Part shown: in pieces, positions 1 through 30,507 of the stretch | Numbering within the stretch: the first letter of the stretch is position 1 | How the letters are laid out: each line of letters starts with the position of its first letter | DNA from: a virus | Length of the DNA stretch: 30,507 nucleotides | Strand: one strand, 5' to 3' | IMG/VR virus record: IMGVR_UViG_3300023179_005305 | Span: 1-30,507 of that record | Translations under genes and position numbers: made by a program | The notes under the pieces: generated by a model | Told to the model about the DNA's origin: nothing | Databases searched by the model: none | The model's input: the letters and a program-made list of their open reading frames with translations, nothing else

Positions 1-3000
1 GGAATAGGAGATAGTACTACTATATATAGATCTACCCCGGTTCAAATAGGTTATGATTCTTGGACTGCTATAGCTGCTGGAAATGCTTATTCTATGGCAG
101 TTAGATTAGGAGGAACATTATTTACTTGGGGTTATAACAACCAATATCAATTAGGTAATGGTACTACAATCCAAAAATCATCACCTGTTCAAATAGGATC
201 TTCTTCCTGGTCTGTAGTTTCATGTGGAGAATCGCACTCAGCAGCTATAAGTACATCTGGCACTATGTACATTTGGGGAAATCAAAGCTATGGAGAAGGT
301 GGTACTAATCCACCTTCTATGTTAAGACCTGTAAAATTTTTAGATTCAACAGGTCTTGATTATGATAAAAGAAGTTGGACAGCGATGTCTTCTGGTGCAG
401 AAATGTGTGCAGCGATTGATTCTTTAGGAAGATTATTTACATGGGGTTATAATAGTGATGGACAGTTAGGATTTAATGATACGATTAATAGAAGTTCCCC
501 AACTCAGCTAGGTTCTTCTTCTTGGACAGCAGTTTCTGTAGGAGCTCATTATACTTTAGCAATAAGAAGTGATGGAAGCCTTTTTGCTTGGGGTAGAAAT
601 AATATAGGTCAATTAGGTGACGGAACTAATATAAACAGATCTTCTCCGGTTCAAATTGGAGGTTCTTTATGGACTGCAGTTCAAAATGTATCAATTGATA
701 ATTATGATCAACCAAGAAATTATGCTATAAGAAGTGGGGGAACGCTTTTTGGATGGGGTTATAACAATGGTCACTACTTGCTAGGAGATGGTACTACTAT
801 TACTAGATCATCTCCAGTTCAAATTGGAAGTTCGTCGAGATCTTGGAAGACGATTGCTGGAGGAAGTGATTTTTGTTTAGGTATTTCTAACAGTAAATTA
901 TATGGTTGGTCCCATACTGAAAGCGAAGGCTCTAGAAATTATGCAGGAGATGGTTTTAATAATTTTAATCCAATTTCAATAGAAGACGCTGCCAATTCTC
1001 AATATTTAGAGAAAAGTTGGACTGCAATTTCCTTTTGGAAAACCATAATCTCTGCAGGAATGGATGGAACAAATATTAGTCAAAGACGAGGTTATGCTAT
1101 TGATAGCACCGGCAAGTTATGGGCATGGGGACAAAATAATTATGGATTTCTCGGTGATGGAACTACTATAGATAGATCATCTCCTGTCCAGATCGGAGCT
1201 CAAAATTGGAACTCAGTTTCTGCTGGAGGATTACACACACTAGCTATTAGAAGTGATGGATATTTGTTTGCATGGGGTTCTAATGGACATGGACAATTAG
1301 GAGATGGGACTACTATTGATAAATCTTCACCTGTTCAAATAGGTAGTTCTTTATGGACAAGTATTGATGCTAGCATTCGTCGCTCATTTGCAATTAGGTC
1401 TGGAGGATCTTTGTTTGCATGGGGACAAAATCGTTATACTGCATGGCAATACATAGATTATCCTGGTATTTTAGGAGATGGGGATACTATTGATAGATCT
1501 TCACCTGTTCAAATAGGTAGTTCTAGTTGGACTGCTGTTAAATCTGGTGATCAATTTACAGTAGCAATAAGAGCAGGAGGAACTTTATTTGCATGGGGTC
1601 ATAATTCATCTGGACAATTAGGAGATGGGACTACTATTGATAAGTCTTCTCCTGTTCAAATAGGATCTTCTTCTTGGACGGCTATTTCTGCTGGTAGTCA
1701 TCACACTATGGCTATAAGATCAGGAGGAACTTTATTTACATGGGGTCATAATGGACATGGACAATTAGGAGATGAGACTACTATTGATAAGTCTTCTCCT
1801 GTTCAAATAGGCTATGATTCTTGGACTGTTATAGCTGCTGGACCAGCCACAAGTTATGGAAATAAAATAATATCAGCTGGTCAGACTAGAATTTATGCAT
1901 GGGGATATGGTGATTATCCAGTGTTAGGTTTATCATCGGGGTGGTCTGCTCCTGGTTCTATTAGTAGTTCACCAAGAGAAGTTATATCTTCGTGGATCAA
2001 GGGTTTAAATATGTCTGGTACTACAGTCATGGCTGCAGGACCAAACGTATTTGGATTAATTTACAATGGCAATGTGGGGGATACAGGACAGCTACTTACT
2101 ATAGGTCATGAACCATATGGATATGTTACTGGAAGAGGTTTATGGGAAAGATTCCCCAAAAGAATATCTGCATTTAATGATGTAAATATTATTACTGCCG
2201 GATTACATAATGCAAACATGATTAGATCTAACGGCGTAATGTATTCTTGGGGTTATAATAGACATGGTCAAGCAGGTGTAAATCGTCCTCCTCAAGATTA
2301 CCAGGAATGGTCTCCTGTTGCTCAAACTGGTTCATGGGCAGCGGTTTCATCCGCTAGACATACCACATATGCACTAGATACAAGCGGTGAGTTGTGGGTT
2401 TGGGGTCGAAATAGCATGTCTTGCTACTGGGGTTGTCAATGGGCAGGTGGTTTAAGTTTAGGCTCAGATAGTCTTAGTTATTATGGTGAAGATGTTTCTT
2501 CTCCAACTCCTATTAATAATTCTGTTTACCAAAAGGCTTACGGAACAACCTACTATTCAAAGCTTTCAAATTCTGAACCAAATTCAGGCCAACTCAGAAT
2601 GGCTATTAATAACCAAGGTGAGTTATTAACTGTTACAGGCACAGAATATTATGGAGAACTTGGAAGAATATCAAATCCAGTAATAGCACCTATGAAAATG
2701 GGAAATGCTTCTTGGACGGCTGTTGCTGCTGGTAAACACCATACTGTAGGAGTGTCAAATAATAAGCTGTTTGCATGGGGTTATAATGCCTATGGACAAA
2801 TTGGGGAAGGCTCAACTTATCATCGATCATATCCAAATCAACTTGGAAATTCATCTTGGACAGCTGTTGGTGCCGGGGGTCATCATTCGCACGCAATAAG
2901 ATCAGATGGTAAATTGTTTGGATGGGGTCGTAATGATTATTCTCAAGTAGGGGATTACACTACCATAAACAAATCTTCTCCTGTAATGATAGCAGGATCC

Positions 3001-6000
3001 TCATGGACAGTAGTATCAGGGGGAAGTTATAATACTGTAGGAATATATGCTCAAAAAGCAGTCAATTGGGGTTATAACTCAAATGGTGAATTAGGTAAAG
3101 TAACTAACAGATCAAGTCCTATTCAAATAGGAAATAAATCATGGGTAGCAGTTCAGGCTAGAAAAAATAGATCTGCCGGTATATCCATAGAAAATAGGTT
3201 GTACACATGGGGTGAAAATACTTGGGGTAACAATGGGTATGGATCTAAGGATAATTTAGATTCCCCTGTAGCAGTTGGAGGGAGGGATTTCTTATGGAAA
3301 GATAAACTAGGAAGCTTAGGTGGTTCTCATACAGCAGCATGCTCTAAAACTGGTACATTGTATGTATGGGGTAGCGGAGGAACTCATTCTGGTCTAGGCT
3401 TTCCTGCCTGGGGTGCTTGGACTCCTGCGCAAATTGGATCGGAATCTTGGATTGCAGTTTCAGCTGGATGGACCCATGCAGTAGCAATCAGAGCTGACGG
3501 TAAATTATTTGCCTGGGGAAGACAGGATGATGGTTACCCTAGGATAGGAGATGGAACAACACTTAATAAATCTTCACCGGTTCAAATAGGAGAAGATTCT
3601 TGGTCCAAAATCTCTGCTAATGCAAACAGAACTAATGCTATCAGATCTGATGGTATGCTATTTGGTTGGGGATACAATGGTCATGGAGAATTAGGAGATA
3701 ATACAACTATCAATAGATCTTCACCTGTTCAAGTAGGCTCTTCTTCTTGGAATGCTGTATCGGCAGGAGTTCATCATACGTTACTACTTGCAAGATATAA
3801 CGCATCTCAATCAACTCTCTATGCAATGGGAAATAATGGTTATGGACAGTTAGGAGATGGTACTACAATCCATAAATCATCTCCTGTCCTAGTAGATAGT
3901 ACAGGTTTTTGGAAATCTGTTAGTGGTGGATATCACCATACAATAGGTTTAAAAGAGAATAATACCCTTTATGGTTGGGGTTTGTCTACTAGTGGTGAAA
4001 TAGGAGATGGAACAACTATCAATAAGTCTTCTCCAGTTCAGATAGGTTCTTCTTCTTATAATATGATTTCTGCTGGTCATCATTCAAATTATGCTAGAGA
4101 TAGTTCGATAGCGTTCGATAAAGGAATACTTTGGGCTTGGGGTCATAATCCATATTCTATTCAAGGAGATGGTGGTTATTCAAATATCTCTTCTCCTGTA
4201 ATTTTAGGACAAGGAGGAGCAAAGACTAGTACTCAAGCTATTCCTTCAATAGTAGGTAAAGTCAATGAACCAGGTAATAAGGTAAAGTATTGGAAACAAA
4301 TTTCTTCGGGTCAAGATCATACATTAGCTATAAGATCAGACAATCTACTTTTTGCTTTCGGAAGAAATAGTCTCCACTTATTGGGGGATGGAACTACAGT
4401 AGATAGGCAATCTCCTGTACAAATAGGATCTTCTTCTTGGATTGCTGTAGCAGCTGGACAGTATCACTCTGTAGCAATACGATCTGATGGAATGCTTTTT
4501 GCATGGGGTGAAGGAAAACAAAGGAATAATTATCAGGGTGCAACAGGAGAAGGTGAAAACAACAAAGAACCTTGGACAATAAAAGGAAGTTTTCCTTTTG
4601 AAACAAGTTGGAGATCTATATCTGTAGGTCAAAATTTTATGTTGGGTATTAGATCAGATGGTATCTTATACTCATGGGGTCACAATGGTCAAGGTCAACT
4701 TGGTAATGGAACAACAATAGATTCATCATCTCCTGTTCAAATTGGATCTTCTTCTTGGATTGTTGCTGAAGCTGGTGATAATTTTTCTTTAGGAATAAGA
4801 TCAGGAGGAACTTTATTTGCATGGGGTCACAACAATCATGGACAGTTAGGAGATAGTACTACTATAGCAAAATCATCTCCTGTTCAAATTGGATCTTCTT
4901 CTTGGGTAGCTGTAAAGGGTAGTGCCAACTTCTCTATTGGAATAAGAGCTGGAGGAACTTTATTTACGTGGGGCTATAATGGACATGGACAATTAGGAGA
5001 TAATACTACTATTAATAAATCATCTCCAGTTCAAATTGGATCTTCTTCTTGGACAGCAGTAGACGCAGCAATAGCAGGAAACTTCAGCTTAGCACTAAGA
5101 TCCGGAGGAACTTTGTTTGCATGGGGTCACAATTCTTCTGGTCAGTTGGGTGATTCAACTACTATTGATAAGTCTTCACCAGTTCAAATTGGATCGGAAT
5201 CTTGGATAATAATTTCTGCAGGTCATGCTGGTACAGCTGCTATAAGAAATGATTATAAATTATTTACTTGGGGGACTAATAGTCATGGACAGTTAGGAGA
5301 TAGTACTACTATAGCAAAATCATCTCCTGTTCAAATAGGAAATTCTTCTTGGATATCAGTAGGAGCTGGACATCATCATACTTTAGGTGTAACTAGTGGA
5401 GGATCGCTTTTTTCTTGGGGATATAATGCAGATTCCCGATTAGGAGACAATACTACTATCAGTAGATCTTCGCCAGTTCAAGTTGGATCTTTTTCTTGGA
5501 TTTCAGTAAATGCTGGAGGTGATGCTAGTGCAGGAATAACTTCCGATAACAAAATTAATACTTGGGGAAATACTGGTCACGGTAAGTTAGGAAGAATGCC
5601 AGGTAATAGTGTTCCTACTCAGATAAGTTACAGAAGTTTTGCATCTATTGCAGCTGGAAGGCACCATAACTTAGCAATTGACACACAGGGTAAATTGTGG
5701 GCTTGGGGTTACGGAGGATCTGGTAATATAGGGGATGGTGAATATAGTAACAGATCATCTTTAGTACAAATAGGATCCTCTTCGTGGACAATATTATTTA
5801 AAGGAGGATCAACCTCTTACGCTTCGTTTGCTATAAGAAGTGGCGGAACCCTTTTTGCATGGGGAGATAATGGATCCTATACTTTGGGTGATAATACCAC
5901 TATAGCCAAGCCTTCACCAGTTCAAATGGGAACATCTTCTTGGATAGCAGTAGGTTCAGGAGTATCCAATGTTATGGCAATAACTTCTGCAGGAAAACTT

Positions 6001-7533
6001 TATTCTTGGGGATATTCCTCTTCTTCGCATGGTCAATATGGTGAAGATTTTAGACATTTGCTTCCTGTTAAAACTTTAACAGCTTCTCCTGGAGTATTTG
6101 GAGCAACAGTTATACATCATAAATTCGTTAGTTTGGCTCAAGGTGATTATGTAAATGCAGGAATTACTGAAGAAGGTAGATTATTTACATGGGGTCATCA
6201 AGCTTATGGTGCTTTAGGTCTCGGCGATGCCGAAGATAGGTCTAGCCCTGTTCAAGTAGGTAGTTCTTCTTGGACGGCTGTTGCTACTGGAAGACATCAT
6301 GGTGCTGCAATAAGATCTGATGGTAAGTTGTTTACATGGGGATACAATGGTCATGGAGAATTAGGAGATACTACAACCATAGAAAAAAATTCACCAGTTC
6401 AAATAGGAAATTCTTCTTGGATTGCAGTTCATGCTTCCAGACATTCAACATCCGCTATCAGAGTAGATGGTGCGTTGTTTACATGGGGACAAAATAGTCA
6501 TGGTATTTTAGGTGATAATACTACTATCAGTAAATCTTCACCTGTTCAAATAGGTGGCTCTTCATGGACTTCTGTTAGTATGGGAGCTCACCATATGTTG
6601 GGTTTGATAACTTCGGTTGTTTCAAATTCTCTTTATGCATGGGGTCATAATTCTAATGGTAGTATTGGAGATGCTAGTACTACTGATAGATCTTCCCCAG
6701 TTTTGGTATCTACTAGACCAGGTATTTCATGGAGCTTAATTTCAGCAGGTTCTAATTATTCACTTGCAACAGATCAAAATGGGCGGTTGTGGGGATGGGG
6801 ACATTCTGGTCATGGGTGTTTGGGTCCAACAGTTACTCCTGGAAATAATAGAAGAACCCCGGAGAGATTATTTGTTTCAGGAACTTCTTTATATGATACT
6901 TCTTGGATTTCAATAGGCGCCGGATTACACACTCCTTATGTTATAAGAAGTGGGGATAGAGCCTTGTTTACATGGGGATACAATAATTATGGTACAATGG
7001 GAGATGGTTCAACATTATCCAAGTCAATTCCTGTTCAAATAGGGACATCTGCATGGAAAGCTGTAGGTAAAGGTGTTGGTCATTATTCTCTTGGCGCAAT
7101 TAAGTATGGTGTAGATCAATTCGCAGGAGGACAGTTATGTATGGCAGGACAAATAAATACTTCATATATAGGAAGACCTCCAGGCAATATGGTTCCAACA
7201 GAACAATGGACCATGAATGAAATGCATTCAAATTGGGCAGCAGTAGGATTCGGTCTACACCATGCAGCTGCTTTAACAGCAGACAATAGGCTTTATGTAT
7301 GGGGTCACAACAATCATGGACAAATAGGAGATGGTACTAATAGTTCCGGCTACGAGCAAAGTAATCCAAACTTTGCTTATTCATATGTTAGAGGTACGAT
7401 GACTGGAGGTCAAGATTATCTTCCCCAATATGTACCTAATTTTTGGCCTGGATCTCTTCCAGGTATCCCAGGTAGGTGGTCGGATTTTTCGTTAGGGTAT
7501 AGACATACATTGGCATTGACTGTGGATATATAG
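1..7533 (+). CDS. Giant RCC1-repeat protein (5'-truncated by the window)
   Basis: The reading frame is open from base 1 to the TAG at 7531-7533 and the first 31 codons already encode repeat sequence. The ATG at 94 has no Shine-Dalgarno, so it is internal and the true start lies upstream. I count about 46 repeat units averaging about 54 residues. Each has the RCC1 pattern: an LFAWGxN-like strand, GQLGDGTT, SSPVQIG, SSWTAVSAG, then HT-AIRS. A few units are degenerate (for example LYGWSH and LCMAGQ). RCC1 repeats fold as seven-bladed beta-propellers, so the visible part would give six or seven propellers. The last unit ends HTLALTVDI, a plausible closing strand. No signal peptide, membrane segment or enzyme motif is visible. 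It lies upstream of the neck genes and beside a glycan-modification cassette, so a virion surface or receptor-binding role is the best guess, but this is inference. The fold is sure, the function is not. Confidence 0.93.
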   Translation, partial: GIGDSTTIYRSTPVQIGYDSWTAIAAGNAYSMAVRLGGTLFTWGYNNQYQLGNGTTIQKSSPVQIGSSSWSVVSCGESHSAAISTSGTMYIWGNQSYGEGGTNPPSMLRPVKFLDSTGLDYDKRSWTAMSSGAEMCAAIDSLGRLFTWGYNSDGQLGFNDTINRSSPTQLGSSSWTAVSVGAHYTLAIRSDGSLFAWGRNNIGQLGDGTNINRSSPVQIGGSLWTAVQNVSIDNYDQPRNYAIRSGGTLFGWGYNNGHYLLGDGTTITRSSPVQIGSSSRSWKTIAGGSDFCLGISNSKLYGWSHTESEGSRNYAGDGFNNFNPISIEDAANSQYLEKSWTAISFWKTIISAGMDGTNISQRRGYAIDSTGKLWAWGQNNYGFLGDGTTIDRSSPVQIGAQNWNSVSAGGLHTLAIRSDGYLFAWGSNGHGQLGDGTTIDKSSPVQIGSSLWTSIDASIRRSFAIRSGGSLFAWGQNRYTAWQYIDYPGILGDGDTIDRSSPVQIGSSSWTAVKSGDQFTVAIRAGGTLFAWGHNSSGQLGDGTTIDKSSPVQIGSSSWTAISAGSHHTMAIRSGGTLFTWGHNGHGQLGDETTIDKSSPVQIGYDSWTVIAAGPATSYGNKIISAGQTRIYAWGYGDYPVLGLSSGWSAPGSISSSPREVISSWIKGLNMSGTTVMAAGPNVFGLIYNGNVGDTGQLLTIGHEPYGYVTGRGLWERFPKRISAFNDVNIITAGLHNANMIRSNGVMYSWGYNRHGQAGVNRPPQDYQEWSPVAQTGSWAAVSSARHTTYALDTSGELWVWGRNSMSCYWGCQWAGGLSLGSDSLSYYGEDVSSPTPINNSVYQKAYGTTYYSKLSNSEPNSGQLRMAINNQGELLTVTGTEYYGELGRISNPVIAPMKMGNASWTAVAAGKHHTVGVSNNKLFAWGYNAYGQIGEGSTYHRSYPNQLGNSSWTAVGAGGHHSHAIRSDGKLFGWGRNDYSQVGDYTTINKSSPVMIAGSSWTVVSGGSYNTVGIYAQKAVNWGYNSNGELGKVTNRSSPIQIGNKSWVAVQARKNRSAGISIENRLYTWGENTWGNNGYGSKDNLDSPVAVGGRDFLWKDKLGSLGGSHTAACSKTGTLYVWGSGGTHSGLGFPAWGAWTPAQIGSESWIAVSAGWTHAVAIRADGKLFAWGRQDDGYPRIGDGTTLNKSSPVQIGEDSWSKISANANRTNAIRSDGMLFGWGYNGHGELGDNTTINRSSPVQVGSSSWNAVSAGVHHTLLLARYNASQSTLYAMGNNGYGQLGDGTTIHKSSPVLVDSTGFWKSVSGGYHHTIGLKENNTLYGWGLSTSGEIGDGTTINKSSPVQIGSSSYNMISAGHHSNYARDSSIAFDKGILWAWGHNPYSIQGDGGYSNISSPVILGQGGAKTSTQAIPSIVGKVNEPGNKVKYWKQISSGQDHTLAIRSDNLLFAFGRNSLHLLGDGTTVDRQSPVQIGSSSWIAVAAGQYHSVAIRSDGMLFAWGEGKQRNNYQGATGEGENNKEPWTIKGSFPFETSWRSISVGQNFMLGIRSDGILYSWGHNGQGQLGNGTTIDSSSPVQIGSSSWIVAEAGDNFSLGIRSGGTLFAWGHNNHGQLGDSTTIAKSSPVQIGSSSWVAVKGSANFSIGIRAGGTLFTWGYNGHGQLGDNTTINKSSPVQIGSSSWTAVDAAIAGNFSLALRSGGTLFAWGHNSSGQLGDSTTIDKSSPVQIGSESWIIISAGHAGTAAIRNDYKLFTWGTNSHGQLGDSTTIAKSSPVQIGNSSWISVGAGHHHTLGVTSGGSLFSWGYNADSRLGDNTTISRSSPVQVGSFSWISVNAGGDASAGITSDNKINTWGNTGHGKLGRMPGNSVPTQISYRSFASIAAGRHHNLAIDTQGKLWAWGYGGSGNIGDGEYSNRSSLVQIGSSSWTILFKGGSTSYASFAIRSGGTLFAWGDNGSYTLGDNTTIAKPSPVQMGTSSWIAVGSGVSNVMAITSAGKLYSWGYSSSSHGQYGEDFRHLLPVKTLTASPGVFGATVIHHKFVSLAQGDYVNAGITEEGRLFTWGHQAYGALGLGDAEDRSSPVQVGSSSWTAVATGRHHGAAIRSDGKLFTWGYNGHGELGDTTTIEKNSPVQIGNSSWIAVHASRHSTSAIRVDGALFTWGQNSHGILGDNTTISKSSPVQIGGSSWTSVSMGAHHMLGLITSVVSNSLYAWGHNSNGSIGDASTTDRSSPVLVSTRPGISWSLISAGSNYSLATDQNGRLWGWGHSGHGCLGPTVTPGNNRRTPERLFVSGTSLYDTSWISIGAGLHTPYVIRSGDRALFTWGYNNYGTMGDGSTLSKSIPVQIGTSAWKAVGKGVGHYSLGAIKYGVDQFAGGQLCMAGQINTSYIGRPPGNMVPTEQWTMNEMHSNWAAVGFGLHHAAALTADNRLYVWGHNNHGQIGDGTNSSGYEQSNPNFAYSYVRGTMTGGQDYLPQYVPNFWPGSLPGIPGRWSDFSLGYRHTLALTVDI
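4836..4889 (+). repeat. 54-nt exact direct repeat, copy 1 (inside RCC1 gene)
   Basis: This stretch is identical base for base to 5283-5336. It covers the GQLGDSTTIAKSSPVQ part of one RCC1 unit, in the same reading frame. The identity includes synonymous positions, which suggests recent duplication or gene conversion rather than protein-level selection alone. Confidence 0.9.
5283..5336 (+). repeat. 54-nt exact direct repeat, copy 2 (inside RCC1 gene)
   Basis: Second copy of the 54-base direct repeat at 4836-4889, offset by 447 bases. Nearby units share shorter near-identical blocks, for example around 1286-1340, 1610-1664 and 1756-1810, which differ at only a few positions. Confidence 0.9.
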
Positions 7534-7538
7534 TATAG

Positions 7539-7563
7539 TATAATTATAATTATAATATTTTTT
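7539..7563 (+). terminator. AT-only palindrome followed by T tract (possible weak terminator)
   Basis: Positions 7539-7554 form a perfect 16-base palindrome made only of A and T, followed by a run of six T at 7558-7563. It is the only gap between the RCC1 gene and the modification cassette. An all-AT stem is weak, so termination would be partial at best. The same stretch contains TATAAT at 7551-7556 that could be a -10 box, but I see no convincing -35 box. Either role is tentative. Confidence 0.25.
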
Positions 7564-7578
7564 GAGGATTTCGGTTTT

Positions 7579-8628
7579 ATGCATAAAATTGATCAACAGC
7601 TTAATTTAATGATTCGTGGAAAATTTGAAGATGGTTGGAAGCTAAGCCAGATAATGCATGAGGAGCATCCAGATGATCTAAGACATCTGTTCAATAGAGG
7701 TTGGTTTTTAATAAATCAAGGAGATCTTCAGGGTGGTTTCCAATCTCTTGAATCGGGGAGATTGTTGGGAGTTTACGGTAGCGGTAGATTAAGGACTAAT
7801 AAACCAATTTGGAATCCTGAAGTCCATCCTATTGAGGGTAAAACTATTATATTAAATATGGAGTGTGGATTTGGTGACCAAATCATTTATGCTAGATTTG
7901 GATCTGAGATAGCTCAGAGAGGTGGTAAATGTATTATGTCCGCTGATGTAAGACTCCATTCATTATTTTCAAGGATTCCTGGTGTTGATAAATGTATAGT
8001 TCAAAAAGACATTCCCAATATAATTCATGATTATTGGATACCGTCTTTCAGTAGTTCATGGCTATTTGGGCACACGTTTGACACTATACCTAATAAACCC
8101 TACATTTTTTCAAATCCTGCAAGTGTAGAAGTTTGGAAAGGTTTAATTAACTCTGAAAAATTTAAAGTAGGTATAAGATGGTCAGGTAGTCCTCTTTTTG
8201 AACACCAACAGTTCAGAATATTTCCTCCTGAGCCCTTAATTGATTTGTGCAAATACAAAGATATTCAATTTTACAGTCTTCAAAGAGACACTGACACCAG
8301 AGAACTACCACCTGATATTATTGATTTACAGCATCTAATTATTTCTTGGGAGGATACAGCCGCCGCCATAGAAAATTTAGATTTAGTAATAACTTCTTGC
8401 ACAAGCGTTGCTCATTTATCCGCTGCTATGGGAAAGCCGACTTGGGTGATTGTACCTTTACTCCCATACCATATATGGGCATTTGGTAAAGGTGAGGATA
8501 TGGAGAATTCTCCATGGTATCCAGAAACTACCAGGGTGTTTAGACAAAAAGTTTTTGGTAATTGGGATTGCACGTTCGAAAAATTAGAAAAAGAATTAGT
8601 TAAACGATTTAATTTAAAAAAGGAATAA
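7579..8628 (+). CDS. TPR-GT-B glycosyltransferase-like protein (heptosyltransferase/OGT-like fold)
   Basis: This 349-residue protein begins with a short tetratricopeptide-like helical part (about residues 1-63), followed by a glycosyltransferase B-type domain. Diagnostic stretches are GFGDQI at 97-102 (nucleotide-fold loop typical of GT9 and related enzymes), GIRWSGSP at 198-205, and TSCTSVAHLSAAMGKPTW at 272-289, the donor-binding region. The tail SPWYPETTRVFRQ at 311-323 is typical of bacterial TPR-containing glycosyltransferases. The family usually has an acidic residue near the TSCTS site, whereas here it is serine/cysteine, so the donor site may be modified. A GAGG Shine-Dalgarno near 7563 supports the ATG. 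It is the first gene of the cassette. The likely role is transfer of a sugar to a protein or glycan in the infected cell. Donor and acceptor are unknown. Confidence 0.82.
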   Translation: MHKIDQQLNLMIRGKFEDGWKLSQIMHEEHPDDLRHLFNRGWFLINQGDLQGGFQSLESGRLLGVYGSGRLRTNKPIWNPEVHPIEGKTIILNMECGFGDQIIYARFGSEIAQRGGKCIMSADVRLHSLFSRIPGVDKCIVQKDIPNIIHDYWIPSFSSSWLFGHTFDTIPNKPYIFSNPASVEVWKGLINSEKFKVGIRWSGSPLFEHQQFRIFPPEPLIDLCKYKDIQFYSLQRDTDTRELPPDIIDLQHLIISWEDTAAAIENLDLVITSCTSVAHLSAAMGKPTWVIVPLLPYHIWAFGKGEDMENSPWYPETTRVFRQKVFGNWDCTFEKLEKELVKRFNLKKE

Positions 8629-8629
8629 A

Positions 8630-9424
8630 ATGAAAACAGTTCATTATGTAGCAGGTCTTCCAAGATCTGGAGCAACATTGATTCTTAACATTCTTAAACA
8701 AAACCCGCTCATTCATGGAGAATCAGTTAGTGGGTTATGTTCTGTCCTCTCAGGAGTTCATTTTAATTGGGATAAAATAGAACAAAATAAAGAGTACTTA
8801 AATCTTGAATCAAAAACTAATGTGCTTAAAGCTATTATAGAAAATTATCACAATCAACATCAGAAAGATATAATTTTTGATAAAGATAGGTTATGGGTTC
8901 AGCACATCAGTTTGTTGGAATATCTGTTCCAAAAACCAGTTAAGATGTTAGTTACAGTTAGGAATCCAGCAGAGGTACTAGCTTCTTTTGAGAAGATTAG
9001 AAAACACAACCCTCTTCATATTACTTTATCTGATGATGAGCTTAAAGAAAATACCTCTGTAGCAGCAAGGGCTTATTTTTTTGCTCAACCTACAGGTAAT
9101 ATGGGAGCTGCTTATCAAGCTCTTAAAGATTCAATCACAATGGGTTATTTGGATAGACTACTGTTTGTAGATTATAATAGATTTTGTAATAGTCCAAAAA
9201 GTCAACTTAAAAGAATATATGATTTTTTTGAGTTACCTTCTTTTGAACATGATTTAGACAATATTAGTCAAGTGGAAACCTATAACGATCAAGCAACTTT
9301 ACTTCCTAATCTTCATAAGATTAAACCAAGTCTTCAAAAAACTACAGTTAATGTTGTTGAATATTTAGGTTTAGATTTATATCAACAATATAATAGAGAA
9401 ATTTTCTGGGATGCTTGGATTTAA
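8630..9424 (+). CDS. Sulfotransferase family protein (PAPS-dependent)
   Basis: This 264-residue protein carries the two PAPS-binding signatures of sulfotransferases. The 5'-phosphosulfate loop is GLPRSGATLI at residues 9-18, near the N terminus as expected. The 3'-phosphate-binding segment is TVRNPAEVLASF at 109-120, with R111 and S119 in the usual places. The family transfers sulfate from PAPS to hydroxyl groups of sugars, proteins or small molecules. The acceptor cannot be read from sequence. AAGGA precedes the ATG, and the gap to the previous gene is one base. An APS-kinase-like gene at 12804 could supply PAPS. No signal peptide or membrane anchor is seen, so it should act in the cytoplasm, unlike Golgi sulfotransferases. 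A kinase is unlikely because the motif lacks GKS/T. Confidence 0.85.
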   Translation: MKTVHYVAGLPRSGATLILNILKQNPLIHGESVSGLCSVLSGVHFNWDKIEQNKEYLNLESKTNVLKAIIENYHNQHQKDIIFDKDRLWVQHISLLEYLFQKPVKMLVTVRNPAEVLASFEKIRKHNPLHITLSDDELKENTSVAARAYFFAQPTGNMGAAYQALKDSITMGYLDRLLFVDYNRFCNSPKSQLKRIYDFFELPSFEHDLDNISQVETYNDQATLLPNLHKIKPSLQKTTVNVVEYLGLDLYQQYNREIFWDAWI

Positions 9425-9430
9425 TTAATA

Positions 9431-10102
9431 ATGAATATCTTTAATATGTGTTCTATTCCTGTTTTTTCTATAGAATTATCAGGACATGAGAAAATAACTA
9501 AAAAAGAATATGATGTTTTAACTCAATTTAAAATGGAAAAAAGAGATAGTGAATTAAAACAAAGTACTATGCTTTCTGAATCCTCTTGTATTCTAGAAAA
9601 CGAAAATTTAAAAAATATTAAATTTACAAAGCAGAAATACATAGATTATTATCTCAAAAACATTCTTAAAATAAAGAACAATTTTTCTATGACTAGTTCA
9701 TGGTTAACTATGAATTATAATGGTTCTTCCCATGAACGTCATTCTCATGGAAATGTTATTTTAAGCAGTGTATTATATTTTTGTGAAGATCTAAAAGAAG
9801 ACGTAATGTCTAATTTTTATATTAGTCAGAACGCTTTGAAAGATGTATTTAAAACTTTCCAATTCACATACGATTTATCAGATTATAATGAGTATAATTC
9901 TCCTTCTCTTACGTTAGCTACTAAAACAAATTTTTTAGTAATATTTCCAGCTTGGATGCTTCATGGGTCTGAGCCAGCAGAAGGACCTTTCAAAAGATAT
10001 TGTATAGGTTCTAATTATTTTTTAAATGATCATGTTGGTTCGGGCTATCACTCACTTCAAATTAATTCAAAACTAAAAGACACTTCTTTACAAATGGGGT
10101 AA
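9431..10102 (+). CDS. Putative 2OG-Fe(II) oxygenase (TIGR02466/PF13759-like)
   Basis: This 223-residue protein resembles the phage and marine bacterial 2-oxoglutarate/Fe(II) oxygenases of the TIGR02466 type. The metal-site region is SSHERHSHGN at 99-108 (H104 and H106 are candidates), followed by the strand SSVLYF. The distal histidine is H178 in FPAWMLHGSEP, and R189 (KRYCIGSNYF) is the likely 2-oxoglutarate anchor. Such enzymes hydroxylate or otherwise oxidise a protein side chain, sugar or small molecule. The substrate here is unknown. It starts six bases after the sulfotransferase gene. It is one of three dioxygenase-like domains in the cassette, each from a different subfamily. Confidence 0.75.
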   Translation: MNIFNMCSIPVFSIELSGHEKITKKEYDVLTQFKMEKRDSELKQSTMLSESSCILENENLKNIKFTKQKYIDYYLKNILKIKNNFSMTSSWLTMNYNGSSHERHSHGNVILSSVLYFCEDLKEDVMSNFYISQNALKDVFKTFQFTYDLSDYNEYNSPSLTLATKTNFLVIFPAWMLHGSEPAEGPFKRYCIGSNYFLNDHVGSGYHSLQINSKLKDTSLQMG

Positions 10103-10105
10103 ATT

Positions 10106-10729
10106 ATGGATGAAATCATTGTTCCGGAACATAAAAAAATAAATTTAGGTTGCGGATTTAAAAAAATGTTAGATTATTGGAATGTAGATATTGAAAAGAA
10201 ATGCAATCCTGATCAACAATTAGACTTAGAAACTTTTCCATGGCCTTACACTGACAGTTATTTTACAAATATTTGTGCTGATAATATTCTAGAACATTTG
10301 GGTCAAGATCCTAAAGTATTTGCTAAGGTAATTCAAGAAATGTATAGGATAAGTGAGGATCAATGTGAATGGGATATTATATATCCTCACCATCGAAGTG
10401 ATCTATTTTACGATGATTTCACTCATGTAAGACCTCTCACTGCCAAAACATTTTTGATGTTTGATCAGAAAAGTAATTTTGAATCTGTAGCTAAGAAGGT
10501 AAGTGATAGTACATTTGGTTTTTACTATGGCGTTGATATTGAAATAGTTGAAGTAAAATATAATTTAACTGGTCTTTTTCAAGAACAAGTAAACAATGGT
10601 ATGATAGGAAGTAGGCAACTTGATTATAATTTAAATACTGTTAACAACGTTTGTGAGACTGTAATTTTAAAAGCCAAAGTTCACAAACCAGGAAGGTATA
10701 TTAATTGGTTCAATAGCGTCAATAAATGA
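10106..10729 (+). CDS. Class I SAM-dependent methyltransferase
   Basis: A small Rossmann methyltransferase of 207 residues. Motif I is INLGCGFK at 12-19, an acidic residue at the end of beta-2 (NVDIE, D28) should bind the SAM ribose, and NILEHL at 60-65 matches the post-motif region of the Methyltransf_11 type. PHHRSDLFYDDFTHVRP in the middle is typical of the cyanophage and marine versions. The target may be a sugar or a small acid, and the sequence does not show which. The ATG is three bases after the previous stop, and the gene overlaps the next by four bases (ATGA), which indicates translational coupling. Confidence 0.82.
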   Translation: MDEIIVPEHKKINLGCGFKKMLDYWNVDIEKKCNPDQQLDLETFPWPYTDSYFTNICADNILEHLGQDPKVFAKVIQEMYRISEDQCEWDIIYPHHRSDLFYDDFTHVRPLTAKTFLMFDQKSNFESVAKKVSDSTFGFYYGVDIEIVEVKYNLTGLFQEQVNNGMIGSRQLDYNLNTVNNVCETVILKAKVHKPGRYINWFNSVNK

Positions 10730-11481
10730 GTGATATAATTTTTACTTCTGATGTTTTTTACATAGAAGATAAGCCAAGAAAGAATGTTCTTGTAGAAACT
10801 GATCAGGGTATGATGATTGTGAATAGATTTGATTCAAATCATCATCAAGTCGGCCATAGTATATGGCTACTCGATCATGGAAATTGCAATACAGTAGAAG
10901 TAAATGATTGTTATCAAGTAATTAAACATATTGAAAATCCTATAATTTTTGATGTTGGAGCTAATATAGGCACTATTTCTATTTGGCTTTCTAAAATGTT
11001 TAAAACTGGTCATGTTTATAGTTTTGAGGCTCAGAGACAGATATTTTATCAGTTAGCAGGTAATATTTCCATTAATAACTTGTATAATATCGATGTTTTC
11101 AATTTAGCTGTGGGATCTGAAAACGGTTATATTAATGTCAAAGAACCTAATTATTTCATTAATAATGATTTTGGTATTTTTAGTTTAATTGAGGAAAAGT
11201 TACCTACCACTAATAAAAATTTAGTAGTTCCATTAATTACTCTTGACACATTTGTTAAAGAGTATGAAATACCTAAAGTTGATTTGTTGAAGATTGATGT
11301 AGAAGGGATGGATATTAATGTGTTAAAAGGTTCTATAAATATTTTAGAAAAATATCAACCTATAATTTATGTTGAGCATTTTGATAACATTACTTCAAAC
11401 TTAACTAATCTTAAAAACTTTTTATCTAATTTTAACTACAATTTTGAAACAAGAAAGAACAACTTATTATGTCTGAAATAA
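10726..11481 (+). CDS. FkbM-family SAM-dependent methyltransferase
   Basis: This 251-residue protein fits the FkbM (Methyltransf_21) family. SAM motif I is IFDVGANIGT at 74-83, the beta-2 acidic residue is in YSFEAQ at 98-103, and the family hallmark KIDVEGMD followed by VLKG lies near residues 189-200. FkbM enzymes methylate hydroxyl groups of sugars or polyketides. In polysaccharide gene clusters they commonly O-methylate glycans. The start overlaps the previous stop as ATGA, and the stop lies inside the next gene. It supports reading the cassette as glycan building and capping. Confidence 0.9.
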   Translation: MSDIIFTSDVFYIEDKPRKNVLVETDQGMMIVNRFDSNHHQVGHSIWLLDHGNCNTVEVNDCYQVIKHIENPIIFDVGANIGTISIWLSKMFKTGHVYSFEAQRQIFYQLAGNISINNLYNIDVFNLAVGSENGYINVKEPNYFINNDFGIFSLIEEKLPTTNKNLVVPLITLDTFVKEYEIPKVDLLKIDVEGMDINVLKGSINILEKYQPIIYVEHFDNITSNLTNLKNFLSNFNYNFETRKNNLLCLK

Positions 11482-12284
11482 ACTTTCATTACGCATATCA
11501 ACTTTGTGATGTTGCTAGCAGAGAAAACAAACCAAGAATTTGTGGAGACGATAGAACACTACTTTCTAAAAAAAGTGTTCAATCTTTTTTTGAAAGTCTC
11601 AAACAGTTTAAAGAAAATTATCCTGAAACTAAACATCATATATGTTTTTTTAACGATAGATCAACAAACGAATTAGTTGAATTCGTTGAGACGATTATAA
11701 AAAAATATCAAAATGATCAAATTATAATTAAGTTTCAAGATAACAATGAACCTGGTATTCTCAGTGGTATTAAGCAATGTTATATGTGGCTTCAACTACA
11801 TGGTAAAGATTTAGTTTATCAAGTTCAGGATGATTATTTATTTTACCCATCAGCGTTGACTGAAATGTATGAAGTTTTTCATCAAATGCAAAAAGAAATT
11901 AAATACGATGTAATAGTTAGTCCATTCAACGATTTTTGGTTGTGGTTAGCTATTTACAGGAATTCATGTACTCCCAGAACAGTGATAGTAGGTAAAAAAA
12001 GGTATTGGATTCAATACTATGATATGAGTTGTTCTTTTATGACGTCTCATGATCAGTTTTCCAAGCACTGGGATTTATATCACAGATTTTTTGAGTTACT
12101 TGAAAACAATGATCCTGATTTAGAGAGGAGTTCATTAAACTTTATGTTGACACAAAGAGGTGTTTTAGGATTGATACCTGTAAATAATCTTGCATATCAC
12201 ATGCAAACTGAACTGGAAGAAGATCCTCACATTGATTGGCGTCCGTTATGGGAGAGTATAGATGTCTCGCTCACAACAAATTAA
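11469..12284 (+). CDS. Putative GT-A-type glycosyltransferase
   Basis: A 271-residue protein with a nucleotide-sugar transferase look. An N-terminal alpha/beta part (HHICFFNDRST at about 56-66) is followed by VYQVQDDYLFYP at 116-127, where D121-D122 form a DxD-like metal-binding site. A second half is rich in Trp and Tyr. There is no signal peptide or transmembrane helix. It overlaps the FkbM gene by 13 bases and the next gene by 23. It resembles phage-borne GT2-like enzymes, but the family match is weaker than for the genes at 15656 and 17364, so sugar transfer is likely rather than certain. Confidence 0.65.
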   Translation: MSEINFHYAYQLCDVASRENKPRICGDDRTLLSKKSVQSFFESLKQFKENYPETKHHICFFNDRSTNELVEFVETIIKKYQNDQIIIKFQDNNEPGILSGIKQCYMWLQLHGKDLVYQVQDDYLFYPSALTEMYEVFHQMQKEIKYDVIVSPFNDFWLWLAIYRNSCTPRTVIVGKKRYWIQYYDMSCSFMTSHDQFSKHWDLYHRFFELLENNDPDLERSSLNFMLTQRGVLGLIPVNNLAYHMQTELEEDPHIDWRPLWESIDVSLTTN

Positions 12285-12804
12285 ATTTATACAAAACGTC
12301 AAAGATTCTTTTCCTGATTTTTTCACTAACAAAACAATACTAGAATTTGGTAGTCATGATTTCTTTGAAGTAGCTCCTACTAGAAGTTTTTTTCATCAAT
12401 GTGCTTATATTGGAGTTGATGTAGGTCCAGGAGAAGGGGTAGATATTCAGTGCATTGCTCATGAATATAACATGCCCGATGGGACATTCGATACAGTAAT
12501 CAGCAGAGAAATGTTTGAGCATGATCCTCATTGGGATAAATCATTTTTAAATATGGTCAGACTATGTAAACCAAAAGGATTAATATTTTTTACTTGTGCT
12601 ACAACTGGAAGAGTAAAACATGGTACTCTCTACAGTGATCCTCATGGAAGTACAAATACAGTAGATTTAGGATGGGAACATTATAAAAATCTGACGGAAA
12701 AAGATTTTAGAAGTATATTAGAATTTGATCAGGTTTTCGATTCTCATCAATTTTTAACAGACAGATTTTCATATGAGTTGTTTTTTTGGGGAATAAAAAA
12801 ATAA
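12262..12804 (+). CDS. Class I SAM-dependent methyltransferase (Methyltransf_11-like)
   Basis: A 180-residue compact methyltransferase. Motif I is the slightly unusual ILEFGSHD at 26-33, in which the normal GxGxG is reduced to one glycine. The ribose-binding acid is D53 in YIGVDVG. FDTVISREMFEHDP at 76-89 is the motif IV to post-motif region. The last visible strand is YELFFWGIKK. GGAGAG about ten bases upstream of the ATG provides a ribosome site inside the previous gene. The stop overlaps the next start by one base (TAATG). The substrate is unknown, and the neighbours point to a sugar or glycan intermediate. Confidence 0.8.
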   Translation: MSRSQQIKFIQNVKDSFPDFFTNKTILEFGSHDFFEVAPTRSFFHQCAYIGVDVGPGEGVDIQCIAHEYNMPDGTFDTVISREMFEHDPHWDKSFLNMVRLCKPKGLIFFTCATTGRVKHGTLYSDPHGSTNTVDLGWEHYKNLTEKDFRSILEFDQVFDSHQFLTDRFSYELFFWGIKK

Positions 12805-13643
12805 TGGAAAAGATCTTGATTATGGGTCTTCCTGGAGCAGGTAAGACATATTTTGCTGAGAGACTAAAGAAATACTTAGAAAATAATTCTAAACCTGATT
12901 TATCTAAAATTCATTCTGACTCACCTTTTCCTAATTTGCAGGCCAGAGTGGATTGGTTTAATGCTGATGATGTTAGGAGAAAGTTCAATGATTGGGACTT
13001 TTCTAAAGAAGGTAGAATCAGACAGAGTATAAGAATGTTTGATTTTGCTATGTCTTGCAAAGGTGATTATGTTATCTGTGATTTTGTAGCTCCTTTACCT
13101 GAAATGAGAAATAATTTTAAAGCAGATTGGACGATTTGGATTGATAGTATTGATCAAGGTAGATATGAGGATACAAACAAAATATTTGTTCCCCCTGAAA
13201 TTTATGATTTTAGGGTTACAGAACAAAATGCAGAATATTGGGTACCTGTTGTTGGATCCAGGATTTTATATAAACAAAGACGTCCAGTATTTAATTGGAA
13301 AAAAGAAACAGTTCAAATGCTTGGTAGGTGGCAACCATGGCATGCTGGTCACAGAGCTTTATTTGAAAGAGCTATTGAAAAGACCGGACAAGTTTGCATT
13401 ATGATAAGAGATTGCCAAGGTTGGAATGGATCTAATCCTTTTGAAATAGATAAAGTAAAATATTTTATTAGTAGAGATTTAGATCCTTTATTTCAAGGTC
13501 AATATATAATTCAAGTGGTACCTAATATTGTAAATGTTACTTACGGTAGAGATGTCGGATATAAAATAGAGCAAGAAGTTTTTGATGGTGAAATTCATTC
13601 CATATCTGCAACCAAGATAAGGAAACAAATGGGGCTAGAATAA
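12804..13643 (+). CDS. APS-kinase-like protein fused to HIGH-type nucleotidylyltransferase domain
   Basis: A 279-residue two-domain protein. The N-terminal half has a P-loop GLPGAGKT at 8-15, NADDVRRKF at 53-61 (compare DGDNVR of APS kinases), CDFVAPLPEMR at 92-102 (compare the FISP-R segment) and IDSI at 113-116. These together match the CysC/adenylylsulfate kinase layout, with an extra loop of about 25 residues before DDVR. The C-terminal half has GRWQPWHAGH at 174-183 and ISATKIR at 267-273, the two signatures of cytidylyl/NMN-adenylyltransferases of the HIGH superfamily. ATP sulfurylase also belongs to that superfamily, but its usual domain is far longer than these 110 residues. An in-frame TTG exists at 12786, but the ATG at 12804 overlaps the previous stop (TAATG) and places the P-loop at the normal distance, so I chose it. 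It probably makes PAPS or another activated intermediate for the cassette. Confidence 0.8.
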   Translation: MEKILIMGLPGAGKTYFAERLKKYLENNSKPDLSKIHSDSPFPNLQARVDWFNADDVRRKFNDWDFSKEGRIRQSIRMFDFAMSCKGDYVICDFVAPLPEMRNNFKADWTIWIDSIDQGRYEDTNKIFVPPEIYDFRVTEQNAEYWVPVVGSRILYKQRRPVFNWKKETVQMLGRWQPWHAGHRALFERAIEKTGQVCIMIRDCQGWNGSNPFEIDKVKYFISRDLDPLFQGQYIIQVVPNIVNVTYGRDVGYKIEQEVFDGEIHSISATKIRKQMGLE

Positions 13644-13644
13644 A

Positions 13645-14343
13645 TTGAAACCTTTTGATTACTGGGTGTTTGATGATTTTTTAGATATTGATTTGGCTAA
13701 AAAACTTTCTAGTGATTTTATCGATTATAATGATCCTAATTGGTTTTGCTACAATAATCCACTAGAGAATAAAAAAACTTTGAATAACTGGTATTTTTTT
13801 CCTCCATCTACTTACCAGTTTATGTCTTATTTAAATAGTCAACCATTTATAAGTTTTATATCTGAGGTAACCGGTACTGGGCAACTATACCCTGATATTG
13901 GATTACATGGTGCTGGATGGCATATTCATGGGAGAGGTGGAAAATTAAATGTTCATTTTGATTATTCCATACACCCAAAATTACATCTTCAAAGAAAACT
14001 AAACATTATAATTTACTTGACAGAAGATTGGAATCCAGAATGGGGTGGTAATTTGGAATTCTGGTCACATGATCCAATAACTAAAAGACCTAAAGATAAA
14101 GCGGAAGTCATAGATAATATTTTTAATCGTGCTGTGATATTTGACACCACTCAAAATTCGTGGCATGGTTTCCCTGATTCTTTAACGTGCCCGGATGGAA
14201 TTTACAGAAAAAGTATCGCAATGTATTATTTGACAAAACCTCCTGAAAACGTCGACAAAAGAAAAAGAGCTCTGTATTCTCCATCTAAACAACAATTGAA
14301 CGACCCTAAAATAGAAGAATTAATTATTCAGAGAGCAACATGA
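13645..14343 (+). CDS. Prolyl-4-hydroxylase-like 2OG-Fe(II) oxygenase, TTG start
   Basis: This 232-residue dioxygenase shows a complete metal and cosubstrate set: H104 and D106 in NVHFDYS, distal H174 in SWHGFPD, and R188 in YRKSIAMYYL. The flanking LNIIIYLTEDWNPEWGGNLEFW strand pair is typical of the P4H-like family, whose members hydroxylate proline or other protein side chains or nucleoside/sugar substrates. Homology begins within the first residues (KPFDYWVFDDFL), and no ATG lies between the previous stop and that sequence. TTG at 13645 is therefore the likely start, one base after the preceding stop, which suggests translation by coupling. It overlaps the next gene by ATGA. Confidence 0.87.
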   Translation: MKPFDYWVFDDFLDIDLAKKLSSDFIDYNDPNWFCYNNPLENKKTLNNWYFFPPSTYQFMSYLNSQPFISFISEVTGTGQLYPDIGLHGAGWHIHGRGGKLNVHFDYSIHPKLHLQRKLNIIIYLTEDWNPEWGGNLEFWSHDPITKRPKDKAEVIDNIFNRAVIFDTTQNSWHGFPDSLTCPDGIYRKSIAMYYLTKPPENVDKRKRALYSPSKQQLNDPKIEELIIQRAT

Positions 14344-15659
14344 GTCAAATATTAAATATTTTGGATAAGTTTGACATTAATGGTCACAATAAACCTGGTG
14401 GTACGGATAAAAACACCAACCATTCTTATGTTGAGGTATATGAAGAAGCGCTTGGTAGATTTATAGGAAAGCAAGGGTCTTTATTGGAGATCGGAATTCA
14501 ATATGGTGGATCTACACTTCTGTGGCAGGAACTACTGAAGGACTTTAAGATCTGTGCTGTTGATACCATAAATCAAGTTCATGATAAAATTCTTTCGTTG
14601 ATTGATCAACAAAGAGTTAGAATTAAATTTACTGATGCTTATCTTGAAGAAACATTTGAAAATATAAAAGTTTTATATCCTAATGGTTTTGATGTTATTA
14701 TAGATGATGGACCTCATAAGATAAAGTCTCAAATAAAATGTGTTGAGATGTACTCAGAATTATTAAAAGTTAACGGAGTTTTAATTATTGAAGATATTCA
14801 AAACTTTGATGACATAGATCTCATTATACAAAGTATTCCTAAGTCTGATTTGTATGAATATGATGTTAAAGTTTATGATTTAAGATCTAAAAAAGAAAGA
14901 TATGATGATGTTATTTTAATAATTACAAAAAAAGATAAAATTCCTGGAAATAATATTGCAGTGTTTTATCACCTTGGTCAATTTGGTCAATGGCAAAGAT
15001 TATTTCAAGAGCAAATGAATTCTTTGGTTATTAGTGGATTGTATAGCGCTGCAGATTTTATCTATATTGGGGTTAATGGAGAAGATCCTCTTCCTTTTAA
15101 TTTGCCTAAATTTAAAGTCAAATATAATAACAATAAAATATTAGAAGCAGACACTATCAAAGCTCTTTATGATTTTTGTAATGAAAATAAAGTTCACAGA
15201 GTGTTTTATTTTCACTCAAAAGGATCTACACAAGAAGATAAATCATTTAGGTTAAATGTAGAAGGATGGAGATTATACTTAGAGTATTTTAATATTCATC
15301 AATGGAGAGATTGTGTAGATCTTCTACAAGGCTACGATACGGTAGGAACAGAGTATAGTTTCGAAACCGGATTAGTAAATCAAGAAACAGGTAGCACTGA
15401 TTGGGAAACCAATCCTCATTATGCTGGTAATTATTGGTGGGCCAACTCTAGTTACATAAACAAACTAGATCCTAACTATCTTTACAGAACAGATAAAGGA
15501 TGGGATAGGTATAGAAGTGAATTTTGGATAGGTACTGGAGATCCAAAATATTATAACTTTTATCACACATCTATATTCAGTAAATATAAAGAATGGGGGG
15601 TTTCTCCTTTAGATTATCTAAAAAAAAACTTGATCGATTGGAATCGGGTAACAAAATGA
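14340..15659 (+). CDS. Methyltransferase-glycosyltransferase fusion
   Basis: A 439-residue two-domain protein. Residues 1-200 form a class I methyltransferase of the Methyltransf_24/MycE-like type: SLLEIGIQYGGST at 47-59, AVD at 73-75, FDVIIDDGPHK at 117-127 and VLIIEDIQ at 147-154. From about 204 (NIAVFYHLGQFGQW) a second domain begins, with FIYIGVNG at 240-247, VFYFHSKGS at 288-296, HYAGNYWWANSSYI at 360-373 and a C-terminal aromatic WIGTGD. This second domain occurs in phage and polysaccharide gene clusters and behaves like a GT-A-type glycosyltransferase, which I recall as a family look rather than a named enzyme. The start overlaps the previous stop by ATGA, and the 3' end overlaps the next gene the same way. 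The fusion suggests methylation and sugar transfer on the same glycan. Confidence 0.75.
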   Translation: MSQILNILDKFDINGHNKPGGTDKNTNHSYVEVYEEALGRFIGKQGSLLEIGIQYGGSTLLWQELLKDFKICAVDTINQVHDKILSLIDQQRVRIKFTDAYLEETFENIKVLYPNGFDVIIDDGPHKIKSQIKCVEMYSELLKVNGVLIIEDIQNFDDIDLIIQSIPKSDLYEYDVKVYDLRSKKERYDDVILIITKKDKIPGNNIAVFYHLGQFGQWQRLFQEQMNSLVISGLYSAADFIYIGVNGEDPLPFNLPKFKVKYNNNKILEADTIKALYDFCNENKVHRVFYFHSKGSTQEDKSFRLNVEGWRLYLEYFNIHQWRDCVDLLQGYDTVGTEYSFETGLVNQETGSTDWETNPHYAGNYWWANSSYINKLDPNYLYRTDKGWDRYRSEFWIGTGDPKYYNFYHTSIFSKYKEWGVSPLDYLKKNLIDWNRVTK

Positions 15660-17371
15660 TTAAAAATAAAAAAGCCAAATTTGTAATGATAACTATGTTT
15701 AAAAATGAGGCTACTACTATCAAAAGAATGTTAGAATCATGTTACAAATATATTGATTATTATGTAATTCAAGACAATGGTTCTACCGATGGAACTCCTG
15801 AAATAGTAGAAGATTTTTTTAAAGATAAAAATATTCCTGGATATATTTACAAGTGTGAAGAAGGTTGGGTTGGATTCGGATGGAATAGAGATCATTTACT
15901 TCAAAAATGTCAATCTACCGATCATGGGTGTGATTGGATTATAAAAATGGATTGCGATGAAACGTTGGAAATTGATAATGATTTTGATTGGGGTGTGTTT
16001 GATGATAAAAATTTACACGCTTTTCATGTCACTGCTATTCAAAGCGGAACTCTTTATCAAAGAGCATGGATATGGAATGCTAGATTAAAGTGGAAATTCA
16101 ATCATGATACTGCTCACGAAACTATTGAACTTGTAACAGAAAATATTGGAGCAAATTTTAGAAGATATAATCTTCCAAGATCTTTTAGGCATATTGGACA
16201 TTTTTCAGATGGTGAGAGTTGGAAAGTACCAACTAAGTATGTATCTGATGCTCTTAAACTTGAAGAAAAGTTAATTAGAGAAAATACAATGCTTTCAGAT
16301 TTGTATCATTTTTGGTACATTGGTAAAAGTTATTACGACGGATTTAGAGAAAAGGCTTTACCTCTTAAAGAAAGTCATAACAAAGAAATGGCAAGAAGAT
16401 GTATTTTCAATTTTACTGAATTTATTAATCATACTCATAATTTTAATCAAACCGGTAGAGCTGATAGGTTAGATGAGATGGCCTATTATGCAATGATGCT
16501 AATAGGAAATTGTTATAATTTCCTAGAAGAAAATGACCAAGCAATTTATTTTCTTGAAAAAGCTGAAGAATTTTGTCCTTTAAGAAACGAACATCTTGTA
16601 AACTTAGCAGCAATATATCAAAACATTCAGCAATACGATAAAATGCTTTCAGTTACAGAAAGATTAATAGATCAAAATAGAAAAAACCCCTTCCCTGATT
16701 TTAGTTTTATTATTGATGCTAATAGTTACTATGATACAGGTAACTATGTTTACTTACTCCACGAAGAAGCATTGAGTCATACAAGACCAACATCCATTTT
16801 TAAGGTTAATACCAACATGAAAAAAAGACTTTGGGTAGTAGATAACTTTTATCAAAATCCTGATGAAGTTAGAAAATTTGCTTTAGGTGTAGAGTATAAT
16901 GAAGATATTCAATGGTATAAAGGAATGAGATCCAAAGAGCAGTACCTTTTTAATGGTTTAAAAGAAGCACTAGAAAGTGTTATGGGTATTAAGTTAAAAC
17001 CTTTAGAAACACACGGTCAATGTGGAAGATTCCAAATATGTAGATCTCAAGAACAAATTGTATATCACAACGATTCCCAAAAATATGCTGCTATGGTATA
17101 TCTTACACCTGATGCTCCTGTAGAATCAGGTACTATGCTGTTAAGGTCAAAAATAACTGGAGCAAGGCATATTTCTGACCCTAATTTTGACGATTCTTTC
17201 AAAGGTGGTTTTTACGACAAGACAAAATTTGAAGTTGTGGATAATGTAGGAAACATTTATAATAGGTTGGTTATTATGGATTCTCATTGTATTCACGCTG
17301 CTTCTCAATACTTCGGCCAAAGTAAAGAAGACTCTAGACTAACTCACTTATTTTTCTTTGATAATGAATAA
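15656..17371 (+). CDS. GT2 glycosyltransferase-TPR-2OG oxygenase-like tri-domain protein
   Basis: A 571-residue protein with three parts. Residues 8-200 are a GT2-type transferase: ITMFKNEATTIKRMLES at 12-28, IQDNGSTDGTPEI at 38-50 and the DxD motif DCD at 99-101. Residues 210-345 are helical and TPR-like (AIYFLEKAEEFCP at 296-308). Residues 390-571 resemble DUF6445-type dioxygenases: LWVVDNFYQNPDEVRKFAL at 392-410, H471-N-D473 as the HxD pair, H544 or H547 as distal histidine, and R561 for 2-oxoglutarate. An in-frame ATG at 15593 would add 21 residues encoded inside the previous gene. The ATG at 15656 forms an ATGA overlap and starts right before the GT2 fold, so I prefer it. The fusion suggests one polypeptide that hydroxylates and glycosylates, or two steps of the same pathway. 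Substrates are unknown. Confidence 0.83.
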   Translation: MIKNKKAKFVMITMFKNEATTIKRMLESCYKYIDYYVIQDNGSTDGTPEIVEDFFKDKNIPGYIYKCEEGWVGFGWNRDHLLQKCQSTDHGCDWIIKMDCDETLEIDNDFDWGVFDDKNLHAFHVTAIQSGTLYQRAWIWNARLKWKFNHDTAHETIELVTENIGANFRRYNLPRSFRHIGHFSDGESWKVPTKYVSDALKLEEKLIRENTMLSDLYHFWYIGKSYYDGFREKALPLKESHNKEMARRCIFNFTEFINHTHNFNQTGRADRLDEMAYYAMMLIGNCYNFLEENDQAIYFLEKAEEFCPLRNEHLVNLAAIYQNIQQYDKMLSVTERLIDQNRKNPFPDFSFIIDANSYYDTGNYVYLLHEEALSHTRPTSIFKVNTNMKKRLWVVDNFYQNPDEVRKFALGVEYNEDIQWYKGMRSKEQYLFNGLKEALESVMGIKLKPLETHGQCGRFQICRSQEQIVYHNDSQKYAAMVYLTPDAPVESGTMLLRSKITGARHISDPNFDDSFKGGFYDKTKFEVVDNVGNIYNRLVIMDSHCIHAASQYFGQSKEDSRLTHLFFFDNE

Positions 17372-18629
17372 TTACAAATTTAGCATTATTACACCTACCC
17401 ATAGTGTAAAGAATATACCATTTCTTTTAGAGTTATATCATAGTATTAAATCTCAAACTTACTCCAACTGGGAATGGGTATTGTATCTAAATGGAAAAAT
17501 ATTAACTTCTGATCTACCTAATGAAATTTCTTATGATCCTAAAGTTATTGTCTACGAATATAGAGGAGATAATACCAATGTAGGTTATATGAAGAACTTA
17601 GCTTTTAATGCTGGAGAAGGTGATATTTTAGTTGAAGCTGATCACGATGATTTGCTAACAGAAAATTGTTTAGAAAAATTAAATATTGCTTTTCAAGATC
17701 AGCAATATGGATTTGTGTATAGTGATAACGCAACTTATCACATGGAAGATAAATTTACTCCTTATGGTACTCCATGGGGATGGACTCATAGGATGTACCA
17801 ACACAAAGATAAACTATTGTTTGCTATGAATAGTTTTGAGCCTTCTAGTCATTCAGTTGGTTATATTTGGTATGCTCCAGATCACGTAAGGTCTTGGAGA
17901 TCATCTGTATATAAAGATATAGGAGGACATAACCCCGAACTTTCAATTTGTGATGATCACGAGTTGATGATAAGAACTTATTTAAAAACAAAATTTAAAA
18001 GAATACCTGAAGTACTTTATATTTACAGAGTTACTGGAGATAATACTTGGCTAGAAAGAAACAAAGCTATACAAACAACTACAGTAGAATTGTTTAATCA
18101 ATATGCTCAACAATTAGCTGAAAAGGATGCTGATGACAATAAGTTGTTAAAGGTTGATTTGGGTGGAGGAATGAACGCTAGACAAGGTTATCTTACAATA
18201 GATCAAGCAGACGCCAACATTAACTGTGATCTTAACGAAGGTATTCCTTTGCCTGATAATAGTGTAGGTGTAATTAATGCTAGCCATGTAATTGAACATC
18301 TTCATGATAAAACTAAGACTATGAAAGAAATTCACCGTGTACTTGCACACGGTGGTTGGGCGTTTATTGAGGTACCTAGTACAGATGGTAGAGGAGCTTT
18401 TCAGGATCCCACTCATGTTAGTTACTGGAATGAAAACAGTTTCTTATATTATACTAATTCTTATCTTGCCAATTTTATTAGAAATAAAGACATTAGATTT
18501 CAAGAATTTAGAAGAGAGACTTGGTTTCCAAATGAATGGATGAAAAATATGAATGTTTGTGTGACAACTTGGTGGGGAGTTGCAAATAAACCAGAAGGAA
18601 GAAGACTACCTCACAGACTGGAAATTTAA
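17364..18629 (+). CDS. GT2 glycosyltransferase-methyltransferase fusion
   Basis: A 421-residue protein. The N-terminal half is a classic GT2 domain: FSIITPTHSVKNIPFLLELY at 6-25, GYMKNLAFNAGEGDILVEAD at 74-93, metal site DHDD at 93-96, and CDDHELMIR at 196-204. From about 260 a class I methyltransferase follows: LLKVDLGGGMN at 261-271, ID at 279-280, LPDNSVGVINASHVIEHL at 296-313 and a late GGWAFIEVPS strand. An upstream TTG at 17358 is in frame, but the ATG at 17364 overlaps the previous stop region by eight bases and fits the fold. It is the last gene of the cassette. The domain order is the mirror image of the fusion at 14340. The likely role is to add a sugar and methylate it or a neighbouring sugar. 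Confidence 0.87.
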   Translation: MNNYKFSIITPTHSVKNIPFLLELYHSIKSQTYSNWEWVLYLNGKILTSDLPNEISYDPKVIVYEYRGDNTNVGYMKNLAFNAGEGDILVEADHDDLLTENCLEKLNIAFQDQQYGFVYSDNATYHMEDKFTPYGTPWGWTHRMYQHKDKLLFAMNSFEPSSHSVGYIWYAPDHVRSWRSSVYKDIGGHNPELSICDDHELMIRTYLKTKFKRIPEVLYIYRVTGDNTWLERNKAIQTTTVELFNQYAQQLAEKDADDNKLLKVDLGGGMNARQGYLTIDQADANINCDLNEGIPLPDNSVGVINASHVIEHLHDKTKTMKEIHRVLAHGGWAFIEVPSTDGRGAFQDPTHVSYWNENSFLYYTNSYLANFIRNKDIRFQEFRRETWFPNEWMKNMNVCVTTWWGVANKPEGRRLPHRLEI

Positions 18630-18635
18630 TCCATG

Positions 18636-18664
18636 AATCTCCTAAATAGTATAAACAGGAGATT
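18636..18664 (+). promoter_or_regulatory. RBS-sequestering hairpin in gene 13 leader
   Basis: AATCTCCT (18636-18643) is the exact reverse complement of AGGAGATT (18657-18664), with a 13-base loop. The right arm contains the AGGAGA Shine-Dalgarno of gene 13, four bases before its ATG. A transcript reading through from the modification cassette would hide the ribosome site. A transcript begun at the promoter motif at 18642-18648 would lack the left arm. Confidence 0.6.
18642..18648 (+). promoter_or_regulatory. Candidate late promoter (CTAAATA) for gene 13
   Basis: CTAAATA is close to the T4-type late -10 motif TATAAATA and resembles the variant used by marine T4-like phages. It lies 18 bases before the gene 13 ATG, inside the hairpin loop. 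An overlapping TATAAACA at 18650-18657 is a weaker alternative because it would start RNA inside or after the ribosome site. Confidence 0.45.
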
Positions 18665-18666
18665 CT

Positions 18667-19410
18667 ATGACTATTCCAACAACAAGAGCTGAATTTAAAG
18701 AATATTGCTTACGTAAGCTAGGTAAACCTGTTATTGAAATTAACGTTGAAGATGATCAAATAGATGATAGGGTAGACGAATCTTTAAAATATTACTATGA
18801 TTACCATTTCGATGGTTCAGAAAAAATATATTATAAGCATGAAATAACTGCTAATACAAAAATAGACAAATACATCACATTGCCAGAAAACATTATAGGT
18901 GCTATAAGAGTTTTTCAGATAGGTGATCCTTCTGTACGATCAAGTGATATGTTTAATATTAGATATCAAATAGCTTTAAATGATCTTTATCAAATGACTA
19001 CAGTTTCTCTAGTTCCATATTATATGGCAATGCAACATTTAGGAACTATTACTGAATTATTAGTTGGACAACAACCCATAAGATACAATAGGCATACTAA
19101 TAAATGCTATATTGATATGGATTGGACAAAAATTGATGTAAATGAATTTTTATTAATAGAAGCTTATCAAGTTATTGATCCTGCAACCTACACAGATGCA
19201 TGGAGTGACAGGTGGCTTCAACACTACTGTACAGCCAAAATTAAATATCAATGGGGAACAAACCTTACCAAATTTACAGGAATGCAGCTTCCAGGTGGAG
19301 TTCAATTTAATGGAGAAAAAATATTAGATGATGCAAAGGCGGAAATTGATAAGTTAGAACAAGAAATGATTAGTAGTTACTCGTTACCAGTAATGGATAT
19401 GATTGGATGA
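18667..19410 (+). CDS. gp13: Neck protein gp13 (T4-like)
   Basis: This 247-residue protein is a T4-type gp13 neck protein, recognised from its opening TIPTTRAEFKEYCLRKLGKP, the VDESLKYYYDYHFDG segment around 35-50, the DMFNIRYQIALNDLY region near 95-110, and the conserved C-terminal SDRWLQHYCTAKIKYQWG and ILDDAKAEIDKLEQE. It is shorter than T4 gp13 (309 residues), as in marine relatives. gp13 and gp14 form the neck that closes the DNA-filled head and joins it to the tail. It starts the morphogenesis block and is followed three bases later by gene 14. Confidence 0.93.
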   Translation: MTIPTTRAEFKEYCLRKLGKPVIEINVEDDQIDDRVDESLKYYYDYHFDGSEKIYYKHEITANTKIDKYITLPENIIGAIRVFQIGDPSVRSSDMFNIRYQIALNDLYQMTTVSLVPYYMAMQHLGTITELLVGQQPIRYNRHTNKCYIDMDWTKIDVNEFLLIEAYQVIDPATYTDAWSDRWLQHYCTAKIKYQWGTNLTKFTGMQLPGGVQFNGEKILDDAKAEIDKLEQEMISSYSLPVMDMIG

Positions 19411-19413
19411 TAA

Positions 19414-20142
19414 ATGGGAACTAATTTCTTTTTTAATAACTTTACATCATCCGCTGAACAAAATTTAATTACAGATTTAGTTTTAGAATCCATAAAAATT
19501 TATGGTATTGATGTTTACTACATTCCTAAAAGATTAGGACTTAAAGACTCAATCTATTTGGAAGATTCTACCGTTAGCTATACAAATTTCTACATGATAG
19601 ATATGTACATAAAAAATGTAGAAGGTTTTGAAGGTGAAGGAGATTTCTTATCAAAATTTAACATAGAAATAAGAGATCAGATTACATTTACAGTTTCTAA
19701 AAGAAATTTTGATTTAGAAATTGGAAGATTTGAAAGTGGTATTTTTAGACCCCAAGAAGGTGATCTTATTTTTTTTCCCCTTAATGAAAAAGTTTTTCAA
19801 ATAAAATTTGTTGAACACGAATCTGTGTTTTACCAAATGGGTTCTATACAGATGTATGATTTAAAGTGTGAGTTGTTTGAATATAGTAGTGAGTACATAA
19901 AAACAGGAATTTCTTTGGTTGATAGATTATATTCAAATTATTCCTCAGTAATTAATAGCCATGGATTACTTACTGAAGATGGATTTGAAATAACTGATCA
20001 AAATGGATATACAATTTACTTAGAATCTTTTAATATTAAAGATCAAGATCCTTTTTCAGACAATGAATTTATCCAATCACAATCCAATATTATTCTTGAC
20101 TTTACGGAAGTTGACCCCTTCAGTGAAGGAGGTAGATATTAA
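19414..20142 (+). CDS. gp14: Neck protein gp14 (T4-like)
   Basis: A 242-residue protein, close to T4 gp14 in length (256). It shows the N-terminal TNFFFNNFTSSAEQNLITDL, the YGIDVYYIPKRL segment near 30-41, and a beta-rich middle with FEVDI-like strands (ISKFNIEIRDQ-type sequence near 80-90 and GDLIFFPLNEKVFQIKFVEH around 115-135). The C-terminal half ends in an acidic stretch, DFTEVDPFSEGG. It lies between gp13 and gp15 and overlaps gene 15 by one base (TAATG). Its role is in the head-to-tail neck. Confidence 0.92.
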   Translation: MGTNFFFNNFTSSAEQNLITDLVLESIKIYGIDVYYIPKRLGLKDSIYLEDSTVSYTNFYMIDMYIKNVEGFEGEGDFLSKFNIEIRDQITFTVSKRNFDLEIGRFESGIFRPQEGDLIFFPLNEKVFQIKFVEHESVFYQMGSIQMYDLKCELFEYSSEYIKTGISLVDRLYSNYSSVINSHGLLTEDGFEITDQNGYTIYLESFNIKDQDPFSDNEFIQSQSNIILDFTEVDPFSEGGRY

Positions 20143-20981
20143 TGTTTGGTCATTCATTCTACCATGACACTATAAAAAAATATGTAATTTTGTTTGGAAC
20201 TATTTTTAACGAAATTTTTATTAATAGGCCAGATGTGGCAAAATTTCCTGACACAGGAATAGATAGAATTTTCACCATTAAAGTTCCTATTACATACGGA
20301 CCAAAAGATAAAATGTTGGCTAGAGTAGAAGGTGACCTAAATTTAGATAGACCAGCTATTGTATTACCTAGAATGGCTTTTGAGTTAACTAATATAAATT
20401 ATGCTTCTGAGAGAAAATTAAATACTCTTCAAAAATACGTCAGTATTGATGAGACTGATAAAAATAAATTAAAATATCAGTATGTTCAAGTTCCTTATGA
20501 TTTTAATTTTACCCTGTCTATTGCTGTTAAAAACGCAGATGATGGAACGAAAATTCTAGAACAAATTCTTCCTTTTTTTACACCTAGCTGGAATTCTACA
20601 GTAGAACTTGTTCCTGAAATGAATATTAAATTGGATATTCCTATCATATTAAATTCTGTAGATTCCCAGGATACATATGAAGGAGATTTTGTAACTAGAA
20701 GAGCATTAATATGGACATTAAATTTTACTCTAAAGGGTTTTGTTTTTGGACCGGTTAAATCAAGTGAGATAATTAAAATTGCAAATACTAACTTCTTTGA
20801 TTCTACGACTTATGAAAATATTAATGATTCCGTTTCTAACTTGGATTCAGTTTCAACGGTTACCGTTAAACCAGGATTACTACCAAATAATATTCCAACA
20901 TCTGTTGATTCTTTCCTTAATGTTCCATTGGATGACATAAATGCAAACAACGACTATGGATTCATCATCCAAAAAAACTGA
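20142..20981 (+). CDS. gp15: Tail sheath stabiliser / tail terminator gp15
   Basis: A 279-residue protein (T4 gp15 is 272). The start MFGHSFYHDTIKKYVILFGT, then FNEIFINR, VPITYGPKDKMLARV near 50-64, LPRMAFELTNINYASERKLN near 84-103, and PYDFNFTLSIAVKNADDGTK near 127-146 are typical of T4-like gp15. It caps the tail tube and sheath and connects them to the neck. The 3' end overlaps gene 16 by about 40 bases in another frame. Confidence 0.95.
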   Translation: MFGHSFYHDTIKKYVILFGTIFNEIFINRPDVAKFPDTGIDRIFTIKVPITYGPKDKMLARVEGDLNLDRPAIVLPRMAFELTNINYASERKLNTLQKYVSIDETDKNKLKYQYVQVPYDFNFTLSIAVKNADDGTKILEQILPFFTPSWNSTVELVPEMNIKLDIPIILNSVDSQDTYEGDFVTRRALIWTLNFTLKGFVFGPVKSSEIIKIANTNFFDSTTYENINDSVSNLDSVSTVTVKPGLLPNNIPTSVDSFLNVPLDDINANNDYGFIIQKN

Positions 20982-21336
20982 TATTATTGCTGACACTTTA
21001 GATCTTATTCCTTTAGATCAATCAGTTCAGAAAAAGGATAATATAGATAGTGACTTTGAGTATGCTAGAGGTAGCATGATTAGTGTTATTGAAAAAGGAC
21101 AAGAAGCTCTTAATGATATGCTTGATGTAGCTCAAAGATCTCAACATCCACGAGGTTATGAAGTTGTTGCAACTTTAATTAATACTATATCAAACGCAAA
21201 TAAAGATTTATTAGAACTATCCAAAAGAAAAAAAGATTTACAACAATTTAAGGATGGACCATCTACTGTAAATAACAATCTCTACATTGGATCCACAGCA
21301 GATTTACTGAAATTATTAAAGAAACCCAATGAATGA
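20941..21336 (+). CDS. gp16: Small terminase subunit gp16
   Basis: A 131-residue protein that fits the T4-like small terminase by position (between 15 and 17), size, and the conserved central helices: FEYARGSMISVIEKGQEALND at about 39-59 (written here only as a landmark), QHPRGYEVVATLINT near 68-82, and DLLELSKRKKDL. The C terminus ends NNLYIGSTADLLKLLKKPNE. It recognises DNA and regulates the gp17 motor in packaging. The start could instead be the ATG at 20956. I kept 20941, which gives the longer protein, although neither has a strong ribosome site. It overlaps gene 17 by eight bases. Confidence 0.87.
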   Translation: MQTTTMDSSSKKTDIIADTLDLIPLDQSVQKKDNIDSDFEYARGSMISVIEKGQEALNDMLDVAQRSQHPRGYEVVATLINTISNANKDLLELSKRKKDLQQFKDGPSTVNNNLYIGSTADLLKLLKKPNE

Positions 21337-22951
21337 TGGTTATCTTGGTAATACCAAATTAAAAAAACCTAATGTAAGACATCAATATACTCCTGATCAG
21401 ATAGAAGAGTATATTAAATGTTCTGAAGAAGAAGCATATTTTGTTAGAACTTATGTCAAAATTGTTCATGTAGATAAAGGGATAGTTGCCTTCGATCTTT
21501 GGCCATTTCAAGAAAGTTTTATTACAACTGCTATTAATGAACGATTTGTTGTTGCTAAAATGCCACGTCAAGTTGGTAAAACCACAACAATAGCTGCTTT
21601 AATTCTTCATATGATATTGTTTACAGAAAATTACAACGTCGCTATTCTCGCTAACAAAGAACGACAATCAAAAGAAATACTAGCTAGAATTAAATTAGCT
21701 TATGAAAATTTACCTAGATGGATGCAGCAAGGTATCGTTGAGTGGAATAAAGGCAACATAGAATTAGAAAATGGGTCTAAAGTTTTAGCAAGTTCTACAA
21801 CTTCCAGTGCGATACGAGGTGGATCTTTCAATCTCGTTTATCTAGATGAATTTGCATTTGTTCCTGATAATATACAGGAAGAATTTTTTAAATCTGTTTA
21901 TCCAACAATATCTTCTGGCCAAACCACTAAAATTTTAGTCACATCCACCCCCAATGGTTTAAATATGTTTTATAAATTGTGGGTTGATAGTGAGGAGGGT
22001 AGAAATAATTTTAAGAGAGTTTCTGTACATTGGAGTGATGTACCAGGTAGAGATGAAGTATGGAAAGAAGAAACTATAAAAAATACATCGCAGGATCAAT
22101 TCAATCAAGAATTTGAATGTGAGTTTTTAGGATCCTCTAATACACTAATATCTCCAAATGCAATAAGGAGAATGGTATTTAAAACACCAATAAAATCATC
22201 GGAGCAGGGCCTTAGGATATATTCAGATCCTGTGCCTAATGGATTATATACAATGGTAGTTGATACGTCAAGAGGTAAAGGTCTAGATTATTCAGCTTTT
22301 ATAGTTGTCGATGTATCACAAGTACCTTATAAGACTGTAGCTACTTTTAGAAATAATGAGATTCCTTCTATAATCTATCCTACTGCAGTGGAACAAACTG
22401 CAAAATATTTTAATAATGCTCAGGTATTAATTGAAACTAATGATGTTGGCCAACAAGTAGCAGATATTCTTAGAGATGATTTAGAATATGATAATATAAT
22501 TTACACAACGTCAGATACCAAAAACGGTCAAATTATTACTGCTGGTTTTGGAGGTGTTAGATCACCAGGAGTAAAAACTTCTAAACAAGTTAAAAGAATA
22601 GGATGTCAAGTTTTTAAAACTTTAATTGAAAGCGAAAAATTAATTATTAATGACTACTACACCATACAAGAAATTTCAAGATTTGCACTGAGAGGTAAAT
22701 CTTATGAAGCTGAAGATGGAAATGATGATTTAGTTATGTGTCATATTCTATTTGCTTGGATGAGTACTCAACCATATTTTAGAGAGCTTACAAATATAGA
22801 TTTAAGAATAAAACTATATAATGAACAACAAAAAATGATTGAAGAAAATATGCTACCTTTTGGTTTGATTAATGAAGGAGAGAGACCAGTACAAGAATTA
22901 GAAGTTATAGATTTAGAAAATATGTCCTTTGAACAATGGATGAGATCGTAA
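21329..22951 (+). CDS. gp17: Large terminase subunit gp17
   Basis: A 540-residue packaging motor. The ATPase part has Walker A PRQVGKTT at 79-86, Walker B LVYLDEFAF at 169-177 with the catalytic acid following, and coupling motif TSTPNGL at 205-211. The nuclease part has the RNase H-like acids D312 (VVDTSRGKGLDYSAF), E369 (LIETNDVG) and D466/D467 (EDGNDDLVM). T4 gp17 is 610 residues, so this version is shorter. It drives DNA into the prohead through the gp20 portal and cuts the concatemer. It overlaps gene 16 and is 61 bases from gene 18. Confidence 0.97.
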   Translation: MNDGYLGNTKLKKPNVRHQYTPDQIEEYIKCSEEEAYFVRTYVKIVHVDKGIVAFDLWPFQESFITTAINERFVVAKMPRQVGKTTTIAALILHMILFTENYNVAILANKERQSKEILARIKLAYENLPRWMQQGIVEWNKGNIELENGSKVLASSTTSSAIRGGSFNLVYLDEFAFVPDNIQEEFFKSVYPTISSGQTTKILVTSTPNGLNMFYKLWVDSEEGRNNFKRVSVHWSDVPGRDEVWKEETIKNTSQDQFNQEFECEFLGSSNTLISPNAIRRMVFKTPIKSSEQGLRIYSDPVPNGLYTMVVDTSRGKGLDYSAFIVVDVSQVPYKTVATFRNNEIPSIIYPTAVEQTAKYFNNAQVLIETNDVGQQVADILRDDLEYDNIIYTTSDTKNGQIITAGFGGVRSPGVKTSKQVKRIGCQVFKTLIESEKLIINDYYTIQEISRFALRGKSYEAEDGNDDLVMCHILFAWMSTQPYFRELTNIDLRIKLYNEQQKMIEENMLPFGLINEGERPVQELEVIDLENMSFEQWMRS

Positions 22952-22962
22952 AATCCCTGATT

Positions 22963-22970
22963 TATAAATA
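22963..22970 (+). promoter_or_regulatory. Late promoter motif TATAAATA (distal) before gene 18
   Basis: An exact T4 late -10 octamer, just after the gene 17 stop. It would start transcription near 22977, about 40 bases before the gene 18 ATG. Confidence 0.5.
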
Positions 22971-22987
22971 GTTTGTAACCGTTCTTG

Positions 22988-22995
22988 TATAAATA
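22988..22995 (+). promoter_or_regulatory. Late promoter motif TATAAATA (proximal) before gene 18
   Basis: A second exact copy of the octamer, 25 bases downstream of the first. The predicted start near 23002 leaves GGGAG at 23008-23012 intact as ribosome site. Having two copies in a 61-base gap supports real late promoter use. Confidence 0.6.
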
Positions 22996-23018
22996 AAATT
23001 CATTTTTGGGAGATGAAT

Positions 23019-25088
23019 ATGCCTTTTCAAGTTAGTCCAGGCGTAAATGTATCAGAAATTGACCTGACTACGGTAGTTCCTGCAGTATCTACAACAGAAG
23101 GTGCCATTGCTGGTGTTTTTCGTTGGGGACCTGTAGGTACCAGAGTTCTTGTTGACTCAGAAACAAACTTAGTCAATAGATTTGGAAGACCTACTACTTT
23201 TAATGCTGAAACATTTTTTACTGCTGCAAATTTTCTTTCTTACGGCAATAAATTATATGTTGTACGTGTTGCCAATACTTCTGGTAATGCTGATTCTGCC
23301 GGAATTGTTTCCTTCTCATCCATAGCTAATACAGGTCCTATTTCTAATACTCAACTACAACAAGCAATTGTAGCAAACGAAAATGAATATGACTCTGCTA
23401 CTTTTAATGCTAATGTATTTTTTGTTGCAAAATATCCTGGTACAATAGGTAACTCGTTAAAGATTTCAGTTTGTGAAAATCCAAGCCAGTTCAGTTCAAA
23501 TGCTGCTTTGAATAATGGAAATGCTAACATAGCACCTGGTACGATCACAGCTCAAGTAGGAAATAATGTCTTAAGAGTATCACTTTCTAATACTGCAACT
23601 GGAACACTTGTAGAAGCTAACACTCAAGCTAATACTTTAATTAATTCACTATCTGTAGGGGATCAAATTAAGATTGGTAATACTAGTATTGGTGAGCAGT
23701 TCATGAAAGTAGTTAATTTCGACACAACTCCAATTTCTAATGCCACTCATAGATATTTTGATATTACTTGTGAAAGCATATACCAACTTTCAACAAATTT
23801 TTCCGGAAACACTTTACCAAGACTTTGGGAATATTATAACTTTGTTGATGGTGCACCTGGAAAATCAAATTATGTAAACAGTTTTGGCAATACGAGTGCA
23901 AATGATGAACTCCATATTGTTGTTTCGGATCAGGATGGATTGATATCAGGAGTACCAGGAACAATACTTGAGGTATTTCAAAGATTGTCTAGAGCCATTG
24001 ATGCAAAATCTGAAGATGGTGCTTCAATCTATGTAAAAAATGTTTTAAATAACAATTCCTTGTTCGTATATTGGGCTAATTCAAGAGCTGGAGCCCCTGT
24101 ATCAAATTCTGGAACTATTGCAAGCTCTTCTAATCCTAGACCTCATACTTTAAGTTTTAATTCTGGTACTGATGGAGGAGATGAATCCAACGTAGATATT
24201 GGTACTTTGTTGGGAGGTTATGATAGGTTTTTATCAGCAGAGGATGTCGACATTTCCTTAGTTTTAACTGGTAAATCTAGGGGAGGAACTAATGGTGAAC
24301 AGGTTGGTAATTATATAATAGATAATATTGCAGAGTCTAGGAAAGATTGTGTTGTGTTTATTTCCCCAGAAAAAGCAGATGTAGTATCTAATCCAGGAAG
24401 AGAAAGTAGTGACGTTGTAACATTCAGAAATAGTCTAAGAACTACTTCTTATGCGGTGTTAGATTCTGGATATAAATATCAGTATGATAAGTATAATGAT
24501 ATTTATAGATGGATTCCGTTAAACGGAGATATAGCTGGTCTTTGCGTAAGAACAGACGATACTAGAGATCCATGGTTCTCTCCTGCTGGTTATAACAGAG
24601 GACAAGTTAAAAATATTATTAAACTTGCATATAATCCCACCAAAGCTCATAGGGATATTTTATACAAAAGTGGTGTGAACCCCGTAGTAACATTTCCTGG
24701 TCAAGGTACAGTTCTGTTTGGTGATAAAACTTTATTGGCTAAACCAAGCGCTTTTGATAGAATAAATGTTCGTAGATTGTTTATTGTCCTTGAAAAAGCT
24801 ATAGCAACAGCAGCCAAGTTTACATTATTTGAGTTTAATGATGATTTCACCAGAGCTCAATTCAGAAATTTAGTCGAACCATTTTTAAGGGATGTGCAAG
24901 GACGTCGTGGGATATACGATTTTAAGGTTGTATGTGACGGATCTAACAACACAGGTGAAGTGATAGATAGAAATGAATTCGTGGGTGATATTTACATAAA
25001 GCCAGCAAAATCAATAAATTTCATTCAGCTGAATTTTGTTGCAGTTAGAACTGGTGTTGAGTTCTCCGAAGTTGTCGGTCAGTTTTAA
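23019..25088 (+). CDS. gp18: Tail sheath protein gp18
   Basis: A 689-residue contractile sheath protein (T4 gp18 is 659). The opening PFQVSPGVNVSEIDLTTVVP, the TEGAIAGVFRWGP that follows, and the C-terminal RTGVEFSEVVGQF are hallmark T4-like sheath sequence. The C-terminal third (for example RDPWFSPAGYNRG and LEKAIATAAKFTLFEFND) is the conserved core that attaches to the tube. The middle is more variable and Ser/Asn/Gly-rich. An ATG at 23013 is in frame but touches the GGGAG ribosome site, whereas ATG 23019 has the right spacing, so I chose the latter. It is preceded by two late promoter motifs. Confidence 0.97.
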   Translation: MPFQVSPGVNVSEIDLTTVVPAVSTTEGAIAGVFRWGPVGTRVLVDSETNLVNRFGRPTTFNAETFFTAANFLSYGNKLYVVRVANTSGNADSAGIVSFSSIANTGPISNTQLQQAIVANENEYDSATFNANVFFVAKYPGTIGNSLKISVCENPSQFSSNAALNNGNANIAPGTITAQVGNNVLRVSLSNTATGTLVEANTQANTLINSLSVGDQIKIGNTSIGEQFMKVVNFDTTPISNATHRYFDITCESIYQLSTNFSGNTLPRLWEYYNFVDGAPGKSNYVNSFGNTSANDELHIVVSDQDGLISGVPGTILEVFQRLSRAIDAKSEDGASIYVKNVLNNNSLFVYWANSRAGAPVSNSGTIASSSNPRPHTLSFNSGTDGGDESNVDIGTLLGGYDRFLSAEDVDISLVLTGKSRGGTNGEQVGNYIIDNIAESRKDCVVFISPEKADVVSNPGRESSDVVTFRNSLRTTSYAVLDSGYKYQYDKYNDIYRWIPLNGDIAGLCVRTDDTRDPWFSPAGYNRGQVKNIIKLAYNPTKAHRDILYKSGVNPVVTFPGQGTVLFGDKTLLAKPSAFDRINVRRLFIVLEKAIATAAKFTLFEFNDDFTRAQFRNLVEPFLRDVQGRRGIYDFKVVCDGSNNTGEVIDRNEFVGDIYIKPAKSINFIQLNFVAVRTGVEFSEVVGQF

Positions 25089-25090
25089 TC

Positions 25091-25098
25091 GATAAATA
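25091..25098 (+). promoter_or_regulatory. Candidate late promoter GATAAATA before gene 19
   Basis: One mismatch from the TATAAATA late motif, located in the 28-base gap between genes 18 and 19 and followed by the strong ribosome site AAAGGAGA. The predicted RNA start is close to that site, so the leader would be very short. Confidence 0.4.
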
Positions 25099-25116
25099 AA
25101 TTAAAGGAGAATACAA

Positions 25117-25671
25117 ATGGCTTTTAATGTAAACGAAATCAGAAGTCAATTAACTTTTGGAGGAGCAAGACAATCTCTCTTCCAAGTCCAGTTTACTAAT
25201 CCTGCAAATAGTGTAGCTGATTTAAAACTTCCTTTTTTATGCAAGGCATCGCAAATCCCAGCATCAACCATAGGGTTGATTGAAGTTCCTTACTTTGGTC
25301 GAAAAGTAAGGCTAGCTGGTGATAGAGTGTTTGCTGATTGGTCAGTTACTGTAATCAATGACGAAGATTTCTTAATTAGAAATGCTTTAGAAGAATGGTC
25401 GTCTAATATTAATTCTCATCAGGGTAATTTGAGAGGATTTGGAGCAGCAAGTCCACTTCTGTATAAATCTACAGCAGAAGTAACACAGTTTTCAAAGACT
25501 GGTGCAGTTATCAGAGTATATAAGTTTAATGGAATATTTCCAACAGAGATTTCTCCTATTGAAATGTCTTGGGAATCTGTTGATGCTATAGAAGAGTTTA
25601 ATGTTACTTTCCAATATGATTGGTGGGAAGTTTCTGGTGGTATTACTGGTCAAGCTGGTACTACTACTTAA
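25117..25671 (+). CDS. gp19: Tail tube protein gp19
   Basis: A 184-residue tail tube protein (T4 gp19 is 163). It begins AFNVNEIRSQLTFGGARQSL, followed by FQVQFTNP, LPFLCKASQIPASTIGLIEVPYFGRKVRLAGDR-type sequence (only the pattern is quoted: IPAST-IEVPYFGR-VRLAGDR) and ends with the FNVTFQYDWWEV strand. These features are typical of the T4-like gp19/Hcp-like tube fold. It polymerises inside the gp18 sheath to form the channel for DNA. It has a strong Shine-Dalgarno (AAAGGAGA), in keeping with an abundant protein. Confidence 0.96.
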   Translation: MAFNVNEIRSQLTFGGARQSLFQVQFTNPANSVADLKLPFLCKASQIPASTIGLIEVPYFGRKVRLAGDRVFADWSVTVINDEDFLIRNALEEWSSNINSHQGNLRGFGAASPLLYKSTAEVTQFSKTGAVIRVYKFNGIFPTEISPIEMSWESVDAIEEFNVTFQYDWWEVSGGITGQAGTTT

Positions 25672-25683
25672 TTTGAATATTGA

Positions 25684-25711
25684 ATATGGAGGAGTGAAAG
25701 CTCCTCCATAT
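25684..25711 (+). promoter_or_regulatory. GNRA-capped stem-loop between genes 19 and 20
   Basis: An 11-bp perfect stem pairs 25684-25694 with 25701-25711. The six-base loop region TGAAAG can close as a U-G pair over a GAAA tetraloop. No T run follows, so it is not a classic rho-independent terminator. A role in RNA stability, processing or attenuation between the highly expressed tube gene and the less abundant portal is likely. Confidence 0.6.
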
Positions 25712-25717
25712 ATGGAG
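25704..25717 (+). promoter_or_regulatory. Alternative RBS-masking palindrome of gene 20
   Basis: CTCCATATATGGAG is a perfect 14-base palindrome. Its right end GGAG (25714-25717) is the gene 20 Shine-Dalgarno, five bases before the ATG. Its left half is also the right arm of the larger stem-loop, so the two structures exclude each other. Confidence 0.5.
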
Positions 25718-25722
25718 TAAAC

Positions 25723-27306
25723 ATGGCAGAATTATTCGGGTTTGAGATTCGTCGTAAAGGGCAATCTCAATCTCAAGAAGAAGATAAACTACAAACATTT
25801 ACACCCAAGCCTGAAGATGATGGTGCTCTTGTTGTTGCATCAGGTGGTGCTTATGGAACATATGTAGATTTAGAAGGTTCAGCTAGAACAGAAGCCGAAT
25901 TAGTAACCAAATATAGAGACATGTTACAGCACTCAGAAGTAGAGAATGCTGTGGATGATGTCGTCAATGAAGCCATTATTGTAGAAAAAGGTGTTAAAAC
26001 AGTTGAAATTAATTTAGATCAAGTAAAGATTTCAGCTAATATTAAAAAACTTATAATTGATGAATTCGATATAATTTTAAAACTTTTAAATTTTAATTCA
26101 CAGCCTTATGAAGTATTTAAAAATTGGTATGTTGATGGTAGATGTTATTATCATGTTGTTATTGATATTAATGATCTCAAGGGTGGTATTAAAGAATTAA
26201 GACTTATCGATCCAAGAAAGATCAGAAAAGTCAGAGAGGTCAAAAAAAAGAAAGATCAAACTATTAGAGATGGAGTTACTTTAACTAAGACTGTTAATGA
26301 ATATTTTGTTTATAATGACAAAGGGTTTGCATCTCTTAATAACTCCTTATCTCAAACTGTTGGAGCACAAGGTTTAAAAATTGCTAAAGATTCTATAATT
26401 CATTGTACATCTGGATTACTTGATACTAACTCAACTTTAGTTCTTTCCCATCTTCATAAAGCTATCAAGCCTTTGAATCAATTAAGAGCACTAGAAGATG
26501 CTACAGTAATCTACAGAATTTCAAGAGCTCCTGAAAGAAGAATATTTTATATTGATGTTGGTAATTTACCCAAGATGAAAGCCGAACAATATCTTAGAGA
26601 TATGATGGTTCGACATAAAAATAAGCTTGTCTATGATTCTTCTACTGGAGAAATTAGAGATGATAGAAAGTTTATGACGATGTTAGAAGATTATTGGTTA
26701 CCTAGAAGAGAGGGCAATAGGGGAACAGAGATTACTACACTACCTGCTGGACAAAATTTGGGTGAAATGGAAGACGTGCTATATTTCCAAAAAAAGTTAT
26801 ATAGATCTTTATTAGTTCCCGAGACTAGGATAAATCAAGATGCAACCTTTAGTATGGGAAGAGAAACTGAAATAACTAGAGAAGAAATTAAATTTTCTAA
26901 ATTTGTTGACAGACTAAGAACTAAATTTTGTCAATTATTTTTAAAATCGTTGGAAAAGCAATTAATATTGAAACAAGTTCTTACAATAGATGATTGGAGA
27001 GAAATAAGTTCTTCCATTACCTTTGATTTTGCAAGAGATAATTATTTTGCTCAACTTAAAGAAATGCAGATTCTTAACGAAAGGATGTCAGCTATTACTA
27101 ATATTCAACCTGTAATAGGTAAATATTTTTCTAATACATGGGTTCGTAAAAATATTTTATTACAAACAGAAGAGGGTATGGAATCTATGGATAAGGAAAT
27201 AGCAGAGGAAGAAACTATTCCTCAATATCAGAATCAAGATGAAACTACAAATGTTAATCCTCCTAGCCCTTTAAATGGTCAAAGACCTCCTCCCACAGCA
27301 CAATAA
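25723..27306 (+). CDS. gp20: Portal vertex protein gp20
   Basis: This 527-residue portal protein is nearly the same length as T4 gp20 (524). Landmarks are ARTEAELVTKYRDML near 55-69, HSEVENAVDDVVNEAII near 71-87, RLIDPRKIRKVREV near 160-173, RAPERRIFYIDVGNLPKMKA near 268-287, and ETRINQDATFSMGRETEITR near 366-385. It forms the dodecameric ring at the prohead vertex, nucleates head assembly, and is the channel for packaging by gp17. The Pro- and Gln-rich C terminus (PPSPLNGQRPPPTAQ) is probably disordered. It is preceded by a complex RNA structure. Confidence 0.97.
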   Translation: MAELFGFEIRRKGQSQSQEEDKLQTFTPKPEDDGALVVASGGAYGTYVDLEGSARTEAELVTKYRDMLQHSEVENAVDDVVNEAIIVEKGVKTVEINLDQVKISANIKKLIIDEFDIILKLLNFNSQPYEVFKNWYVDGRCYYHVVIDINDLKGGIKELRLIDPRKIRKVREVKKKKDQTIRDGVTLTKTVNEYFVYNDKGFASLNNSLSQTVGAQGLKIAKDSIIHCTSGLLDTNSTLVLSHLHKAIKPLNQLRALEDATVIYRISRAPERRIFYIDVGNLPKMKAEQYLRDMMVRHKNKLVYDSSTGEIRDDRKFMTMLEDYWLPRREGNRGTEITTLPAGQNLGEMEDVLYFQKKLYRSLLVPETRINQDATFSMGRETEITREEIKFSKFVDRLRTKFCQLFLKSLEKQLILKQVLTIDDWREISSSITFDFARDNYFAQLKEMQILNERMSAITNIQPVIGKYFSNTWVRKNILLQTEEGMESMDKEIAEEETIPQYQNQDETTNVNPPSPLNGQRPPPTAQ

Positions 27307-27311
27307 CATAA

Positions 27312-27319
27312 TATAAATA
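27312..27319 (+). promoter_or_regulatory. TATAAATA motif before gene 67
   Basis: An exact late octamer in the 25-base gap after gene 20. The predicted start would fall within the TTGGAG ribosome site at 27321-27326, which makes it doubtful as a working promoter for gene 67. It could serve downstream genes. Confidence 0.3.
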
Positions 27320-27331
27320 TTTGGAGTAAAT

Positions 27332-27535
27332 ATGTCTACTGATAACACACCTTATTATGAAATCATAGATTTTGCAGCTAACGAAAAACCGGTTGATTTT
27401 GTAAATAAATTCAATGAGTTAATGTTCAAGAAAGCTTATGATGCAGTTGAGAAGTATAAACAGGACATAGCAAATAATTATTTCAGTATTCAACCTGAAG
27501 AAAAAGAAGAGGAAATCTCTGATGAAGACGCTTAA
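27332..27535 (+). CDS. gp67: Prohead core protein gp67-like
   Basis: A 67-residue protein directly after the portal gene, in the position of T4 gene 67 (80 residues). It has an N-terminal helix-forming segment (EIIDFAANEKPVDFVNKFNE at about 10-29), further basic/acidic helix AVEKYKQDIANNYF, and a very acidic tail PEEKEEEISDEDA. In T4, gp67 is a scaffold core component cut by gp21 during head maturation. Assignment rests on size, position, the conserved FVNKFNELM-like helix and the acidic tail. It overlaps the next gene by 14 bases. Confidence 0.8.
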   Translation: MSTDNTPYYEIIDFAANEKPVDFVNKFNELMFKKAYDAVEKYKQDIANNYFSIQPEEKEEEISDEDA

Positions 27536-28103
27536 ACAAATTTTCGGAGAAGTTTACGGTCCTGATACTAAGGATGGTAAAGCATTCGTCCAAAAACACG
27601 TAACGGTAAAAACAGATGATGCCAATGGTAATGGTGACGATGTTTTTCAAGCTACCAAGGTTAAAACAGCAAAACGAAAAGAAGAACGACATGGTTACGA
27701 TGGCGGAGAAGATGAGAAGGTTTACGAATCAGATGATTCTCAAGTACTTCTAGATTTCATCAACGAAGAAGAAATCAACGAGATGGAAAAGTCTATGGCA
27801 TACGCTACAGGAACAAAGCGTGCTATGCAAATGACTGGAGATAAGCCTCCTCTTGAAAAATCCACCATAAAGAAAGCACATAAAATTGCAAAAGCAATGT
27901 TGAGGAAAGAAGAGCACGATCCAGAAATGTTTCAGCAATTTGTTAGTGAAAGATATGATGATCTTTCACAAGAAGATTTAGAATTAATTGAATCAATTTA
28001 CAATGAAATGGATCAAGAAGATACTGAAACGTTTTTAGATTTGTTAGATAAAGGTGAATTAGATAGTTTCTTGGATCAATTAGCTCAAGTATTAGAGGAT
28101 TAA
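27522..28103 (+). CDS. Putative prohead core / structural protein in gp68 position
   Basis: A 193-residue, highly charged protein located where T4 has gene 68 (141 residues). The N-terminal half contains KTLKQIFGEVYGPDTKDGKA and the segment HGYDGGEDEKVYES (around 57-70), a phrase I associate with prohead-region proteins of marine T4-like phages. The second half is helical and acidic: INEMEKSMAYATGTKRAM near 85-102, KKAHKIAKAMLRKEEHDPE near 117-135, and repeated D/E-L-rich helices at the end. It may be a scaffold component processed by gp21. Direct homology to T4 gp68 cannot be seen. A GAGGAAA ribosome site precedes the ATG. Confidence 0.6.
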   Translation: MKTLKQIFGEVYGPDTKDGKAFVQKHVTVKTDDANGNGDDVFQATKVKTAKRKEERHGYDGGEDEKVYESDDSQVLLDFINEEEINEMEKSMAYATGTKRAMQMTGDKPPLEKSTIKKAHKIAKAMLRKEEHDPEMFQQFVSERYDDLSQEDLELIESIYNEMDQEDTETFLDLLDKGELDSFLDQLAQVLED

Positions 28104-28104
28104 T

Positions 28105-28368
28105 ATGGCAGAGGTTATTAAACTTGTTGGGTTTGAAGTTACGCTTAATGCTACAGCTAATTTGGTAGCGAATGCGGTTTTGGTAAAAATTTCTAATGCA
28201 AATTCTACAACTGCATCAGTAATAACCGTTGTTAATTCATCTGGAGCTAATACAGCAAACACAACTTTGTTACCTTTGACAGAAATTTATCTACAAAAGC
28301 CTACTGATTCTAAATTAATTAGTTCTTTAACGTCTTTAGTCACAGCAACTCCAATAGCGTTTTCTTAA
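28105..28368 (+). CDS. Small unknown protein in the prohead operon
   Basis: An 87-residue protein I do not recognise. It is poor in charged residues and rich in Ala, Asn, Thr, Ser, Val and Leu, with alternating hydrophobic patterns (IKLVGFEVTLNATANLV, AVLVKISNANSTTASVITVV) that suggest an all-beta domain of about 80 residues. It has no signal peptide, although the Ala/Val runs could resemble one. GAGGA precedes the ATG by a suitable distance. It lies between the gp68-position gene and the protease, one base after the former and nine before the latter. Its place suggests a minor head or decoration component, but nothing in the sequence proves it. Confidence 0.75.
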   Translation: MAEVIKLVGFEVTLNATANLVANAVLVKISNANSTTASVITVVNSSGANTANTTLLPLTEIYLQKPTDSKLISSLTSLVTATPIAFS

Positions 28369-28377
28369 GGATCAAAA

Positions 28378-29031
28378 ATGAAGTTAATGATAGAACAAGT
28401 TGAGAACGTGAAGTTCGTCGTAGAAGAAAAAGAAGGCAGAAAAAAGTTCTACATTACAGGTCCTTTTATTCAAACTGAACAACAAAATCGTAATGGTCGT
28501 GTTTATAGGATGTCCTACATGAATAATGTTGTAGAAAAATACAACAATGATTATGTACAAACGGGACGAGCTTTAGGAGAATTAGGTCATCCAAGCGGCC
28601 CAACAATTGGTTTAGATAGAGTTTCTCATAAGATTGTTTCCTTGAAAAGAGAAGGAAATGATTTTATAGGTAAGGCTGAAATCCTTGGAACGCCAATGGG
28701 TAACATTGCTAGGAATCTTTTGGAGAGTGGTGTTCAGTTAGGGGTATCTACTAGAGGGATGGGATCGATCAAAGAGAAGAATGGGATCATGGAAGTTCAG
28801 GATGATTTCTATCTTGCTACTGCTGCTGATATTGTTGCAGATCCTTCAGCTCCTAATGCTTTTGTTCAAGGTATTATGGAGGGAGTTGAATGGATTTGGG
28901 ATAACGGTTTGTTGAAGCAGCAGTCGGTAGAAAGTTATAAGAAAAATATTAAAAAAGTTTCAAGAGCTGAATACGAAGAAACTGCTATAAAAATCTTCGA
29001 ACATTTCCTAAGTTCTGTAAGAAATAAATAA
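28378..29031 (+). CDS. gp21: Prohead core protease gp21
   Basis: This 217-residue serine protease matches T4 gp21 in length (212). Catalytic candidates are H71 in ALGELGHPSGP and S124 in LGVSTRGMGS, the His/Ser pair of the T4 prohead protease family. Landmarks include GPFIQTEQQNRNGRVYRMSY near 28-47, GKAEILGTPMGN near 98-109 and ATAADIVADPSAPNAFVQGI near 146-165. It sits in the scaffold core and cleaves gp22, gp67, gp23 and others after L/I-x-E during head maturation. AAGGAT precedes the ATG. Confidence 0.96.
   Translation: MKLMIEQVENVKFVVEEKEGRKKFYITGPFIQTEQQNRNGRVYRMSYMNNVVEKYNNDYVQTGRALGELGHPSGPTIGLDRVSHKIVSLKREGNDFIGKAEILGTPMGNIARNLLESGVQLGVSTRGMGSIKEKNGIMEVQDDFYLATAADIVADPSAPNAFVQGIMEGVEWIWDNGLLKQQSVESYKKNIKKVSRAEYEETAIKIFEHFLSSVRNK
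29023..29030 (+). promoter_or_regulatory. Candidate late promoter AATAAATA before gene 22
   Basis: One mismatch from the late octamer and overlapping the gene 21 stop codon. The predicted RNA start near 29037 leaves the AAGGAG ribosome site at 29055-29060 intact. AT-richness of the gap makes chance occurrence possible. Confidence 0.35.
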
Positions 29032-29068
29032 ATTTATATATATTACATATATTTAAGGAGTTACTTTA

Positions 29069-30106
29069 ATGGCTAAAGGAAAATCATTCGGAGACGTTGT
29101 TAAATCAGTGATCTCTGAAGAAAAGAATATAGATGAAAAGGTAGAAGTTGGTGGTGGTACTACAGGGACTTCATACAGTGTCGATTCTCATGGTGGTCAA
29201 ACACCAGCTCGAACCGCTGATAAACGTAATAGTGAAGCTATGCAAAAGGTCAACGATCCCAATAACACACCTATAGAAATAACACCTTCCGATAACAATG
29301 TTAAACCTACTGGTGATAATTCTGCTTCCAATAGGTCTAGTGTTGCTGCTAAACCTAGTAGTGCATCTTCTATGAAAGAGCATATTGATGCTATTTTTAA
29401 TGGAGAAGATTTATCTGAAGATTTTAGGACAAAAGCAACTACAATTTTTGAAGCAGCTGTTGCTGCTCAACTGCAAGAAGAAGTAAACAGGTTAGAAGAA
29501 GAATATCAACAGTTACTTGAACAGAGTTTCGAAAACCTTACAGAAGAATTGGTAGAAAAGATTGATCAATATATGACTTATGCTGTAGAACAGTGGATGA
29601 ATGAAAATCAAGTAGCTATTGAATCTTCTTTAAAATCGGAAATAACTGAAGGTTTTATGAATGGATTAAAAACTCTCTTTTCAGAACACTATATAGAAAT
29701 TCCTGAAGATAAGGTTGATGTTCTAGGTGAGATGGCAAATAAAGTTCAAGAGTTGGAAGAGAAATTAAATTCTATTATTGAAGAAAATATTCAATTGAAG
29801 ACTCAACTTAGTGAGAACACTCGCGAAAAAATTATTATTGATGTATCCGAAGGCCTTGCTGCAACTCAAATCGAAAAGCTAGCAATTTTAGCCGAAGGTG
29901 TTGACTTTGATACTCCTGAAAATTTTAGAAAGAAGATGGAGATTGTCAAGGAGAACTACTTCCCTTCAGTAAATTCATTAAAGCAATTGTTTGATGAAAT
30001 TGAAGAAGAAGCTTTAGCTTTAAATGAAGAGCAGACAAAGAGAATTGCGGTAGATCCATCGGTTAGTGCTTATGTTTCTGCTTTGTCAAGAACAGTAAAG
30101 AAATAA
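29069..30106 (+). CDS. gp22: Scaffolding prohead core protein gp22
   Basis: A 345-residue protein between the protease and the capsid gene, longer than T4 gp22 (269). The first 100 residues are low-complexity, rich in Ser, Thr, Asn and Gly. From SMKEHIDAIFNGEDLSEDFR (101-120) the conserved marine gp22 core begins, with TIFEAAVAAQLQEEVNRLEE at 125-144 starting a coiled coil, YAVEQWMNENQVAIES near 171-186, EHYIEIPEDKVDVL near 206-219, a second coiled coil at about 222-250, and an acidic C-terminal half. It forms the internal core on which gp23 assembles, and is degraded by gp21 after assembly. Confidence 0.94.
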   Translation: MAKGKSFGDVVKSVISEEKNIDEKVEVGGGTTGTSYSVDSHGGQTPARTADKRNSEAMQKVNDPNNTPIEITPSDNNVKPTGDNSASNRSSVAAKPSSASSMKEHIDAIFNGEDLSEDFRTKATTIFEAAVAAQLQEEVNRLEEEYQQLLEQSFENLTEELVEKIDQYMTYAVEQWMNENQVAIESSLKSEITEGFMNGLKTLFSEHYIEIPEDKVDVLGEMANKVQELEEKLNSIIEENIQLKTQLSENTREKIIIDVSEGLAATQIEKLAILAEGVDFDTPENFRKKMEIVKENYFPSVNSLKQLFDEIEEEALALNEEQTKRIAVDPSVSAYVSALSRTVKK

Positions 30107-30110
30107 GTTT

Positions 30111-30118
30111 TATAAATA
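30111..30118 (+). promoter_or_regulatory. Late promoter TATAAATA for gene 23
   Basis: An exact T4 late -10 octamer, ending 30 bases before the capsid gene ATG. The predicted RNA start near 30125 leaves AAGGGG (30135-30140) as ribosome site, eight bases before the ATG. T4 gene 23 likewise has its own strong late promoter. Confidence 0.7.
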
Positions 30119-30148
30119 AAAATAACCATATAACAAGGGGAAACACAA

Positions 30149-30507
30149 ATGTACGTAACTGAAGAACTTCAATCAAAATGGGGTCCAGTTCTTGATCACG
30201 AGGATCTTCCTTCGATTAAGGACATCCATAAGCGTAGTGTAACTGCAACTGTCTTAGAAAACACGGAGCGCGCTCTTCGCGAAGCTGGTGCTATTGCTGG
30301 TGGTCAGTTTCTTACGGAAGCCCCAGTAAACGTTGCTGGTAACATGAGCAATTTCGATCCAGTGTTGATTAGCTTAGTTCGCCGTGCAATGCCCAATCTC
30401 ATGGCCTATGATGTTTGCGGCGTTCAGCCAATGACAGGTCCTACTGGTCTAATTTTTGCAATGCGTGCTAAGTATGCTAACAGCTCAGCATTGGGTGATG
30501 AGACCTT
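30149..30507 (+). CDS. gp23: Major capsid protein gp23 (3'-truncated by the window)
   Basis: The frame is open from the ATG at 30149 to the window end, giving 119 codons. The protein starts MYVTEELQSKWGPVLDHEDL and continues with IKDIHKRSVTATVLENTERA, GGQFLTEAP near 51-59, FDPVLISLVRRAMPNLMAYD and VQPMTGPTGLIFAMRA. These are clear T4-like gp23 signatures. LTE at 55-57 marks the probable gp21 cleavage site that removes the N-terminal propeptide. Its six arginine codons are all CGC or CGT, unlike most neighbours, which often use AGA, as expected for the most abundant protein. Confidence 0.96.
   Translation, partial: MYVTEELQSKWGPVLDHEDLPSIKDIHKRSVTATVLENTERALREAGAIAGGQFLTEAPVNVAGNMSNFDPVLISLVRRAMPNLMAYDVCGVQPMTGPTGLIFAMRAKYANSSALGDET

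Follow-up and report, generated by a model that had tools for sequence, protein, structure and literature searches.

The gene at the 5′ edge of the window, by which we denote the whole stretch of 30,507 nucleotides analysed here, encodes a phage polypeptide composed almost wholly of RCC1 repeats, and raises the question of what such a chain is for. The annotation of the window (Table 1) and of related viral loci allows this question to be approached in terms of fold, gene context, partner enzyme and mode of divergence.

Table 1. Features of the window discussed in the text.
Feature	Position	Strand	Basis or remark
Giant RCC1-repeat gene, 5′ end missing	1..7533	+	2,510 residues or more; 46 blades and a further, cut one
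C-terminal 720 residues, AF2 model	5371..7530	+	Holds seven-bladed propeller like UVR8, RCC1
Partner enzyme, TPR-like N-terminal helices and GT9-type glycosyltransferase, 349 aa	7579..8628	+	AF2 fold, locus pairing
Sulfotransferase	8630..9424	+	PF00685; syntenic in relatives
2OG-Fe(II) oxygenase	9431..10102	+	PF13759
Methyltransferase; fused to partner glycosyltransferase in many relatives	10106..10729	+	phrog_6636; fusions
FkbM-type methyltransferase	10726..11481	+	PF05050
GT2-type glycosyltransferase	11469..12284	+	PF00535
SAM methyltransferase	12262..12804	+	PF13489
P-loop kinase joined to nucleotidyltransferase	12786..13643	+	phrog_10255, phrog_395
2OG-Fe(II) oxygenase	13645..14343	+	PF13640
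Methyltransferase with second, C-terminal domain	14340..15659	+	PF13578
Glycosyltransferase N-terminal part and C-terminal domain matching phrog_1644 'minor coat protein'	15593..17371	+	PHROG; start, as read from the sequence, probably nearer 15656
GT2-like part and methyltransferase	17358..18629	+	phrog_6636 (methyltransferase); GT2 part read from sequence
T4-type neck, sheath stabiliser, terminase, tail sheath and tube genes	18667..25671	+	Fix tail context

The giant RCC1 gene

Frame +1 runs uninterrupted from the first base of the window and comprises 2,510 residues up to its stop codon (7531-7533). An earlier note on this DNA had described the frame as open at both ends; this holds for the 5′ end, which is lost at the contig edge, but the 3′ end is closed. 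The window covers the stored record in full, with no sequence further upstream, so that the gene start cannot be recovered from the record itself, and a search with a 40-base exact probe for an overlapping contig that would restore the N terminus found none. The protein matches the Pfam family PF00415 with an E-value of 1.5e-266 in 29 stretches and the RCC1-like domain PF25390 with 1301 bits, and all 35 separate PF00415 matches in the window DNA lie in this one frame. With such E-values a chance origin is excluded, and the ca. 50-residue units are RCC1 repeats of the RCC1/BLIP-II propeller superfamily; the best PHROG is phrog_4219.

A tally made by hand from the matches of a window-built repeat HMM and from the blade-start motif gives 46 blades, of which 41 are clear, two slightly off-pattern (starting at about residues 1020 and 1852) and three degenerate (about residues 682, 871 and 2381), in addition to one blade cut by the contig start. 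The visible chain thus covers no fewer than six propellers and a portion of the next one. About 46 repeats and a polypeptide of more than 2,500 residues had been read correctly in the earlier note, as had six or seven consecutive propellers for the visible part of the chain. At the DNA level only two stretches are similar enough to register as tandem repeats, and the GC content of the gene is 0.38-0.40 as compared to ca. 0.29-0.33 in the downstream cassette.

Propeller fold

The last 720 residues were modelled with AF2 using an alignment with 35 relatives. The model shows all-beta blades with a mean pLDDT of 74 and is weak close to the very C terminus. Its best structural match is UVR8 (Z 35.2 over 339 residues), followed by HERC2, RPGR, HERC1 and RCC1 and then by BLIP-II (1jtd, Z 19.8); UVR8 is also the best hit of the RCC1 protein in a sequence search against the PDB (5.7e-34). 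The propeller prediction of the earlier note therefore stands. Together with the length ladder of about 350 residues described below, the UVR8 match identifies the fold as seven-bladed, with the phase of the individual propellers in the window not fixed.

Relatives of the RCC1 giant and their length ladder

A search with the whole window RCC1 protein revealed no close relatives. A profile of its repeats, in contrast, gave at least 590 confirmed stretches in viral contigs, from which 74 loci were fetched. Among the matches listed, complete RCC1 genes contain 1 to about 12 propellers, the largest protein having 4,388 residues and 86 repeats in one frame, while the 361-aa protein of L026 is a natural single propeller. 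Measured from the first to the last repeat, the chains fall on steps of about 350 residues (R = 0.56, p ~1e-8 in a set of 58 multi-propeller proteins, thinned at 80% identity, the p-value being indicative because the proteins are not phylogenetically independent), and a ladder of this strength did not arise in any of 5,000 simulations that left the number of blades free. The ladder therefore provides independent support for seven-bladed units.

The N termini of the relatives are mostly short leaders of about 20 residues (MLLIEQLLAK, MLLEKWLLA and MGFxAKKLL types) or else a domain of about 80 residues, and in most chains the repeats then continue up to a few residues before the stop. The leader was not found on other virion genes, and the ~80-residue domain, sought as a shared anchor, was found in none of the non-RCC1 genes of the same loci; in phage records the domain matches only hypothetical proteins of Xanthomonas phages. 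In the nearest relative (L039/L088, enzyme 82% identical) the RCC1 gene measures about 15.2 kb or 5,070 codons and is broken by a frameshift in the assembly (L039 3042-16822, L088 360-9935).

Two further arrangements were observed. In five divergent phages (28-43% identical) the RCC1 chain ends just past the 'WGxNxxGQLG' of one blade (L092 at 5542, L071 at 5720, L076 at 10231-10235, L079 at 7773-7805 and L084 at 17686-17690), and a second RCC1 chain without a leader opens at once with the rest of the blade, the junction being an ATGA or TAAATG overlap in four of the five and lying 28 bases further on in the fifth; it looks as if two RCC1 chains share one blade. The marine virus AG-345-E08 (L011, 18059-26141) encodes three separate single-propeller RCC1 proteins whose N-terminal segments differ from one another but all contain a motif of the W-x-L-x-Q type, and these genes are interleaved with 2OG oxygenases and glycan enzymes.

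Position in a tail-fibre module

PHROG and Pfam annotation of the window agrees with the earlier view of the neighbourhood, in which neck and tail genes lie together with an operon for glycan modification. The cassette is followed by the T4-type genes gp13 to gp19, as assigned by PHROGs, and beyond the tail genes by matches to the portal, protease, scaffold and capsid genes of the Pelagibacter phage Mosig. The terminase is nearest (~55%) to those of T4-type Pelagibacter, Methylophilales and Synechococcus phages. In Mosig the slot before the neck genes is occupied by tail-fibre genes and 2OG oxygenases.

The upstream side, absent from the window, can be seen in the relatives, where the gene order is collagen-like tail fibre, tail-assembly chaperone, RCC1 giant and TPR plus GT9-type glycosyltransferase. 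Collagen-like tail-fibre genes (PF01391, tail-fibre PHROGs) precede RCC1 in many relatives, and the chaperone is a protein of about 160 residues matching PF16778 (Phage_tail_APC) at 1e-9 to 1e-15. With fibre and chaperone as neighbours, the RCC1 gene of the relatives is part of a tail-fibre module. The same order is found in the isolate BUCT-ZZ01 (host Synechococcus elongatus PCC 7942), which carries a fibre gene, a chaperone-like gene (24.9 bits, just under the cut-off), an RCC1 gene (14 repeats, 700 aa) and a fusion of glycosyltransferase and methyltransferase. The accessions of its RCC1 protein and partner enzyme are UTS52180.1 and UTS52179.1, respectively.

In the cultured Pseudomonas phages PollyC and SeaP3, the latter with Pseudomonas protegens Pf-5 as host, RCC1 repeats lie behind the T7 tail-fibre N-terminal domain PF03906 (23 bits, just under the Pfam cut-off of 25.2), the fusion gene following an internal virion protein gene in PollyC and a lytic transglycosylase gene in SeaP3. 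The fused T7-type anchor was found only in these two phages, whereas the relatives of the window protein have the leader or the small domain described above. Presence of RCC1 proteins in virions has been established by mass spectrometry for three phrog_4219 proteins of Escherichia phage W70 (PMC11370258) and for GAP_001 of Cronobacter phage GAP32 (PMC5259590).

Partner glycosyltransferase and glycan cassette

A scan with the partner glycosyltransferase as its only seed yielded 42 distinct loci, not at a contig edge, in which the enzyme is at least 36% identical. An RCC1 gene lies immediately upstream of the enzyme in 38 of these, and in none of seven more distant loci (<36% identity). Three of the four exceptions (L117, L135 and L157) have RCC1 elsewhere in the locus, and the fourth, L138, begins 515 bases away from the end of its contig. 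When bacterial genome assemblies were scanned, 11 of the 15 best enzyme matches had RCC1 in their locus, as against only one of the weaker matches; the best bacterial contig also has phage neck genes, which makes binned phage DNA a likely explanation for part of these cases. Five loci from Bdellovibrionales/Bdellovibrionaceae assemblies (L169, L170, L172, L174 and L177) contain RCC1 genes beside the same glycosyltransferase, which could be binned phages or bacterial genes.

The AF2 model of the partner enzyme (pLDDT 91) has a GT-B fold of the GT9 type, its nearest structures being GT9 heptosyltransferases and TibC (3tov, Z 18.0; 1psw, 17.4; TibC 4rap, 16.2), with weaker Foldseek matches to OGT and SPY, which stand for the TPR O-GlcNAc transferase type (GT41). 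The fold search was informative in this respect, whereas a sequence-profile search of the enzyme against the PDB returned nothing useful. PF01075 is detected weakly in six of 45 family members; N-terminal helices are a feature of the family, with TPR matches in few members.

TibC adds sugars to serine residues of the adhesins TibA and AIDA-I (PMC4358343). Ser+Thr make up 21% of the RCC1 protein, a share surpassed in the window by a single small ORF only. This ORF of 87 residues (28105-28368, between the portal and protease genes) has 26% Ser+Thr and no assignment. From the gene pairing and the serine-rich chain, glycosylation of the RCC1 protein by its partner enzyme appears somewhat more probable than not. 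Pairing indicates linkage rather than substrate, and the enzyme could alternatively act on the fibre, the capsid, the host surface or a sugar precursor.

The cassette (7579-18629) was also compared with that of three relatives (L094, L096 and L099), where the kinase is ~70% and the glycosyltransferase ~66% identical to the window counterpart, while the neck genes are less conserved (gp13 ~46-48%, gp15 ~40%). This suggests that RCC1 gene and glycan cassette move between phages as a unit.

Gain and loss of propellers and diversification of loops

Closely related phages differ in both the length and the sequence of their RCC1 chains. Between L094 and L148 the neighbouring genes are 91% (glycosyltransferase), 94% (sulfotransferase), 97% (gp13) and 96% (gp15) identical; in the last RCC1 propeller identity drops to 69%, and the number of propellers goes from five to two. 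L018 and L089 share 99% identity in the glycosyltransferase and 72% in RCC1, with three and two propellers, respectively, and for L137, L141 and L086 the corresponding values are 94-98% and 60-65%, with seven, five and three propellers. The whole-propeller steps suggest recombination by propeller, tuning reach or valency.

In the closest pairs the synonymous divergence of RCC1 resembles that of its neighbours, but dN is several-fold higher. Variation is concentrated at repeat positions 6, 8, 9, 17-19, 38 and 39, the last two aligning with the W and R in the GWRHT motif of UVR8, residues of the UVR8 interaction surface. In three pairs, two of which share one member, dN/dS at the variable positions is 1.46 (bootstrap P 0.011), 3.12 (P <0.001) and 1.28 (P 0.048); of the other pairs among the seven, one has a dN/dS above 1 without support and three have values below 1. 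These values come from a counting method, which takes no account of gene conversion that may occur between blades, and the positions were selected on the window sequence only; the signal is weaker than with partly pair-derived positions, yet it is kept.

Probable role in host recognition and alternative functions

The gene at 1-7533 is, in our judgement, likely to encode a host-recognition adhesin belonging to the tail-fibre module of a T4-type phage. We infer its presence in the virion of this phage, its attachment by a leader and its receptor binding. According to this model, a chain of whole seven-bladed propellers would probably be held on the virion through the short N-terminal leader, the leader as point of attachment being a guess, and would be displayed on, or together with, the collagen-like fibre that precedes it. 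Its conserved blades would serve as a scaffold for variable loops on the face used for interaction in RCC1 and UVR8; these loops would touch the cell surface and change under selection, and recombination would add or remove whole propellers with altered reach and valency as a result. The TPR plus GT9-type enzyme would glycosylate the serine-rich chain as TibC does TibA, and sulfotransferase, methyltransferases and the other cassette enzymes might elaborate the glycan.

The length ladder and the gain and loss of whole propellers would also suit a non-adhesive spacer or whisker on tail or head that sets reach or provides a glycan shield while another protein recognises the host; the paired glycosyltransferase fits such a role and the adjoining tail fibre could bear the true tip. 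A pure spacer has no need, however, of diversifying loops on a binding face, and single-propeller members as well as a fused fibre version exist, which makes this function improbable.

Less probable still is an internal virion protein whose propellers bind and order the packaged genome. The label 'chromosome condensation' points in this direction, the authors of the phAPEC6 and W70 studies propose a DNA role for their RCC1 proteins (DNA condensation is suspected for W70; PMC11370258), and detection in virions is compatible with DNA organisation and adhesion alike. The RCC1 gene nevertheless sits in a fibre-chaperone module and is fused to a tail-fibre N-terminal domain in the Pseudomonas phages. 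The window chain is near neutral (158 K+R vs 150 D+E), and the pI quartiles of the relatives, 6.5 to 9.8, reveal no conserved basic character; fast divergence of loops would moreover be unexpected in a protein that binds the phage's own DNA. Fibre slot, chaperone, fusions, virion relatives and loop diversification thus favour the adhesin over a DNA-organising protein.

That the protein acts within the host cell or is secreted as a decoy or counter-defence factor binding host proteins during infection is very unlikely: RCC1 and BLIP-II propellers (the latter matched with Z 19.8) are protein binders and diversifying loops would also suit an arms race, but the position in a tail module with a chaperone, the relatives in W70 and GAP32 virions, the tail-fibre fusion and the cost of a protein of 2,500-4,400 residues argue against it. 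A Ran-GEF or chromatin role such as eukaryotic RCC1 has was not considered further, since bacteria possess neither Ran nor nucleosomes.

The adhesin or fibre role proposed in the earlier note is well supported by context, namely the upstream fibre and PF16778 chaperone, the PollyC and SeaP3 fusions, the virion relatives and the hypervariability; to call it a new class was too strong, as phage RCC1 proteins, including those in virions, are already known. The constant association with one glycosyltransferase, the ladder of whole propellers, the short leader and the pattern of selection were beyond the reach of that note. Beyond the single gene, the family may represent a receptor-binding architecture of aquatic and other phages, a proposal to which we assign even chances: 1 to about 12 chained propellers with a minimal leader, length change by whole propellers, one positively selected loop face and dedicated glycosylation by a TPR-GT9 enzyme, with two chains joined by a split blade in some phages.

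Comparison with known systems

In the open-access papers searched we found no account of phage proteins with many chained propellers, of a ladder in their lengths, of a partner enzyme or of selection and hypervariability in the loops. RCC1 is not mentioned in a paper on large aquatic phages (PMC12619734) or in the S-SRM01 paper, and 'rcc1' in RcGTA and rumen-phage papers refers to gene or strain numbers, not to the domain. PHROGs file phage RCC1 proteins under 'DNA, RNA and nucleotide metabolism', so that a function in host recognition would change the annotation of a family with several hundred loci or more. A loop-varying fold that is counted in whole propellers and has its own modifying enzyme would be a new way to tune reach, valency and specificity, and with BUCT-ZZ01 a cultured isolate of the same gene order makes the idea directly testable.

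Like the window, W70 (W70_237-239) and GAP32 (GAP_001) are phages with RCC1 propellers, and phrog_4219 is common to W70 and the window. The W70 proteins, however, have 40-43 kDa and thus about one propeller each, whereas the window chain has at least 266 kDa and is paired with a glycosyltransferase. PollyC and SeaP3 resemble the window in presenting RCC1 in a tail-fibre setting, in cultured phages, but differ from the window relatives in the fusion behind a T7-type anchor domain. Adhesins at the fibre tip of T4-like phages, such as gp38 of T2- and S16-type phages, are encoded just after the fibre gene and carry hypervariable loops on a fixed scaffold; their fold is unrelated to RCC1, and they are not known to show a ladder of whole-domain lengths.

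The eukaryotic proteins UVR8, HERC and RCC1 have the same seven-bladed fold as the window protein. UVR8 and RCC1 consist of one propeller and HERC proteins of a few propellers spread along the chain, whereas 1 to about 12 are directly joined in the phage chains. With regard to the enzyme, TibC-TibA and AAH-AIDA-I of the BAHT family likewise combine a dedicated enzyme of heptosyltransferase fold with a large serine-modified adhesin (PMC4358343), but the window enzyme differs from TibC in its TPR-like N-terminal helices, and its putative acceptor is a propeller chain instead of a beta-helix autotransporter. In a survey of highly repetitive beta-propellers, RCC1/BLIPII is among the major groups and the maximum is 47 blades per protein (PMC9218822); with about 86 blades in one frame and lengths that change in whole-propeller steps, the phage RCC1 relatives exceed this maximum.

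Follow-up and report, generated by a model that had tools for sequence, protein, structure and literature searches.

An RCC1-linked module of predicted glycosyltransferase, sulfotransferase and methyltransferase genes in T4-like phages

Introduction

TibC is encoded beside the adhesin that it modifies, and the ligands of its iron-finger motif are cysteines. Both this motif and the glycosylation of an adhesin by the enzyme have been described (PMC4358343). In T4-like phages, glycosyltransferases and other variable genes are known to gather between VrlC and the neck genes (PMC7029224).

RCC1-repeat proteins of phages carry annotation as chromosome-condensation factors and have been proposed to order DNA (PMC7247149). 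Members of one such family, PHROG 4219, were detected by mass spectrometry in virions of phage W70 (PMC11370258), and GAP_001 of GAP32, another RCC1-like protein, is likewise present in virions (PMC5259590). For the sulfotransferases of phages, no role is known (PMC10580990). Here, we analyze a viral sequence of 30,507 nucleotides (the window; IMG/VR record IMGVR_UViG_3300023179_005305), in which an RCC1 gene is followed by genes for enzymes of these kinds.

Results

Layout of the window

Twelve plus-strand open reading frames (G1–G12) fill positions 7579-18629, with a giant RCC1-repeat gene on the left and a T4-like gp13 on the right. Modules A and B, named in the list, are the two gene groups distinguished below.

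1..7533, plus strand: giant RCC1-repeat protein, 2479 aa or longer, with its 5' end beyond the left edge of the window (Pfam RCC1)
7579..8628, plus strand: G1, TPR and GT9-fold glycosyltransferase by predicted fold; module A core
8630..9424, plus strand: G2, PAPS-type sulfotransferase (Pfam Sulfotransfer_1, 1.4e-15); module A core
9431..10102, plus strand: G3, 2OG-Fe(II) oxygenase (PF13759, 1.6e-10; PHROG 81, 5e-23); accessory, occasional
10106..10729, plus strand: G4, SAM methyltransferase (PHROG 6636, 1.9e-11); module A core
10726..11481, plus strand: G5, FkbM methyltransferase (PF05050, 5.4e-24; TIGR01444, 8e-33); module A, frequent
11469..12284, plus strand: G6, GT2-like glycosyltransferase (PF00535, 9.2e-6, above cut-off); module A accessory
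12262..12804, plus strand: G7, SAM methyltransferase (PF13489, 3.7e-9; PHROG 32762, 1.6e-52); accessory
12786..13643 (ATG at 12804 likelier), plus strand: G8, APS-kinase-like and NMNAT-like fusion (profile matches)
13645..14343, plus strand: G9, 2OG-Fe(II) oxygenase (PF13640, 1.3e-16); module B
14340..15659, plus strand: G10, methyltransferase with a C-terminal domain (PF13578, 3.8e-7); module B
15593..17371 (ATG at 15656 likelier), plus strand: G11, GT2, TPR-like and DUF6445 putative 2OG domain; module B
17358..18629 (ATG at 17364 likelier), plus strand: G12, GT2 and methyltransferase (PF00535, 2.8e-10; PF08241, 3.1e-11); module B
18667..19410, plus strand: gp13 head-tail adaptor, right edge of the variable region (PHROG 211, 2.7e-43)

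From 18667 on, the window carries gp13, gp14, gp15, gp16, gp17, gp18, gp19, gp20, gp21 and the start of gp23, and its gene content thus makes the T4-like identity of the phage certain. Judged by gp13, Stenotrophomonas phage DLP_6 is the nearest named phage (68% identity), and a nucleotide search for near-identical named phages returned short matches only.

The earlier note on this DNA had described twelve genes that overlap or nearly touch, and the plus-strand reading frames do tile the region, with spacings of +6 to about -23 bp when the likelier ATG starts of G8, G11 and G12 are taken. Since gp13–gp17 overlap as much as G1–G12, such packing is ordinary for the phage, and we dropped short spacing as the mark of a special cassette; translational coupling is nothing unusual in this phage. 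Nearly all of the domains that had been counted were recovered. The five methyltransferases lie in G4, G5, G7, the N-terminus of G10 and the C-terminus of G12, the sulfotransferase is G2, and the three 2OG-dioxygenase-like domains are in G3, G9 and the C-terminus of G11. The last of these is a DUF6445 domain (PF20043, 4.8e-7, beside PF00535 at 1.1e-11) with a plausible 2OG pattern, HxD...H...R, read from the sequence. GT2 domains make up G6 and the N-termini of G11 and G12, and G1 is a glycosyltransferase by fold. The fifth glycosyltransferase-like domain, the C-terminal part of G10, lacks family support; the Pfam search gave no match for this part.

The RCC1 protein

Pfam RCC1 matches 30 stretches of the giant protein (E 5e-265), and its best PHROG match is PHROG 4219 (E 3.5e-169). 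In relatives, the RCC1 gene is preceded by tail fibres and a tail-fibre assembly chaperone (PHROG 4912, 7e-14), and in the Synechococcus phage S-SRM01 three RCC1 genes directly follow the baseplate and long-tail-fibre genes. From gene position and family membership, we propose that RCC1 is a virion protein of the tail-fibre region. As a search bait, the unusual C-terminal RCC1 segment yielded only four loci, and an alignment to the repeat consensus was used instead. Many phages have RCC1 proteins without any G1 match, so RCC1 does not require module A.

Predicted fold of G1 and the other module A enzymes

The AlphaFold model of G1 (pLDDT 90.5) was compared with the PDB using VIA-align. The best matches were GT9 enzymes, with Z scores of 16–18 over 230–249 residues (18 for a GT9 enzyme, 17 for WaaF, 16 for WaaC and TibC). 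G1 scores under the Pfam cut-off for GT9, and because a search of solved-structure sequences with the G1 profile found TPR proteins and weak chance matches only, the assignment to GT9 is based on the predicted fold. G1 is, by this modelled fold, a GT9 protein, and sugar transfer is its predicted activity.

Residues G99-D100, which follow the first strand, are invariant in 20 G1-family sequences; D100 may correspond to D110 of TibC, the N-terminal catalytic Asp of the WaaC and TibC type. C274 is the only invariant cysteine of the family. Since the TibC-type set of iron-finger cysteines is missing from the G1 family, we do not class G1 as a TibC-type member. The C-terminal motif of GT9 enzymes usually holds an Asp; in G1 this motif reads SCTSxAH, without the Asp.

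G2 has the features of a PAPS-dependent sulfotransferase, a 5' phosphosulfate loop and the Arg and Ser of the 3' phosphate site: across 54 sequences, conservation of the GLPRxGxT loop, R111 and S119 is 95% or higher. G4 is fused to G1 in many phages, and the fused homologue matches Pfam Methyltransf_11. Among the matches listed, G5 lies downstream of G1 in 23/49 loci and G6 is present in 18/49. G3 was found in few relatives, and G3, G6 and G7 occur occasionally among the loci compared. Pfam and PHROG domain searches of module A for a DNA-modifying domain found none, and DNA modification by module A was dropped as a candidate.

Linkage of G1, G2 and G4 to RCC1

IMG/VR was the source of the loci, which were gathered with each of five genes in turn as the anchor (G8, gp13, G2, RCC1 and G1); a divergent G1 clade was scanned separately. 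Profiles built on the window and its relatives served to annotate every locus. Each scan comprises the best 80 matches, which for G1 means the best 80 of 290 candidates, and the counts are of loci and not of independent events.

The gene order RCC1-G1-G2-G4-(G5)-(G6)-(G8)-gp13 recurs many times. With G1 as the sole bait, the best 80 of 290 candidates held 59 distinct G1 genes, with RCC1 in 57/59 loci and immediately upstream of G1 in 55/59. Both loci lacking RCC1 begin inside G1 at a contig end, and two others (L322 and L335) place RCC1 downstream of a rearranged cassette. The pairing is also kept in the rearranged orders of L179 and L282. In the divergent clade, where sulfotransferase and GT9 are joined in one protein, RCC1 was present in 77 of the best 80 loci, often on both sides; the three exceptions have only 2–75 bp of contig ahead of the first cassette gene. 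As a background, only 3/31 of the listed gp13-anchored loci that extend 6 kb or more upstream had RCC1. The association of RCC1 with G1 gave a Fisher p of 9e-4 in this gp13-anchored set and of 6e-12 in the G8-anchored set.

Single reading frames of ~570–670 aa join G1-G4, G1-G2 and G2-G1, and these fusions tie the enzymes to one pathway. Linkage and fusions show that the enzymes share a function with one another and with RCC1. Over 24 loci, G1, G2 and G4 have pairwise divergences that correlate with one another at 0.86–0.89 but with gp13 at 0.37–0.50, whereas gp13 and gp15 correlate at 0.82; median divergence is 0.30–0.33 for the cassette proteins versus 0.49–0.55 for gp13 and gp15. Because G1, G2 and G4 diverge together and apart from gp13, the module travels from phage to phage as a unit.

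The earlier note had suggested that the cassette be compared for co-occurrence with RCC1 genes, and this comparison was strongly positive for G1, G2 and G4. Its choice of RCC1 as a candidate substrate is thus well grounded, through the co-occurrence, gene fusions and co-divergence of these three genes.

Two cultured phages carry the module. In BUCT-ZZ01, an isolate on Synechococcus elongatus PCC 7942, a G1-G4 fusion lies directly behind the RCC1 gene (UTS52180.1), the locus has no annotated sulfotransferase, and the module and gp13 are separated by a VrlC-like gene. The second, S-SRM01 (L353:8329-20125), which grows on Synechococcus sp. KCZYC6, has its three RCC1 genes (PQC13_gp335, gp337, gp344) interleaved with genes for a TPR-GT9 protein, a 2OG oxygenase, a sulfotransferase and glycosyltransferases; a nucleotide-sugar epimerase comes next.

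Loci L354–L432 represent the divergent clade, a large one, in which the single sulfotransferase-GT9 protein sits between small RCC1 genes of ~380 aa. RCC1 and G1 homologues were also seen together in six contigs of bacterial MAGs (L278–L283; Nomurabacteria, Bacteroidetes, Bdellovibrionales and others). At least one of these, L279, is a T4-like phage contig (gp13–gp17) binned with a bacterium.

G8 as a possible source of sulfate donor

The G8 profile matches a solved APS kinase (8.5e-10) and an NMN-adenylyltransferase-like domain (3e-8). Fold matches to the G8 model, of moderate confidence (pLDDT 74), are headed by APS kinases. Profile and fold both point to an APS kinase domain, with the corresponding activity predicted. 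The APS-kinase/nucleotidylyltransferase fusion of the earlier note is therefore present, with a second domain that matches NMN adenylyltransferases and not ATP sulfurylase. The fusion is highly conserved, with at least 593 relatives in viral contigs (L003 is among the loci that have it), and the family is widespread in phages without the cassette.

Among the matches listed, a sulfotransferase accompanies G8 in 30/34 gp13-containing loci versus 9/46 others. G8 homologues also have other neighbours, a QueD-like gene and GTP cyclohydrolase I in L014 and L025 and a NADAR gene in L004, with no sulfotransferase seen at these loci. These neighbours weaken G8 as proof of sulfate activation, and its true substrate may be other than APS. 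Supply of the sulfate donor PAPS by G8 is possible, as judged from its domains and from the sulfotransferases that accompany it.

Promoter motifs

The T4 late motif TATAAATA occurs in the window at 22963 and 22988 (both just upstream of gp18), at 27312 (just upstream of the 27332 reading frame) and at 30111 (just upstream of gp23). The same motif was found in 10/56 RCC1-G1 spacers of relatives, versus 1.7 +/- 1.3 in shuffles, which would suit late timing of module A. It is absent from the RCC1-G1 spacer of the window itself. The end of RCC1 and this spacer hold a near-perfect sigma-70-like site at 7516-7544 (TTGACT-17-TATAAT, 11/12), which could mean that the cassette is expressed separately or earlier.

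G9–G12 form a second module

Most loci carry RCC1-G1-G2-G4-(G5)-(G8) without G9–G12. Among the gp13-bearing loci, from overlapping scans with many loci cut by contig ends, 83 combine RCC1 and G1 with no intact G12, and 3 have both. In the two loci nearest to the window by gp13 among the matches listed (L088 and L089, 83%), G9–G12 lie directly behind a collagen-like tail fibre, with neither RCC1 nor G1–G8. Since each group is found without the other, gene content divides the region into two separable modules, A (RCC1, G1, G2 and G4, often with G5 and G8) and B (G9–G12). The comparison of gene content and order that the earlier note had called for thus links module A to RCC1 and sets G9–G12 apart.

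Module B most likely acts on another fibre, for example the collagen-like one that precedes G9–G12 in these close relatives. Modification of a collagen-like fibre is an attractive idea, because module B pairs oxygenases and GT2 domains beside a Gly-X-Y fibre, but with two loci behind it the support is weak. The arrangement at L088:630-3878 and L089:1669-4398 is suggestive of collagen-style hydroxylation and glycosylation. A homologue of the G11 C-terminal domain (DUF6445) occurs alone on the minus strand upstream of gp13 in L109, L141, L145, L159 and others, as it does in many phages; the PHROG of this homologue (1644) carries the label minor coat protein.

Discussion

We consider it probable that the RCC1 tail-fibre-region virion protein is glycosylated by G1, sulfated through G2 and methylated by G4 and G5, with module B acting separately. 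The region would be the one in which a T4-like phage encodes its host-recognition (tail-fibre) proteins, and the GT9-fold G1 would attach a sugar to the RCC1 β-propeller protein. G2 would then sulfate, and G4, often with G5, methylate, either the sugar or the RCC1 protein itself; G6, G7 and G3 would elaborate the glycan in some phages, and G8 may supply PAPS. This would leave a tail-fibre, whisker or adhesin protein with a glycan that bears sulfate and methyl groups, a placement that follows from RCC1 as a virion protein of the tail-fibre region. The domains, the fold of G1, the linkage, the fusions, the co-divergence and the modularity come from the data; RCC1 as the acceptor, the identity of the sugar, the order of the steps, late timing and the effect (adsorption or protection) are what we infer. 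The RCC1 proteins without a G1 match, the Asp missing from the C-terminal motif of G1 and the sigma-70-like site in the window weigh against this reading. The broader proposition, that RCC1 fibre proteins with a dedicated sulfated and methylated glycan constitute a widespread, undescribed system of swappable receptor-binding glycoproteins, we regard as evenly balanced.

The strongest rival is that the enzymes alter the host glycan bound by an RCC1 adhesin, so that infected cells or debris stop binding sister phages. Tight linkage to RCC1 is predicted here as well, and because receptor-altering enzymes would also travel with an RCC1 adhesin, linkage and fusions leave RCC1 unproven as the acceptor. 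Glycosyltransferases in this region of marine T4-like phages have been interpreted as O-chain modifiers that prevent co-infection (PMC7029224), and the sigma-70-like site upstream of the window G1 would suit early expression. However, domain searches of the cassette found no lipid-linked sugar transferase, flippase or ligase, and its proteins are without a membrane segment (highest 19-residue hydropathy 1.24). The late promoter motif is enriched in RCC1-G1 spacers, and in both fold and gene pairing the nearest functional precedent is TibC, which glycosylates an adhesin. We favour virion modification over host modification on the grounds of the missing membrane and lipid-carrier enzymes, the late motifs and the TibC precedent, and consider receptor modification unlikely.

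That these are auxiliary glycan genes which happen to lie in a hypervariable region and are functionally unrelated to RCC1 is distinctly improbable. The gathering of glycosyltransferases and variable genes between VrlC and the neck genes (PMC7029224) would fit it, but RCC1-G1 pairing is near-universal in two clades, rearranged orders included, against the 3/31 background, and the enzymes are fused. For G1, G2 and G4 this explanation is largely refuted; for G3, G6, G7 and module B it is possible. Still more improbable is an internal, DNA-condensing RCC1 protein, with enzymes that modify RCC1 or DNA inside the cell or capsid: the suggestion that phage RCC1 proteins order DNA (PMC7247149) rests on the protein name, in relatives the RCC1 gene comes after tail-fibre genes and a fibre chaperone, and module A is without a DNA-modifying domain. 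Equally hard to maintain is the proposal of the earlier note that all twelve genes form one pathway on one substrate, for which the whole set in the window and L006 and its tight spacing would speak, but which L088, L089 and the many loci with module A only contradict.

If RCC1 proteins are indeed glycosylated by their linked enzymes, the pairing offers both phage RCC1 proteins and phage sulfotransferases a concrete, testable role, the construction and decoration of a protein of the tail-fibre region. Glycosyltransferases in the host-recognition regions of T4-like phages would then be taken by default to modify the virion itself and no longer to change the host O-antigen.

Comparison with known systems

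Glycosyltransferases in this region (PMC7029224), virion glycosylation (as cited in PMC12619734) and dedicated adhesin glycosyltransferases such as TibC are already known. No report of RCC1-glycosyltransferase pairing in phages was found in the literature searched, which left subscription journals outside its coverage; nor did that literature contain a dedicated RCC1-GT9-sulfotransferase-methyltransferase module like the widespread one seen here.

The RCC1 proteins of W70 and of GAP32-like coliphages (PHROG 4219) share with the proposed system their place in virions, but no glycosyltransferase has been reported with them and they are annotated as DNA condensation proteins. The host recognition cluster of pelagimyophages and cyanomyophages likewise occupies a structural region beside the neck genes and combines tail fibres with glycosyltransferases; the neck boundary and fibre region are seen in the window, and VrlC lies beyond it. 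In the accessible text on that cluster (PMC7029224), neither RCC1 pairing nor a sulfotransferase was found, and the enzymes are read as modifiers of host O-chains. Mycobacteriophages also use phage-encoded enzymes to decorate virion proteins (Freeman 2023, cited in PMC12619734). There, the C-termini of capsid and tail tube proteins are decorated, whereas here the target would be a tail-fibre-region protein and the predicted decoration includes sulfate and methyl groups.

The autotransporter heptosyltransferases TibC and AAH resemble G1 in their GT9-type fold (Z about 16 for G1 versus TibC) and in the pairing of a dedicated glycosyltransferase with a repeat-rich adhesin, a part that RCC1 would play here as the presumed adhesin and G1 substrate. 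G1 differs from them in sequence (about 8% identity) and in having no iron-finger cysteine set. It is further set apart by its N-terminal TPR helices, by its sulfotransferase and methyltransferase partners and by its proposed substrate, a phage RCC1 propeller protein.

Follow-up and report, generated by a model that had tools for sequence, protein, structure and literature searches.

A hairpin holding a late-promoter motif over the Shine-Dalgarno sequence of gene 13: a candidate start-dependent translational lock in uncultured T4-like phages

The window, that is, the entire 30,507-nt stretch of viral DNA analysed herein, carries a gene for a gp13-like neck protein just downstream of a long modification cassette on the same strand (Table 1). 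The last cassette gene (17358-18629) stops 5 bases short of a perfect 9-bp stem with a 13-nt loop (AAATAGTATAAAC), and the Shine-Dalgarno (SD) sequence of gp13, contained in the 3' arm, lies 5 nt upstream of the ATG at 18667. The first-pass annotation, made from the sequence alone, had described perfect 8-bp arms; these were found as AATCTCCT (18636-18643) and AGGAGATT (18657-18664), and the pair G18635-C18665 extends them to 9 bp. It had also described the arms as enclosing CTAAATA, of which there is a single plus-strand copy in the whole window. This holds for AAATA, which opens the loop, whereas the 5' arm ends with the C and T (18642-18643). At the other end of the cassette, a sigma-70-like promoter lies in the 45-bp gap ahead of the first gene, and the relatives of the window in its own gp13 clade (clade A) showed weaker sigma-70-like matches in the corresponding gap. 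No positioned late promoter was found inside the cassette, and a terminator scan gave no convincing terminator between the cassette and gp13. Upstream of the cassette, where a tail-fibre gene is expected, positions 94-7533 encode a 2479-aa protein consisting largely of RCC1-like repeats (phrog_4219, E 3.5e-169).

Table 1. Features of the gp13 locus in the window, and further gp13 clades with strong hairpins.
Feature	Position	Strand	Remarks
Sigma-70-like promoter TTGACT-17-TATAAT	7516..7544	+	11/12 match, best in scanned region; such matches are common by chance in the AT-rich window region
Modification cassette (sulfotransferase, 2OG-Fe(II) oxygenases, FkbM and other methyltransferases, glycosyltransferases)	7579..18629	+	Pfam, PHROG matches
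5' (anti-SD) arm GAATCTCCT	18635..18643	+	9-bp perfect stem; compensatory changes in clade
Late-promoter core CTAAATA, overlapping 5'-arm end	18642..18648	+	
Predicted late-RNA start (6th base past last A of TAAATA)	18654	+	T4 spacing
3' arm AGGAGATTC, containing SD AGGAG (18657-18661)	18657..18665	+	
gp13-like neck protein (head-tail adaptor Ad2), 247 aa	18667..19410	+	phrog_211, E 2.7e-43
gp13 hairpin clade L139/L149/L085			stem 12-14 bp
gp13 hairpin clade L348/L351/L355/L360/L373			TCCTTATATA type
gp13 hairpin clade L353/L354/L357/L359/L371			CCCGAAAAC type
Further strong gp13 hairpins of differing outer sequence			L356/L367; L364; L381; L019

The T4 late promoter TATAAATA, the form found at T4 gene e as against CTAAATA in the window, spans approximately -13 to -6. 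This placement is consistent with PMC2988020, in which the Aeh1 late consensus carries (a/g)C at -13/-12. Late RNA starting at the predicted position would begin with AACAGGAGATTCTATG, retaining the SD and losing the 5' arm. RNA reading through from the cassette was predicted to fold at -13.2 kcal/mol (z -3.6; 1 of 200 shuffles equally good), and RNA from 18654 showed essentially no fold. Opening of the gp13 SD was calculated to cost 9.6 kcal/mol in the read-through RNA versus 1.9 in the late RNA, and the same calculation gave 11.9 versus 0.6-2.1 kcal/mol for T4 gene e and 11.4 versus 0.3 kcal/mol for T4 I-TevII; the measure missed T4 soc (1.7), whose SD the predicted fold places in a loop. 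The earlier proposal that read-through RNA folds and blocks gp13 translation is thereby supported as to the predicted fold, the block being what we infer from it. As in locks of the T4 e/I-TevI type, prediction and covariation place the SD within a stable helix of the long RNA, and the sequence geometry, with the start set by T4 spacing, leaves the late RNA without the 5' arm.

Clade A (support 97) comprises seven members, namely the window, L004, L005, L006, L084, L102 and L115, and the SD stem is present in all of them, with 97% of the cells in the clade alignment paired and the arms still pairing across loops of 11-16 nt. Three different pairs were changed on both sides, G-C standing for A-U in the window, L005 and L006; none of 500 shuffles reached three double changes, and slid registers gave at most one. 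A lack of compensatory changes in relatives had been named beforehand as grounds for rejecting the proposed lock; the three double changes in this clade, together with at least two more elsewhere, show the reverse. A gp55-like late sigma was detected on two of four clade-A fragments (G002 and G003; E 5e-62 and 7e-62), and each of the seven records searched outside the clade encodes one, the window itself being a 30.5-kb fragment.

When IMG/VR was scanned with the pattern TCTCCTAAATA-N6-14-AGGAGA, the matches clustered immediately upstream of gp13 in divergent T4-like phages, and gp13 loci were then retrieved by protein, giving 241 unique leaders. The position of TAAATA is shared by most gp13 leaders, and several gp13 clades share the layout of the window with different stems (TCTCCTTATATA.., CTCCCGAAAAC.. 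and GCAGTCCTT..; Table 1), the arms being 7-21 nt apart. Compensatory changes were also found in these clades, from A-U to G-C in L351 and from C-G to U-A between L356 and L367, and in L351 and L353 a C-G pair became a U-G wobble with pairing kept. On the tree, hairpins of at least 8 bp require at least five changes (gains or losses), three of which are forced by well-supported branches. Among 32 gp13 leaders in which a search of the whole 70-nt leader gave a stem of 8 bp or more, the predicted start fell between the arms in 31; the exception was L348, with a predicted start 4 nt into the 3' arm. That late RNA would lack the left arm, as first suggested for the window, is predicted for every strong gp13 hairpin, as each start lies either in the stretch separating the two arms or at the border of the 3' arm.

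Of the gp13 relatives that have a late promoter, most are without a strong hairpin, and among cultured phages the arrangement was absent from DLP_6, phiM12, Cr30, Melnitz, RHph_I1_18, Mosig, HTVC008M, several cyanophages and T4; gp13 of Cr30 has a 7-bp SD stem without TAAATA. The upstream gene lay on the opposite strand in 0 of 48 hairpin leaders versus 14 of 129 promoter-only leaders, a contrast that is suggestive and phylogenetically clustered. At L623:3230-3320, a homologue of the last cassette gene precedes gp13 of another lineage; the leader there can pair CCTAATA with TATTGGG right after TAAATA in one fold, at an opening cost of only 2.9 kcal/mol.

To assess how specific the stem is to gp13, a dinucleotide shuffle of the 70-nt leader was considered as a null and rejected as too permissive because it preserves CTCC, and arm swaps, other-gene controls and opening energies were therefore used. 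Perfect SD stems of 8 bp or more were present in 24 of 159 gp13 leaders from the loci retrieved by protein, versus 3.3 under the arm-swap null, and in none of 86 other late-promoter genes of the same loci; the gp13 sample is enriched for hairpins in that the pattern scan had supplied four of the five query proteins. Upstream sequence added at least 8 kcal/mol of opening energy in 26 of 169 gp13 leaders (0.9 expected). Seven contigs of clades A-D hold 46 late-promoter genes, and the stem was confined to the seven gp13 genes among them, a contrast within contigs that the enrichment leaves unaffected; over eleven contigs the two stems outside gp13 belonged to a GIY-YIG homing endonuclease gene (L594; phrog_314) and a 240-aa gene (L604). 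Genes without a late promoter had such a stem in 1 of 627 cases. Homologues of the upstream cassette gene that precede genes other than gp13 have no hairpin behind them, and the hairpin thus belongs to the gp13 leader. GIY-YIG and HNH genes on related contigs display the promoter-in-hairpin layout as well, and since homing endonucleases are known for such control in T4-like phages (PMC2988022), they serve as a positive control. As judged from these contigs, outside gp13 the stem appears to mark mostly homing endonucleases, the T4 precedent.

Several such genes were noted individually. GIY-YIG genes with SD hairpins, several of them directly downstream of gp13, were found at L594:3043-3615 (minus strand), L454:3703, L440:3872 and L078:5792, with the 5' arm lying within TAAATACTCC, the spacer from promoter to start. 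A 136-aa HNH-like gene on the minus strand of L568, with CCTAAATACATTTAGG around its promoter, and the 240-aa gene at L604:16189-16911, with CTCTCTA/TAGAGAG around TAAATA, look similarly locked.

Whether a repeat of this kind could have arisen by chance was judged against the window itself, which contains 13 perfect inverted repeats whose arms are 9 bp or longer and whose loops do not exceed 20 nt, six of them with at least three G-C pairs versus 1.25 expected. Repeats of this size are hence not rare there, and the bare inverted repeat, being too common and only mildly unusual, was discarded as proof. It is unremarkable per se and unusual by position; when the sequence left of TAAATA was shuffled, an equally long SD stem arose in 1 of 2000 trials. 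On comparison of the clade sequences, conservation and compensatory changes settle the reality of the hairpin, and with the recurrence and fixed geometry in several clades they leave chance a negligible probability, refuting it for practical purposes. It is also improbable that the complementarity is a by-product, without regulation, of an extended late-promoter motif, CTCCTAAATA, beside a purine-rich SD. This motif is near-invariant ahead of the tail-tube genes in other phages, with pairing that reaches only 4-7 bp, and CTCC beside TAAATA may in part be promoter context. Against this explanation, the other late promoters on the clade-A contigs lack CTCC, the outer pairs covary, and clades C1-C3 and F have no CTCC directly before TAAATA and still form stems of at least 9 bp.

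The overlap of the repeat with the promoter, and the autoregulation of I-TevI at its own promoter (PMC2988022), would also suit a DNA operator for a late-promoter repressor. A palindromic operator would be expected to conserve its half-site and spacing; here the half-sites vary among clades while SD complementarity is retained, the arm spacing varies as well, and the tolerated G-U wobbles suit RNA, so that an operator is slightly less probable still than a promoter by-product. The least improbable of the alternatives, itself unlikely, is an intrinsic terminator or attenuator ending the cassette transcripts, in which the overlap of promoter and SD would save space. A T run does occur within or behind the 3' arm of some relatives (L084, GGAGATTTTTATG; L139, GGAGATTTTTTCAT; L356/L367, GGAGATTTTTTTATG), and a double role as terminator and lock is possible in the clades concerned. 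The sequence after the window stem, TATGACTATTCC, offers no T run 3' of 18665, which excludes a terminator role there; clades C1, C3, D and E likewise have none. Moreover, the G+C-rich stem, short loop and T run of an intrinsic terminator were not found together, loops being often 9-21 nt; the terminator scan returned nothing at the window stem, the same upstream gene in other settings has no hairpin downstream, and the SD invariably forms the 3' arm.

The leader is best compared with that of T4 gene e, in which the SD likewise lies in the 3' arm and the promoter in the 5' arm and loop, so that late RNA is without the 5' arm (PMC3014915), and the SD opening energies are similar. The two differ in that gene e is a lysis gene whose control was shown experimentally, whereas gp13 is a core virion gene, studied here through the sequences of uncultured phages. 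The same promoter-in-hairpin layout is known from I-TevI, I-TevII, I-TevIII, segB and Aeh1 mobE (PMC2988022), where the hairpins restrain mobile nucleases in introns or insertions; gp13, in contrast, is structural and heads the neck/terminase row. T4 itself has a hairpin just upstream of gene 13, at the wac-13 junction; it is, however, G+C-rich (GGGGCC-GCAA-GGCCCC) and terminator-like in form, with a free SD and no TAAATA in the loop. In the reviews consulted, the hairpin locks described for T4 are mainly those of lysozyme, soc, gene 49 and homing endonucleases, and the precedents invoked at the outset, e and soc, were correctly cited, gene 49 and I-TevI being further ones (PMC3014915). No report of a gp13 hairpin was found in the open-licence papers searched.

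All these comparisons indicate that the leader probably acts as a start-dependent translational lock on gp13, as in T4 gene e and I-TevI, and the lock model of the first-pass annotation is, overall, well supported. RNA transcribed early from the cassette and reading through into gp13 would carry both arms, fold and hide the gp13 SD. Late polymerase of the gp55 type would start from CTAAATA, giving RNA that begins at about 18654, past the 5' arm, and on this RNA the SD would be free, such that gp13, which leads the 13-14-15-16-17 row, would be translated only late. A block on early read-through may not extend to every clade: in several clade-B members the gene ahead of gp13 carries a late promoter itself, and the upstream genes of clades C-E need not be early ones.

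The mechanism is already known; what appears to be new, on the comparisons made here, is its location at gp13, its compensatory upkeep and its recurrence in multiple clades. The putative lock lies on a core morphogenesis gene, is upheld through compensatory change and reappears in several distant clades. This suggests that premature translation of the neck protein is costly, or that insulation against upstream cassettes is needed. That gp13 is a preferred site at which locks evolve repeatedly whenever cassettes land upstream is conceivable, though we regard it as rather doubtful; one hairpin would then, through coupled translation, silence the whole row until late transcription, and the lock would be a recurring means of timing virion assembly instead of a one-off protection against harmful genes. 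A simple search for TAAATA flanked by an anti-SD arm and an SD arm offers a way of finding late-locked genes in uncultured phages, and it also picks up homing endonucleases.

Tail-tube genes, raised by the pattern scan as a second locked family, were rejected, since the unconditioned set pairs over only 4-7 bp and follows a strong terminator. In L485-L564, these genes come after a strong terminator and then a near-invariant GGCTCCTAAATA late promoter with a GGAG SD; CTCC is complementary to the SD, and the pairing ends at 4-7 bp. In the leader at window position 25117, as in L570, L594 and L610, the sheath gene has TTCTCC in its conserved 3' end, and this is able to base-pair, over the late promoter, with GGAGAA of the tail-tube SD; conserved coding may account for it. 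Just before the portal gene (25723), an 11-bp perfect hairpin with a loop of 6 nt (ATATGGAGGAG/CTCCTCCATAT; 25684-25711) constitutes the strongest G+C-containing repeat in the window, and the SD region of the portal gene (TATGGAG) repeats part of its left arm.
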